A DNA stretch of 49,307 nt from a virus. The notes beneath the pieces are model-generated. The model searched no databases and was not told the origin of the DNA. It was given only the letters and a program-made list of their open reading frames with translations. The stretch lies in IMG/VR virus record IMGVR_UViG_3300034012_003312, positions 1-49,307 of that record; one strand, 5' to 3'. Below are positions 1-49,307 of this stretch, in pieces. Position 1 is the stretch's first letter. Each line of letters starts with the position of its first letter. Made by a program: the position numbers and the translations under genes.

Positions 1-1
1 C

Positions 2-361
2 GCGCTCAACACCACGTCGGCGGTCGGCGCGACGGACGTCATCCTCGCACGCGCTGGCGTCGCGGGGCGCGAGCTCCTCCCGGCGCACGCCCGCGTCGCG
101 CGGCTGCTCTCGGCGGTCACGGCCGCTGGCAACCACGTGGACGACCTGGTGACGGCGTCCTACGGCATGAACGGCGACCTCGGCACGGGCGCCGCCTTCA
201 TCCACCGCGTCTACGGCCCGACGAGCGTCACGAATCAGGCCGTCTTCGACTGCGAGTGCGACAGCGCGCGCACCATCGACTACTCCATCACCCTCGGCAA
301 CACCGACGCGGGCAACCCCACGACGACCGTGGACCTCTACGTCGTCGGCTTCGAGGAGTGA
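2..361 (+). CDS. Tail or appendage protein, C-terminal fragment (5' end outside window)
   Basis: The frame is open from base 2 to a TGA at 359-361, so only the last 119 residues are visible. The fragment has no Cys-rich or membrane segment. It is a mixed alpha then beta segment: an Ala-rich helix (LLSAVTAAGNHVDDLV), then Thr/Asp-rich strands ending VDLYVVGFEE. Its position before a lectin-like protein and a lysis cassette suggests a distal tail or receptor-binding protein. An opposite-strand lipoprotein follows 1 bp later, as at 42805/42807. I do not recognise the family, and no homologous stretch is evident at the right end of the window. Confidence 0.6.
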   Translation, partial: ALNTTSAVGATDVILARAGVAGRELLPAHARVARLLSAVTAAGNHVDDLVTASYGMNGDLGTGAAFIHRVYGPTSVTNQAVFDCECDSARTIDYSITLGNTDAGNPTTTVDLYVVGFEE

Positions 362-362
362 C

Positions 363-857
363 CTACGAGCACGGCTGGTCGGCGCGCGGACACCGGTTCG
401 TCTCCGACATCGGGCAGCACCGGTAGCCACCGCCGCTCGGGCAGGACCTCCCGCACCCCCCGCAGTTCAACACGGTCGTGACGTCGGTCTCGCAGCCGGG
501 CTGATCGTTGCAGTCGGCGAAGCCCGCGGGGCACACCAGCGCCTCCGGGGCGAGGTCGACCGGCGCGTCACCACCACCGCCGACGTCAGCGTCGGCCGCC
601 GGCGACGCATCGGGGGCGTCAGGGCCCACAGCGTCGAGACCCCCATCGCTCCCGGCGTCGGCCCCGGCCTCCATCGCCCCGCCGTCGGGGCAGGCGCACA
701 CCGACCAGGCGCCGCCCGGCCCGCACTCCTGAGCCCCCTGCGAGCCTCCGGGGCACGCGCAGGCCATCACGCGGCCGGGGGCGCCGCAGGAAGCTGGCGG
801 CTCCGATCCGCAGGCGAGGGTGGCAACGACGAGGGCGAGGAGGGCGGCGGTTCGCAT
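363..857 (-). CDS. Cys-rich myxobacterial-type lipoprotein (lysogenic-conversion candidate)
   Basis: 164 residues. The N-terminus MRTAALLALVVATLAC is a short lipoprotein signal peptide with the lipid-attached Cys at 16 followed by Gly, which suggests export to the outer membrane. Next comes a Pro/Ala/Asp/Gly-rich linker (repeated DGG, DA and PDA). The Cys-rich C-terminus has the pattern CNDQPGCET...LNCGGCGRSC. This architecture is common in surface lipoproteins of Polyangia and unusual on a phage. The start at 857 has AGGA eight bases upstream; an alternative ATG at 866 adds MAA. It is transcribed against the late genes, so it probably has its own promoter and is expressed in the lysogen. A role in superinfection exclusion is inference only. 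Confidence 0.8.
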   Translation of the reverse strand: MRTAALLALVVATLACGSEPPASCGAPGRVMACACPGGSQGAQECGPGGAWSVCACPDGGAMEAGADAGSDGGLDAVGPDAPDASPAADADVGGGGDAPVDLAPEALVCPAGFADCNDQPGCETDVTTVLNCGGCGRSCPSGGGYRCCPMSETNRCPRADQPCS

Positions 858-959
858 GGCCGCCATCCTACGCGCGTCGCCCGCCCCTTGAGAGCTCCCC
901 TTCGACCGTAGCCCCGCCGCATCCCCTGGATGCGCGCTCGCAACATCCCCAGGAGACCC

Positions 960-1295
960 ATGGCCCTCACCTGCAACGTCCCCGGCCGGACGGCGACCAT
1001 CGCCGCGTCGGCCACCATCAACACCCTCCCGCTGGATCACGCTGCCCGCTGGCGGCTGACGATCAAGAACACCCACGGGTCGCAGACCCTGACCGCGTGC
1101 CGCGTGCGCCGCCGCACGCACCGCGCGGGGCCGTGGTCGGAGTGGGTCTCCGTGTCGTCGGGGCTCCCCGTCGCCGCGGGCGCCACGCTGACGATCGTGC
1201 CCGACGCCGACGACTGCGCGGAGGATCTCGACGTCGAGCTCACCGCCAGCGGCGCTGGGACGACGGTGGAGTTCTGGCTGGCAGGTGCGCAGTGA
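960..1295 (+). CDS. Small beta-rich virion or appendage protein
   Basis: 111 residues, with AGGAG six bases before the ATG. It is Thr/Ala-rich with alternating hydrophobic strands and no signal peptide or membrane helix, which fits a small beta-sandwich structural protein. It overlaps the next gene by four bases (GTGA). The gene in the equivalent place of the right-hand cassette (45430-45855) also encodes a small beta-rich protein, but the two are not clearly homologous. It is probably a tail appendage or decoration component. Function is not recognised. Confidence 0.7.
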   Translation: MALTCNVPGRTATIAASATINTLPLDHAARWRLTIKNTHGSQTLTACRVRRRTHRAGPWSEWVSVSSGLPVAAGATLTIVPDADDCAEDLDVELTASGAGTTVEFWLAGAQ

Positions 1296-2050
1296 GCGGC
1301 GGTCTGATCGTCAACGACGCGCCGACGAGCGGCTCTGTCACCGCCGAACAGGTGTGGGAGGGCCTCGGCGATGCGCTCGAAGCCGAGCCGACGCGCGGGC
1401 CTGAGCTCGCGGCGACGCTCGCCCGTCAGGTGGTCGACCCGCTCACGGGCGGCGGGTGGACCGTGGCCACGCTTTCGGGCACCGCAACGGCCGCGTGGTC
1501 GACGGGTCCCGCGCGGCTCTCGCTGAGCATTCCCGCGACCACCGACGGCGCGTGCCACGCCTATCAGGCCGGGCTGGTGCCGGACGGCGACGAGTGGGAC
1601 GCGCTCTGCCGCGTGCAGATCACCGCGGGCGACGGCGCGGCCAACACCCGCCTGATCCTCCAGGTGGGCACCAGCGCAGACGACCTGTACGCCCTCGCCC
1701 TCTACGCCGACGGGACCATGGAGCCCGGACGCACGGTCGCGACCGTGTACACCAGCGCGGGGACGGCCTCCGGGCCTTCGTCGGGACAGCGCACTGGCGG
1801 GCAGCTCTGGCTGCGCTTGTCGCGCCGCACGACGGGAATCGCGGCCTATTGGGGCGTCGGGTCGGCGGGTGCTGTGCCGACGTCGTGGACGCTCGTCGTG
1901 CCGCCTGAGACCGGCGTCGCCGCCATCGGCGCGGCGCAGGGAACGTACTTCCGAATCGTGCACACGGCCTTCGGCGGCGGCGTCGCCGGCGGCTTCGGGG
2001 CGTCGGTGCTGGCGATCCGGCTGCGCGGCCTCGCGGGCGTGGAGCTGTGA
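1292..2050 (+). CDS. Lectin-like (LamG/ConA-type) tail appendage protein, left paralogue
   Basis: 252 residues, GTG start overlapping the upstream TGA. After a 45-residue N-terminal segment comes VVDPLTGGGWTV and a beta-sandwich-like domain with the signatures DEWDALCRVQITAGDG, NTRLIL, ALYADGTMEPGR, TGGQLWLRL and YWGVGSAG. The same signatures occur in order in the product of 45857-46600, so the two are diverged paralogues (roughly 40% identical by eye). The pattern of a measured quantity, then 'GGQLWLRL', resembles concanavalin/LamG carbohydrate-binding folds. It may bind host surface glycans as part of the tail tip. The match to a named family is inferred, not searched. Confidence 0.7.
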   Translation: MSGGLIVNDAPTSGSVTAEQVWEGLGDALEAEPTRGPELAATLARQVVDPLTGGGWTVATLSGTATAAWSTGPARLSLSIPATTDGACHAYQAGLVPDGDEWDALCRVQITAGDGAANTRLILQVGTSADDLYALALYADGTMEPGRTVATVYTSAGTASGPSSGQRTGGQLWLRLSRRTTGIAAYWGVGSAGAVPTSWTLVVPPETGVAAIGAAQGTYFRIVHTAFGGGVAGGFGASVLAIRLRGLAGVEL

Positions 2051-2433
2051 TGCTCGCGCTCCTCGCCCAGGCCGCGCCCGGCGTCACGCTCACGCCCGGC
2101 CTCCTCGCGCTCGGCGGGCTGCTGGTCGCGGCGCTCTCCGCGCTGCTCGCGGGCGGCGTCGCCTGGGGTCGCTTCGACGCGGCCCTCACGCAGATCCGCA
2201 GCGACCACGCCGAGCTGCGCGCCGACGTGAAGCGCGCGGCCGAGTCAGGCGCTCAGATCGCCGTCCTGCAGCAGGCCGTCGCCGACCTCCGCGCCCGCGT
2301 CGAGCTGCTGGGTACCCGCTCGCATCAGGCCGCGAGCGAGGCCACGCGCCTTGCCACGCTCCTCGACGCGCTCACCTCTCGCGTCGGCGAGATCTCCGAC
2401 GACGTGCGGCACTCCTCACACCCTCGCTCTTGA
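2047..2433 (+). CDS. Holin-like membrane protein with coiled-coil tail
   Basis: 128 residues. GTG at 2047 overlaps the upstream stop; an in-frame ATG at 2050 is equally possible. Residues about 15-42 form one long hydrophobic helix (LLALGGLLVAALSALLAGG). The rest is a predicted cytoplasmic or periplasmic coiled coil (AALTQIRSDHAELRADVK, then LQQAVADLRARVELL). One transmembrane helix plus a coiled coil at the head of a lysis cassette resembles haemolysin XhlA-type or LLH-type holins. The equivalent slot in the right-hand cassette holds the receiver-domain membrane protein at 46597. Holin function rests on topology and position. Confidence 0.6.
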   Translation: MMLALLAQAAPGVTLTPGLLALGGLLVAALSALLAGGVAWGRFDAALTQIRSDHAELRADVKRAAESGAQIAVLQQAVADLRARVELLGTRSHQAASEATRLATLLDALTSRVGEISDDVRHSSHPRS

Positions 2434-2440
2434 GGCACCC

Positions 2441-2932
2441 ATGAAGCTCCTCGACCTCCTCACCGATCCCGTCCGCCTCCCCCTCGCGCTCGCGCTCCTC
2501 GCGGCCGTGGCTCGCGTGCTGTACGCCATCGTCTCCCACGTCGTCGCGCCCTACCCCCGCGCCCGCGCCGCGGTGGAGGCCGTCGTCGCGCTCCTCCCCG
2601 ACGTGCTGCGGTCGGGGCTCCAGCTCGTCGCCGTGGTGACGGGGCGCCCCGCGCCGCGGCTGGACGTGGTGCCTGTCGATCCCGATGTGGCGCGCGCGCA
2701 GCGTATCGGCGACGCAAGCCACGCCGCGGCGGTCGACGCCATAGAGAACGGGCGCCAGTGGCGCGATCGGGCCCTCGCAGCGGAAGCGCGCGTCGCCGAA
2801 CTCACCGCGTCGCCCGACGGCGGCCTGCGCCCGACGGTGGTACCCGGCGAGGAGCCGGAGCGGTCGCCCGACGAGACCACGGCCGCGGCCCAGCCGATCA
2901 CCTCGCGGCACCGCATTCGAGGTGCGCTGTGA
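2441..2932 (+). CDS. Membrane-anchored protein, possible inner-membrane spanin (Rz-like) or second holin
   Basis: 163 residues, TGAGG five bases before the ATG. Residues about 12-33 are hydrophobic (LPLALALLAAVARVLYAIV), with a further amphipathic hydrophobic stretch at 43-67. The second half is a charged helix (RIGDASHAAAVDAIENGRQW, AAEARVAEL) and a Pro/Thr-rich tail. The next gene, overlapping by GTGA, encodes a small lipoprotein. This inner-membrane helix protein plus overlapping lipoprotein arrangement is that of a two-component Rz/Rz1 spanin. The assignment is contextual; no Rz sequence signature is visible. Confidence 0.5.
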   Translation: MKLLDLLTDPVRLPLALALLAAVARVLYAIVSHVVAPYPRARAAVEAVVALLPDVLRSGLQLVAVVTGRPAPRLDVVPVDPDVARAQRIGDASHAAAVDAIENGRQWRDRALAAEARVAELTASPDGGLRPTVVPGEEPERSPDETTAAAQPITSRHRIRGAL

Positions 2933-3144
2933 TCCGCGCGCTCTGCCTCTCCCTGACGCTCACCCTCACCGGGTGCGGCACGGGCGCGTCCGCGCTCCCG
3001 ATCGCGCTGAAGGCCCTCGCGGGCGTCGCCGCGCTTGCCGAAGAGATGAGCCGCCCGCGCTGCGAGGACGCCCCGCACGCCCCCTCCTCGTCGCCCGACG
3101 GGGGCGCCGCGGCCGATGCGGCGGAGGCTGGCCATGGGGGCTGA
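2929..3144 (+). CDS. Small lipoprotein, possible outer-membrane spanin (Rz1-like)
   Basis: 71 residues, GTG start overlapping the upstream TGA. The N-terminus ALCLSLTLTLTGC is a lipoprotein signal with the lipobox Cys at 16. The mature part is short, Ala/Pro-rich and contains one further Cys. Size, lipobox and overlap with a membrane-anchored helix protein fit an o-spanin that would link outer and inner membranes at the last step of lysis. The right-hand cassette also has a small lipoprotein in this region (47397-47615), with no sequence similarity beyond the signal. Confidence 0.55.
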   Translation: MIRALCLSLTLTLTGCGTGASALPIALKALAGVAALAEEMSRPRCEDAPHAPSSSPDGGAAADAAEAGHGG

Positions 3145-4027
3145 CCATCCCATCGAATGGGCGCGCGACAAGCGCCGCCGCCTGGAGAAGTACGCCGAGG
3201 GCGACCTGGGCGTGTGGAGCGCGAGGGCCCGCGACGTGTGCCTCCCCGGGCTCCCGCTCGCCGTGCTGCTCGGGTTCGCGGCGAACGGCAACAGCATGAA
3301 CACCACCGGGTGGTTGCGCGGCGACGAGAGCGAGCGCGCCGAGTCCATCCGCAAGGGCAAGCGGCCGTTCGCAGGCGACCCGCACCGGGGCTACGGCGCC
3401 ATCGGGTCCAAGGACCTGCACGAGCTCGGGGAGTACGGCATCGAGGGCGGCCACGAGGGGACGCCCTGCGCGACCGACCCTGAGTGCGCGTGGGTCGTCG
3501 GGGCGAAGTCCGACGATGTGGCTAAGATCCTCGGCCGGTCCGGCGTCACGGGTGAGCGCTGGTACAAGGCCACCGAGGACAACGCCGCGATCGGGTGCTG
3601 GAACCTCCGCCGACACATGCGCAACGCGCGGGTGAAGCTCGAAGAGGTCGACCCGCGCCTGTCGTGGGTGCCCTCGCAGAAGCCCGTCACGCTCTGGATG
3701 AGCCTGTGCGCGTCGGCTTCGTGGAGCGCCGGGAGCGGCGGCTTCACGCGGCACATCCGCAAGCACGCCGCCGAGCTCGCCGCGCTCCCCGAGGGGCCGC
3801 GCGTCGGCCGCTTCCTTCAGCTCGCCGCCGCCGAGGACGACCGGGGCAACCGCCACCGCCAGGACGAGTGGACGGCCCTGCGGTGGGCGCAGAAGCACGA
3901 GGCTGCGTGCTGGGTCGCTCCGCAGATCGAGGGCGAGGAGTGGGCGGTGGAGTGGCTGCGCGACGACGGGCTCAGCGACGCCGAGCGGGCCGCGGTCTAC
4001 GCCCGGCTGGTGGAGTTCTCGACGTGA
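3134..4027 (+). CDS. Putative lytic enzyme of unrecognised family
   Basis: 297 residues. GGAGG lies about six bases before ATG 3134. No signal peptide is apparent. Residues 40-110 contain LLGFAANGNSMNT, a GYGAIGS loop and GEYGIEGGHEG. This mix of Gly-rich loops and acidic residues is reminiscent of lysozyme-like folds, but no diagnostic catalytic motif is certain. The C-terminal third is rich in Trp and charged residues (EWTALRWAQKHEA, EEWAVEWLRDDG). It sits between the spanin-like pair and the transglycosylase-like gene, and overlaps the latter by GTGA. The right-hand cassette has a metalloprotease-like protein and an amidase in this slot, so a cell-wall enzyme is the reasonable guess. Confidence 0.5.
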   Translation: MGADHPIEWARDKRRRLEKYAEGDLGVWSARARDVCLPGLPLAVLLGFAANGNSMNTTGWLRGDESERAESIRKGKRPFAGDPHRGYGAIGSKDLHELGEYGIEGGHEGTPCATDPECAWVVGAKSDDVAKILGRSGVTGERWYKATEDNAAIGCWNLRRHMRNARVKLEEVDPRLSWVPSQKPVTLWMSLCASASWSAGSGGFTRHIRKHAAELAALPEGPRVGRFLQLAAAEDDRGNRHRQDEWTALRWAQKHEAACWVAPQIEGEEWAVEWLRDDGLSDAERAAVYARLVEFST

Positions 4028-4380
4028 TCCTCGCCGCCGTCCTCCGTCTCGCCCTCGGCCTGTCGCGCCTCCCTGACCAGGGGGCCGTCGACGCGATCGA
4101 GCGCCACGCCGTCGCGGCCCGCGTTCCCGTCTCCCTCGCCCTCGCGGTCTGCACGCTGGAGAGCGGGCTGGGCACCCGCGGGGCGATCCTCTGCGGCTGC
4201 TACGTGCGGCGAGCGGGGGTGCTGGACGTGAGCGTCGAGGGGCAGGCCCGGTGCGTCGCAGGGACCCTGCGCGCGGGGCTGCGCTCGTGCGGGAGCTGGG
4301 CGGCGTCGCTGCGCCGCTACCGCTACGGGCTCGCGGACCACGGATGCCCCCTCGCCGACCCGCGGGCGTACGTGCGGCGC
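4024..4380. repeat. Left copy of the imperfect direct repeat shared with 48951-49307
   Basis: The repeat spacing is 44,927 bases. Identity is about 90% over 4024-4266 and 100% over 4267-4380. It covers the transglycosylase-like gene and stops where the window stops, so the true extent of the second copy is unknown. Confidence 0.85.
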
Positions 4381-4425
4381 GTGCAGGGCTACGTGAGGGC
4401 GCAGGGCCGCGGCCTCGTGCTCTGA
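4024..4425 (+). CDS. Lysozyme/transglycosylase-like endolysin (complete copy)
   Basis: 133 residues, GTG start overlapping the upstream TGA. The segment VPVSLALAVCTLESGLGTRG carries a candidate catalytic Glu (residue 46) in the ES.LG setting typical of soluble lytic transglycosylase-like domains. A following Cys pair (LCGCY) and conserved aromatic residues complete a small lysozyme-like fold. The N-terminus is mildly hydrophobic. It is the last gene before the terminator at 4461-4488. A second copy starts at 48951 and is cut by the window end: 24 differences in the first 243 bases, nearly all silent, then none over 114 bases. Confidence 0.65.
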   Translation: MILAAVLRLALGLSRLPDQGAVDAIERHAVAARVPVSLALAVCTLESGLGTRGAILCGCYVRRAGVLDVSVEGQARCVAGTLRAGLRSCGSWAASLRRYRYGLADHGCPLADPRAYVRRVQGYVRAQGRGLVL

Positions 4426-4460
4426 CACCCGCGGGTGACACCGCCCGGCAGACCCCGGCG

Positions 4461-4488
4461 CCCCCGCTGGCCTCACGGCTGGCGGGGG
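4461..4488. terminator. Hairpin terminator between convergent operons
   Basis: CCCCCGCTGGCC and GGCTGGCGGGGG form a 12-bp stem (two G-T wobbles) around a TCAC loop, followed by CTTCGTCATTTC. It lies between the last lysis gene (ends 4425, plus) and the minus-strand gene ending at 4508, so it probably stops transcription from both sides. Confidence 0.65.
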
Positions 4489-4507
4489 CTTCGTCATTTC
4501 GAAGGTG

Positions 4508-5149
4508 CTACTGGCTCGCCAGCCCCGCGTCGCGGGCGAGCTCGCCGAGGGCGCGCTCCTCGGCGGCGACGAGCGCGGCCCGGTCGGCGGCGGTTCCCTG
4601 CCAGCCCTCCACGGTGGTCTGCTCGACGGCCGCGCGGGCGGTGAGGTACCGCAGCACGAGCGCATCGCGCGCGGGTCGCGCTTCGGCCTCGACGCGGGCG
4701 CGCTCCTCGGCGTCCTCGCGGGCGGCCTGGAGGCGAGCGAGCACGAGCACGGCCTGCGAGAGCGAGACGAACGCCCCACCGACACGAGCGGACAGCCGTG
4801 TGCGGGCGCGTTCGAAGGCGGCGTAGTCATCGGGCGTGTGGCCGCGGATCGACAGGATCGCGGGCGTCTCGTCCACGGGGGCGTCGGGCTTCTTCGTGGG
4901 GGACTTCTTCGGCTTCGGCATGGGGTCACTCACTCCTCTTCGTTGTGTATCACGGTCGTCGTTGGCGGCGTCGCGCCCCTCGGCGGCGATGCGCAGGGCG
5001 GTGTCGTTCGCGCGCTCGACGGGGGCGCCGCAGCCTGGCACAGCGCACACGCGGCGGTCGGCGCCGAGCGTCTCCAGCCAGGGCCACGCGCGCACGTCGT
5101 AGCAGGTGCCACAGGTGGCGCAGCGGGCGACGAGGGAGGCGGTCACCAC
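4508..5149 (-). CDS. Zinc-ribbon plus alpha-helical accessory protein
   Basis: 213 residues from GTG 5149, overlapping the upstream stop. The first 75 residues carry CATCGTC and CAVPGC, a likely four-Cys zinc site. The rest (from MPKPKKSPTKK) has a basic start, then a long helical, charged, Ala-rich region. At 4921 there is an in-frame ATG preceded by AGAGGAG. The codons just before it (cgt gat aca caa cga aga gga) are untypical of this genome. The frame may therefore hold two translated products, or a fusion of two once-separate genes. Function not recognised. It ends the minus-strand operon driven from 6629-6657. Confidence 0.6.
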   Translation of the reverse strand: MVTASLVARCATCGTCYDVRAWPWLETLGADRRVCAVPGCGAPVERANDTALRIAAEGRDAANDDRDTQRRGVSDPMPKPKKSPTKKPDAPVDETPAILSIRGHTPDDYAAFERARTRLSARVGGAFVSLSQAVLVLARLQAAREDAEERARVEAEARPARDALVLRYLTARAAVEQTTVEGWQGTAADRAALVAAEERALGELARDAGLASQ

Positions 5150-5457
5150 CAGTCCCCGGTGCCGTCGGGGTTGGGGTCGGCGGGCAGCATGTCGCGGATC
5201 GCGAACGCCGCGAGGTAGCAGACGCAGCAGAGCGGCGCGCCCGCGCCATGCACCCGACGGTCGCCGCCCGCGCGGCGGATGTGCGCGCGGATCTCCGACG
5301 CGGGGACGCCCGGGATGCCGTCCTCCTCGGGCACGTCGTAGGCGTCGGCGGCGGAGACCACGAAGGGCTCCACCGCCCGGCCGTCGGGCTCGCGCGCGTC
5401 GCAGACGGCGCAGCGGTCGCCGTCGTGGTGGGTGGTGTCGAGGCTCACCTGGAGCAC
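5143..5457 (-). CDS. Small Cys-rich protein (possible zinc finger)
   Basis: 104 residues. GTG 5457 has GGAGG seven bases upstream and overlaps the 3' end of the preceding gene by 13 bp. The protein has a CAVCD pair near the start and a CCVC cluster near the end (APLCCVCYLAAFAIRDMLP), which could make a split zinc site. The middle is acidic. Neighbours on both sides are also Cys-rich small proteins, so this run looks like host-takeover or accessory genes. Family not recognised. Confidence 0.6.
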   Translation of the reverse strand: MLQVSLDTTHHDGDRCAVCDAREPDGRAVEPFVVSAADAYDVPEEDGIPGVPASEIRAHIRRAGGDRRVHGAGAPLCCVCYLAAFAIRDMLPADPNPDGTGDWW

Positions 5458-5834
5458 GGCGTCACCTCCGTGGCCAGGCGCAGGACCCGCGTCACGCGCC
5501 GCAGCAGCACCCGCGGCCCGGTCGCCTCGATGGCCGCGCTGAGCTCGCCACCCTCCTCGCGGGCGTACGCCACGAAGCGACGCCGCGCCCACGGCGCCGA
5601 CGGGTACCACACACCCGCGCGGTGGTCGCCGTAGCGCCCCGCCCACGCGTCGAGCGTGCGGCGCATCAGGCGCGTGGTCTCGAGGTGGCTCTCCGACGGG
5701 GCCATCCCCGCCTCCCAGCACACCGGACACCGGCCGTCCGGGCCGAGCACGCCCGGCGCCCACTCGCGGCCGCAGGCGACGCACGCGGGGTAGATGGGGA
5801 CGGCGGCGCCGCAGCCGCACGGACAGGTGCTCAT
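5445..5834 (-). CDS. Zinc-ribbon protein with two CxxC pairs
   Basis: 129 residues, ATG overlapping the upstream TGA. The N-terminus CPCGCGAAVPIYPACVACGREW, followed by GRCPVCWEAG, gives several CxxC-type pairs able to bind one or two zinc ions. The remainder is basic and helical (LRRVTRVLRLATEV). This could be a DNA- or RNA-binding accessory factor. It is the third of five minus-strand genes in a tight operon. Confidence 0.65.
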   Translation of the reverse strand: MSTCPCGCGAAVPIYPACVACGREWAPGVLGPDGRCPVCWEAGMAPSESHLETTRLMRRTLDAWAGRYGDHRAGVWYPSAPWARRRFVAYAREEGGELSAAIEATGPRVLLRRVTRVLRLATEVTPCSR

Positions 5835-6328
5835 CGCGCGGTCTCTTCTGTCGCGGCGGACCACTCCCACGCGGCGCGCAGGTAGTAGGCGGTGAGGCTC
5901 GCGGGCTTCGAACTCGCCCACCCCTCGACCGCGTAGACGGCGTCGACGGACGCGGCCAGCGGGCGCAGCTCGGCCGGGTCGCCGCAGGGGTCCACCCACG
6001 GGCGGCGCCAGCGGTCGGCGTGCGCCTCGCGCGTGCGACGAGTCCCCGCGGCGATCGGCGGCGCCTCCAGCTCGTAGGCTGCGCGCAGCTCCGCGGACGC
6101 ATCGCGCAGGGCGAGGTGCAGCGACCCGTCGGCCAGGGCGCGCGAGGCCACGTCGAGCGCAGGCAGAGCGCCCGCAGGGGCGACGCGGCGCACCTGGGCG
6201 AGGACAGGCCCGAGCACGTCCACCGCGTGCGCGGCGTCACCGGGGCAGAGCACGGCGACGGCGGCGCGCCACGCGGGCGAGGGGCAGTAGCCGAGGAGGG
6301 CGTCGCGGGGAATCACAGGCTCGCTCAT
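5831..6328 (-). CDS. Hypothetical protein, alpha-helical
   Basis: 165 residues, with AAGGAG seven bases before ATG 6328. The composition is Ala/Leu-rich and helical, with no membrane segment and only two scattered Cys. It overlaps the next gene by ATGA. I do not recognise a domain. Its place in an early accessory operon suggests a non-structural role. Confidence 0.65.
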   Translation of the reverse strand: MSEPVIPRDALLGYCPSPAWRAAVAVLCPGDAAHAVDVLGPVLAQVRRVAPAGALPALDVASRALADGSLHLALRDASAELRAAYELEAPPIAAGTRRTREAHADRWRRPWVDPCGDPAELRPLAASVDAVYAVEGWASSKPASLTAYYLRAAWEWSAATEETAR

Positions 6329-6340
6329 CGAGGATCTCCT

Positions 6341-6586
6341 TCAGCGGGCGTTGATGGCGGCGAGCACGCCCGCGCGGGTCGGAGCGACGGCCAGGAGGAC
6401 GGTCACGCCGTCCTTCAGCGCGGCGACGTGGCATCCGCCCTCGCGACCGGGCTGGAAATCCGGCCACCAGTCCGCCGCCATGAGGTTGCCCGCGTGCTCC
6501 GGCCAGCGGCCAGCCGCGGCGCGAAGCAGCTCGACGTGCGAGGGCTCCGACGAGCGGGCGATGTATTCGGCGAGGCGGGTGTTCAT
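6341..6586 (-). CDS. Hypothetical small protein, first gene of the leftmost operon
   Basis: 81 residues from ATG 6586, which has GAAAGG about eight bases upstream. An ATG at 6613 would leave only about 9 bases after the predicted transcription start, so 6586 is preferred. The protein is soluble, with conserved-looking aromatic residues (ADWWPDFQPG). It lies directly behind the promoter at 6629-6657. Function unknown. Confidence 0.6.
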   Translation of the reverse strand: MNTRLAEYIARSSEPSHVELLRAAAGRWPEHAGNLMAADWWPDFQPGREGGCHVAALKDGVTVLLAVAPTRAGVLAAINAR

Positions 6587-6628
6587 CGTGGCGGCCTTTC
6601 GTCGCGGCGTCATCGCCTCGACACCTTG

Positions 6629-6657
6629 AATCTACGGCCTTGCGTTCGTAGTGTCAA
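6629..6657 (-). promoter_or_regulatory. Sigma70-type promoter for the 6586-4508 operon
   Basis: On the minus strand TTGACA (6657-6652) is followed after exactly 17 bases by TAGATT (6634-6629). This is close to consensus and lies in the most AT-rich intergenic stretch of the window. It would start transcription near 6622, about 36 bases before the ATG at 6586. Confidence 0.7.
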
Positions 6658-6664
6658 CACCTTT

Positions 6665-6699
6665 CACTCACAATTCTTCGGCTCGTAATTTTGTGAGTG
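6665..6699. promoter_or_regulatory. Perfect 9-bp inverted repeat, probable operator
   Basis: CACTCACAA at 6665-6673 and TTGTGAGTG at 6691-6699 are perfect inverted repeats with a 17-bp spacer (half-site centres 26 bp apart, about 2.5 helix turns). The repeat sits just upstream of the minus-strand promoter and about 43 bp before the plus-strand gene at 6742. It may let one dimeric regulator control both divergent operons. Confidence 0.5.
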
Positions 6700-6741
6700 C
6701 AATTCGAGTAACCCGCGCCGTTTCCGTACGTACAGAAGGGC

Positions 6742-7131
6742 ATGAACAACACGACCTCCATGGATTGCATCTGCGGCACCACCCACACCTTCCCCGCGGG
6801 CGTCGGCGCCGGTACCTGCGCGGGCTGCGGCCTCGGGCTCATCCTCACCGAGGACGTGAGCGTCGTGGCGGCGATCGACGCGATGATCGCCGACGACGCG
6901 GCGGTGCAGTCGCCCGACCTCCTCGTCGCGAAGATCCGCCTCCTCCTCGACCTCGGCGACGACGGGCGCGAGGCCGCAATCGCCCTCGTGTCCCGCGCGC
7001 TCGACGAGGCACGCGCCGAGGGCCGTGAGTACGTGGCCGACCGCGACGGTGACCCCGCCGAAGACTACGAGCCCGACGTGAGCGACGTCGGCTTCGACCC
7101 CTACGAGGGCCAGTACACCGACGACTGCTGA
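6742..7131 (+). CDS. Zinc-ribbon protein with acidic C-terminus
   Basis: 129 residues, GAAGGG before the ATG. The N-terminus MNNTTSMDCICGTTHTFP and the following GTCAGCGLG form a Cx1C...CxxC zinc ribbon like those of small transcription or translation factors. A central helix and a strongly acidic tail (DPAEDYEPDVSDVGFDPYEG) follow. It is divergently transcribed from the minus-strand accessory operon. It may be a regulatory or host-modifying protein; not recognised further. Confidence 0.65.
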   Translation: MNNTTSMDCICGTTHTFPAGVGAGTCAGCGLGLILTEDVSVVAAIDAMIADDAAVQSPDLLVAKIRLLLDLGDDGREAAIALVSRALDEARAEGREYVADRDGDPAEDYEPDVSDVGFDPYEGQYTDDC

Positions 7132-7138
7132 ACCCGCT

Positions 7139-7167
7139 GGCGGGGGAGGGGACGGCCCTCCCTCGCC
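7139..7167 (+). other. Strong RNA hairpin between two accessory genes
   Basis: GGCG-G-GGGAGGG (7139-7150) pairs with CCCTCCC-T-CGCC (7156-7167) in a 12-bp stem with one G-T wobble and a GACGG loop. It begins 8 bases after the stop of the upstream gene and ends about 26 bases before the next ATG. There is no T tract, so it looks like an attenuator, mRNA stabiliser or weak terminator. Confidence 0.5.
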
Positions 7168-7193
7168 GCACCACCACGAGAGGACCGACGACC

Positions 7194-7514
7194 ATGACGA
7201 CCTTGCGCGAATGGGGACCCGCTGACGACCGCGCGCTCGACGCGTGGCTCACCCGCGGCGACCGCGACGACGAGCCCGAGCCCGAGGACAACGACGCGGA
7301 CGAGGAGGAGGCCGACCGCGCATGGTCGGCGGCGCTGGCGGCTCTCGACGGCGCGGCCCTGCCCGACGAGGCCCTCCGCCCGTGGGCGACCGACGCCGAG
7401 GCCGTGGCGGACGCCCTGGCCCGGTGGGTGACGGCCCACTCGGACGCCCCCGAGGTGCCGCGCTACCTTCGCGTGGTGGCCGCCCTGGGGTGTCGCCTGA
7501 TCGCCGTTCGGTGA
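7194..7514 (+). CDS. Small acidic protein
   Basis: 106 residues, GAGAGGA before the ATG. The middle is extremely acidic (DDEPEPEDNDADEEEADRAW). The ends are helical and hydrophobic enough to fold. High negative charge is seen in phage DNA-mimic inhibitors, but also in many unrelated small proteins, so no function is assigned. It faces the integrase gene across a 28-bp gap containing a palindrome. Confidence 0.6.
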   Translation: MTTLREWGPADDRALDAWLTRGDRDDEPEPEDNDADEEEADRAWSAALAALDGAALPDEALRPWATDAEAVADALARWVTAHSDAPEVPRYLRVVAALGCRLIAVR

Positions 7515-7526
7515 CGGCGGGTCGCC

Positions 7527-7551
7527 GCGGTTTGGTCGATCGTCAAACCGC
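7527..7551. other. Palindrome at the 3' end of the integrase gene: candidate attP or terminator
   Basis: GCGGTTTG (7527-7534) and CAAACCGC (7544-7551) are perfect 8-bp inverted repeats around GTCGATCGT, which itself contains the palindrome CGATCG. The integrase stop codon (7545-7543) lies inside. Serine-integrase attP sites are imperfect palindromes next to the int gene, which this fits. The site is also correctly placed for a terminator between convergent genes. Confidence 0.35.
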
Positions 7552-9159
7552 AGCACGGACGGGCACCGTCCAGTGGGGGAGTGTGTTCTGTCCGGGACAC
7601 AGACGGGTCTCGGCCAGGGTGATGCAGCCACCGGGGCGGAGCTCGCCCACCATCACCAGCTCGCGGCCCTCGACGCGGGCGCGGAGCGGCACCGGGAGCG
7701 CGGCGGCCACGATGCCCCGGAGCGCGCGCATCGCCACGGCGTCCCCGGCCGTCGCGCGGTCGTAGCCCTCGGCGAGGGCAGCGCGGACGTCAGCCGCGAG
7801 GGCGACGAGCTCACGCTCCACCGCGAGGTCGAGCACGGGGGCGGCGGCGCCAAGGGCTGCGAGCTCGGCGCGGGCGGTGTCGGCCTCGGTGCGGGCGGCG
7901 CGGCGGCGGGCGACCAGGGCGGCGACGTCATCGTCTCCGTGCTCGAGCGCGGCACCGAGGCGAGCGGCACGGGCCTCGGCGCGGGCGATCGTGGCGGCGA
8001 GCTCCTCACGGCGGGTGTCGCGCGCGGGAGCCTCTTGGAGCGATCGGGCGTAGGCGACGGCCTCGCGCACCCGCGCAGGCTCCAGAGCGCCGCCGATGGC
8101 CGCGAGCACCCCGCGATCGTAGGGGGCGGCGGGGCGGCAGTAGGACGCGCTGCACGCGACGGCCCCGGCGCTCGCATGGCGCAGGCAGCGGTACGCCGTC
8201 GGGCGCTCCCCGGTGCTCCGACGCGCCGTGCGCCACGCTGCGATGGGGCCGCCGCAGTGGTCGCAGACCACCCGGCCGACGAGCAGGTAGCGCGGCTCCG
8301 TGGAGGGGCGAGTGAGGGCGACGGCCGCGGACCGAGCCTGCGCGCGCTGCCAGAGGACCGCGTCGACCACGGCGGGCACCTGGCCGACGACGCCCGTGCG
8401 CTCGACCGCCACCCGCGACCCGCCCTTGTAGGCGCTCGACTGTCGCCCCCACGATGCCTCGCCCCGGTAGCGCGCAGAGCGGCAGATCGCGTGCACCGTC
8501 GACGAGCACCACGCGCCGGCCACGGTCGCGCGCGGCGGCGGCACCCCGCGGGCGGTGAGGGCCCGGGCGATGGCGCGGCCGCTCTCCCCCGCGGCGGCGC
8601 GCTCGTAGATCTCCCGCACCACGGCGGCCTCGGCCTCGTCGAGCGCGTAGCGCACCCGCGTCCCCTCGCGCACGTGGCGGTAGCCGTAGACCTTCGCGCC
8701 TGCGACGTCGCCCCGCTCGGCGCGCTGGCGCAGGGCCACGCGCACGCGCTCGGAGAGGGCCTTGCGCTCCTCGGCGGCCGAGTAGGCGCGGATCTGCACC
8801 ACCAGGAGCTGCGCGCCATCGAGCTCCACCGTGCGCCCGGTCGACCACTCGACGACGGACACTCCCGCGTCGTTGAGGTCGGAGACGAGCAGCGGCGTGC
8901 GGAGCGAGTCGCGCCCGAGGCGGTCAAGGTCGCGCACCACCAGGACGTCCCACGGGCGCGGCGTGCGGCGGGCGTCAGGGAGGAGCGCGGCGACGCCGGG
9001 GCGGTTCGTCCACTCGGCCCCCGAGACGCCGTCGTCGCGGTAGACCGCCACCACGGAGTGTCCCTCGCGGGCGCACCACGCGCGGGCGCCCTCCTCCTGC
9101 GCGTCGAGCGAGACCGCGCGATCTTCGGTGGAGACGCGGAGGTAGAGGGCGGCCTTCAT
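7543..9159 (-). CDS. int: Large serine recombinase (phage integrase)
   Basis: 538 residues, the usual size for phage large serine integrases. The N-terminal catalytic domain (about 1-150) starts MKAALYLRVSTEDRAVSLDAQ, with the nucleophile Ser10 and Arg8, and contains VVRDLDRLGRDSL. A recombinase domain follows (about 160-260, GYRHVREGTRVRY, SGRAIARALTARGV). A zinc ribbon comes next (VCDHCGGPI ... YRCLRHA ... VACSASYC), then a coiled coil (about 365-460). It would integrate and, with a directionality factor, excise the phage. The start overlaps the stop of a small upstream gene (ATGA), so it is co-translated with the minus-strand early operon. Confidence 0.93.
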   Translation of the reverse strand: MKAALYLRVSTEDRAVSLDAQEEGARAWCAREGHSVVAVYRDDGVSGAEWTNRPGVAALLPDARRTPRPWDVLVVRDLDRLGRDSLRTPLLVSDLNDAGVSVVEWSTGRTVELDGAQLLVVQIRAYSAAEERKALSERVRVALRQRAERGDVAGAKVYGYRHVREGTRVRYALDEAEAAVVREIYERAAAGESGRAIARALTARGVPPPRATVAGAWCSSTVHAICRSARYRGEASWGRQSSAYKGGSRVAVERTGVVGQVPAVVDAVLWQRAQARSAAVALTRPSTEPRYLLVGRVVCDHCGGPIAAWRTARRSTGERPTAYRCLRHASAGAVACSASYCRPAAPYDRGVLAAIGGALEPARVREAVAYARSLQEAPARDTRREELAATIARAEARAARLGAALEHGDDDVAALVARRRAARTEADTARAELAALGAAAPVLDLAVERELVALAADVRAALAEGYDRATAGDAVAMRALRGIVAAALPVPLRARVEGRELVMVGELRPGGCITLAETRLCPGQNTLPHWTVPVRAAV

Positions 9160-9296
9160 CGTCGGTTCCCGGACGCTACCGCCGCGGGCGGGCGCGTGTC
9201 ATTGGCGGCGCGCTCAGCGGCGCGGATGCGGGCGAGGTGCAGCAGTAGCTGCCCGAGGTGGGTGACGAGCGGATCGGCGGGTGCGGGGGCGGTCAC
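9156..9296 (-). CDS. Very small protein directly upstream of the integrase
   Basis: 46 residues: GTG start overlapping the upstream stop, and TGA overlapping the integrase ATG. It has an amphipathic Leu/Ala-rich helix (LVTHLGQLLLHLARIRAAE) and a basic tail. The tight overlap on both sides supports translation. Its place next to the integrase makes it a conceivable recombination directionality factor, but these factors share no recognisable motif, so this is only a guess. Confidence 0.5.
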   Translation of the reverse strand: MTAPAPADPLVTHLGQLLLHLARIRAAERAANDTRPPAAVASGNRR

Positions 9297-9493
9297 CGCG
9301 GCCTCGCGATCCGCGTCGCCGCGAGGTGCAGCGCCCCGAGGCGCGTCGGGGCGTCGGCGAGCTCGCGGCGGGCCACCTGGCAGTCGCTGAGGCGCTCGAC
9401 CACGCGCCAGAGCCCGCCGTCGCGGCGCACCGCGAGGCGTATCCCCGCCCGCGCGCGGAGGCGACGCAGAGCGCGGCGGTGGGGGCTACACAC
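9293..9493 (-). CDS. Small basic protein
   Basis: 66 residues from GTG 9493, overlapping the end of the upstream gene by 8 bp and the next by GTGA. It is Arg-rich at the N-terminus (PHRRALRRLRARAGIRLAVR), then SDCQVARRELADAPTRLG. It may bind nucleic acid. No domain is recognised. Support is mainly the unbroken chain of overlapping frames. Confidence 0.5.
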   Translation of the reverse strand: MCSPHRRALRRLRARAGIRLAVRRDGGLWRVVERLSDCQVARRELADAPTRLGALHLAATRIARPR

Positions 9494-10124
9494 GGGGAGC
9501 CTCGGCATCGAGCTCGCGGCGAAGGGTGTCGATCGCGGCGTCGAGCTCTTCGTGAGCGGCGTCCTGCGCAGGGCCACTGAAGTCGCGGTCGATCATGTGG
9601 AAGGCCGCCGAGACCTTGATTGCCGCATTGCGCACGGCAGCGCGCCACCGCTGCGATTCGTCCTGCGCCGACCGCAGCGCGCGGGTGAGCTCCTCGGCCT
9701 GCGCCAGGGCCGCGTCGCGCTGCACCGCCACACGCTCGGCGACCGCGACGGCCGCGTGCTCCACCTCGCTGCGCCCCGCGGACAGCGTCGCGATCTCGGC
9801 GCCCCTACGCTCCGCAAGGCTGCGCCACAGTGCCACGTCAGCGAGGGCCGTGTTGCGCTCGGCGGTGAGGCGCTCGATCTCGCGCCGCTGGTCGGCGATC
9901 GTGGCGGCCTGCTGGTCGACCGTGTACGCGAGGTCGGGGGCGGCGGCCATGAGGCGGGCGTCGGCGTCGGTCGCATCGAGGTCCGTCGCGATGTCCTGAT
10001 GCGGCTCGCTTGCCTGCGTGATGTACAGCGTCGGCATGGCGTCGTACTCAGCCGACCACGGTCCCGGCGTCGCCGCGTCGAGCAGCCCCCACGCTTCCGC
10101 GCCCGTGTAGATGCGGGCGCTCAC
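9486..10124 (-). CDS. Ead/Ea22-like phage protein with coiled coil
   Basis: 212 residues, with a GTG start overlapping the upstream stop by four bases. The N-terminal part has the Ea22-type signature AATPGPW followed by DARLMAAAPDLAYTV. The rest is a long coiled coil (ADQRREIERLTAERNTALADV onwards) and a helical C-terminus. Ea22-type proteins are common early-region accessory proteins of temperate phages, and their role is poorly defined. It lies in the minus-strand operon between the ParB-like gene and the integrase. Confidence 0.7.
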   Translation of the reverse strand: MSARIYTGAEAWGLLDAATPGPWSAEYDAMPTLYITQASEPHQDIATDLDATDADARLMAAAPDLAYTVDQQAATIADQRREIERLTAERNTALADVALWRSLAERRGAEIATLSAGRSEVEHAAVAVAERVAVQRDAALAQAEELTRALRSAQDESQRWRAAVRNAAIKVSAAFHMIDRDFSGPAQDAAHEELDAAIDTLRRELDAEAPRV

Positions 10125-11245
10125 GCTACGCTCCGGAGTTCGGTGAGGGCATCGACGACGACTGCGACGCCGCCCGCGTCGCGCACCGCGGCGGCGAGCT
10201 GCTCAGCCGCCTCGACGCCGCCGAGGGCGTCGACGACCGCCGCGTGGCGCTTCACGCGCTCCAGGCCCGCGGCGAGGGTGCGCGCGGGCGACGGAGCCCG
10301 GGTGGGCTTCGGGTCGCGGTGGGCGACGACCTTCGCGGTGCGCTTCGGGGCGGCCTTCTTCGAGACGGGGCCGCGCCGCGCGGGCGGAAGCGTGCCCTCG
10401 CGCATGTGCTCGATCACCGCCTCCTCGCCGCCGGGGAACGACCGCGACCGCTCGCGGATCACCGCGCGACACGCACCGCAGAAGGGCCTCCACGCGGGGC
10501 GGACGTTGCTGCGGTCGATGCCCGGCGCCGCGTCGCAGCCCATCGCCCCGCACTTCGCGGGCGTGAGGCGCTCGGTGTCGTCGCCCTGCACCACGGCGCC
10601 GGTGGCGGGGTGGAGCGCGTGCGTCACCTCGGCGGGGCGCGGGGCGGCGACCGGCGGGGCGGGGAACGGCGTGCTGCACGTCCAGCCCTCGCCGTCGCGC
10701 GTGATGGAGTCGCGGTCCACGGAGAACGGCTGGCCGTGGTTGTCGAACTCGACCAGTGCGCCGATACCCACCAGCGCGCGCACCACCGCGAAGCATCGGC
10801 CGAGCGGCCCCGTCCCGGGGAAGGACACAACGTCGCCGACCTTCAGCGCCGGAGCGGGCGGCGGGGGAGCGGCCACCGGCACGGGCTTCACCGTCGGCGC
10901 CAGCCGCGTGGGCGGCGCGGGAGCGGGCTCCTCGTCGAGCTCGGCGCGCTCCTCGTCGGCCGCCTCGGCCTCCACCTCGACCACGGCGACCGGCGCCGCC
11001 CTGCGCGCGGGGGCGGTCTCCGTCGCCATGCCGCCCTGGCGGCGCAGGTGCTCGGCGTACGCCGTCAGCTTCTTCTCCGCCGCCGCGGTCGTGCCGCTCT
11101 TGCACTCCAGCAGCGCGCCGTCGGGGCCGAGGATCGCCGCGCCCGCGTTGCAGGTGCGCCACGCCCTGCGGCAGAGGCCCTTGTCGGCGTAGGTGCCCAG
11201 CTTCGCCGGGCCTTTCGTGTCGAGGAAAATCACCGTGTAGCTCAT
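10121..11245 (-). CDS. Multidomain hypothetical protein with Cys cluster
   Basis: 374 residues, ATG overlapping the upstream stop (TGATG). The N-terminal ~75 residues (MSYTVIFLDTKGPAKLGTYADKG...) form a compact domain. A Pro/Ala/Glu linker follows, then an SH3- or Tudor-like stretch (LKVGDVVSFPGTGPLGRCFAVV, LVEFDNHGQPF). Next is a four-Cys segment (KCGAMGCDAA...FCGACRAV) that may bind zinc, then a basic tail with KKAAPKRTAKVV and a helical end. The mix of zinc site and basic tail suggests DNA binding. I do not recognise the family. Confidence 0.6.
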   Translation of the reverse strand: MSYTVIFLDTKGPAKLGTYADKGLCRRAWRTCNAGAAILGPDGALLECKSGTTAAAEKKLTAYAEHLRRQGGMATETAPARRAAPVAVVEVEAEAADEERAELDEEPAPAPPTRLAPTVKPVPVAAPPPPAPALKVGDVVSFPGTGPLGRCFAVVRALVGIGALVEFDNHGQPFSVDRDSITRDGEGWTCSTPFPAPPVAAPRPAEVTHALHPATGAVVQGDDTERLTPAKCGAMGCDAAPGIDRSNVRPAWRPFCGACRAVIRERSRSFPGGEEAVIEHMREGTLPPARRGPVSKKAAPKRTAKVVAHRDPKPTRAPSPARTLAAGLERVKRHAAVVDALGGVEAAEQLAAAVRDAGGVAVVVDALTELRSVA

Positions 11246-13182
11246 CACTTCGCTCCCTTCTTCGTGGGCGCCGTCGCTTCGGCCCCCGTCACCTGCTTGC
11301 CGTTCACGAACAGCGGCACCTTGTGCTCCTGGCAGTAGGCGAGCACCTTGCCGATGACCTCGTCGCCGCGCTGGACGGTGGCCGCGCGGCTCTCGCCCTT
11401 GGGGAGCCACTGCTTGTGCAGCGGCGCCTTCGCGGTGTCCCGCAACCCGCTGCGGTGCTGGAGCCAGTCGCCGCGGCGCACGAGCATGGTGACCGTCGGC
11501 CGCTCCGCCCCTTCGACCGCCCCCGCGCCCAGCGCCTCCAGCATGCCGCGCATCGTCGACAGCGCCTCCGCGGGCACGTCCGCGAACACGTAGCCGTCGG
11601 TGCCCTGCCACTCGATGACGACGCCCCCGAACGGCTCCGTCAGGTCGTCGCGGTCGTCCTGCGAGAGCGCGTCCCACGCGGCCTCGGGCACCCACACGCG
11701 CACCGCGTCACCGCTGGCCGCGGGCGCCGTGGCGACAACGGGCGCCGGGGCGCGGGCCACGGCCGGCGCGACGAGCAGCGCCCGCAGCGCCCGCTCCAGC
11801 GGCTCCGCGTCGTCGGCGTCAGGGTCGGTGGCCCACGCCGCGCAGAGCGTCGCCGCGAGCACCAGCGCGAGGTCGCGCTCGGGCACCTCGGCGGCCAGCT
11901 CGGCGTCGCGGAACACCGCGGGCGACATGCCCCGGGCCTCCAGCACCACGCGGAGGTCGCGGGTCCCGTCGAGGTCGCGGGCGACGGTGAGCAGCGCCAG
12001 GCGCAGCCCCGCCACCAGCCCAGCGGGCGACGCCAGCGCCTCCGTGAGGCGGGTGACGGTGGCGAGCCGGGCGGCGTCGGCTGCGGCCTTGCGCTCCTGC
12101 GCTGCGGCGGCCTTGGCGGCGCGCTCGGCCTCGCGGGCGTCGGGCACCTCGTCCTCGTCCTCCTCGTCGGCGTCGCCGTCCGCGGGGGCGGGCGGGGGCT
12201 CGTAGAGGTCGAGCACGCGGCCGTGGCGGTCGCGGGCGACGGCGACGGGGCGGGCGTCCTCCGACGGGGACGCGGCGGTGAGCAGACGGCCGTCGGGCAG
12301 GCGGGCGAGGCCGCGCCAGTCGTGCTCGATGGGGTCTGCGATCACCGGGAGCTTGCGGCGCTTCGCGACCTTCTGCGCCGCCGTCCACACCTCGGCGACC
12401 TTCGCGTCCCAGCACGCGGGCCCCAGGCAGCGCGCGTTGTCGGGCGTCGAGCCGAACAGGTCCGCCTGCACGTCAGTGCGCGTCGAGCACCCGGCGCACC
12501 CGGCCGCATCGAAGGGCGCCGACGCCAGCGTGCGCAGGTAGGTGGCCACGTCGCTGCCGAAGAGCTTCGACGACGGGAGCGCCTCGACGTGCCGGAACCG
12601 CTCGACCACGCGGAGCTGCGTCGCCTCGTCGACCGCCGCGAGCTGGAGCGCGTGGGCGAGCGGGAGCTTGCCTGAGGTGAGCCAGGTGCGCGCCTCGCGG
12701 CAGAGCGAGAGCAGCGCCAGACGGCGGCGGACCCACGTCACCGGGTGCCCGAGGCGGGCGGCGACGTCGTCGACGGAGCGGCCGTGGGTGCGGACAAGCG
12801 CGTCGAGCGCCTCCGCCTCCTCCATGGGCGCCGGGGCGTTGCGCTGGGCGTTCTCGACGAGGCCCAGCTCGAGCGCCGTCGCATCGTCGACCTCGCGCAC
12901 GGTGACCGGCACCTCGGCGAGGCCCGCGGCGGTGGCCGCGAGGTAGCGGCACTGGCCCGCGATGACCTCATGGGTGATGAGCTTGTCGATCACCCAGCCC
13001 TCGGGGCCGTTGCTCTCGTGCCCTTCCTCGATGGCTTCGGCGAGCTCGCGCACGAGCAGCGGGGCGAGCACGCCGACCTTGCGCACGCTCTCGGTGAGCG
13101 TCGTGAGGTCGGGGACCGTCTTGCGGGGGTTGCCCGGCCACACCCGGAGGCGCGAGAGGGCGAGCGACGCGGGGGCGCTCAC
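11245..13182 (-). CDS. ParB/KorB-like protein
   Basis: 645 residues from GTG 13182; the frame extends further upstream, but that part shadows a small zinc-finger gene. Residues 10-160 match the ParB N-terminal fold: RLRVWPGNPRKTV, TLTESVRKVGVLAPLLV, AGQCRYLAATAAGLAEVPV, LVENAQRNAPAPMEEAEALD. A helix-turn-helix follows (SVDDVAARLGHPVTWVRRRL). Further on is the Cys cluster CAGCSTRTDVQADLFG...CLGPACWDAKV seen in plasmid and phage ParB relatives. The C-terminal half is helical with an acidic stretch and a small folded end. No ParA partner is present, so it is more likely a recombination or regulatory accessory than a partition protein. Confidence 0.8.
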   Translation of the reverse strand: MSAPASLALSRLRVWPGNPRKTVPDLTTLTESVRKVGVLAPLLVRELAEAIEEGHESNGPEGWVIDKLITHEVIAGQCRYLAATAAGLAEVPVTVREVDDATALELGLVENAQRNAPAPMEEAEALDALVRTHGRSVDDVAARLGHPVTWVRRRLALLSLCREARTWLTSGKLPLAHALQLAAVDEATQLRVVERFRHVEALPSSKLFGSDVATYLRTLASAPFDAAGCAGCSTRTDVQADLFGSTPDNARCLGPACWDAKVAEVWTAAQKVAKRRKLPVIADPIEHDWRGLARLPDGRLLTAASPSEDARPVAVARDRHGRVLDLYEPPPAPADGDADEEDEDEVPDAREAERAAKAAAAQERKAAADAARLATVTRLTEALASPAGLVAGLRLALLTVARDLDGTRDLRVVLEARGMSPAVFRDAELAAEVPERDLALVLAATLCAAWATDPDADDAEPLERALRALLVAPAVARAPAPVVATAPAASGDAVRVWVPEAAWDALSQDDRDDLTEPFGGVVIEWQGTDGYVFADVPAEALSTMRGMLEALGAGAVEGAERPTVTMLVRRGDWLQHRSGLRDTAKAPLHKQWLPKGESRAATVQRGDEVIGKVLAYCQEHKVPLFVNGKQVTGAEATAPTKKGAK

Positions 13183-13346
13183 GCGTACCTCGCGGCGACG
13201 TCCAGAGGGCAGGGCCGGGAGCCGCAGGCGCAGCGGTTCCACGCGAGGCGGCATGCCGGGCACACGAGCACCGGCGGGCGCGTCGGAGTCGCTCCGACGA
13301 ACAGGCATTGAGCGCAGCCGTAGCCGCGGCAGTGAGTGCACTTCAC
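13179..13346 (-). CDS. Zinc-finger miniprotein with CxxC repeats
   Basis: 55 residues, GTG overlapping the upstream stop, and its own TGA overlapping the ParB-like start. It has ten Cys: CTHCRGYGCAQC, CPACRLAW, CACGSRPC. The spacing suggests DnaJ-type or double zinc knuckles. It may be an adaptor for the adjacent ParB-like protein or the nuclease. It is short but has clear coding character. Confidence 0.6.
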   Translation of the reverse strand: MKCTHCRGYGCAQCLFVGATPTRPPVLVCPACRLAWNRCACGSRPCPLDVAARYA

Positions 13347-13534
13347 GAGTCGCCTCCGAATCCGTGGTCATCCATCTCCGCCAGGGCGCGCGCGAATGCC
13401 TGCGCCCGCGCGTCGCCCGCGATCACCGTCCGCCGCACGAGCGGCTTGCGTGCTGCCTCGACGGCCTCTTCGCTGCCCTCCGCGGCCCCGCGCCGCCGCG
13501 CGTCGGCCAGGGCGATGCGTAGCCCGCGCTTCAC
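13343..13534 (-). CDS. Small basic helical protein
   Basis: 63 residues, GTG start overlapping the upstream stop and GTGA overlap with the next gene. It is Arg/Ala-rich and helical (RIALADARRRGAAEGSEEAV) and ends EMDDHGFGGDS. No domain is recognised. Its support is the operon chain and the absence of another convincing frame. Confidence 0.5.
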   Translation of the reverse strand: MKRGLRIALADARRRGAAEGSEEAVEAARKPLVRRTVIAGDARAQAFARALAEMDDHGFGGDS

Positions 13535-13800
13535 GGGTTCACCCCCAGCAGCGCGAGCTCGTCGTCCGTCGGGTCGTCGTCGGCCTCGTCGGTGATGCAG
13601 TCCAGCGAGTAGGCCGCGCGCACATCCCAGGACGTGACCTCCGTCCCGCCAACCTCGACGACGTGAGCCGTCACCGTGTCGCCGTCGCCGGGCGGGTCGT
13701 CGACCCACACGAAGCCCTCGACCACGGTGCGCGCGGCCTCCTCGGCGTCGGGCGCCTCGACCTCTCGCGCGTTCCCGTCGACCACCACGCGGAACCTCAC
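13531..13800 (-). CDS. Small acidic hypothetical protein
   Basis: 89 residues, GTG start overlapping the nuclease stop. It begins with a beta-strand pattern (VRFRVVVDGNAREVEAPDAEEAA) like small nucleotide- or metal-binding folds, and has an acidic C-terminus (EADDDPTDDELALLG). It lies directly downstream of the recombination exonuclease and is probably co-translated with it. Function unknown. Confidence 0.55.
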   Translation of the reverse strand: MRFRVVVDGNAREVEAPDAEEAARTVVEGFVWVDDPPGDGDTVTAHVVEVGGTEVTSWDVRAAYSLDCITDEADDDPTDDELALLGVNP

Positions 13801-15008
13801 GGCGCACCCCCTGCGAGCTTCTTCGGCCGGAGCTGCACGTAGGTCGCCTCGCGGGCCGCGCGCGCCTCGCGCAGGGCCGTCCACACCCGCTCGCCCGTCG
13901 CCTTCGCCGTGTCGCCCGATGCCGCCGCGAGCTCGCGGGCCAGGGCGTCGACCGCGGCGGCCGACAGGGACCGCTCGACCAGGCCCTCCGCCCGGTCGCC
14001 GACGAGCTGGCGCAGCAACGGGAGGGCCTTCTCGACGTCCACCGTGCGGCGCGTCGACTCGACGGGCGTCAGCCACCGACCGTCGGGGAGCGGGAGGCCC
14101 CGCCGCTCAGCGCGCACCCGCAGGGCCGCGGCGGCGCGGTCGAGCAGCTCCCGCAACACCTGCACCTTCGCCCACGCGGCGCCCGCTGCGGCGTCGTCGA
14201 GCGCCGGGTACGTCTCGGGCGACGGGGGCGCGGCGACGAGCTCGCGGGCGAGGGCCGCCATCGCCGGGCACACCCGCATGGCCGGGCAGTTGCCGCAGTG
14301 GTCGCCCACGCGGACGTGCTCGCCGGGCGCGGCGACCGCGGCGGCGACGCGGGCGTGCAGGGCGGCGAAGCGCCCGGCCCACGCGTCGAGCATCCACGAG
14401 TCCAGCACGTGGTCATCGCGCGTCAGCGTGCCGTCCTCGTCGATGTACACCAGCGCGACCGTCACCTGGGACAGCCCGTGCACGCGGGCGTAGGCGAGCG
14501 CGTAGAACGCGATCTGCGGGTGATCCTCGGCCGCGGGGCCGCGCATCGAGCCCTTGAAGTCGACCACCGTCACCCCGCCGTCGGGGGCAGTCACGATCCA
14601 GTCCGCCGTGCCGTGCAGCGCCGTGAGGTCGTCGCGGTACGCGCGGTGCTCCTGGGCGCGCGTCGTCTCGGCGGTGTCGGTCGCGGGCCACCAGGTGAGC
14701 ACCGTGCCGACCTCGACGCGGCCGTCCCGGGCGCCGGTCACATCGAGCAGTCGCTCCACGTCGATCGCCTCGCAGGTGGCGCGCCACGAGGCGTCGGCCG
14801 GGATGAGCGAGAGCGCTCCGTCGCGGGCGGCCGCGACCGACGCCTCCAGGCCGAAGAGCCCGAGCGCCAGCGAGTCCAGGTAGGCGTGCCGGCCAGTGCC
14901 GGCGCGCATGGCGTCGGTCTCGTTGTCCTCGACGGCCGGCAGCGCGTAGGCCGCGGGGCACGCGGCGGCGAGCGCAAGGCCCGAGGCGGTGAGGCGGCGG
15001 GCGGTCAT
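13797..15008 (-). CDS. PD-(D/E)XK exonuclease with Fe-S cluster motif (Cas4/RecB-like)
   Basis: 403 residues, start overlapping the Rad52-like gene's stop (TGATG). A first Cys at residue 17 (AACPAAYAL) and a distal CxxCx5C (HCGNCPAMRVC) form the four-Cys iron-sulfur pattern of Cas4/AddB-type nucleases. Between them are GTGRHAYLD, the active-site segment DWIVTAPDGGVTVVDFKG (Asp...Asp-x-Lys) and QIAFYALAYARVHG, matching RecB-family motifs. It would resect DNA ends to single strands. Pairing with an annealing protein gives a lambda Red-like two-component recombination system. It could also be described as a DUF2800-type protein. Confidence 0.8.
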   Translation of the reverse strand: MTARRLTASGLALAAACPAAYALPAVEDNETDAMRAGTGRHAYLDSLALGLFGLEASVAAARDGALSLIPADASWRATCEAIDVERLLDVTGARDGRVEVGTVLTWWPATDTAETTRAQEHRAYRDDLTALHGTADWIVTAPDGGVTVVDFKGSMRGPAAEDHPQIAFYALAYARVHGLSQVTVALVYIDEDGTLTRDDHVLDSWMLDAWAGRFAALHARVAAAVAAPGEHVRVGDHCGNCPAMRVCPAMAALARELVAAPPSPETYPALDDAAAGAAWAKVQVLRELLDRAAAALRVRAERRGLPLPDGRWLTPVESTRRTVDVEKALPLLRQLVGDRAEGLVERSLSAAAVDALARELAAASGDTAKATGERVWTALREARAAREATYVQLRPKKLAGGAP

Positions 15009-16222
15009 CACGCCGCCGCCATCGCCGCGCGCTCGGCCAGCTCTTCGGCGCGCGCGTTCAGCACGTCGGTGATCGCGGTGACCTCGGCCTTCGTGGCGAT
15101 GCGGCGCCCTTCGACCGCAGCGGTGAGTTCCGTGTGCAGCTTCGTCAGCTCGTCCGTGGTCTTCGCCGCCTTCGCCCGCGCGAGCAGCGCAGACGCCGCG
15201 GTGGGCGCCCCGAGAGCCGCGGCGCGCGCGTCGGCCGCGCTCTTCACGCCGCTGCGCAGCGCCTCCGGGAGCGCCACGATCGCGGCCGCGTGGGCTTTGC
15301 GCGCGGCGTTCAGGGCCGCGGCGTCGGCGGCGCCGTCGAAGGCCGCGAGGGCCGCGGCCGACTGCTCCCACTGCGCGGGCGTCGCGGTGACGGTGCGGGC
15401 CCGCGCGAGCGTCGCCTCCACGTCCCCCAGGTCGACACCCGCGGCGCGGCGGGCGGCGACGGCCGCGTCGAGCGGCGCCGCGGCGGTCCCGCGAGCGTCG
15501 CAGGCGAGGATCGCGGCGACGACGGTGCGCGACGACAGGGCGACGGCGATGCGGTCGCACGCGGTCTGCACGGCGGGGGAGAGCTTCGGGGCGGGCGCAG
15601 GGGTGGTGGTGTTCGCGGGCGCGCTGGCGTCGCGGTCGGGCACGCGGGCCGCGGCGCGCTCCTGCGCGTGGCGCACGGCCGTCCGCTCGTCGGCGGCGAG
15701 GTCCGCCCACGCCTTCGCGGCGACCTTGCGGGCTTCGTCGTAGCTCGCGGCGTCGGTGACGCGGTCCCACGCGGCGATCACCTCCTGCACCTCGAACGAC
15801 CACCCCACCGCGCGGCTGTCCTTGTCCTTGTCGTAGAGGGCGAGGCCGAAGCTCGCCCCCCACGTCCGCGCGCAGCGCTTCAGCCCGTCCGTGAAGGCGC
15901 CCTTGATGGCGGTCTCCATCGAGTCGGGGCTCTTTGTCGCCGCCAGCCCCACGCCGATGTCGGCGCGCGTCACGCCGCCCGCCTTCAGCGTCGTCGGCAC
16001 GTGGACGACGGGGCGGTCGCCGTCGAGGATCGAGAGCGCCCCGTAGGACAGCTCCCACCCTTCGAAGCCAAACACCTCGTTCAGCCGCGTCACGATGTAG
16101 TGGCCGTCGACGTACCCGATCGATGAGCCGTCCCGGTCCTTCTTCCCCGGGAGCGTCTTCACTGCCTCGCGGGGGAGATCCTGCGCGAGCTTGGCCCGCT
16201 GCTGTTCGTTGAGTCGTTCCAT
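15008..16222 (-). CDS. Rad52-family single-strand annealing protein
   Basis: 404 residues. ATG 16222 has GGAGG at ideal distance, whereas ATG 16231 would abut it. Residues about 30-140 carry the Rad52/Rad22 core: SSIGYVDGHYIVTRLNEVFG, EGWELSYG, TLKAGGVTRADIGVG, then ETAIKGAFTDGLKRCARTWG and FGLALYDKD. The remainder is an Ala-rich helical extension, longer than in minimal phage Rad52 proteins. It would anneal complementary single strands produced by the adjacent exonuclease during replication, circularisation or recombination with related prophages. Confidence 0.88.
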   Translation of the reverse strand: MERLNEQQRAKLAQDLPREAVKTLPGKKDRDGSSIGYVDGHYIVTRLNEVFGFEGWELSYGALSILDGDRPVVHVPTTLKAGGVTRADIGVGLAATKSPDSMETAIKGAFTDGLKRCARTWGASFGLALYDKDKDSRAVGWSFEVQEVIAAWDRVTDAASYDEARKVAAKAWADLAADERTAVRHAQERAAARVPDRDASAPANTTTPAPAPKLSPAVQTACDRIAVALSSRTVVAAILACDARGTAAAPLDAAVAARRAAGVDLGDVEATLARARTVTATPAQWEQSAAALAAFDGAADAAALNAARKAHAAAIVALPEALRSGVKSAADARAAALGAPTAASALLARAKAAKTTDELTKLHTELTAAVEGRRIATKAEVTAITDVLNARAEELAERAAMAAA

Positions 16223-16345
16223 CGTCGTCATCCTCCGTGGTCGTTGTCTGTCGTCGTTGCAGCGCCCGAGGGGGCGGCGGGTGAGGCACGGGGGGACGAT
16301 GCCGCGCGGGAAGATCTGCGCGCCCCGCCAGCCCCTCCGACGCTG

Positions 16346-16579
16346 CTACGTGTCGGCCCCAACTGCGGCAGCGATCTGCGCCAGCGCCTCCGCGCGCGTC
16401 GCGGCATGCGCGACGAGGCAGAGCTCGCCACCGTCGCGCGTCGCGGTGACTTCGATCCGCTGGCGACGGCGGCGCGGCTCCGTGCCGCGGATCGACACCT
16501 CGGGGTAGGTGTGCTGGAGCCGCTCGATGATGCGCGCGGCGACGGCGCTGTCCGCGTGATTGAGCACCACGACAGGCAT
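16346..16579 (-). CDS. Small hypothetical protein
   Basis: 77 residues, ATG overlapping the upstream stop (TGATG). It begins MPVVVLNHADSAVAARIIERL, with a beta-alpha start, followed by strands and a final helix (RAEALAQIAAAVGADT). It is a compact alpha/beta protein with no diagnostic motif. The 123 bp between this gene's stop and the Rad52-like start hold no gene that I can support. Confidence 0.55.
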   Translation of the reverse strand: MPVVVLNHADSAVAARIIERLQHTYPEVSIRGTEPRRRRQRIEVTATRDGGELCLVAHAATRAEALAQIAAAVGADT

Positions 16580-16887
16580 CACGCAGCCCTCCGCGCAGGC
16601 GCCCCGAAGTCCTCGGCGGCGCGGCACACGAAGCACCGGAGGTCGGTGGTCGACGTGACCGCCCAGCCTGCGGCGAGCGCCGCTGCCACCGCGTCGAACG
16701 CCGCGCGGGCGTCGCGCTCATCGGCGCGCTCCACGACGGGGTTCGCCTCGCCCCACTGCCGCACGCTGAAGTCGTCCTGCATCAGGCACTGGCCGCACTG
16801 GAGCCGCACGCGCAGCGTGAGCCACGCGGCGCCGACGACCACCGACGACGGCACGCGCGCGGTGACGTTCACCTCGGGGCGGATCAC
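16579..16887 (-). CDS. Small Cys-containing hypothetical protein
   Basis: 102 residues, GTG start overlapping the upstream stop by four bases. LQCGQCLMQDDFSVRQWGEANP and LRCFVCRAAED give two CxxC pairs, enough for one zinc ribbon. Like several neighbours it may bind nucleic acid or protein. It is the second gene after the leftward promoter. Confidence 0.55.
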   Translation of the reverse strand: MIRPEVNVTARVPSSVVVGAAWLTLRVRLQCGQCLMQDDFSVRQWGEANPVVERADERDARAAFDAVAAALAAGWAVTSTTDLRCFVCRAAEDFGAPARRAA

Positions 16888-17234
16888 GCGTCGCCCCGCG
16901 GGCCGATCGACCACACCAGCCGCCCGCCGACGACCTCACCGACGCCCAGCGCGGCGCCGTCGTGCGTCCCGGCGCAGCGGCCCATCCACTCGGGCAGGTC
17001 CGCCCACTCGGCGTCGGGGTCCGCGTCCTGGTGCTCGACCGCGTCGTCGCGGCGCTCGTCGCAGAACGCGAGCCACTCCGCGTCGCAGCCGATCGCGTCG
17101 AGCACGGGCGGCGGGGCGATGGCCGGACGGGTGCCGGGCGCAGGGCACTCGACGCCGGGCTGCACGGGCGTCACGCGGGGAGAGCGCGGGCGGCGGGCGG
17201 GCGGCGGCGGGAGGATGAGGGCGAAGTCGGTCAC
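16884..17234 (-). CDS. First gene of the leftward early operon, hypothetical
   Basis: 116 residues, GTG start with GGAG five bases upstream. A Pro/Arg-rich N-terminus (LPPPPARRPRSPRV) is followed by an acidic, Trp-containing domain (WLAFCDERRDDAVEHQDADP, WADLPEWMG). It lies 48 bases downstream of the -10 of the leftward promoter, as lambda N does behind pL, but shows no N-like sequence. Confidence 0.6.
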   Translation of the reverse strand: MTDFALILPPPPARRPRSPRVTPVQPGVECPAPGTRPAIAPPPVLDAIGCDAEWLAFCDERRDDAVEHQDADPDAEWADLPEWMGRCAGTHDGAALGVGEVVGGRLVWSIGPRGDA

Positions 17235-17281
17235 GTGAGCTCCGACCGGCGCGGCGTGGAGTGCCGTGCGGGTCGAGAGCT

Positions 17282-17311
17282 ACTATGGACACCGTTCCGG
17301 CACCGTGTCAA
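17282..17311 (-). promoter_or_regulatory. Leftward early promoter (pL-like)
   Basis: On the minus strand TTGACA (17311-17306) is followed after 18 bases by CATAGT (17287-17282). It would drive the 17234-to-7543 operon. The -35 is embedded in the operator repeat at 17300-17323, so repressor binding would occlude it. Confidence 0.65.
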
Positions 17312-17323
17312 CAGGCACGGTGC
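17289..17323. promoter_or_regulatory. Left operator region (OL-like)
   Basis: GCACCGTG (17300-17307) and CACGGTGC (17316-17323) are perfect 8-bp inverted repeats with an 8-bp spacer. A third half-site, ACACCGT, lies at 17289-17295. The same half-site recurs at 18068-18101, on the other side of the repressor gene. Confidence 0.65.
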
Positions 17324-17332
17324 TTTCTCGCG

Positions 17333-18037
17333 TCACTTTTTCATCGGCACGGGTTCCGGCGGGCGGACGGAGGGCGTCCCTCGGGGCGGTGTTCGAACCG
17401 GGGTGGCGGGCGGCGCGCCGCCGATCGCGGCGAGCGCCGCGGTTGCCTCGGCGTTCATCTCGTCGTCCTTCGCCGTGCTCGCCCACGTCAGCGTGGCCAC
17501 CGTCACGGGGCGCCCCATCCGACGCAGCCGGGCCGCACCGCGCAGCCACGCACGCGCGGCTTCGTCGAGGTGAGGGAGGTCGGCGATCTGCGCGGCGCCC
17601 GAGCGGAGGAGCGCGCGCACCGCGTCCAGATCCGCCAGTTCGTAGGACCCCTGACGGAAGGCCGTCGCGATGGCCCGGTCGAAGCCTGCGGCGGAGGTCC
17701 CGACGAACGACGGCACCTCGGGCTCGGGGGTGTCGCGCGCCTCGCGTTCGACGCGGGACTCCATCAGGTCGTCGAGCGAGAGCTGCCCGGAGAGGTAGGC
17801 GTCGAAGTCGCCCAGGGAGAGCCCGAAGGCCCGCGCGAGCTTGCCGCGCGACTCGACCCCCTGGAGCTTGTTCGCCCCGCTCTCGATCTTGCTCATCACG
17901 GTGCGGTCGGGGCCTCCGCGGTCGGCGAGATCCTGGGACAGCTTGAGGCGCAGGCGCAGGGCCCGCGCCCGGCCTCCGGGGGTGGTTTCGTCCATGTGCC
18001 AAGTGTCACGGCACGTCGTTTCAAGCGCAAGATGCAC
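17333..18037 (-). CDS. cI-type repressor (XRE-family HTH)
   Basis: 234 residues. GTG 18037 has GGAGGAGAACC immediately upstream, while the in-frame ATG at 17995 has no ribosome-binding site, so the longer form is preferred. An XRE-type helix-turn-helix lies at about residues 24-75 (ALRLRLKLSQDLADRGGPD, TVMSKIESGANKLQG). The C-terminal part is helical and lacks an obvious LexA/cI autoprotease Ser-Lys pair. The gene is flanked by two similar operator arrays (17289-17323 and 18068-18101) and is divergent from a Cro-like gene. That is the layout of a lambda-type immunity region. It would hold both early promoters off in the lysogen. Confidence 0.8.
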   Translation of the reverse strand: MHLALETTCRDTWHMDETTPGGRARALRLRLKLSQDLADRGGPDRTVMSKIESGANKLQGVESRGKLARAFGLSLGDFDAYLSGQLSLDDLMESRVEREARDTPEPEVPSFVGTSAAGFDRAIATAFRQGSYELADLDAVRALLRSGAAQIADLPHLDEAARAWLRGAARLRRMGRPVTVATLTWASTAKDDEMNAEATAALAAIGGAPPATPVRTPPRGTPSVRPPEPVPMKK

Positions 18038-18067
18038 GGTTCTCCTCCATCGGGCGGGTTCCTGTAA

Positions 18068-18101
18068 GCACGGTGCTTGACACGGTGCCTGTCGGCACGG
18101 T
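18068..18101. promoter_or_regulatory. Right operator region (OR-like)
   Basis: Three copies of the half-site occur: GCACGGTGC (18068-18076), CACGGTGCC (18081-18089) and GGCACGGT (18094-18101). They cover the -35 and spacer of the rightward promoter and repeat the sequence of the left operator. This is the region between the repressor and Cro-like starts. Confidence 0.65.
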
Positions 18102-18106
18102 AGTAC
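18077..18106 (+). promoter_or_regulatory. Rightward early promoter (pR-like)
   Basis: TTGACA at 18077-18082 is followed by CGGTGCC, exactly as in the leftward promoter. A weak -10 lies in GGTAGTAC (18099-18106). It is placed to transcribe the Cro-like gene at 18114, whose leader would be very short. Confidence 0.5.
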
Positions 18107-18113
18107 GTGAGCC

Positions 18114-18446
18114 ATGGACGAGAACGTTACCGACGACGTCGAAGAATCGGCGGCGCGATGGCTGGGAGCGGTGCTCCTGGAGCGGCACATCCGCGCGACG
18201 CACCGGACCGTGCCCGCGTTCTGTGAGGCGACCGGGCTGGAGCGGACCTACGTGTCGCGCCTCATCGACGGCGACCGCGGCGACCGGATGCCCGTCACGA
18301 TGGCATCGAAGATCGAAGAGGCAACCGGTGGGGCTGTCCCCATGGCGGCGTGGGCGCGGCGCGCTCGTCCCTCCGACGACCTCGCCGCCGCCAACGCCAC
18401 GCCCGCCCCTGCGGACGTCGCCGAGCGCCCCACGGTGGCCGCGTGA
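18114..18446 (+). CDS. Cro-like HTH regulator
   Basis: 110 residues. Residues about 30-62 (HRTVPAFCEATGLERTYVSRLIDGDRG) form a helix-turn-helix, followed by ASKIEEATGG, as in XRE/Cro proteins. The C-terminus is an Ala/Pro-rich tail. It is divergent from the repressor gene across a 76-bp operator region and begins the rightward operon. It probably represses cI transcription after induction. The next gene overlaps it by GTGA. Confidence 0.75.
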   Translation: MDENVTDDVEESAARWLGAVLLERHIRATHRTVPAFCEATGLERTYVSRLIDGDRGDRMPVTMASKIEEATGGAVPMAAWARRARPSDDLAAANATPAPADVAERPTVAA

Positions 18447-18622
18447 TCCGCCGCGTGTCCCTCGCGAAGTGCGTGGCCTCCTCCTCGCGTCGCGTGCAGG
18501 TGGTGCTGCATCTCGACGTGGAGCCCGGCGCCGCGGCCCAGCTCGCCGACGCCCTGCGCGTGGACCTGCCTGCGGCGATCCTGCGCGGCTTCGCTGACCT
18601 CGCGCAGCGGAGCGGCCGATGA
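18443..18622 (+). CDS. Small hypothetical protein
   Basis: 59 residues, GTG overlapping the Cro-like stop and ATGA overlap with the next gene. The N-terminal strand RRVQVVLHLDVEPGAAAQL and a C-terminal helix suggest a compact fold. No motif is recognised. Support comes from operon overlaps on both sides. Confidence 0.5.
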   Translation: MIRRVSLAKCVASSSRRVQVVLHLDVEPGAAAQLADALRVDLPAAILRGFADLAQRSGR

Positions 18623-18867
18623 GCGCGCCCGAGTCCCCCTACCGCCGCCCGGCCCAACTGCGGCGCCCTGCGCTGGACTTCGTCGGCGCCCTCTGCGCGT
18701 TCCTCTGCCTCGCGGCGATCGTCGGCGGCGTGGGCCTCGCGTTCGTGGGCTGCGACGAGGCTGCGCACGGCGGCGGTGACGCTGCCGTCGCTCTTGCGCT
18801 CGTCGGCGAGGCGCTTCTGCTCGCGGGCACCGGGTGCTCCGTTCTGCTCGCGCGGGGTGCCCGATGA
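18619..18867 (+). CDS. Small two-helix membrane protein
   Basis: 82 residues. Two hydrophobic segments are visible: residues about 20-45 (FVGALCAFLCLAAIVGGVGLAFVG) and 56-80 (VALALVGEALLLAGTGCSVLLA). As an early-expressed small membrane protein it could act in exclusion or host takeover, but nothing specific supports that. ATGA overlaps join it to both neighbours. Confidence 0.6.
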   Translation: MSAPESPYRRPAQLRRPALDFVGALCAFLCLAAIVGGVGLAFVGCDEAAHGGGDAAVALALVGEALLLAGTGCSVLLARGAR

Positions 18868-19121
18868 CGCCCGGCACGCCCGTCGTCGCTCTCCCGCCGC
18901 TGACGCGGTTGGCCCTCGCCACGCTGCGCCGCCTCGCTATCGAGGTCGCGGCGCGCGCGCCCGACGATGACGCCCGCGCCCGTGTCGCCCGCCTGATGCG
19001 TCAGGCGGAGGAGCTCGTCTGCCACGCGCACGTCGCGGCGGGGCTCGTCCCCTCGGAGCCGCTCGGCGTGCTCACCGAGGACGGTTCCATCCGTCCGCTG
19101 GAGGCGCGCGATGTCGCGTAA
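18864..19121 (+). CDS. Hypothetical helical protein
   Basis: 85 residues, ATG overlapping the upstream TGA. It is helical and Ala/Arg-rich (TLRRLAIEVAARAPDDDARA, RLMRQAEELVCHAHVAAGL). It overlaps the next gene by 11 bp. No domain is recognised. Confidence 0.55.
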   Translation: MTPGTPVVALPPLTRLALATLRRLAIEVAARAPDDDARARVARLMRQAEELVCHAHVAAGLVPSEPLGVLTEDGSIRPLEARDVA

Positions 19122-19281
19122 GGCGCCTGTCATCGCCACTGCGATCGCGCGCATTTGCGTCGACTGCGGACGCGTGGCCCTTGACGTGCGCGTCGAGCGC
19201 GACGGGTACGTGCGGTGCTTCGAAGGCGTCGGATGCCGCGGCCGGTCGTACCGCGCCCGGCAGATCCTGGGGGCTGCGTGA
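19111..19281 (+). CDS. Zinc-ribbon miniprotein
   Basis: 56 residues, GGAGG eight bases before the ATG. CVDCG and a later RCFEGVGCRG give four Cys in a Cx2C...Cx6C arrangement, likely binding one zinc. The ends are basic. It overlaps the upstream gene by 11 bp and the next by GTGA. It is probably a DNA- or protein-binding accessory factor of the replication operon. Confidence 0.6.
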   Translation: MSRKAPVIATAIARICVDCGRVALDVRVERDGYVRCFEGVGCRGRSYRARQILGAA

Positions 19282-19604
19282 CCCTGCGCTTCGCCGCGCC
19301 CGCGCTCCCCGACGACCCGCTGCCCGCCGCGGTGGTTGCAGCGCCCGCGCTCACCGTCGCCGAGGCCGCGGAGCGGTACTACCAGCGGCACCTCGCGGCG
19401 GCGCGGATGCTCCAGCGCAACCCGCCCGGTCGCCCCGTCGACTCGCGGGACGCCGCGGCGCACGTCGCCGCCGACGCCCGGTGCGCGGAGATCCCCGCGG
19501 CGATGATCCCCGAGGCGTGGGAGGCGTTCCGCGCGCGGCATGACTGCCGGGTGCTCGAGCAGTGCCCGCTCGGTCCCAACCCCCGCGGAGGCGCACGCAA
19601 GTGA
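19278..19604 (+). CDS. Hypothetical protein preceding the helicase
   Basis: 108 residues, GTG start overlapping the upstream TGA. It has a helical domain with conserved-looking aromatics (ERYYQRHLAAARMLQRNPPG) and WEAFRARHDCRVLEQCPLG. It overlaps the helicase start by GTGA, so translation is coupled. Function unknown. Confidence 0.55.
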   Translation: MTLRFAAPALPDDPLPAAVVAAPALTVAEAAERYYQRHLAAARMLQRNPPGRPVDSRDAAAHVAADARCAEIPAAMIPEAWEAFRARHDCRVLEQCPLGPNPRGGARK

Positions 19605-21265
19605 GCGCGCCGTCCGGCATCGCGCAACAGCTCCTCTTCGGGCTCGCGGAACCCGCGCCCCCGTCGGAGCCGATCCGCCTGCGCCCGTACCAGGTGGAGG
19701 GCGACGCAGCCGTGCAGGCCGCGCGCGCCGAAGACCCGCGCGCGCGGGTGCTGGCCGTCGCGCCGACCGGCGCGGGCAAAACGACGCTGTTCGGGCATTG
19801 GGTGCTGGCCGAGGTCGCGCGGGGCGGGCGGGCGCTGGTGATCGCGCACCGCACCGAGCTCATCGCCCAGGCCCGCGCGCGCCTCATCGCGCAGGGGCTC
19901 CCCGCAAGCGACGTCGGCGTGGTGATGGGCGACGGGCGGATGGTGGTCGACGGCCGCGTGGTGCAGTGCGCCCGGCCGCTGGCGCCCGTGCAGGTGTGTT
20001 CGATCGACACGCTCCGCCGCCGTCAGCTCCCGCGCGGCGTGACGATGGTGGTGATCGACGAGGCGCACCGCTCCCTGTCGAAGAGCTACCGCGACGTGGT
20101 GAGCTCGTACCCCGACGCCTTCGTGGTGGGGGTCACCGCGACCCCGTACAGGGGCGACGGGCGGGGCCTCGGCGACGTGTACCAGCGGCTGGTGGTGGTG
20201 ACCTCGCCGCGCGCGCTCATGGCCGAGGGCTTCCTGTCGGAGCCGCGGGTGTTCTCGCACCCGCACCGCGCCGACGTCTCGAAGGTGAAGACCGTCGCGG
20301 GGGACTACGACCAGGAGAAGCTCGCCGAGGAGTGCGACAAGGCCGAGCTCCTCGGGAGCATCGTCGAGCACTGGCAGAAGCACCTGAGCGGCGTGCGCAC
20401 CGTGGCCTTCGCGGTGAACGTGAAGCACTCCATGCACATCGCGCAGATGTTCCGCGACGCTGGCATCGCGGCGGAGCACCTCGACGGCGAGACGCCCGCC
20501 GACCAGCGCGCCGCGATCCTGCGCCGCATCGACCGCGGCGAAACGCTGGTGGTGAGCAACGTGGGCTGCCTGACTGAGGGCTGGGATCAGCCGGCGGTTA
20601 AGGGCGCCATCCTCGCGCGCCCGACGAAGAGCCGCGCCCTCTACGTGCAGTGCGCCGGCCGCGTGCTCCGCCCCTGGCAGTCGGCGACGCCGATCATCCT
20701 CGACCACGCGGGCTGCGTGCTGGAGCACGATCTCCCCCACGCTGACGTGGAGCTCACCCTCGATGGGAAGAGGCGCAAGGCGAAGAGCGCCATCGCGGTC
20801 AAGGACTGCCCGAAGTGCTTCGGGATGGTCCCCAGCAACGCGAAGGTGTGCCCCTACTGCTCGCACCCGTTCGTCGCCGCGGACTCGTCGCAGGGCCGCG
20901 AGCTCGTCGAGCGCGACGGCGAGCTCGTCGAGGTGCGCCCGGAGGTGCTGGCCGAGGAGGAGCGCCAGCGCGCGCGGAAGCGCCTCGCCGGGGTGACGTG
21001 GGCGCTGGCCTGCGAGCAGGCGGCGGCGGGCTGCGGCGACCGCGAGGAGTGCGCCCGCGAGCTCAACGGCTGGCTGCGGCGGCGCTACGGGAAGCGGGAG
21101 TACATGCCCGTCGCGGCGCTGCGCGAGGCGTACGCCGAGGTGGAGACGATGCTCGACGAGGAGCGCGCGCGCCGAGCGATGCTCGCGCCCGCGGTCGCCA
21201 CGGCCCCCACGGTGCCGCGGCTGGTGTTCGCGGCGCCCGCCGTGGAGGAGCTCGCCGCATGGTGA
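19601..21265 (+). CDS. SF2 DEAD/DEAH-box helicase with zinc ribbon
   Basis: 554 residues, GTG start. Motif I is VAPTGAGKTT (about 53-62), motif II VVIDEAHRS, motif III VGVTATPYRG and motif VI VQCAGRVLRP, with a SNVGCLTEGWDQP segment before it. This is the RadD/type III restriction-like SF2 pattern. After the helicase core comes a zinc ribbon (CPKCFGMVPSNAKVCPYC) and a helical C-terminal region with KREYMPVAAL. It would unwind or translocate on DNA during phage replication. A VRR-NUC nuclease gene overlaps its end, a common phage pairing. Confidence 0.9.
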   Translation: MSAPSGIAQQLLFGLAEPAPPSEPIRLRPYQVEGDAAVQAARAEDPRARVLAVAPTGAGKTTLFGHWVLAEVARGGRALVIAHRTELIAQARARLIAQGLPASDVGVVMGDGRMVVDGRVVQCARPLAPVQVCSIDTLRRRQLPRGVTMVVIDEAHRSLSKSYRDVVSSYPDAFVVGVTATPYRGDGRGLGDVYQRLVVVTSPRALMAEGFLSEPRVFSHPHRADVSKVKTVAGDYDQEKLAEECDKAELLGSIVEHWQKHLSGVRTVAFAVNVKHSMHIAQMFRDAGIAAEHLDGETPADQRAAILRRIDRGETLVVSNVGCLTEGWDQPAVKGAILARPTKSRALYVQCAGRVLRPWQSATPIILDHAGCVLEHDLPHADVELTLDGKRRKAKSAIAVKDCPKCFGMVPSNAKVCPYCSHPFVAADSSQGRELVERDGELVEVRPEVLAEEERQRARKRLAGVTWALACEQAAAGCGDREECARELNGWLRRRYGKREYMPVAALREAYAEVETMLDEERARRAMLAPAVATAPTVPRLVFAAPAVEELAAW

Positions 21266-21660
21266 TCCCGCCCGACCTCGACGCGACGCTCCCCGAGCGC
21301 GCCGCCAGCGAGCAGGAGTGGATGAGCGCCATCCTGCTGGTGGTGCCGCGGGTACTGCGCGTGAGGCTGTTCCGCCAGGTGCCCGGCGGCCACACGATGC
21401 GACGCGGGGGCTTCATGCGCGGCGCGCCCGTCGGTGCTGCCGACCTCACGGGCTGGTGCCGCGGGTCGGGCCGTCGCATCGAGCTGGAGGCGAAGTACGG
21501 CGCGGGCCGCACGACGCCCGACCAGGAGCGCTGGCTCGCCACCGCCTCCGACGAGGGATGCATCGCGCTGCTCGCGCGGTACGAGCCCTCGGAGACGCTG
21601 CGCGCGAACCTCGACCGCATCATCGACGCGCTCCGGGCGCAGATCGGCGGCGCGTCGTGA
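21259..21660 (+). CDS. VRR-NUC domain nuclease
   Basis: 133 residues, GGAGGAG eight bases before the ATG. The VRR-NUC pattern is visible: RQVPGG, RGGFMRGAPVGAADLTGWCRG, then RIELEAKYGAGRTTPDQERWL with the E-x-K catalytic core. Stand-alone VRR-NUC proteins in phages are structure-specific or Holliday-junction-type nucleases that work with SF2 helicases. Here the gene overlaps the helicase end by 7 bp, supporting a functional pair. Confidence 0.8.
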   Translation: MVIPPDLDATLPERAASEQEWMSAILLVVPRVLRVRLFRQVPGGHTMRRGGFMRGAPVGAADLTGWCRGSGRRIELEAKYGAGRTTPDQERWLATASDEGCIALLARYEPSETLRANLDRIIDALRAQIGGAS

Positions 21661-21896
21661 GGTACCGCGTCGCCACCCCGGTGCTGGTGCCTGCGTCGGC
21701 GTATGTCGACGTCGAGGCCGACTCCCCCGCCGACGCCCTCGTCGCCGCGGAGGGGCTGTCCTCGTCCGCGTGGCGGGTGAGCGAGTCGAGCTTCGGCACG
21801 CGCCCGACGGACCTGGACATCACCATCGACGACGAGACCCAGGTGTGGCCCGTCGACGGCTACGGCAACGCCCTCCCGGACGGAGGCGCGTCGTGA
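21657..21896 (+). CDS. Small hypothetical protein
   Basis: 79 residues, GTG overlapping the upstream TGA. It starts with a beta-rich stretch (VRYRVATPVLVPASAYVDVEA), continues with a helix (SPADALVAAEGL) and ends in an acidic segment (TDLDITIDDETQVWPVDGYG). The pattern resembles the small protein at 13531-13800 (beta start, 'DAEEAA' helix, acidic end), suggesting a shared small fold. Function unknown. Confidence 0.55.
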   Translation: MRYRVATPVLVPASAYVDVEADSPADALVAAEGLSSSAWRVSESSFGTRPTDLDITIDDETQVWPVDGYGNALPDGGAS

Positions 21897-24800
21897 TGCT
21901 CAACGACCCGCTCCTCCCTTGTTTCGCTCGCGGCCCGAAGCAATACCGCGCGTGGCCAAAGGCCCTCGCGCCCGGCCGCATCGAGTACATGCCCCTCTCG
22001 CGGCTGCTCACCCTCGGGCACGCGGGCGACGCGCACACGGCGGCGTACTCCGTCCCCCAGGTGCCCTATCGCCTCGGCACCGACCCGGCGGCCTACGCCC
22101 GCCCCGAGGTGCCCGCGGGCGTCCCGATGTGCGTGCTGCTCATCGACGTGGACTGCGCCGCGGCCCACCGGGCGACGGGCGGATCCGGCTCGGTGCGCGC
22201 CGACGACGCGTGGTGGTCGGCCCTGCGCCTCCGCATCGACGCCCTCGAGCTCCAGCACCCCGGGGCGTTCTGCTACCGCACCCGCGGCGGGGCCCGCATC
22301 ATCTTCCGGCTCCCGGTGCCGCACATCGTCTGCGACGGCGCCAGCGAGATCGCCTGGAAGCGCTTGTACCTCCGCGCGGTGGCCTACCTCGCGCGGCGCT
22401 TCGGGATCGTCGGCGACCCGTCCATCTCCGACTGGCCGCGCCTGGTGCGGCTCCCCCACGTCACCCGCGACGAGGCCTTCTCCCGCGCGGAGACCCTCGG
22501 CGACCCGCGCGCGGTCGGCGAACTCGACGTGCCCGACGACGACCCCCGCGACCTCGCCCACGCCCGGACGCTGGTCGCTGCCATCCCCGCCTGGGCGCCG
22601 GCGCTGCGAATCCTCGCGGGCAACGCCACGCCCACGACCCGCTCGGCGCGCGCGGCCCGCCCCGTCGAGTCGCGGCCCGCGGTGGACGTCGGCCAGCTCG
22701 GCGCGCTCGCGGTCGACCTCGGGCGGGCGCTGCGCCGTCACAGCGGGCGCCACGGCGTGCACCTCGCGCTGGCCGGCGCCTGCTACGACCGCGGGGTGCC
22801 GCTCGACCAGGGGCCGGGGCTCGCGCGGGCGATCTGCGCTGCGTCGGGCGAGAGCGACGACCGCCCCCAGGTGTGGCAGACGACCGCCGACCGCGTCCGC
22901 TCGTCGCAGGTGGTCACGGGCTACGGCCACCTCGCGCGGCACTGGCCCGACCTCGCGGCCCTGGTCGACGCGGCGCTCCCCTCGGGCGGCGGCGCCCGGG
23001 CGATCCGGGAGGAGCTCGACGCGCGCGACGTCCCCGACGAGCTCGCCGCGGCCGAGGCGTCGCCCGTCATCCGCGAGGCGATCGAGGGCGCGGGCCCCGG
23101 GCTCACCGTCATCCGGGTGACCGAGGGCGCCGGGAAGACCCGCATGGCCGCGGACGTGCTGCGCACCCGCGCCGAGGCCTGCGCCGAGCTGGAGCGGATC
23201 CCGTCCGCGCGCAAGACCCTATACGTCGCGCCGACCCACGCCGTCGCCGCCGAGGTCGCGGTGCGGCTGCGCGGGGTGCGGGGCGTCTACCTGCGCGGGA
23301 TCCTCGCGGCGCGGCTCGCGGACGGCTCCCCGGCCTGCGCCTACCACGTCCCCCTCACGCGGCTCTCGGGCGCGCGCCACGCGGTGCAGACCTGGTGCGA
23401 CGGGTTGGGCATGGGCCGCAACGGCGCCGACGCCCCGTGCCCCCGCCGCGAGGGCTGCGAGGCGCGCGCGCTCGCGGAGGTGTCGCTCGGCGGCGAGGGG
23501 ACGCCGGCCGTGATGGTGACCGTCCACGCGCTGCTCTCGCAGGGGCTGGCCTGGGCGGGCGGCGACGCGCTGGTGGTGATCGACGAGGACCCCCAGGCCG
23601 TCGAAGCGGTGGCGCTCTCGCGCGGGGAGATCGAGGCCGCGGCCGCGTCGGAGCATCTGCTGGCGCGCTCGGAGCGGTGGCGCGCGCCGGTGCTGCGCGC
23701 GCTGGCCGCGGGGCTGGAGCGGGGCACGATCCCGACCGGGGAGCGGCCGCTCTGGGACGTCGTCGAGCGCGGCGGCGAGGCGCTCCTGGGGGACACCGGC
23801 TGGTGCGCCGCGGTGCGCGACGCCTACCCGCTCGACGACGACTCCGTGATGCACCCGCGCGACATGCTGCACGCCTACGCCGCGCGGGCCGCGTGGACCT
23901 CGCGCACCGACGAGGCAGGCGTGACGACGTGGCGCCGCCGGGCCGCGTGGGCGCCGCGGCTGTCGCGCGCCGAGCACGCGCGGGTGTTCTCGGGCGGCGC
24001 GTCGGAGCGAGCCGTCGAAGCGTCGCGGGCGCACGCGACCGTGGCGCGGCTCGCGGCGGGCGTGGTGCGGGCGATCCCCGCGGAGGGTGTCCCGGGCCAT
24101 GCGGAGCGCGGGGTCGCGGCCGTCGAGGTCGACCCGGGCGACGGCTCGCGGCGGGTGCTGCGTGGGGTCATGGCGTCGCCCGCGGTGGCGGCGGCGCTGC
24201 ACCGCTACGGCCCCACGGTGCTGCTCGACGCGACCGCCGACGTCGAGCTCCTGGGCGCGCTGGCGGGGGCGAAGGTCCCCGTGGTCGACGTGCGCGTTGC
24301 CGACGGGGCGCCGGTCGCACGGCGGCTGCTGTACTGGGCGGGGGCGGCGCGGCGGACGGCGCTGGACGGCGCTGGGGTGCGCTGGGGCGAGGGCGTCGAG
24401 CGCTACCTGCGCGCGGCCCTCGCGCACGCGGTGGACGGCGGGGCCCGCAAGGTGGGAGTGTTCTCGTGGAAGCCCCTGGCCGACTGCCTGCGGGCCGCGG
24501 TGGCGGGCGACGTCGGCGCCGACCCGATCGCGGCGGCGCTGGTGGCGGACCTCTGGCTCCGCGGCGTGACGCTGGTCGTTGGCCACTACGGCCACGCCCG
24601 GGGCCTGGACGCGTGGAGCGACTGCGACGCCCTGGTGTCGCTCGGCGACCCGCGCCCCAACCTCGGCGCGTCGCGGGCGGTGGCGGCGGTGCTGGGCCTC
24701 GCGGGGAGCGCCTCCGAGGTCTACGCCCGCGCGACCGCCGCCGAGGTCTCCCAGGTGAGCGGCCGCCTCCGGGCGCCGTGGCGAACGGCGCCGGCGGTGC

Positions 24801-25366
24801 ACGTCCACGTGGGGACGGTGGCGCCCGCGTCGTGGGATCGCCGGGCGGAGGTGCTCGAGCTGCCCCGCGGGGTGCGCGACGAGGCCGCGACGGCGACCGT
24901 GATGGAGGCGGTGCGCGTGTACGGGTCGCAGCGGCTGGGCGGTCCCGCGGCGGGCGCGTCGAGGCGCACGGCGGCGAGGGTGTCACAGCGCGAAAACACC
25001 TTGCCTGAAGGCAGTCACGCGCAGTGCCAAGTAACACCATCTAAGAATCTTAGTAGGGAAGCACCTGGCGTTGCGCGTGACACCCTAGAATCACAGCGTT
25101 TCGTGTATCCGGCCACCGATGCGGCGGGGCTCATCGAGGCAGCGGGGGGTGCGGCGACCGTCGCGGGGCTCCTCGGGGTGGGCCGAGCGACCGTCTACCA
25201 CTGGCGCAGCGGCACCCGCCCGATGCCCGCCGACGCTGCCCAGCGCCTCGCGGGGGCGCTCGCCGAGCAGGCCTCTCCAACCACCGCCACGGCCCCAGCG
25301 ACGCCCGCCGCGGCACCCCTGCGCTTCACGGCGCCACCGATCCCTGGAGACCACGACGATGCGTGA
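21896..25366 (+). CDS. Primase-polymerase / NTPase replication protein with C-terminal HTH
   Basis: 1156 residues; GTG 21893 is an alternative start, and GGAGG lies upstream of both. The N-terminus (about 1-240) has archaeo-eukaryotic primase features: LLIDVDCAAA (Asp84/Asp86), YRTRGGARIIF and FGIVGDPSISDWPRLVRLP. Near residue 408 is a P-loop VTEGAGKTRMA, and near 558 VVIDEDPQA, indicating a helicase-type NTPase. A composition break at nucleotides 24978-25098 carries dyads and repeats (candidate origin). The last ~90 residues form an HTH domain (AGLIEAAGGAATVAGLLGVG, ATVYHWRSG). The protein probably initiates and primes phage replication. It may also be a fusion of a replicase and a small HTH protein. 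Confidence 0.8.
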   Translation: MLNDPLLPCFARGPKQYRAWPKALAPGRIEYMPLSRLLTLGHAGDAHTAAYSVPQVPYRLGTDPAAYARPEVPAGVPMCVLLIDVDCAAAHRATGGSGSVRADDAWWSALRLRIDALELQHPGAFCYRTRGGARIIFRLPVPHIVCDGASEIAWKRLYLRAVAYLARRFGIVGDPSISDWPRLVRLPHVTRDEAFSRAETLGDPRAVGELDVPDDDPRDLAHARTLVAAIPAWAPALRILAGNATPTTRSARAARPVESRPAVDVGQLGALAVDLGRALRRHSGRHGVHLALAGACYDRGVPLDQGPGLARAICAASGESDDRPQVWQTTADRVRSSQVVTGYGHLARHWPDLAALVDAALPSGGGARAIREELDARDVPDELAAAEASPVIREAIEGAGPGLTVIRVTEGAGKTRMAADVLRTRAEACAELERIPSARKTLYVAPTHAVAAEVAVRLRGVRGVYLRGILAARLADGSPACAYHVPLTRLSGARHAVQTWCDGLGMGRNGADAPCPRREGCEARALAEVSLGGEGTPAVMVTVHALLSQGLAWAGGDALVVIDEDPQAVEAVALSRGEIEAAAASEHLLARSERWRAPVLRALAAGLERGTIPTGERPLWDVVERGGEALLGDTGWCAAVRDAYPLDDDSVMHPRDMLHAYAARAAWTSRTDEAGVTTWRRRAAWAPRLSRAEHARVFSGGASERAVEASRAHATVARLAAGVVRAIPAEGVPGHAERGVAAVEVDPGDGSRRVLRGVMASPAVAAALHRYGPTVLLDATADVELLGALAGAKVPVVDVRVADGAPVARRLLYWAGAARRTALDGAGVRWGEGVERYLRAALAHAVDGGARKVGVFSWKPLADCLRAAVAGDVGADPIAAALVADLWLRGVTLVVGHYGHARGLDAWSDCDALVSLGDPRPNLGASRAVAAVLGLAGSASEVYARATAAEVSQVSGRLRAPWRTAPAVHVHVGTVAPASWDRRAEVLELPRGVRDEAATATVMEAVRVYGSQRLGGPAAGASRRTAARVSQRENTLPEGSHAQCQVTPSKNLSREAPGVARDTLESQRFVYPATDAAGLIEAAGGAATVAGLLGVGRATVYHWRSGTRPMPADAAQRLAGALAEQASPTTATAPATPAAAPLRFTAPPIPGDHDDA
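24978..25098. other. Candidate replication origin inside the replication gene
   Basis: This 121-bp stretch is clearly more AT-rich than the surrounding coding sequence. It holds a perfect 9-bp inverted repeat (GGGTGTCAC 24978-24986, GTGACACCC 25077-25085). Two tight palindromes lie between: TGCCT-GA-AGGCA (25002-25013) and CTAAGA-A-TCTTAG (25041-25053). A GTCAC(A)GCGC-like motif occurs at 24982, 25014, 25074 (inverted) and 25091. Placement within an initiator gene recalls lambda ori in O. Confidence 0.5.
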
Positions 25367-25955
25367 GGCTGTCCCCGTATGTGAGAATCCCGGCGCAATC
25401 CCGCACTCGCGCGCGCGCGACGGCCGCGTGTGGCGTGCTGCGCCCGACGCCCCCGCGGCCCCGGCGGCGCCCCTCGCGCGGCAGGGAGCGGCGGCCACGG
25501 CGCTGCACGTCGACGACCCCGAGCTCGTGCGCGTGCGGGGGCTGCTCGCGGACCTGCGGCCCGACGCGGCGGACCCGTGGGCGCCTCCTGCAGCGCCGGC
25601 CGAGACCACGCCCGTCGGCGCGATGCCCCGCGACCCGACGGCGGGCTGGGGCGGCGTCCCTCGGGGGCTGTTCGGCGGCGCGGGGGCGGCCCGCGAGGCG
25701 GCGCAGCAGCGGTGCGCGGCGGAGGTGCTGGCGGAGCTGGCCGAGCTCCCCGCGGACGCCGCGGCGGTGCTGCGGTGGCTCCGGGAGCGGGCCACGCTGG
25801 CGGCGGGCCTGCGGGGCCTCTACGCCGACGTGGGGGTGGCGTTCGCCAGCGACGTCCAGGCGGCGGCGTGGGGCGACCTCGGGGCGCGTCGCGAGGGCGC
25901 GCCCGCGTGGGGGCGGCGCCTGGTGCTGCGCGCGGCGGAGACGTGGGGGCGATGA
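25359..25955 (+). CDS. Hypothetical Ala-rich protein
   Basis: 198 residues, GGAGA before the ATG, overlapping the replication gene by 8 bp. The first 90 residues are Pro/Ala-rich and probably disordered. A Gly-rich segment (GWGGVPRGLFGGAGAA) precedes a helical C-terminal domain (CAAEVLAELAELPADAAAVL through LVLRAAETWG). It has no recognised domain. It is placed at the end of the replication operon. Confidence 0.6.
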   Translation: MREAVPVCENPGAIPHSRARDGRVWRAAPDAPAAPAAPLARQGAAATALHVDDPELVRVRGLLADLRPDAADPWAPPAAPAETTPVGAMPRDPTAGWGGVPRGLFGGAGAAREAAQQRCAAEVLAELAELPADAAAVLRWLRERATLAAGLRGLYADVGVAFASDVQAAAWGDLGARREGAPAWGRRLVLRAAETWGR

Positions 25956-25978
25956 AGACAACGACGACGGAGGAAGCG

Positions 25979-26191
25979 ATGAAGACGAACGAGACGCCCA
26001 CCGCCACCCATGACCGCCTCGCCCGTTGGCTCGTCGAGCGCGGGACGTGGCAGCTCGCCGAGGGCCTCGCAGGCCTCATCCACTACCGCTACCGCCGCGC
26101 GAAGCTGCGCCAGTGCGCCGCGGCGGCGTGTTTCGCCCTCGCCGGGCTGGTGAAGGCGATCGGCGACGCGGTGACCGGGGGCGGCCGATGA
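25979..26191 (+). CDS. Small protein with a hydrophobic C-terminal helix
   Basis: 70 residues from ATG 25979, which has GGAGG five bases upstream; an in-frame ATG at 25952 overlaps the previous stop but has a poorer site. The N-terminus is polar, the middle is basic (IHYRYRRAKLRQC), and residues about 46-62 are hydrophobic (CAAAACFALAGLVKAIG). It could be a membrane-associated peptide. Function unknown. Confidence 0.5.
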   Translation: MKTNETPTATHDRLARWLVERGTWQLAEGLAGLIHYRYRRAKLRQCAAAACFALAGLVKAIGDAVTGGGR

Positions 26192-26370
26192 CCCGCCGCC
26201 ACCGCCGCGAGCTCGCGCGCCGCCTTCCTTCGTGCCGCGCGGTGCTCACCAGCGCGCCGCCCTGCGTCCCGTGGCGCTTCCGCGCCCGCCTGCCAGGCGA
26301 GCCCCGGCCGCTACCCGCGCGGTACGCGCTCGGCCTCGCCGCGATGCTCGGCGCTCGGAGCGTGCCGTGA
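26188..26370 (+). CDS. Small basic hypothetical protein
   Basis: 60 residues, ATG overlapping the upstream stop. It is strongly basic at the N-terminus (TRRHRRELARRL) with a hydrophobic end (YALGLAAMLGA). It is the last gene before the late promoter region. Coding is supported mainly by the overlap. Confidence 0.4.
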   Translation: MTRRHRRELARRLPSCRAVLTSAPPCVPWRFRARLPGEPRPLPARYALGLAAMLGARSVP

Positions 26371-26394
26371 CCGACGATTCGCCCGCGCAAACGC

Positions 26395-26424
26395 TTGACA
26401 CCGCTCGCGGAGCGTGCGGAGAAT
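26395..26424 (+). promoter_or_regulatory. Probable late promoter with internal dyad
   Basis: TTGACA (26395-26400), 18-bp spacer, GAGAAT (26419-26424). The spacer contains CGCTC-GCG-GAGCG (26402-26414), a dyad where a regulator could bind. It lies in a 124-bp gap and precedes the packaging, head, tail and lysis genes. Confidence 0.6.
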
Positions 26425-26494
26425 ATCGGCAGAATCGCGCCCCATACAGCGCCACAGGTGCGTCCAGCACCCGGCGCCACGGCGCGGCCACCTC

Positions 26495-26713
26495 GTGCTG
26501 CTGACGGTCGACGACATCGCGCGCCTCACCCGCTCGCCCGCCCGCACCATCCGCGCGCGCCTCGCGGCGTGGCGCGACGAGGGCGGCCCGGTGGTGACGC
26601 TCGCCCGCCCCCAGCGCGGGCGCCCGCCGCTGGCCGTCGCCCTCGACGCCTACGCCGCCCGCGTCGCCCGCGACCCTGACGAGCTGCGCGCGGCGCTCGC
26701 CGAGGCCGCGTGA
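26495..26713 (+). CDS. Small HTH DNA-binding protein
   Basis: 72 residues from GTG 26495. The first 45 residues form a MerR- or Psq-like helix-turn-helix (LTVDDIARLTRSPARTIRARLAAW), followed by a basic loop (RPQRGRPPLAV) and a helix. It may bind the packaging site or regulate late genes, since it sits just before the terminase genes and overlaps the next gene by GTGA. Confidence 0.55.
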   Translation: MLLTVDDIARLTRSPARTIRARLAAWRDEGGPVVTLARPQRGRPPLAVALDAYAARVARDPDELRAALAEAA

Positions 26714-27186
26714 GCGACGGCGCACCGCCCCCCGCCCCGCGGCGGAAGGTGATCCCCATCGAGCGCCTCGTCGAGGTGGAGAAGCGCCTCCTGCGCGTCG
26801 AGCACCCGCCGCAGATCGAGCGCGAGCTCTCGAAGCAGTGGGGCATTACGCGCAACGGGGTGCGGCGGTACATCTCGCTCGTGCGGAAGCGCCTCGTCGA
26901 GGCGTTCCAGGCGACGCCCCCCGAGGAGCACGCCCAGCGCGTCGAGGGGATGCTCCTCGAAGCCTACCGCGTCGCCCTCGAAGAACGCGACGCGAAGGCG
27001 ATGGTGGCCGTCGCGAAGACGCTGGCCGAGGTCACCGGGGTCAAGGCGCCCTCGAAGGTCGACATCACCAGTGGCGGTGCTCCCCTCGCGGCCGTGGTGC
27101 TCCTCCCTGCGCTCGACGATGACCCCACCGCCCACGGTGCTCTTCCGGCCGAACCCCGGCCCGCAGACACGCTTCCTCGCCAGTAG
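26710..27186 (+). CDS. Terminase small subunit (putative)
   Basis: 158 residues, GTG start overlapping the upstream TGA. An HTH at about residues 30-55 (IERELSKQWGITRNGVRRYI) is followed by a long helix that could oligomerise and an extended, Pro-rich C-terminus. Its size, HTH and 68-bp overlap with the large terminase gene fit a TerS that recognises phage DNA and feeds it to the motor. Confidence 0.7.
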   Translation: MSDGAPPPAPRRKVIPIERLVEVEKRLLRVEHPPQIERELSKQWGITRNGVRRYISLVRKRLVEAFQATPPEEHAQRVEGMLLEAYRVALEERDAKAMVAVAKTLAEVTGVKAPSKVDITSGGAPLAAVVLLPALDDDPTAHGALPAEPRPADTLPRQ

Positions 27187-28444
27187 GGCGCAGCGGGCGC
27201 TCTACGGCGGCGCGGCGTCGGGCGGCAAGAGCGCCGCCCTCATGGCCTGCGTGCTGCGCTGGGTCACCAACCCCCGGTACCGCGGGCTCTACCTCCGCCG
27301 CGAGGCAACGTACCTCGGCGACGCGGTGGACAAGACGCGGCGGCTCTACCCCGCGCTCGGCGGCGTCCTCGTCCAGAGCCCGCGCATCGAGTGGCGCTTC
27401 CCCTCCGGCGCAACGCTGTGGATGAACCACTGCGAGCGCGAGTCGGACATCTCCAACTACGACAGCTTCGAGTTCGGCGAGGTGCTCTTCGACGAGCTCA
27501 CGCACTTCACCGAGCGGCAGTACGACGGCATCTGCGCGCGCCTCCGCGGCACCGACCCGACGCTCCCCTACTGGTCGCGGGCGGCCACCAACCCGGGCAA
27601 CGCCGGGCACGAGTGGGTCAAGCGCCGCTGGGGCGCCTGGCTCGACCCGAAGCACGAGCGTCCCGCCGCGCCGGGCGAGACCCGCTGGCGCCTCCACGAT
27701 CGCGACGTCCCACCGGGCACCCCGCACGCGCTCTCCTACACCTTCATCCCCGCGCGCATCGGCGACAACCCCCACGTCTCGGACGCCTACCGCGCGCAAC
27801 TGGAGGCGCTCGATCCGGTGCGCCGGGCCCAGCTGCTCGATGGCGACTGGGAGGCGGCGTACGGCGAGGGGAAGCTCTTCCACCGCGACTGGTGGCAACA
27901 CCTCGACGCGGCGCCCGCGTGTGTGTCTCGCGTGCGGGCCTGGGACTTCGGCGCGACCACCGGCGGCGACGCCACCGCGGGCGTGCTGCTCGGCGACCGT
28001 GGCGCGGGTGCGATCCCCCGCTACGTCGTGCTCGACGCGGTGAGCCTCCGCGGCGCCCCTCACGAGGTGCGGGCGCTGGTGAAGGCCACGGCGGAGCGCG
28101 ACGGGCGCGACGTAGTGGTGGTGGTGCCCCAGGACCCGGGGCAGGCGGGCGTCGAGCAGGCCCAGAGCTACGTGCGCGACCTCGCGGGGTGGACCGTCCG
28201 CACGCGCCGCCCCACCGGCGACAAGATCACCCGAGCGGGACCCTTCAGCGCGCAGGCGGGCGCGCGCAACGCCGCCGTCCTGCGCGCCCCGTGGACGCAC
28301 AGCTTCGTCGGCGAGCTGCACGCCTTCCCCGACGGCTCCCACGACGACCAGGTGGACGCCGCGGCCGACGCCTTCGCCGAGCTCGCCGCCCCCGCCCCGA
28401 CCTACCCCGACGCCCCGCGCCCTCACCTCCGCCGCCGCTTCTGA
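27119..28444 (+). CDS. terL: Terminase large subunit
   Basis: 441 residues. The ATPase domain has Walker A GGAASGGKSAA (residues 30-40), Walker B GEVLFDELTHF and coupling motif AATNPGN. The nuclease domain has RAWDFGATTGGDATAG, VVVPQDPGQAG and DGSHDDQVDAAADAF, supplying the acidic metal ligands. This is a complete phage packaging motor of the terminase_6 type. The upstream overlap with the small subunit gene is typical. Confidence 0.93.
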   Translation: MTPPPTVLFRPNPGPQTRFLASRAQRALYGGAASGGKSAALMACVLRWVTNPRYRGLYLRREATYLGDAVDKTRRLYPALGGVLVQSPRIEWRFPSGATLWMNHCERESDISNYDSFEFGEVLFDELTHFTERQYDGICARLRGTDPTLPYWSRAATNPGNAGHEWVKRRWGAWLDPKHERPAAPGETRWRLHDRDVPPGTPHALSYTFIPARIGDNPHVSDAYRAQLEALDPVRRAQLLDGDWEAAYGEGKLFHRDWWQHLDAAPACVSRVRAWDFGATTGGDATAGVLLGDRGAGAIPRYVVLDAVSLRGAPHEVRALVKATAERDGRDVVVVVPQDPGQAGVEQAQSYVRDLAGWTVRTRRPTGDKITRAGPFSAQAGARNAAVLRAPWTHSFVGELHAFPDGSHDDQVDAAADAFAELAAPAPTYPDAPRPHLRRRF

Positions 28445-28452
28445 CCGCCCGC

Positions 28453-30162
28453 GTGCCCCTCTACGACGACATCGCCCGCGCCCTCCGCGCCGGGGCCTCC
28501 GCCGTCCGCGGCGCATGGAAAGCGCCCGCACAGGCCGCGGCGCCCGCGCCCTCGAACGGTGCGCCGCCCCACGGCGCGCGCCGCCTGCGTCAGGTGCCGT
28601 CGCTCTCGGAATGGGACGCCGAGGACGTGCTCGCCGCCCTCCGCGCGCACGTCGCCGGGGAGTTCCGTGCCTCGGCCCAGCTCGCTGACCACCTCGGCCA
28701 GTGCGACGCGGTCGCGGGCGTCCTCGACACCCTCCGCCGCACCGTCGTCGGGCTGCCGTTCGACCTCGCCCCGCCCCTCGACACGCCTGACCCCGGCCGC
28801 TCCACCCGCCTCGCCACGGAGCTGCGCCGCGCATGGCCGCGGATGCTCTCCCGCGGCGCCGCCGCCGAGATCGTCAAGTGGTCGGCGCTCATGGGCTTCG
28901 CGATCGCGGAGCGCGTGTGGCGCCTCGACCCGGTCACGGGGCGCTGGTCGTGTCGGCTGAAGCCGTGGCACCCGGTGTTCACGCGCTGGGATTGGACGCG
29001 CGGCTGCTTCGCGGTGCAGACCGAGACGGGCACCGAATACGTCACGCCCGACTCGCAGAAGTGGTGCCTGTTCACGGACATCGAGGAGTCGCGGCCGTGG
29101 ATGAGCGGCGCCGTGCGCCCCCTCGGCATCCTCACGCTCATCGCGTGGTGGCTCGACCGCGACGGCGCCCGCTGGTCGGAGCGCCACGGCCTCCCGCCCC
29201 TCGGCGCCAAGGTGCCGATGAGCCAGTCGGAAGGCCCGCGCGTCGACCGCTTCCTCTCGGACCTGGAGGACCTCGGGACGGAGCCGATCATGCGGCTCCC
29301 CCAGGGCGAGCAGGGCGCCGCGAGCTTCGACATCGAATGGAAGGAGCTCAAGAACGCCACCGCGTGGCAGGGGTTCCTGGAGCCCGGCCGCGACATCCGC
29401 TCCCGCGTCGCGATCGTCCTCGTCGGCCAGCCGCTCACCTCCCAGGCGGGCGTCGGGGGCTCCGGCTCCTACGCTCTCGGCAAGGTGCACAGCGGCGTGC
29501 ACCAGCAGGTGGTGGAGTCCTACGCGCACCTGCTCGGGACCGCCCGCGCGCACCTGGTGGTGCCGTGGGTGCGGGTCAACGAGACCGGGTCGCGGCGCGA
29601 CGCCGAGCTCATCGCCCCGGCGCCGACCTGGGACGCGGCGCCGCCGGCGGACGCCAAGGCCGACGCGGAGTCGAGCGAGGCCAGGGCCCGCGCGGTGAAG
29701 GCGTGGCAGGAGACGGGCGTCCCCGTCGACGCACTCGCGGAGGCGAAGGCGGATGGCGTCATCGTCCTGACCAACACGCAGCCGAAGACCTCCGTGCCGA
29801 CCGGCGAGGTACGCGCGCTCCCCGAGCGCTACGACGGCATCGACCTGCGCCCCTCCCAGGGCATGGCCGACGCGGCGCGGCGCGGGATCGAGCTGCACGA
29901 AGAGGGCCTCTCCGGGGACGGACTGAAGCCCGAGACCGTGAAGCGTGCGCACCAGATCGCCGCGCGCGACGACCTCACCCCGGAGCACTGGCGCGAGATG
30001 CGCGGGTGGTTCGCCCGCCACGCGAGCGACCGCACGCCCGAATGGGACTCCCCGCCGACGCCCGGCTACGTGGCCTGGATGCTCTGGGGCGGCGACCCCG
30101 GCGAGAGCCGTAGCCGCGCGGTGGTCGCGCGCCTGGATCGCGCCGACGAAGAGGACGCATGA
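28453..30162 (+). CDS. Portal protein, Mu gp29-like (DUF935), with C-terminal extra domain
   Basis: 569 residues from GTG 28453. Portal features include EIVKWSALMGFAIAERVWRL, WWLDRDGARWSERHGLPPLG, KNATAWQGFLEPGRDIRSRV and IVLVGQPLTSQAGVGGSGSY, as in Mu gp29/DUF935 portals. The last ~115 residues (from DGIDLRPSQGMADAARRGIE to GYVAWMLWGGDPGESRSRAV) form a separate helical domain. I associate its closing signature (G.AW.LWGGD.G) with other phage head proteins. The portal forms the ring through which DNA enters the head. Confidence 0.85.
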   Translation: MPLYDDIARALRAGASAVRGAWKAPAQAAAPAPSNGAPPHGARRLRQVPSLSEWDAEDVLAALRAHVAGEFRASAQLADHLGQCDAVAGVLDTLRRTVVGLPFDLAPPLDTPDPGRSTRLATELRRAWPRMLSRGAAAEIVKWSALMGFAIAERVWRLDPVTGRWSCRLKPWHPVFTRWDWTRGCFAVQTETGTEYVTPDSQKWCLFTDIEESRPWMSGAVRPLGILTLIAWWLDRDGARWSERHGLPPLGAKVPMSQSEGPRVDRFLSDLEDLGTEPIMRLPQGEQGAASFDIEWKELKNATAWQGFLEPGRDIRSRVAIVLVGQPLTSQAGVGGSGSYALGKVHSGVHQQVVESYAHLLGTARAHLVVPWVRVNETGSRRDAELIAPAPTWDAAPPADAKADAESSEARARAVKAWQETGVPVDALAEAKADGVIVLTNTQPKTSVPTGEVRALPERYDGIDLRPSQGMADAARRGIELHEEGLSGDGLKPETVKRAHQIAARDDLTPEHWREMRGWFARHASDRTPEWDSPPTPGYVAWMLWGGDPGESRSRAVVARLDRADEEDA

Positions 30163-30410
30163 GCCGCAAGAACACCACCCGCGCCGACGCCCCGCGCCTC
30201 GGCGCCGCCGTCCTCTGGCGCGTGCCCGACGAGTGGCGCGCGCACGACGTCGCGGAGCGCCTCGGCCCCGAGGTGCCCGCCATCGTCGCCCGCGTGCACA
30301 CAGACGGAGCCGTCGACCTGCACCCGCTCCCGCCGCTCGGCGCCCCGCCGCTCCGCGTGGAGCTGACGTGGCGTGTCCCGCCCTCCGCGTGGCGCCCCTT
30401 CGAGGACTGA
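30159..30410 (+). CDS. Small hypothetical head-region protein
   Basis: 83 residues, ATG overlapping the portal stop. It is beta-rich (GAAVLWRVPDEWRAHDVAER, IVARVHTDGAVDLHPLPPLG). It lies between portal and protease, where small head accessory proteins are common. No family is recognised. Confidence 0.6.
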   Translation: MSRKNTTRADAPRLGAAVLWRVPDEWRAHDVAERLGPEVPAIVARVHTDGAVDLHPLPPLGAPPLRVELTWRVPPSAWRPFED

Positions 30411-30414
30411 CCCC

Positions 30415-31635
30415 ATGACCGACCTGCACACCCGCGCGCTGGTGCTCACCCGCGCGCCCGGCGAGGCCTTCGACCCCGCGACGCGCACCATCCCGGTGGT
30501 CGCGTCCACCGAGGCGATCGACTCCTACGACGAGGTCATCGACCAGGCGTCGTGGAGGCTCGACCGCTTCCAGCGGGCGCCCCTCGCGCTCTGGCAACAC
30601 TGCGCGTGGGAGGAGCCCATCGGCTTCTACCGCAACGTGCGCGTCGAGGGCGGCGCCCTGCGCGCGGACCTCGTGCTCTACGAGGGCGCCGCCGACCCCG
30701 AGGGCCGGGCCGAGCGCGTGCTGCAGCGGTACGCGCAGGGCGGCCCCGTGAGCGTGTCGGTGGGCTTCGCGCTCGGCCGCAGCGAGAAGGAAGACCGCGG
30801 AGGCCGCAGCGTCCGCGTGCTCTACGACAACGAGCTTCACGAGATCAGCGTCGTCACCGTCGGGGCCAACCCTGACGCCGTCGCGCTGCGAGCAAGGGCG
30901 GCCCTGCGCCGCGCGAGGAGAGGGATGATGACGTTCGAAGAGTACCTGAAGGAGCGCGGGATGACGCCCGCGCAGGCCGCCGCCGCGTGCGGCATGACCG
31001 AAGACCAGCTCACCGCCCTCGTCGGCGGCACCGCGCCGACCGCCGAACAGGTGACGATGCTCGCCACCGGCCTCGGGCTCTCCGAGGAGGAGGTCGCCGC
31101 GATGTTCCCGGCGCCCGCCGCCGAGGCGGACGACGAGGAGGGCGGCGAGGGCGACCCCGCGGTCGTGATCGTCGAGGAGGCCGCCAAGGCCCGCGCCGAG
31201 CTCACCGAGCTGCGCGCGCTCCTCGGCGTGAAGGATCACGGCGCCGCCCGCGCCCGCATCAAGGCGCTCCTGCACCTCGCGGAGACCTCGCGGAAGACGG
31301 CCGACGAGCGGGCCGCGGCCTCGCGACGCCGCGACGAGCTCGAGGTCGCCGAGCTCCTGCGCGCTGCCCGCGTGGACGGCCGCGTCACGGGCGCCAACGA
31401 GGCGAAGGTCGCCGAGCACCTGAAGGGCGCCGCGCCCTCGGCGGTGCGGGCCTACCTCGACACGCTGGTGCCGCTCGTCGACCCGACCGAGCGCCGCGAG
31501 CCCGCGGACGGCTCCGTCGCCGTGTCGAAGGCCGCCGCGGAGATCGGCGCCCGCGTGGGCTTCACGCCCGAGAAGCTGGCGGCCGCCGCCGCCGAGAACG
31601 AGCGCCGCCGCGCGCAGCGCACCCCCGCCCGCTGA
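30415..31635 (+). CDS. HK97-type prohead protease fused to an HTH-like segment and scaffold
   Basis: 406 residues. Residues 1-170 match the U35 prohead protease fold: STEAIDSYDEVIDQASW, catalytic His62 in LALWQHCAWEEPIG, and the Ser region GGPVSVSVGFALG (113/115), then HEISVVTVGANPDA. Residues about 175-235 look like a helix-turn-helix (YLKERGMTPAQAAAACGMTE, VTMLATGLGLSEEEVAAMF). The remainder is acidic then coiled-coil and helical, as in scaffolds. The protein would guide capsid assembly and then cleave itself. A three-part fusion with an HTH-like insert is unusual. Confidence 0.85.
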   Translation: MTDLHTRALVLTRAPGEAFDPATRTIPVVASTEAIDSYDEVIDQASWRLDRFQRAPLALWQHCAWEEPIGFYRNVRVEGGALRADLVLYEGAADPEGRAERVLQRYAQGGPVSVSVGFALGRSEKEDRGGRSVRVLYDNELHEISVVTVGANPDAVALRARAALRRARRGMMTFEEYLKERGMTPAQAAAACGMTEDQLTALVGGTAPTAEQVTMLATGLGLSEEEVAAMFPAPAAEADDEEGGEGDPAVVIVEEAAKARAELTELRALLGVKDHGAARARIKALLHLAETSRKTADERAAASRRRDELEVAELLRAARVDGRVTGANEAKVAEHLKGAAPSAVRAYLDTLVPLVDPTERREPADGSVAVSKAAAEIGARVGFTPEKLAAAAAENERRRAQRTPAR

Positions 31636-31662
31636 CCCACCACACGAAGGAACCCACAGACC

Positions 31663-32538
31663 ATGACCGCACTCGCCGCCGATTTCCCCCGGCCGTCGTC
31701 GCCCGAGGCGACCACGCGCCGCCTCTCCGTCCCCGTCGCCGCCTCGACCACGATCTACCAGGGCGCGCTCGTCGCCACGCAGATCGGCGGCTCGGGCTAC
31801 GCGACCAACGCCACCGCGGACAACACGTACCGCGTGCTGGGCGTGGCCGCGGAGAACGCCACCAACACCACCGCCGCGGGCTACGGCGCCGCCGGCGACA
31901 TCAGCGTCAACGTCGACCGCGGCGTCTTCCCCTTCACGAACTCGTCGAGCACCGACGCGCTCACCGCCGCCGACGTGGGCGAGCTCTGCTACGTGGTCGA
32001 CAACGACACCGTGGCGCGCACCTCGAACGGCGGCCTGCGCCCCGTCGCGGGCTACGTGAGCCGCATCGAGAACGGCATGGTGTTCGTCGAGATCGGCGCC
32101 AGCGTGTCGAACGCCATGGGCCACATCGACCTGCTCTTCCCCGCGGCCGCCGACTACTCCACCACGGGCCAGAACCGCGCGATGGCGCTCAACGGCAGCT
32201 CCAAGTGGGTGCTGGTCGTCGCCGCCGGCGCCAAGGCCCAGGGCATCCTCCTCAACGCCCCGGTGGCCGACGCCATCGCCATCGTGCGCGTCTTCGGCCC
32301 CGTGCAGGCCCTCGCGGGCGACACGATCGCCGACGGCGCCTACTGCGCGGTGGAGGTCACCAACGGCCGCATGAAGACCGCCGTCGCGGCCACCGTCGCC
32401 GGCGGCTCGGGCGACCCCACCAACGACGCCGTGGTCGGCTCGCACGTGCTCGGCTTCGCCCTCTCGGACGGCACGACGGGCGCGATCTTCCGCATGTTCG
32501 TCAACCCGATGGGGGCGATCCCCACCACCGCGGCCTGA
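31663..32538 (+). CDS. Capsid decoration or head fibre-like protein
   Basis: 291 residues, GAAGGA before the ATG. It is an Ala/Gly/Thr/Val-rich beta protein without Cys clusters. The first 120 residues (VPVAASTTIYQGALVATQIG, RVLGVAAENATNTT) resemble DUF2190-type decoration domains, while the second half (IAIVRVFGPVQALAGDTIAD) is a similar repeat. Lying between protease and capsid genes, it probably coats or stabilises the head. Confidence 0.65.
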   Translation: MTALAADFPRPSSPEATTRRLSVPVAASTTIYQGALVATQIGGSGYATNATADNTYRVLGVAAENATNTTAAGYGAAGDISVNVDRGVFPFTNSSSTDALTAADVGELCYVVDNDTVARTSNGGLRPVAGYVSRIENGMVFVEIGASVSNAMGHIDLLFPAAADYSTTGQNRAMALNGSSKWVLVVAAGAKAQGILLNAPVADAIAIVRVFGPVQALAGDTIADGAYCAVEVTNGRMKTAVAATVAGGSGDPTNDAVVGSHVLGFALSDGTTGAIFRMFVNPMGAIPTTAA

Positions 32539-32574
32539 CCGCGCGCACCGCACACCCCACAGGAGAAACAGACC

Positions 32575-33516
32575 ATGCCCGGAATCGCCCAGTACGGCCC
32601 GGCGCTCGACGCGCTCTACCAGAACTTCAACGCCGCCTTCCAGGAGGGCCTCGTCGACCTGCTCGACGAGTACGGCCGCCCCTGGTGGTCCCAGGTCGCG
32701 ACGGAGATGCCGTCGGACACCGACGAGGAGGTGCACGCCTGGATCCAGCAGATCCCGACGGTGCGCGAGTGGCTCGGGGACCGCGTCCTCAACGCGCTCT
32801 CGGAGAGCTCGTACCGCCTCAAGAACCGCACCTTCGAGAACACCGTGCAGGTGTCGAAGGACCGCGTCGCCGACCGCAAGATCGGCGTCGAGGCCCCGCT
32901 GATGCGCATGCTCGGCTACCAGTTCGCGAAGTTCCCCGACCGCACCATCGCGACGGAGCTGCTCATCGGCTACGCCGCGCGCAAGTGCTACGACGGCAAG
33001 GCGTTCTTCGCCGACGACCACCCGGTCAACGTGCTCGACGCGGGCAAGGGCACCTTCGACAACCTCCGCGCGAGCACGGCCCTCACCGCCGCCAACTTCG
33101 ACACGATCTTCGCGGCCATGGCGGGGTTCAAGAACGCCGACGGGGAGGTCCTCGGGATCGTCCCGGACACCCTGATCGTGCCGCCCCAGCTCCGCACGAC
33201 GGCGCACCTGATCGCGCACGCCGCGTTCGTCCCCTCGAGCGCAGGCACCGCGACGCAGAGCAACCCCAACGAGGGCGTGGTCGGCGTGCTCGTGCTCCCC
33301 GAGCTCGCGAGCGAGAGCACCACCTGGTACCTCGGCAAGCTCAAGGGCCCGCTGAAGCCCCTCCTGCGCCAGGTGCGCGAGGCGCCGGTGTTCGACCTCG
33401 TGTTCGGCCCCGACTCCGACCACTGCAAGAAGACCCGCCAGCTCGCCTGGGGCGCCGACTGCCGTGAGGCCTTCGGCTACACGCTCCCGCAGCTGATGGT
33501 CCGCTGCACCGCCTGA
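32575..33516 (+). CDS. Major capsid protein, Mu gpT-like
   Basis: 313 residues, AGGAG before the ATG. The order of features matches Mu gpT: WWSQVATEMPSDTDEEV, IPTVREWLGDRVLNALS, YRLKNRTFENTVQVSKDRV, then FFADDHPV, TLIVPPQLRTTAHLI and WYLGKLKGPLKPLLRQ. Length is that of gpT-class capsids. It forms the icosahedral shell with the protease/scaffold upstream. Confidence 0.88.
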   Translation: MPGIAQYGPALDALYQNFNAAFQEGLVDLLDEYGRPWWSQVATEMPSDTDEEVHAWIQQIPTVREWLGDRVLNALSESSYRLKNRTFENTVQVSKDRVADRKIGVEAPLMRMLGYQFAKFPDRTIATELLIGYAARKCYDGKAFFADDHPVNVLDAGKGTFDNLRASTALTAANFDTIFAAMAGFKNADGEVLGIVPDTLIVPPQLRTTAHLIAHAAFVPSSAGTATQSNPNEGVVGVLVLPELASESTTWYLGKLKGPLKPLLRQVREAPVFDLVFGPDSDHCKKTRQLAWGADCREAFGYTLPQLMVRCTA

Positions 33517-33554
33517 TCCCGCCCCCTCCTCCCACCCCACCCTGATCGGCACCC

Positions 33555-34043
33555 GTGGCGACGACGACCTACATCACCTACGCGCAGCTCGCGGCCATCA
33601 TGGCCTCGCCGCCCCTCGTCGACTGCATCGACGACAACGGCGACGGCAGCGCGTCGGCGTCGGAGCAACTCCTCGTCACGGATGCCGACTACGGCACCAT
33701 CCCGCGCGCGTCCTCGGTCATGGACGGCTACCTCGCGCTGGCTGGCTACACGATCCCGCTCACCGGCGACGCGGTGACGCCCGCCATGCGCCACCACGTC
33801 GCGTTCCTCGCGGCGCACTACACAGCCAAGAGGCGCCCCGAGTTCCGCGACGCCCAGGGGCGCGCCCCCTACTGGCAGGAGGCTGCGGCGGCCGAAGCCT
33901 TCGGGGAGGCCATGCGCGACGCCGGGCTCGTCCAGGCTGGCGGCCCGACGGAGTCAACCGCCACCAGCTTCGTCACGCACGCTCGCCGTCACGGCGAGGC
34001 CGTCACCTCGACGCGCAACCCTCACCGCTCGCGGAGGTGGTGA
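33555..34043 (+). CDS. Head-tail joining protein, Mu gp36-like (DUF1320)
   Basis: 162 residues, GTG start. YITYAQLAAIMASPPLV, ASSVMDGYLALAGYTIPL and MRHHVAFLAAHYTAKRRPE follow the DUF1320 pattern (a helical adaptor whose members cover the portal/capsid exit). Its place directly after the capsid gene agrees. Confidence 0.75.
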   Translation: MATTTYITYAQLAAIMASPPLVDCIDDNGDGSASASEQLLVTDADYGTIPRASSVMDGYLALAGYTIPLTGDAVTPAMRHHVAFLAAHYTAKRRPEFRDAQGRAPYWQEAAAAEAFGEAMRDAGLVQAGGPTESTATSFVTHARRHGEAVTSTRNPHRSRRW

Positions 34044-34044
34044 C

Positions 34045-34584
34045 GTGGCTACCTGGCTCGCCGAGCCCATCGCGCGCGTCCGGGCGATCATCGAGGGGAG
34101 CTACCCCGCGACACCCGTGACGGGGCGCAGCGTGACCGCAGGGCGCATCGCGCGCTCGACCTACCGCGACGATCCCGCCGACCTCGGGTGGCCCGGCGTC
34201 GGCTTCCACCGGCGCTACCTGCTTCAGACCGACGAGTCGGGGGACCGCGACGGAGACCCCGTCAACCGCCGCGCCGGCGCCGCCCGCGAGGAGTGGGTGT
34301 TCACCGTGCGCATCGGCTACACGATCGCCCCCGACGCCCGCACCGCATCGAGCACCGCGTGCGCCGACGAGGATGCCGCAACGCAACTCGGCCACGAAGA
34401 CATGCACGCGATTCGCGAAGCGCTGCGGTGGCCCGCCTTCTGGGGCGACACCAACCCCTCCGTCTCGCAGGTGCGCCCCGTGTCGCGCGTGCGCACCTCC
34501 ATCGTGATCCCGCGTCGCCGGGTGTTCGTCAGCGCGCAGTTCTCCGCCACCCTCAGCTACGCCCCCGGGAGCACCTGGACGTGA
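34045..34584 (+). CDS. Head-tail connector or tail terminator protein
   Basis: 179 residues, GTG start two bases after the previous stop. It has an N-terminal helix (WLAEPIARVRAIIEGSYPAT), a central strand set (WVFTVRIGYTIAP) and an AQFSATLSYAPG end, resembling tail terminator folds. Position between DUF1320 and the tail completion protein supports this. No close family is recognised. Confidence 0.6.
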   Translation: MATWLAEPIARVRAIIEGSYPATPVTGRSVTAGRIARSTYRDDPADLGWPGVGFHRRYLLQTDESGDRDGDPVNRRAGAAREEWVFTVRIGYTIAPDARTASSTACADEDAATQLGHEDMHAIREALRWPAFWGDTNPSVSQVRPVSRVRTSIVIPRRRVFVSAQFSATLSYAPGSTWT

Positions 34585-35069
34585 GCGCTCGCGTGACCGG
34601 CGTCGCCGCTGCCCTGGCCGCGGTCAACGCCACCGTCGAGTCGATGGGCCGAGAGTGGTCTGTCGAGCTCGACCTGGGCGCGGGCCCTCGTCAGCCCTAC
34701 CGCACGCTCCGCCCGCGCACGAGCTCGCCGGGGCCGCAGCCGACCAACGGGCAGGTGGTGGACCACCTCGCCGCGATGGGTCGCGACCCGTTCAAGCTCG
34801 CGCCCGCCGACCGCGCCACGATCGCGCGCAACCTCGTCGGCGCCTACCGCGCGGGCCTCCGCGGCGCCGCGTTGCTGACCTCCATCGCGTCCGGCTGGCG
34901 CGGCCTCGTCGCGCAGCGCATGCGCGCAGGCACCGCAGCGGACGCGGTCTCCCCCGAGTGGGCCGCACGCAAGGCGAAGCTCGGCTACCCCACCACGTCG
35001 TCGGTCGCGTCCGGGCAGCTCGTCCGCGCGATCGAGTCCGCTCTCCCCCGCGTCCGCAGAATCCGCTGA
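34581..35069 (+). CDS. Tail completion / neck protein
   Basis: 162 residues, GTG overlapping the upstream TGA. Signatures are PADRATIARNLVGAYRAGL, GWRGLVAQRMRAGTAADAVS and PEWAARKAKLGYPTTSSVAS followed by GQLVRAI. The 'K...G......ASGQL..AI' ending is typical of phage morphogenesis/minor tail proteins (gpG or HK97 gp10 type). It probably joins tail to head. Confidence 0.65.
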   Translation: MSARVTGVAAALAAVNATVESMGREWSVELDLGAGPRQPYRTLRPRTSSPGPQPTNGQVVDHLAAMGRDPFKLAPADRATIARNLVGAYRAGLRGAALLTSIASGWRGLVAQRMRAGTAADAVSPEWAARKAKLGYPTTSSVASGQLVRAIESALPRVRRIR

Positions 35070-35081
35070 GGCACACCACCC

Positions 35082-36344
35082 ATGAGCACCGTTGCACTTC
35101 ACGCGCAGACCTCCCGCACGCGCATCGGCGCGCAGTCCGCGATCGGCACCGTCGCCAGCGTCCTGAAGGACGTCGAGATCCTTGCGGGCGACCCTGCCGC
35201 AGGGCTGACGCAGACCACCGTCGACAACCCCGCGCAGGTGCGGCGCCGCAGGCAGTACAAGGACAAGGTCTCGCTCACGAAGAAGGGCTCGCCGCTGGAG
35301 CTGGAGGTGGCCATCAAGCGCCTCGTCGCCGTGCTCTCGTCGGGCACCTCGCCCGTCGCCTTCGACCACGCCGACGCGCTCTCGCACCAGCTCGTGATGC
35401 GCGCCGCCCTCGGCGCCGAGCTCACCCCCGCCGCGGGATCCACGGTCGCCGGGTCGAGCGGCACGCCCGTCAACGTGATCACGGTCGCGTCGGGCCACGG
35501 GAGCCGCTTCGCGATCGGGTCGATCATCATCGTGGTGGGCGAGGGGCCGCGGCGCATCACCGCGAAGAGCACCGACGACCTCACGCTCTCGCCGCCGCTC
35601 TCGGGCACGCCCAGCGTCGGGACGGTGGTGCGCAACTGCTACTGCTACTTCACGGGCGAGACCGACTCGACGACGTACACCGTCCAGCACGTCCCCGTGG
35701 AGACGGGCACCCCGGTGGCCGAGCACCAGATGATCGGCGCGCACTTCCAGCCCGAGTTCACGCTCGAGGTGGACAACCTCGCGAAGGTGAAGCTCGGCGG
35801 CGCCTGCCTCGACTGGAGCGGCCCCGGCGACCTCAGCATCGGCGACACGCCCACGGCTGACGACATGGGGTCGCCGCTCGCGTGGAACCCCACGTTCTGG
35901 CTGGAGTCGTCGTTCGCCACGCTGCCGTCGCCCGCCGACGAGGTGGGCACCGTGAAGGTGAACATCCCGCGCAAGTGGCAGATGGTGCAGGGCTCGGTCG
36001 TCAACGGCGTCGGCTCGGTGCACGAGGTGGCGGGCCGCGGCGAGCCGATCGACATCGACGTGGAGGGCCTCTACGACCCCGACTGGTGGACGCGCCGCGC
36101 GGCTTCCACCAACCTCAGCTTCGTCGGCTACACCAGCGACGGCACGGGCTCGTCGAGCCGCTACTTCGGCTTCTGGTGCCCCACCACGAAGGTGATCGAG
36201 CAGCCCACGCGCGGCGCCCTCGACGCGCTGCTCTCGGCGAAGGCCAAGATCCGCGCCATGCAGGCGACCGACATCGACGCGGAGACGGCGGCGCTCTCGA
36301 CCGCGGGCATCCGCACCGCCAACGTGATCTTCTTCCTCGGGTGA
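35082..36344 (+). CDS. Major tail (tube) protein
   Basis: 420 residues. It is beta-rich, with an N-terminal tube-like part, an inserted Ig-like middle (SGTPVNVITVASGHGSRFAI), and a C-terminal part with WNPTFWLESSFATLP and IPRKWQMVQGSV. It lies directly before the tail assembly chaperone and tape measure, the canonical position of the siphovirus tube protein. No contractile sheath gene is present. The length is at the large end, consistent with extra domains. Confidence 0.75.
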   Translation: MSTVALHAQTSRTRIGAQSAIGTVASVLKDVEILAGDPAAGLTQTTVDNPAQVRRRRQYKDKVSLTKKGSPLELEVAIKRLVAVLSSGTSPVAFDHADALSHQLVMRAALGAELTPAAGSTVAGSSGTPVNVITVASGHGSRFAIGSIIIVVGEGPRRITAKSTDDLTLSPPLSGTPSVGTVVRNCYCYFTGETDSTTYTVQHVPVETGTPVAEHQMIGAHFQPEFTLEVDNLAKVKLGGACLDWSGPGDLSIGDTPTADDMGSPLAWNPTFWLESSFATLPSPADEVGTVKVNIPRKWQMVQGSVVNGVGSVHEVAGRGEPIDIDVEGLYDPDWWTRRAASTNLSFVGYTSDGTGSSSRYFGFWCPTTKVIEQPTRGALDALLSAKAKIRAMQATDIDAETAALSTAGIRTANVIFFLG

Positions 36345-36347
36345 CCT

Positions 36348-36878
36348 GTGACCGACGCACCGCTCCGCCACGACAACCCCGCGCGCGACACCTGGGTCGC
36401 GTCGCTGATGGACCCTGCCTTCGACCGCGATCACCCCGCGTGGCCCGCGGCGCGTGACCGCTACGCCCGCACTCGCGCCATCGCCGACCTGATGGCGCTC
36501 CCCGTGATCCCCGACCAGTGGCCGACGCTGTGGCGCCTGCGTCCGCTGACGAGCGTCGCCCGCGCGGCGGCCCTGTCCAACACGTCGATCGTGCTCCAGC
36601 GCCTCTCCGCGGTGCGCTTCGGCGTCGTCGCCAGGGTCGAAGGCTACCGCTCCTACGACCCCGCCAGGGGGACCGTGGGCGACTGCGCCGAGACCGCACT
36701 GCCGCTCTTCGAAGGCGCGCAGGTGCCGCAGATCACAGCAGCGGCCGTCGACGCGCAGACCGAGACGCACGGCGGGCTCTGGATCGACGAGATCGGCGAG
36801 GTGGTGCTCCACCGCACCGACCTCCCGCCGCGGCGCTACCTCCCTTTTCCGCTGCCGCTGCCCTCAACGCACCTGTAG
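36348..36878 (+). CDS. Tail assembly chaperone (G-like), site of -1 frameshift
   Basis: 176 residues, GTG start. It is a helical protein between the tube and tape measure genes, as lambda gpG. Near its end the zero-frame codons CTC CCT TTT CCG contain the heptamer CCCTTTT at 36842-36848, in the correct C CCT TTT phase for a -1 slip. The shifted frame is open to 37321 and abuts the tape measure. The frameshifted product would be about 324 residues (GT-like). Both forms chaperone the tape measure during tail assembly. Confidence 0.75.
   Translation: MTDAPLRHDNPARDTWVASLMDPAFDRDHPAWPAARDRYARTRAIADLMALPVIPDQWPTLWRLRPLTSVARAAALSNTSIVLQRLSAVRFGVVARVEGYRSYDPARGTVGDCAETALPLFEGAQVPQITAAAVDAQTETHGGLWIDEIGEVVLHRTDLPPRRYLPFPLPLPSTHL
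36842..36848 (+). other. -1 programmed ribosomal frameshift slippery site
   Basis: The heptamer C-CCT-TTT (X XXY YYZ) is in phase with the upstream frame. After a one-base backward slip, reading continues with TCC GCT GCC at 36848. Twelve zero-frame codons remain after TTT before the zero-frame TAG. This matches the conserved frameshift between tail chaperone genes in siphoviruses. Confidence 0.75.
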
Positions 36879-37321
36879 CCAGCGCGTGGCGCGACGCGTG
36901 CGGGTGTGCGGCGGCGGAGAAGGCCCGCGAATCCGGCGCCGAGAGTGCAGAGGGGCAGCGGCGGCATGAAGCCGCCCGTGTGCGGTGGGGCTGCAACGGC
37001 CGCCGCGGCGCCCGTGGGAAGCGGGAAGACGCCGTCGCCGCGAGCGTCGAGAAGACGCTGGCGCTCCCCGCTGGTGCGTGCGCGGGATGCCCGTTCGAAG
37101 GGCTCTACCACCCGGCGCTGAACGGGGGCCACGTCGGCGAGCTGCTCGACGCGCGACTCCTCGTCGCCGACGAGCACGTGAGCTGGGAGGACGCCCTCGG
37201 GCGCCCGCTGGCGTGGGTCGACGTGGAGGGCGTGCGCGCCTACCGCGTCGCCCGCGCGCGCCTCGACGCGATCCGCGACCGACAACGACAGGCAGAGGCC
37301 GAGAAGAAACCGCGTGGCTGA
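36848..37321 (+). CDS. T-part of the frameshifted tail chaperone (GT-like extension)
   Basis: 157 residues added after the -1 slip (from SAAAALNAPVASAWRD to EAEKKPRG). It has no good independent start near its beginning; the first in-frame GTG is at 36980, without a ribosome-binding site. The part is basic and helical and contains a Cys pair (PAGACAGCPFEG) and DEHVSWEDALGRPLAWVDVE. It overlaps the tape measure start by 8 bp. The frame, position and lack of a start all favour translation only by frameshift. Confidence 0.7.
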   Translation, partial: SAAAALNAPVASAWRDACGCAAAEKARESGAESAEGQRRHEAARVRWGCNGRRGARGKREDAVAASVEKTLALPAGACAGCPFEGLYHPALNGGHVGELLDARLLVADEHVSWEDALGRPLAWVDVEGVRAYRVARARLDAIRDRQRQAEAEKKPRG

Positions 37322-39326
37322 CGAGACCATCAAGATCGCCGTCGAGGTCGACCCGACCGCCGCCCAGCGGGGCGCGCAGCAGGTGGGCCAGGCGCTGGAC
37401 GGCGTGGGCACGCGCGCCGAAGGCGCGGGGCGCCAGATGGCGCGGGCCTTCTCCCAGGTCGAATGGGCGGCCCTGCGCGAGAACGTCGGCGCCGTCTTCA
37501 GCACCATCCGCGACGGGGCCGCGTCGCTCTCCCGCTCGGCGGGCGAGGCCGAGCGGCTGTCGCGCGGCGGCCGGGCGATCGGCGTGGACTTCGACGCGGC
37601 GGCACGCGCCGCCGGCGGCGTCGTCGACTCGCTCGATGTGCTCAACGCGTCGCAGACGCTGACGGCGCGCGGCATCTCACTCAGCCAGACCCAACTCCAG
37701 GCGTTCGCGCGCACCGCGCAGGACTATGCGCGGGGCACCGGCAAGGAGTTCCGCGAGGTCGCCGAACAGCTTGCGGAGGCCGTCGCCAAGGGCGGCGAAG
37801 AGGCGGGGCGCTTCGGCCCGGCGCTCGGCGCTCTCGCCGCACCCACCGCCACGGCGCAGGACCGGCTCGCGGCCCTCGTCGAGACGACACGCCAGAGCGC
37901 CCCCGCGGCGCAGACCGCGGCCGAGGCGTACCGCGACCTCGAGCAGGCCGTGACCGACGCCCAGCGCGGGTTCAGCGAGGGCTTTGCCGAGGGCATCGCC
38001 GAGATGCGGCGCGTCCACGGGGAGACGAGCTCGGCGCGCGACGTGATGCGCGAGCTCAAAGACGACGTGTACGCGCTCGGTGGCGCGACCGCGACCGTGT
38101 TTGGCGCGATGGCCGACGCCGCGCGCCTCGTCGTGACCGAGATCGGCGGCATGGTCTCGGGCCTCGTTGACGCGGTCGACACCTTCGGCCAGCTCCGACA
38201 GAACCCCCTCCAGGCGGGCGAGATCCTCCGAGGGTTCCAGGCCCGCACCGACGCCCGCGAGGCAGCGTCGCAAGCGGCCTTCGAGCGGCTCATGGGCACG
38301 CTCGGCGGCGGCGACCGCACCAGCATCACGGTCGACGGTGGCACTGCCGGTGGTGCCCCGCGACGGGCGCGTGGTCTGGTCGCCGACGCAGAGGCGGGGG
38401 CGACTGGCGCAGGCGGCACCGAGGCCGAGCTGCAAGCGTTCCTGCGCGCGCAGACCGCGCGCGGCGGCGCCGGAAACGACAACGCCCGCAAGAACGTCAT
38501 CGGCCTCGGGATGGAGCGCGCGATCCGCGGTGAGGGGTCACTCTCGGAGGAGTTGCGCGGCATCACGGGCGTGTCCCGCGGCGACGCGGCGGCGCCCATC
38601 GGTGACCCGCTCGCGGAGATCGACGCCCGCAACGCGCAGACCAACCGCCGCGTGGCGGGGGGCACGCTCGGGGATCGACTCGACGCGCGGAACGCCGCCC
38701 GCGGGCAGCGCGAGCTCGACGAGCAGATCGACGCGCAGCAGTCCTACACGGACCGAATGCGCGACATGCACGGGCAGCGCGCGAACGCCGCGCAGCTCGA
38801 GGCCGAAGCCGTCTCGGGAGCCTTCAGCGCCATGGGGAAGGCCCTCGGCGCACACGTCAACGCCGTGGTGGAGGGTCGCGAGACCGTCGGCCAAGCCCTC
38901 CAGGGGACGCTCTCCGATACGTTGACGTCGATCGGCCAAGAGGCCGTCGTCAAGGGCGCGATGCAGATCGCGGAGGGCCTTGCGATGCTCGCCGGGATCT
39001 ACACCGCGCCGCTGGCGCCGGGTCGGTTTGCTGCCGGGGCCGCGTTCATGGCAGTCGGTGCGCTGGCGGGCGTCGCAGGCGCAGCCATCGCCCCCACGCC
39101 CGCTGGCGCCAGCGCGTCTCCCGCGGCCGCTCCCTCCGCCCCCGTCGGTGCGCTCGGCAGCGCCAACGACAACAGCCGCGGCGGCCCCACGGAGATCACC
39201 ATCAACCTCGGCGGCGGCGTGGTCATGGGTACCTCGCGCGAACTCGGTGAGGCGCTCGGCAGGGTCATTAACGACCCCAACGGCGGCGTCGAAATCAACG
39301 CCTCGCGCGTGCGGAGATCGGCTTGA
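37314..39326 (+). CDS. Tape measure protein
   Basis: 670 residues, GTG start. The N-terminus IKIAVEVDPTAAQRGAQQVG is a typical tape-measure opening. Long helical and coiled-coil stretches follow, then charged repeats (TNRRVAGGTLGDRLDARNAA). A hydrophobic region comes at about 555-605 (AEGLAMLAGIYTAPLAP, GAAFMAVGALAGVAGAAIA), and the C-terminus ends ITINLGGGVVMGTS. It sets tail length; 670 residues suggests a tail of roughly 100 nm by the usual 1.5 angstrom per residue. Confidence 0.88.
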   Translation: MADETIKIAVEVDPTAAQRGAQQVGQALDGVGTRAEGAGRQMARAFSQVEWAALRENVGAVFSTIRDGAASLSRSAGEAERLSRGGRAIGVDFDAAARAAGGVVDSLDVLNASQTLTARGISLSQTQLQAFARTAQDYARGTGKEFREVAEQLAEAVAKGGEEAGRFGPALGALAAPTATAQDRLAALVETTRQSAPAAQTAAEAYRDLEQAVTDAQRGFSEGFAEGIAEMRRVHGETSSARDVMRELKDDVYALGGATATVFGAMADAARLVVTEIGGMVSGLVDAVDTFGQLRQNPLQAGEILRGFQARTDAREAASQAAFERLMGTLGGGDRTSITVDGGTAGGAPRRARGLVADAEAGATGAGGTEAELQAFLRAQTARGGAGNDNARKNVIGLGMERAIRGEGSLSEELRGITGVSRGDAAAPIGDPLAEIDARNAQTNRRVAGGTLGDRLDARNAARGQRELDEQIDAQQSYTDRMRDMHGQRANAAQLEAEAVSGAFSAMGKALGAHVNAVVEGRETVGQALQGTLSDTLTSIGQEAVVKGAMQIAEGLAMLAGIYTAPLAPGRFAAGAAFMAVGALAGVAGAAIAPTPAGASASPAAAPSAPVGALGSANDNSRGGPTEITINLGGGVVMGTSRELGEALGRVINDPNGGVEINASRVRRSA

Positions 39327-40138
39327 CCACGCCTCCCTCCATCGCGATCGCCGTCCCCTTCGCGTGGGAGCAGGCCGTCGGGTACGACGTCCGGCTGGCG
39401 TTCGCTTCGGGTACGTCGCCCGTCGACGTGAAGGTCGACAACGGCACGTACCGCATGAACCTCGCGGCGTCGGGCGCGGACTTCCTGCGCAAACTCGCCA
39501 CGGAGATCAACGACGCGCTCGCCACCGCGGGCCGCGCCGAGACGTGCAGCGTCGACATCGGCGCGACGGGCCTTGTCACGATCACGTGCTCCGCGGCGGC
39601 CACCTTCACCTTCGACGCGACGCTGCGCGACGCGCTCGGGATGGGGTCGACCACGTACACCACCGTCACGTCGTTGACCGCGAGCGCTCCGCCGCGCGAT
39701 CTCTACCTGTTCATCGGCGGCGAGTCGCAGGGCTGGCAGCGGCGCGAGCCCATCGCGGCGTCGATGACGTGCGCGGGCAGCGCGTACGGCGTGCGGTCGG
39801 GAATCGTGTCGTGGGAGGACAGCATCGCGCTGGAACTCATCCCCTCGGACCCTGACGCGCGCACCCTCGTCGGCGAGACTGCGACGCCGTGGGAGGCGGG
39901 GTCGTCGACGCTCCCCTGGTCGTGCGCGCGGCTCATCACCACGGGCCTCGCGGTGACGGTGGCGTTCGCGCGGCACTGGCAGGACGTGCGCTCCTCGACG
40001 AGCGAGAGCTTCGATCTGGTCACGATCCGCCCCGAGGCCCTGTCGAAGCCCGACAGCGTGTTCCAGTTCCCGGGGCTGACGACGTGGCGCACCTGGACGT
40101 TGCCGCTCGTGCGCACCGGCACGGACGACCGGAGCTGA
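39323..40138 (+). CDS. Distal tail protein (putative)
   Basis: 271 residues, rare TTG start overlapping the tape measure stop (TTGA). It is beta-rich: SIAIAVPFAWEQAVGYDVRL, YRMNLAASGADFLRKLATEI, TCSAAATFTFDATLRDAL. Its place right after the tape measure is that of distal tail proteins in siphoviruses. Family membership is not certain. Confidence 0.65.
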   Translation: MTTPPSIAIAVPFAWEQAVGYDVRLAFASGTSPVDVKVDNGTYRMNLAASGADFLRKLATEINDALATAGRAETCSVDIGATGLVTITCSAAATFTFDATLRDALGMGSTTYTTVTSLTASAPPRDLYLFIGGESQGWQRREPIAASMTCAGSAYGVRSGIVSWEDSIALELIPSDPDARTLVGETATPWEAGSSTLPWSCARLITTGLAVTVAFARHWQDVRSSTSESFDLVTIRPEALSKPDSVFQFPGLTTWRTWTLPLVRTGTDDRS

Positions 40139-40141
40139 CGC

Positions 40142-42805
40142 GTGGCGGTCAACCGCATCAACTGGCAGACCGCCGCAGCGACGGGCGCCCGCGTGGGGCG
40201 TGCGATCCTCATCGCGGGCCTGCCGTGGGCGATCGTGCCCGAGGGGCAGACGATCACGTCGGTGTCGTGGACGGACACGGCCGACGCCGCGTGGCACGCG
40301 GGCACGAGCCCCACGTGCAAGGCCTGGCTCCTCACGCGCTCGGCGCACGACACCAGCGTGCCCTCGCTCGCGTGGGAGGAGAACGCGAGCCCCGTGCAGG
40401 GCACCGTCGACGTCGGAAGCCTGCGCTTCTGGCTCGCCGACTCAGCCGACGCGGTAACCAACACTCTCGGGGCGCGCGACGCGCAGGTGTTCACGCGGCT
40501 GGTGGGGGACCACAGCGCCAGCGCGACGACGGTCACCGTCGAGAGCACGGCGGCGTTCGCGAGCTCCGGAGCGATCCACATCGGGCGTGAGCGGGTCACG
40601 TACTCGGGGAAGACCAGCACGACCTTCACCGGCTGCACGCGGGGCACCGCAGGCACGTCCGCGCGGAAGTACGTCGCGAGCGGCGCCCTCTTCCGCGTGT
40701 ACGAGGCGAGCACGGCGGAGCGGCTCCCTGCGCTCACGGGCAGGCGCTGCACGGTGTGGCTGTTCGCGCTCTCCGCGGCGGGCGTCGCCACTGATCCCAC
40801 GCTGGTCTACGACGGGCGCATCGCCGCGGGGGCGGGCATCGTCGACACCAGCGCGTGGGAGATCGCCGTCGAGCATGCGCTGAAGGCCCTCGACACCGAG
40901 AGCCAAGCGCCGACGCTCTCGCTCTACGGGTACTCCCACGGGCGCGTGCGCCGCTCGACCAACGTGAGCAGCCTGGCCAGCGGCGAGTACGTGCCGCTCC
41001 TCTGCCAGTGGACCTACGCCTCGGGCACCCGTCAGTACACGCTCAACGACGACGCCGGCGACCCGGACAGCGGCGGGTGGTCGGAGTCGCGCGAGCAGTA
41101 CCTCGAGCGGTGGAACCGCGGCGCGGAGGCGGGCGGCTACGCCATGGCCGCGGCCCTCCAGGCGCGCGGGGTGCTGCGCGTCTCGGCCTCCGACGTGACC
41201 AACGATCGGCGCCTGGTCACGTGGCACGGGTGGGTGGAGGCGAACACCTTCGACCCTGCCGACCCGAGCGACACGCGCGAGACCGCGACGACCTACTCCA
41301 CGGGCGGGCCGATGCCCCGCGCGTGCCTCTGGCTCGTCGGCCGGATGCCCCTCCCGCCGAGCGAGCGGTCGAAGGTCCCGACCACGCCGACCTACCCCCT
41401 CTCCGACGACACGGGCGCGTGGTGGACCCTCACCGCGACGTGTGCTGGCGGCGAGATGACCGCGGCGATTCAGAACCCAGCCGACGCGAGCGTCGACCCG
41501 ATCATCTCGAACTTCGGCGTGTGGCTCACGGGCGTGACGCTGCGACCCGAAGAGGACTCGCGCGTCAACCCCTCGCTCATCACCAAGCCGACCACGGCCA
41601 AGGTGGGGCTTCGTGCGGTCGGGAGCCGCTGGTGGTCGACGCTGCGCTACGCCGTGCTCGCCCAGATCGACACCCTGCGCGGCACCGACCAGCTCACCGA
41701 CTCGATCGACTGGGGCCGCATCGAGGCGCTCGGTCGCCGCGGGAGCCTCTTCCCACTGCGGCGTCGGTACGTGGTCGACATCGAGGCGCCCTTCCTCGAC
41801 ATCTTCCGCAACGAAGCGCGCTTGAACGGCCTCGCCCTGTCGACGTGGCACGGCCGCGCGGCCCTCTGCACGATCCACGAAGCCGCCCCCACCGAGGCTC
41901 GCTCGGGCTCCCTCACGGCCGCCTACCTGCGCCGGGACGAGGTGGCGACGGTGCGCGAGGTGACCGACGGCCTCGCGACGGGCTACCAGCTCGCCCTGCC
42001 CGCGCCGAGCGAGGACACGATCGTCGTCAACGACGCCGGGGCGATCGCCGAGAGCGGAACGGGCGAGACGATCGAGGCGACGATGCCCGACGGCGTGCTG
42101 CCCGCGGGGACGGACGTTGCGACCCCGGCGCTGCACGCGACCGTGATCGACCTCGCGTCGGGCGTTCTGGCCCCGTGGGTGCGGCCCTACCAGGTGGTCG
42201 CGTGGCCGGGTGACCTCCGCCTCGCAGGGCACCAGATCGGCGACGTGGTCACCCTGACCGAGTGGCTCCTCCCGGACGGCGCGGGCGGGCGAGGCCTCGA
42301 CGGCGCCGTCGGCACCATCCTCGGGCGCAGCGTCGACTTCGAAGAGGGGACCGTCGACCTCCGGCTGCGTCTCTCCCCGTCGACCGTGGCGGGCTACGCC
42401 CCGGCGGCGCTGGTGTCGTCCATCTCGGGCGCGGCGGTGACCCTCGACACGGCGACCGTGGCCGTGTGCGGCTTTGCCGACCCGTACAACGACGACGGCA
42501 GCGCGCGCAGCGACGGCGGCGCAAGCTACTTCGTGGCGGGCGACAAGCTGCTGCTCATCGAGGTGGACAGCGAGTCGCCGGCGACACCCTTCGCGGGCGA
42601 GGTGGCGTCGGTCTCGGGCGCGGTCGTCACCCTCACCGCGTCGCCCGGCGCGACCTGGGTCACGCTCGCGGGCTCGGCGCTGAAGGTGATGCTCGTCCCC
42701 GACGACTGGACTGCCAGCACCGCAGACCAGCGGCGGTACGCGTATCAGGCCGACGTGGCCACCTACCAGCTCCCCTCGAGCACGCCGGGGCGGAGGTGGG
42801 TGTGA
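40142..42805 (+). CDS. Large tail hub / tip protein
   Basis: 887 residues, GTG start three bases after the previous stop. The N-terminal half includes TTVTVESTAAFASSGAIHIG and YSGKTSTTFTGCTRGTAGT, the 'F...G.I.I..E...YT' signature of beta repeats found in tail tip proteins. Around residues 520-640 a hub-like section contains IEAPFLDIFRNEARLNGLAL. The C-terminus repeats the V-AVTL motif (ISGAAVTLDTATVAV, SVSGAVVTLTASPGATW). It probably forms the baseplate hub that carries receptor-binding parts. A minus-strand lipoprotein gene follows 1 bp later. Confidence 0.7.
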   Translation: MAVNRINWQTAAATGARVGRAILIAGLPWAIVPEGQTITSVSWTDTADAAWHAGTSPTCKAWLLTRSAHDTSVPSLAWEENASPVQGTVDVGSLRFWLADSADAVTNTLGARDAQVFTRLVGDHSASATTVTVESTAAFASSGAIHIGRERVTYSGKTSTTFTGCTRGTAGTSARKYVASGALFRVYEASTAERLPALTGRRCTVWLFALSAAGVATDPTLVYDGRIAAGAGIVDTSAWEIAVEHALKALDTESQAPTLSLYGYSHGRVRRSTNVSSLASGEYVPLLCQWTYASGTRQYTLNDDAGDPDSGGWSESREQYLERWNRGAEAGGYAMAAALQARGVLRVSASDVTNDRRLVTWHGWVEANTFDPADPSDTRETATTYSTGGPMPRACLWLVGRMPLPPSERSKVPTTPTYPLSDDTGAWWTLTATCAGGEMTAAIQNPADASVDPIISNFGVWLTGVTLRPEEDSRVNPSLITKPTTAKVGLRAVGSRWWSTLRYAVLAQIDTLRGTDQLTDSIDWGRIEALGRRGSLFPLRRRYVVDIEAPFLDIFRNEARLNGLALSTWHGRAALCTIHEAAPTEARSGSLTAAYLRRDEVATVREVTDGLATGYQLALPAPSEDTIVVNDAGAIAESGTGETIEATMPDGVLPAGTDVATPALHATVIDLASGVLAPWVRPYQVVAWPGDLRLAGHQIGDVVTLTEWLLPDGAGGRGLDGAVGTILGRSVDFEEGTVDLRLRLSPSTVAGYAPAALVSSISGAAVTLDTATVAVCGFADPYNDDGSARSDGGASYFVAGDKLLLIEVDSESPATPFAGEVASVSGAVVTLTASPGATWVTLAGSALKVMLVPDDWTASTADQRRYAYQADVATYQLPSSTPGRRWV

Positions 42806-42806
42806 G

Positions 42807-43079
42807 TCAGAGGCAGCGGCCGTCGAGACAGGCCAGGCCGGCGGCGCACGAGAGGCCGCACCCGCCGCAGTTGCGCTCGTCGCGCGTGGTCTCGCAGGTG
42901 CCGTTGCCGTCGCAGTCGAGCTGCAGCGCGCCGCACCGCAGCGTCACGCCCGGAGGCAGCTCCGACGCGGCGTCCGCGCTGGCGTCGTTCGCGCCTCCCC
43001 CGTCGACCGTCCCTGGCCCGGGTCCCGGGTCCGCACCGCACGCCATGCACAAGAGCCCAATGAGCAGCAACGTCCGCAT
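42807..43079 (-). CDS. Cys-rich myxobacterial-type lipoprotein, second allele
   Basis: 90 residues. MRTLLLIGLLCMAC is a lipoprotein signal with the lipobox Cys at 14 and Gly at +2. A Gly/Ala/Asp linker is followed by LDCDGNGTCETTRDERNCGGCG and LSCAAGLACLDGRC. It is the short counterpart of the protein at 363-857, with the same signal start (MRT), same Cys motif and same position relative to a tail gene. Opposite orientation to the late operon suggests independent expression in the lysogen. It could alter the host surface; this is inference. Confidence 0.78.
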   Translation of the reverse strand: MRTLLLIGLLCMACGADPGPGPGTVDGGGANDASADAASELPPGVTLRCGALQLDCDGNGTCETTRDERNCGGCGLSCAAGLACLDGRCL

Positions 43080-43125
43080 GGGGGCAACGGTACGCGCGAG
43101 CCGCGCCGAAAGTCACGCCCTTGAG

Positions 43126-43530
43126 TCACCCGCCGGCGACGGCGCGGTTGAGCGCGGTGGCGATCGCCCCGGCCCGGGCCTTGTCGGGGGAGGTGAACAC
43201 GTCCGCCTGCCCGGCGGCGGTCATCACACGGACAACGTACCGGGGCTTTGCGCTGAGCGCCGCGAGGACGGCCACCGCGAGGCCGCCCCCGGCTCCCACG
43301 GCGGCGAGGGTGAGCCCGCCGCCGAAGATCGCTCCGAGCAGTCCAAGGGCGATCCCGCCGAGCAGCACCTTTGCCGCATCGGTGTAGTCAGCGGGCACCT
43401 CGATGTACTGCATCGCGGTGAGTCCGCGGATCGGGTACACGGTTCCGTTCACCACGAAGCGCGCGGTGGTGACGAGGACGTTGGCGTCCTGGTGGATGAG
43501 CTGCTCGGCGTGGGGCTGCGGTGGGTACAT
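43126..43530 (-). CDS. DUF6232-like membrane protein
   Basis: 134 residues. The N-terminal segment (ANVLVTTARFVVNGTVYPIR, GLTAMQYIEVP) matches the DUF6232 pattern of a small beta domain. It is followed by a hydrophobic hairpin at about 55-92 (AKVLLGGIALGLLGAIFGGG, LTLAAVGAGGGLAVAVLAAL). The C-terminal strand-helix is KPRYVVRVMTAAGQADVFTS. It lies behind the lipoprotein on the same strand, 46 bp apart, forming a two-gene moron. The 104 bp upstream, shared with a plus-strand tail gene, may hold its promoter, but no clear -35/-10 is visible. Confidence 0.65.
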   Translation of the reverse strand: MYPPQPHAEQLIHQDANVLVTTARFVVNGTVYPIRGLTAMQYIEVPADYTDAAKVLLGGIALGLLGAIFGGGLTLAAVGAGGGLAVAVLAALSAKPRYVVRVMTAAGQADVFTSPDKARAGAIATALNRAVAGG

Positions 43531-43634
43531 GGCCCCCGAGGCTACCTCCGTCGCCGCCCGCTGGGAGCTCCCTCCGGACCTGATGCGGCCGGGCATCCAC
43601 TGAAGCGCTACGGCATCGCGGCGGACGGTGCCAC

Positions 43635-44306
43635 GTGAGTCTCTTCCAGCGCTACCTGCGCCACCGCGCGCCCGGGGCCACGCAGGATGATGCCGTGGCG
43701 CAGCGTTACCTTTCGCTCGACGCGGGCCGCATGGCGTGGCTCGCCAACAACGCACAGCACCTCTGCGAGCAGAACCCCCGCCGCGCCCTGCGCCAGCACC
43801 CCGGCGTGCGGGACTTCTACGCGCCCGCGCTCGACGGCACCGGCTTCACCGACGCGCCGACGGCGGCGGAGATCCGCTGGGCCGTGTCGCAGAAAGACGG
43901 GGCGTGCTGCCTCGACCTCGGGACCTTCTACGCCTGGCAACTCCCCAACGGCCGCCTCCCGAAGGCGGCGCTCAAGTTCACGACGGTGGTGGAGGGCGGC
44001 TACACCCTCGGGTGGGTGTTCGCCGTCTCGCCCGGCACGCAGGGCCCGCTCGCCGCCGTGGCCCAGTCGAGCGGCGTCACCACGTCGGCGACCTGGACCC
44101 TGACGGAGGCGAGTGTGGACCTCGCGGGGCAGCTCGCGCCCTGGGGCTACGCGCCCACCGACGGCATCAGCGAGGTGACGAGCGCCGAGGCCGGGCAGGT
44201 CCAGGTGTTCCGAGCGTTCCTCGGCGCCTACTGCTCCTCCAACACCAACAGCGCAGGCTCACGGGCCTCCGTCGTCGCCGTGTCCCTCCACCTCGAGCAG
44301 CCATGA
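43635..44306 (+). CDS. Tail appendage protein
   Basis: 223 residues, GTG start. It begins with a helical part (SLFQRYLRHRAPGATQDDAV, RMAWLANNAQHLCEQNP) and continues as a beta-rich domain (AALKFTTVVEGGYTLGWVFA, TSATWTLTEASVDLAGQLAP). It overlaps the next gene by ATGA. The arrangement of an N-terminal attachment helix and a C-terminal beta domain fits a receptor-binding or accessory tail protein. Not recognised. Confidence 0.6.
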   Translation: MSLFQRYLRHRAPGATQDDAVAQRYLSLDAGRMAWLANNAQHLCEQNPRRALRQHPGVRDFYAPALDGTGFTDAPTAAEIRWAVSQKDGACCLDLGTFYAWQLPNGRLPKAALKFTTVVEGGYTLGWVFAVSPGTQGPLAAVAQSSGVTTSATWTLTEASVDLAGQLAPWGYAPTDGISEVTSAEAGQVQVFRAFLGAYCSSNTNSAGSRASVVAVSLHLEQP

Positions 44307-45409
44307 CCGTCACCGCGCGCGCCCCCGGGCACATCAACTCCGTCTCCGAGCGGCAGGCCGTGGTCGCGCGGGCGACGCGCGCCACCCACGCCTTGCAGCT
44401 GGCGCTCGCCGCCAACGCCGGGCTCCTCGACACGCCCGCGGGGCAGTGCTCGGCGCCGTGGACGGAGACCGGGGGGACCTACTCCCTGAGCTACGTGCGC
44501 AACCCGGGCGCGCGGTACGTCCAGATCAGCGCGCGGGTGCTCCCCACGACGACGCCGATCAACGCGGTCGTCACGCTCGACCTCACGGTGCGCGACGCGG
44601 CGGGCCACATCGTCACCAGCAGCAGCGACCGCATCCCGCGGCGGTGGCGGGGCGAGACGATCTATTGCCCCTACGCGCCGACCGGGAGCGCGCTGCAGGA
44701 GTCCAGCGAGCTCGTCGTCGGGTACGTCGACTGCGACGCGCTCGACGACACGCTCACCGACCCGAGCTGGAGTTTCGACGTGGCCGTGAGCGTCACGGGC
44801 GGCGCGCAGCTCGATGGGCTGTGGCTCGCGGAGATGCCGCGGTTCCTGGTCGACGACGGCGCGACGCACGGCGGCGTGGTGCCCGGGTCGTTCCAGCGCG
44901 ACGCGACGATCCACGACGGCGCGACCGACGGCCTGGACCGGCTCCTCGCGACGCTCGCCTCCGGGCGCACGCAGCAGCGCAGCTACTTGGCGATGGCATG
45001 GCGGCAGGCGATGGTGAGCGCCGAGACGCCCTCGCTCTCGGGCACGAGCGACGGCCCCTTCACGCTGCTCGACGCGGGCTCCGGCAACCGGGCGACGTTC
45101 GCGGTGTACCCCCGCAGCATCGGCGCGGTCTCGGCCGCGGGCGAGGCGGCGAAGGTCCGCTTCCTCTACCGGATGAGCGGCGGCGCAGGCACCGAGACGG
45201 GGCAGATCTCCCTGCGCGGCTCCGCCACCGGCAGCCCGTGGACGCTCGCGTCGATCGCCTACACGACCACGTGGACCTGGAGCGCGTGGGTCGACTGCGC
45301 GGTCCGCACTTCGCCCCTCTCCGACGCGCTGAGCCTGAGCGGCAAGGTAAGCGCGAGCGGTCCCACCCTCTGGCTCGCGGGCGTGCATGTCCGCGAGGCC
45401 GTCACCTGA
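44303..45409 (+). CDS. Tail fibre-like / appendage protein
   Basis: 368 residues, ATG overlapping the upstream TGA. It starts with a helix (SERQAVVARATRATHALQLA) like the preceding protein, then two beta-rich domains (YVQISARVLPTTTPINAVVT; ATFAVYPRSIGAVSAAGEAA to TLWLAGVHVREAVT). The last segment, ending in an 'LWLAGVHV' strand, suggests a carbohydrate-binding jelly-roll. Located between hub and lectin-like protein, it is probably part of the adsorption apparatus. Confidence 0.6.
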   Translation: MTVTARAPGHINSVSERQAVVARATRATHALQLALAANAGLLDTPAGQCSAPWTETGGTYSLSYVRNPGARYVQISARVLPTTTPINAVVTLDLTVRDAAGHIVTSSSDRIPRRWRGETIYCPYAPTGSALQESSELVVGYVDCDALDDTLTDPSWSFDVAVSVTGGAQLDGLWLAEMPRFLVDDGATHGGVVPGSFQRDATIHDGATDGLDRLLATLASGRTQQRSYLAMAWRQAMVSAETPSLSGTSDGPFTLLDAGSGNRATFAVYPRSIGAVSAAGEAAKVRFLYRMSGGAGTETGQISLRGSATGSPWTLASIAYTTTWTWSAWVDCAVRTSPLSDALSLSGKVSASGPTLWLAGVHVREAVT

Positions 45410-45429
45410 CACCACGGAGCACCCCCCCC

Positions 45430-45855
45430 ATGTCCGCCATGATCCACAAGGGCCCGCTGACCGCCCTCTTCACCGCGCAGACCCTCACGGGCTCGCTGGT
45501 CGCGTCGACCGCGGAGTGCGACGTCTCGCTCGCCTCCTACTGCGACCTGACGGTCGACTACACGCAGGGCACCGGGGGCACCTCCCCGAAGCTCGAGCTC
45601 ACGGTCGAGCAGAAGCACGAGGGCTCGTCGACGTGGCGCCAGGTGGCCACGCTCGACGCGGGGACGGTCGCCGCCGGCGCGGTGCCGCTGGCGCTCACGA
45701 CGCCCACGTACACGCTCGCGGCGTCGGCGTCGTTGGTCTTCTCGGTGCCGTGCTTCGGCGCGGGGAAGCTCCGGGTGAAGGTGCGCGAGACGGGGTCGCC
45801 GTCGCCCTTCGGCAGCGTGACCGTCGCGGCGATCCCGTCGCGGGTGGGAGGCTGA
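45430..45855 (+). CDS. Small beta-rich appendage protein
   Basis: 141 residues. It has a beta-sandwich-like alternation throughout (YCDLTVDYTQGTGGTSPKLE, WRQVATLDAGTVAAGAVPLA, KLRVKVRETGSPSPFGSVTV). It occupies the position of the 960-1295 gene relative to the lectin-like paralogue. It is probably a tail decoration or adsorption module. No family is recognised. Confidence 0.65.
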   Translation: MSAMIHKGPLTALFTAQTLTGSLVASTAECDVSLASYCDLTVDYTQGTGGTSPKLELTVEQKHEGSSTWRQVATLDAGTVAAGAVPLALTTPTYTLAASASLVFSVPCFGAGKLRVKVRETGSPSPFGSVTVAAIPSRVGG

Positions 45856-45856
45856 C

Positions 45857-46600
45857 ATGGGGATCATCCTCTCTGGTCCGACGGTGCTCCTGCCGTCCGC
45901 GGGCAGCGTCACGGCCGCGTCGATGGCCGCCGCCGTCGCCGCCGCGGACGACGCCGCGGACGTGAGCGCCGCGCTCGCCGCGCCCGTGGTCGATCCGTTG
46001 ACCGGCGCAGGGTGGACGGCCGGAACGCCCTCGGGTGGCGCGGCGGCGACGTGGACGAGCGGGACGCGCTTGCGCGTCGCGGTCCCCACCGGGGTCGAGG
46101 GCGCGGCGTGGGTGCAGCGCGACGACCTTCTCCCTGACGGCCCCGAGTGGGACTTCTACACGCGCGTGGACATCGTCGCGGGCGACACCGCGGGCAACAC
46201 CCGCATCATCCTCGGCGCGGGGGTCGACGAGAACAACTTCATCAGCGCCGCGCTGTGGGCAGACGGCACGCTGGAAATCGGCCGGGTGCTCGCGGGGTCG
46301 TACGGCGGCAGCGCGTACGGCGCCGCGCCGGGCCTCGACTCGGCGGCCCGCACGGGCGGACAGCTCTGGCTGCGGCTCGCGCTGCGGCTCGGCGAGGTGA
46401 CCATCTCGTGGGGCGTCGGCGCTGCCGGCGTGCCGCCGAAGGGGTGGCGGGTCGAGCAGCGCCTCACGAGCGCGGACGCACTCGCGGTGGCGGGCGGCCG
46501 GTGGGGGCGCCTTTACGTCACCGCCATCTCGGGCGGCGTGGTCGGCGGGCTGACGGTGGACTTCCTCGCGATTCGCACGCGCGCGTCGGTGCCGCTGTGA
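45857..46600 (+). CDS. Lectin-like (LamG/ConA-type) tail appendage protein, right paralogue
   Basis: 247 residues. It shares in order VVDPLTGAGWTAGTPSG, EWDFYTRVDIVAGDTAGNTR, ALWADGTLEIGRVLAG, TGGQLWLRLALRLGEVTISW and SGGVVGGLTVDFLAIRTR with the left protein at 1292-2050. The central domain looks like a laminin-G or concanavalin fold used for glycan binding. The sequence difference between the paralogues fits a change of receptor. GTGA links it to the receiver-domain gene. Confidence 0.7.
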   Translation: MGIILSGPTVLLPSAGSVTAASMAAAVAAADDAADVSAALAAPVVDPLTGAGWTAGTPSGGAAATWTSGTRLRVAVPTGVEGAAWVQRDDLLPDGPEWDFYTRVDIVAGDTAGNTRIILGAGVDENNFISAALWADGTLEIGRVLAGSYGGSAYGAAPGLDSAARTGGQLWLRLALRLGEVTISWGVGAAGVPPKGWRVEQRLTSADALAVAGGRWGRLYVTAISGGVVGGLTVDFLAIRTRASVPL

Positions 46601-47397
46601 CCGCCGTCCTCGTCGTCGACGACCACCCCTCGGCGCTCGCGGGCCTCGCCTACGCCCTGCGCGAGCGGTGGGAGGTGCTCGTCGCCGCCACCGTGGCCGA
46701 AGCCCTCGCCGTCCTCGCGCGCCTCACCCCCGCCGCGGTGGTGCTCGACCTCCTGCTCGACGCTGACGCCTCGCCCCTGCACCGCGAGCTCGTGATGCGG
46801 GGCGTCCCTGTCGTCGCCGTCTCGGGCATCGAGGCGAGCGCCGCCGAGTCGATCGCCCGCGTGTGGGGCTGGCGCTACGTCGCCAAGCCGCCCGGCGACG
46901 ACACCCTCACCGCGGCCGTGGCCGCAGCACTGGAGACCGCACCCATGCCCGACGACTCCCCGCGCCTGACGATGACGCCCCCCGCGCCCGCACCCGACGC
47001 GCCGCTCCCTGCGCCGCCCGCCGCGCCCGACGGCGACAGCGTCTCTCCGCTCGCCGCCACGCACCCGCAGGTGGCCGTCGCCGAGGCGTGGTCGCGCACC
47101 ATCCGCCGCTCCATCGCGACGATCGCCGTCACCGGCCTCGCGCTCTACTTCGAATCGCGCGGCCACGTCGTGCCGCTGCCCATCGTCGCCGCCCTTACGG
47201 TGCTCGGCATCGGCGTGAGCGGCGCCCTCGCAGCGCTGCGCAAGCGCCCCGCGGTGGCCGCTGGCGGCGCGGGCGCGCTCGCGGTCGTCGCCCTCGGCGG
47301 GTCGCTGCTCGACGAGGGCGGCGCGAGCCTCGTCGCGACCCTCGGGGCGGGCGCGATCCCCCTGGTCGACCTCCTGGCCGATCGGGTGCGCTCGTGA
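46597..47397 (+). CDS. Response-regulator receiver domain fused to a holin-like membrane domain
   Basis: 266 residues, GTG overlapping the upstream TGA. Residues 1-113 form a complete receiver domain: AVLVVDDHPSALAGLAYAL with Asp8/Asp9, phospho-acceptor Asp51 in AAVVLDLLLD, Ser76 in VVAVSG and Lys97 in YVAKPPG. A Pro/Ala linker (about 115-155) leads to 3-4 hydrophobic helices at about 169-185, 191-214, 219-238 and 243-261. The gene lies exactly where the left cassette has its holin-like gene and is followed by a lipoprotein, a metalloprotease-like protein, an amidase and the transglycosylase. All residues needed for phosphorylation are present. A lysis protein gated by a host histidine kinase is the inference. 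Confidence 0.8.
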   Translation: MTAVLVVDDHPSALAGLAYALRERWEVLVAATVAEALAVLARLTPAAVVLDLLLDADASPLHRELVMRGVPVVAVSGIEASAAESIARVWGWRYVAKPPGDDTLTAAVAAALETAPMPDDSPRLTMTPPAPAPDAPLPAPPAAPDGDSVSPLAATHPQVAVAEAWSRTIRRSIATIAVTGLALYFESRGHVVPLPIVAALTVLGIGVSGALAALRKRPAVAAGGAGALAVVALGGSLLDEGGASLVATLGAGAIPLVDLLADRVRS

Positions 47398-47615
47398 TGC
47401 GCGCGCTCGTCGTGCTCGTCGCGGCGGCCCTCGTCGCGTGCCCCAAGCTCCCGCCCGTCTCGGGCTGCGAACCGCTCTCCCAGCGCTGCGAGGGGGACCG
47501 CCCCCAGGTGTGCTCGCCGTCGCGCCGCTGGCACTTCGTGGGCGACGAGGCCTGCGGCGTCTCGCCGGGGCAGTCGTGCCAGGTGCGCGCTGGCGTCGCG
47601 GGGTGCGCGCGATGA
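47397..47615 (+). CDS. Small Cys-rich lipoprotein
   Basis: 72 residues; ATG 47397 overlaps the upstream stop, with GTG 47394 as alternative. MRALVVLVAAALVAC is a signal peptide with the lipobox Cys at 15. The mature part has six more Cys (SGCEPLSQRCEG, PQVCSPSRRW, EACGVSPGQSCQ, GCAR), probably disulfide bonded in the periplasm. It may be the outer-membrane spanin of this cassette, or a surface protein. It overlaps the next gene by ATGA. Confidence 0.6.
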   Translation: MRALVVLVAAALVACPKLPPVSGCEPLSQRCEGDRPQVCSPSRRWHFVGDEACGVSPGQSCQVRAGVAGCAR

Positions 47616-48268
47616 TCACCTTCGACACCGCCCGCGCGCTCGCCGCGCACCTCGCCGCCACCCGCCGCGCCGTGATCGTCGACCCCGACGACGCGCGCCC
47701 CTGGCTCGCCACGCTCGAGGGCGCGGTGTCGCTCCTTCCCGGCGCGGCCCCCGTGCTCACCACCGTTCGCGGCCTCGTCTCGGGCGCCGCGGAGAGCGTC
47801 GCGGGCCTCGCGGTCCCGTCGCCCTGGGGAACGGCGATCCTCCTCACGCCGCGGGCCATGGTCGACCCCGCCGCCTACGTCGCGACGGTCACGCACGAGC
47901 TCGTTCACGCGTCGCAGGTGGTGGCCCTCGGCGCTGGCCAGACCGCGGCGGACTACCTGCACCCGGAGCTCCGCGCCCTGCGCGAGGCCGAGGCGGGCGG
48001 CGTCGGCCTCTGGGTGCGCTACCTCGTGACCGGCGTGCGCCCGTCGCCCGACGAGGCCGGGGTGGTGCGGTCGGCGCTCTACCACCTCGACGCCAGCGAC
48101 CGCGCCTTCGGGCGTGCCGTCGTCGAGAGCATCCTGGCGCCCATCGAGCTCGGCGCGGTGCCCCCTCACAGCGTCGCCCGTGAGGCGCTGGCATGGCTGC
48201 ACGAGCACGCGCCCGACGCGATCGCGGCCGGGGCGTACGCCGACCGGGCGACGGCGGTCCCGCAGTGA
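47612..48268 (+). CDS. HEXXH metalloprotease-like protein in the lysis cassette
   Basis: 218 residues, ATG overlapping the upstream TGA. VATVTHELVHASQVV holds a zincin motif (His95, Glu96, His99). A downstream Glu in LREAEAGGVGLWVRYL could be the third ligand. No signal peptide is visible. Residues 55-82 are hydrophobic. It is flanked by a lipoprotein and an amidase, so it may cleave cell-wall peptides or a membrane protein during lysis. It could instead be a bound, catalytically relaxed structural protein. The left cassette has no homologue. Confidence 0.6.
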   Translation: MITFDTARALAAHLAATRRAVIVDPDDARPWLATLEGAVSLLPGAAPVLTTVRGLVSGAAESVAGLAVPSPWGTAILLTPRAMVDPAAYVATVTHELVHASQVVALGAGQTAADYLHPELRALREAEAGGVGLWVRYLVTGVRPSPDEAGVVRSALYHLDASDRAFGRAVVESILAPIELGAVPPHSVAREALAWLHEHAPDAIAAGAYADRATAVPQ

Positions 48269-48954
48269 CCGGCCTCGTCATCGGCGGGGCGCGCGTCGCC
48301 GTCCCGGGCGCCGAGGTCGTGACGTGGCTCGACGATCCCAGCCGCGCGCCACCCGTGACCGACGGCAAGCGCCGCGACCCGGCGAAGGTGCTGGCGATCT
48401 GCCTGCACACCAGCCGCGGCCAGCGGGGGGCGAAGCTCCGGCCGGGCGCCCGTCCCTCGACGCGCGCGGAGACGCTGGCGCGCTACCAGAGCACCACCGC
48501 GCGGGAGGTGTCCTGGCACCTCACGATCGACAGCGACGGGACGGTGATCCAGAGCGCCGACCTCGGGTCGTGGATGTGCTGGCACGCTGGACACGTCAAC
48601 GGCTGGACCGTGGGCATCGAGCTCGTCCAGCACCCCGACTCGCCCGACCTCTGGCAGGTTCAGCTCGACGCGCTCGTCGCGGTCTGCGCGGCGACGTCCG
48701 ACACGCTGAATATCCCGCGGCGCGTCATGGTCGACGGCGCCGACGCGCCGCTCACGGTGCCCATCGGCCCGCTGCTCTCCGAGGCCGCGCGCTCGCGCGA
48801 CGGGCGGCCCCTCGGCGGCAAGGGCGAGCGGTGGCCCGGGGTCATCGGTCACTGCCAGGTGGTGCCCGACCACGTCCGCGGCCCGGGCGACCCCGGTGAC
48901 TTGCCCTTCCGCGCGCTGCTGGCGGCGGGCTGGCAGGGAGCGCCGCGGCCGTGA
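48265..48954 (+). CDS. N-acetylmuramoyl-L-alanine amidase (Amidase_2/AmpD fold)
   Basis: 229 residues, GTG overlapping the upstream TGA. AmpD-type zinc ligands are His48 (AICLHTSRG), His196 (VIGHCQVV) and Asp209 (GPGDPGD). VSWHLTIDSDGTVIQ, WHAGHVNGWTVGIELVQ and Glu119 complete the pattern of the fold. It would cut the amide bond between muramic acid and the peptide stem. It is the main endolysin of the right-hand cassette and overlaps the second transglycosylase-like gene by GTGA. Confidence 0.88.
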   Translation: MTGLVIGGARVAVPGAEVVTWLDDPSRAPPVTDGKRRDPAKVLAICLHTSRGQRGAKLRPGARPSTRAETLARYQSTTAREVSWHLTIDSDGTVIQSADLGSWMCWHAGHVNGWTVGIELVQHPDSPDLWQVQLDALVAVCAATSDTLNIPRRVMVDGADAPLTVPIGPLLSEAARSRDGRPLGGKGERWPGVIGHCQVVPDHVRGPGDPGDLPFRALLAAGWQGAPRP

Positions 48955-49307
48955 TCCTCGCCGCTGTCCTCCGTCTCGCCCTCGGCCTGTCGCGTCTCCC
49001 TGACCAGGGGGCCGTTGATGCCATCGAGCGCCACGCCGTCGCGGCCCGCGTCCCGGTCTCCCTGGCGCTGGCCGTGTGCACGCTGGAGAGCGGCCTCGGC
49101 ACCCGCGGGGCGATCCTCTGCGGGTGCTACGTGCGCCGGGCGGGGGCGCTGGACACCAGCGTCGAGGGGCAGGCCCGCTGCGTCGCCGGGACGCTGCGCG
49201 CGGGGCTGCGCTCGTGCGGGAGCTGGGCGGCGTCGCTGCGCCGCTACCGCTACGGGCTCGCGGACCACGGATGCCCCCTCGCCGACCCGCGGGCGTACGT
49301 GCGGCGC
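48951..49307 (+). CDS. Lysozyme/transglycosylase-like endolysin, second copy truncated by window end
   Basis: 119 residues visible, GTG overlapping the amidase stop. The product matches that of 4024-4425 except VLDVS versus ALDTS, with Glu46 in CTLESGLG retained. Over the first 243 bases there are 24 differences, 20 of them silent. The last 114 bases (49194-49307) are identical to 4267-4380. The window ends in mid gene, 14 codons before the stop expected from the left copy. Confidence 0.65.
   Translation, partial: MILAAVLRLALGLSRLPDQGAVDAIERHAVAARVPVSLALAVCTLESGLGTRGAILCGCYVRRAGALDTSVEGQARCVAGTLRAGLRSCGSWAASLRRYRYGLADHGCPLADPRAYVRR
48951..49307. repeat. Right copy of the imperfect direct repeat shared with 4024-4380
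   Basis: It ends exactly at the window end. The last mismatch is at 49193 (G versus C at 4266). The sharp change from about 10% divergence to none marks either a recombination junction or the point where an assembly path rejoins sequence already used. Confidence 0.85.

Follow-up and report, generated by a model that had tools for sequence, protein, structure and literature searches.

What is a two-component receiver doing in a membrane protein encoded among the lysis genes of a phage? The question is raised by a gene in IMGVR_UViG_3300034012_003312, an uncultured virus record of 49,307 bases that was analysed at its full length (hereafter, the window). The record encodes a temperate phage whose head genes are Mu-like; its genes include a terminase, Portal_Mu, a Mu gpT capsid protein and a serine recombinase. 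A second record (L002, IMGVR_UViG_3300042518_001956) contains 10,489 bases 100% identical to window positions 23027-33515. The gene in question (46597..47397, + strand) encodes 266 residues arranged as a receiver, a Pro/Ala linker and a membrane domain. A preliminary description of this DNA had interpreted the product as a receiver-holin by which a host kinase could set lysis timing. That interpretation is partly supported by our analysis: the placement of the receiver in a lysis slot and its recurrence elsewhere are strengthened, and its functional part is what we infer.

The gene was confirmed as a coding unit at the position first described. Its reading frame opens with GTG at 46597, ends with the stop codon at 47395-47397 and comprises 266 codons with zero internal stops. 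Third-position GC, with the frame offset allowed for, is 0.95 in the receiver, 0.94 in the linker and 0.94 in the membrane part; since it is even throughout, the three parts form one coding frame. The two junctions proposed earlier were also found, a GTGA overlap with the upstream lectin-like gene (46597-46600) and a TGATG overlap with the downstream lipoprotein gene (47395-47399), which indicate that the gene is translationally coupled on both sides within a late operon. Such coupling argues against a cargo gene (moron) that has no role in lysis and is located there by chance. No relatives of the whole protein were detected, at the sensitivity available, when IMG/VR and GTDB genomes were scanned for peptide patterns and phages and plasmids were searched by tblastn, and the locus varies, as might be expected of cargo; but another fusion in this slot, with its parts in a different order (see below), is hard to reconcile with chance, and we consider this explanation very improbable.

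The receiver domain (46606..46920, +) was identified by a Pfam search, as the preliminary description had suggested. Response_reg (PF00072) matched residues 4-108 over profile positions 1-110 of 111 with an E-value of 8.9e-7; the protein-search score of 29.5 bits falls just under the cut-off of 30.2 bits, and a six-frame scan placed the same domain above it, at 31.7 bits. The receiver also matched phrog_731 in PHROGs (7.9e-7), and the only PDB sequence match of the protein was RegX3, a receiver. The profile covers the whole domain and all catalytic residues are kept (acid pair D8/D9, acceptor D51, S76, switch Y94 and K97), which bears out the complete receiver claimed at the outset. In receiver sequence and catalytic residues the protein resembles ordinary PF00072 response regulators such as RegX3, from which it differs in output, DNA-binding or enzymatic in those proteins and a membrane domain here. 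A structural model of the receiver fitted the (beta-alpha)5 order of strands and helices with low-to-moderate confidence (pLDDT 65.9, pTM 0.63), and its best Foldseek matches were mostly receivers, at a TM-score of only about 0.42. Prediction of the full-length 266-residue protein gave a pLDDT of 46, too low to be informative.

The loop following D51 is short, with no Pro/Gly where one is usual, and D51 could for that reason be phosphorylated weakly. Degenerate receivers that act independently of phosphorylation exist, and together with the shortened loop they raise the alternative that the domain is a structural module for dimerisation or assembly of a holin, its phosphorylation no longer mattering. 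We regard this as improbable, since the acceptor and catalytic residues are all kept both here and in the second fusion despite 36% identity between the two receivers. As to origin, the best receiver matches in six Myxococcota genomes are only 29-35% identical, which makes recent capture from a host receiver unlikely. The domain is the sole receiver in the window phage, and none was found in 40 viral records having a related terminase. Neither HATPase_c nor any histidine kinase was found in the phage record, which may be incomplete.

Behind the receiver, the Pro/Ala-rich linker (46945..47095, +) continues in the same frame and leads into the membrane part (47104..47376, +), delimited by hydropathy. 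The three to four membrane helices counted previously correspond to three clear helices (residues 191-213, 219-238 and 242-260) and a weak fourth at about 170-187 (KD 0.9). Basic residues occur where a cytoplasmic face would be expected (RTIRR ahead of helix 1, RKR behind helix 2), and the RKR loop fits a topology with N- and C-terminus both inside. The helix count is within the one-to-four range of holins; 266 residues is long for a holin, and the extra length is due to the receiver. No holin family in Pfam, PHROGs or NCBIfam matched the membrane part.

Two candidate relatives of the membrane half were rejected. A likeness to a membrane domain of three Myxococcota cassettes (L237/L241/L239), good by eye and by hhalign (E 5e-4, probability 32%), failed shuffled controls, 18/500 block shuffles and 6/500 full shuffles scoring as high. 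The membrane half alone gave only chance-level matches in 379 Myxococcota genomes, and the frame that holds the best of these (L162) does not appear to be coding.

The surroundings of the gene point to lysis. The right-hand cassette, entirely on the + strand, is ordered lectin-like gene (45857..46600), receiver-membrane gene, Cys-rich lipoprotein (47397..47615), HExxH protein (47612..48268) and Amidase_2 endolysin (48265..48954). It is preceded by a gene at 45430..45855 and followed by one at 48951..49307 that is truncated by the contig end. The lipoprotein is o-spanin-like, with the lipobox LVAC, and the HExxH protein is from a family without a Pfam name, whose members occur in both prophages and chromosomes of Myxococcota. 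The endolysin (E 6.9e-14), three genes downstream of the receiver gene, is the amidase with which the lysis block had been said to end; inspection by eye revealed no obvious signal peptide in it. The receiver-membrane protein is the only polytopic membrane protein of this cassette. Because an amidase without a visible signal needs an exit, and the receiver gene is the sole polytopic candidate to provide one, holin or holin regulator is the leading assignment, reached by position and exclusion. Our preferred reading, which we hold tentatively, is that the gene encodes a holin-type lysis effector of a temperate Myxococcota phage onto which a two-component receiver has been fused.

The left end of the contig carries a version of this locus without a receiver (960..4425, +). 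It consists of a gene at 960-1295, a lectin-like gene (1292-2050), two one-helix genes (2050-2433, a helix plus coiled coil, and 2441-2932), a lipoprotein gene (2929-3144), a gene for a 297-residue protein in the endolysin position (3134-4027, +) and a gene at 4024-4425 shared with 48951..49307. The 297-residue protein had no match in PHROGs or NCBIfam and is possibly a new hydrolase. The gene at 2050-2433 had been described as an ordinary one-helix holin-like gene; the single helix stands, accompanied by a coiled coil, but the gene may encode a spanin rather than a holin, and its syntenic counterpart in cassette L235 (5160-5591) weakly matches an Rz-like spanin family.

The two ends of the contig are closely related. 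Its last 358 bases (48950-49307) repeat 4023-4380 at 93% identity, a pair not recognised as a terminal repeat, and the shared gene is identical at 98% of amino acids and 93% of nucleotides, the 119 codons common to both copies carrying 20 synonymous and 2 amino-acid differences. The left and right lectin-like genes are 44-46% identical. Furthermore, the single cassette of L236 combines homologues of left gene 2441-2932 (E 1e-13), of right gene 45430..45855 (same position, 38%, E 4e-20) and of the right lipoprotein with an HExxH-family gene. Given the end repeat, the related lectin-like genes and this mixture of both gene sets in L236, the contig probably wraps round a circular genome of some 44.9 kb, so that one variable locus is covered twice, in two versions. 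What had been taken for a second, left cassette is thus probably another version of the same locus, although the two may instead be a true duplication. With wrap or duplication alike, the place of the receiver gene is taken in the left version by two one-helix membrane genes.

Used as queries against IMG/VR, the amidase, the HExxH gene, gene 4024-4425, the two lectin-like genes and alignments of the receiver yielded no useful matches. The HExxH protein did lead to a Myxococcota genome with a prophage-like region (E 4e-20), and further loci across one order were identified with a profile built on its family. Nine syntenic lysis-type cassettes were recognised (L189, L191, L230, L235, L236, L237, L239, L240 and L241). 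Most of the nine, where the contig extends far enough, share a usual gene set: one gene each of beta-rich and lectin-like type, one or two for small membrane proteins, one for a membrane-lipoprotein, an HExxH gene and a hydrolase-like gene. The downstream hydrolases were of PG_binding_1 or Peptidase_M15 type in the cassettes tested. Homology extends to several neighbours of the receiver gene and of its left counterpart: the HExxH gene matches that of L189 (E 2e-22), the right lipoprotein matches lipoprotein parts of L189 (E 6e-10), L236, L240 and L241, and 960-1295 matches genes in L191 (E 1e-17) and L240 (E 3e-15). This homology of neighbour genes supports a Myxococcota host, and agrees with the myxobacterial setting first proposed, the relatives in Myxococcota prophages matching at E 1e-13 to 1e-22.

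A receiver was absent from 8/9 of the syntenic cassettes and present only in L230. Counting the window, 2/10 HExxH-bearing cassettes carry one, so that the receiver is an optional addition. Two of the receiver-less cassettes, L191 and L236, resemble in layout the lysis cassette of F1-cluster mycobacteriophages, where LysF1a and LysF1b, small holin-like proteins of two helices and one helix, are encoded side by side (PMC13056207). Those phages infect other hosts, and their proteins have no receiver.

The L230 protein (5839-6417, 192 residues; genome G426, contig 79) occupies the same slot as the window receiver gene with its domains in reverse order: two short hydrophobic helices of moderate hydrophobicity (KD 1.2 and 1.6), a basic stretch, then an intact receiver. 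The latter exceeds the PF00072 cut-off (E 2.7e-7, 31.2 bits) and keeps ED, D128, S152 and K174. Its gene overlaps the preceding one by ATGA. Upstream, at a distance of a few genes, are Baseplate_J and Mu gp48 genes, themselves preceded by more phage genes. It is the sole receiver among 362 genes called in 24 loci, and no further receivers were found in the remaining stretch of G426 examined. The preliminary description was to be refuted by homologues found solely outside lysis contexts; the opposite was seen, a fusion in a syntenic lysis cassette. The chance of an unrelated receiver in the interval is about 1/67 genes for the window and 4/~55 for L230, or, as a rough figure, ~1 in 1,000 jointly. 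Since the domain order is reversed and the two receivers, 36% identical, are no closer to each other than each is to some host receivers, the proteins probably arose as separate fusions. The known fusions number two, that of the window coming from a single metagenomic contig. We also rejected a candidate relative, L179, in which a receiver is joined to a Lon-like protein and the receiver part alone matches.

The L230 cassette also contains a one-helix gene (5546-5842) and a TM-lipoprotein gene beside the fusion, so the fused protein there could act on another membrane protein. Under this alternative it would be an antiholin or holin partner that restrains a separate pore-former, with the receiver timing the end of restraint. 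There is precedent in phage T4, whose holin T is paired with the antiholins RI and RIII, which hold the sensing role (PMC9636201). In T4 as proposed here, lysis timing answers an outside signal via a soluble domain; the T4 antiholins, however, are separate proteins in periplasm and cytoplasm, and the window receiver is fused to the membrane protein. No second polytopic membrane protein that it might restrain was found in the right cassette, and we judge a restraining role rather unlikely.

How might a receiver act in a holin-type effector, our preferred reading? The receiver would lie in the cytoplasm, where D51 could be phosphorylated by a host histidine kinase, by a phosphotransfer protein or by acetyl phosphate; since the phage record has no kinase, the proposed phosphate source is host kinases or acetyl phosphate. 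Receiver phosphorylation usually alters dimerisation, a plausible gate for assembly of an oligomeric membrane protein. Phosphorylation would thus promote or restrain assembly of the membrane part, and the moment of endolysin release would depend on host signalling or metabolic state. It is possible, though we advance this with greater reserve, that Myxococcota phages have at least twice, in opposite domain orders, wired a receiver into a pore-former, giving a phosphorylation-gated holin with which host kinases or acetyl phosphate time lysis post-translationally.

The same orphan receiver, with all its residues kept and no kinase in the phage record, could also be a membrane-tethered decoy. Single receivers serve as phosphate sinks in host pathways, and a decoy would drain or compete for host kinase phosphate, remodelling host signalling (in development or envelope stress) late in infection, with no direct part in lysis. 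A sink requires no polytopic anchor, however, and both fusions are encoded within the late lysis block, by genes that overlap closely with those for structure and lysis. A decoy would also leave the right cassette without a recognisable holin, and we think it unlikely.

Lysis timing is usually ascribed to holin accumulation and antiholins. Should the holin-type reading be correct, host signalling would have a direct and fast route to burst time through a receiver carried by the membrane protein of lysis, in hosts rich in two-component kinases, and lysis may be linked to signalling of the host in some phages. The two fusions offer a natural comparison by their opposite domain orders, and the acceptor Asp is a simple mutational target. 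The open-licence literature searched contained no earlier report of a receiver-holin fusion. Among the nearest parallels is the LytSR and LrgAB-CidA system of Staphylococcus aureus, in which a receiver controls holin-type proteins and lysis (PMC4830213, PMC8805020) and acetyl phosphate charges LytR, the controller of the lrgAB operon (PMC4830213). Both systems link a receiver, chargeable by acetyl phosphate in the case of LytR, with holin-type proteins and lysis; LytR is a soluble transcription factor and its holin-like targets are separate, whereas in the window phage the receiver is within the membrane protein. In vibriophage VP882, too, the lysis decision passes through a host-type sensory domain, that of VqmA; this protein is a transcription factor for quorum sensing that acts before lysis and is not part of a lysis protein (PMC10426928).

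Finally, the searches outline a conserved, apparently unnamed lysis cassette of Myxococcota prophages. HExxH family members (window 47612-48268, L190 4621-5232, L223-L234 and L243-L261) occur in three settings: lysis cassettes of phages, phage head operons, where a Cys-rich lipoprotein gene lies beside them, and Myxococcota chromosomes. The weaker matches proved to be paralogues on host chromosomes, located close to gyrase- and DnaK-like genes and lacking receivers, and extending the search to the class level brought in only copies from head operons or from non-lysis contexts. In the nine cassettes a single frame often encodes both a membrane segment and a Cys-rich lipoprotein, possibly as fused or nested spanin genes. 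In the window, another Cys-rich lipoprotein gene (42807-43079) and a gene for a small membrane protein (43126-43530) lie between tail genes on the opposite (-) strand and are cargo-like.
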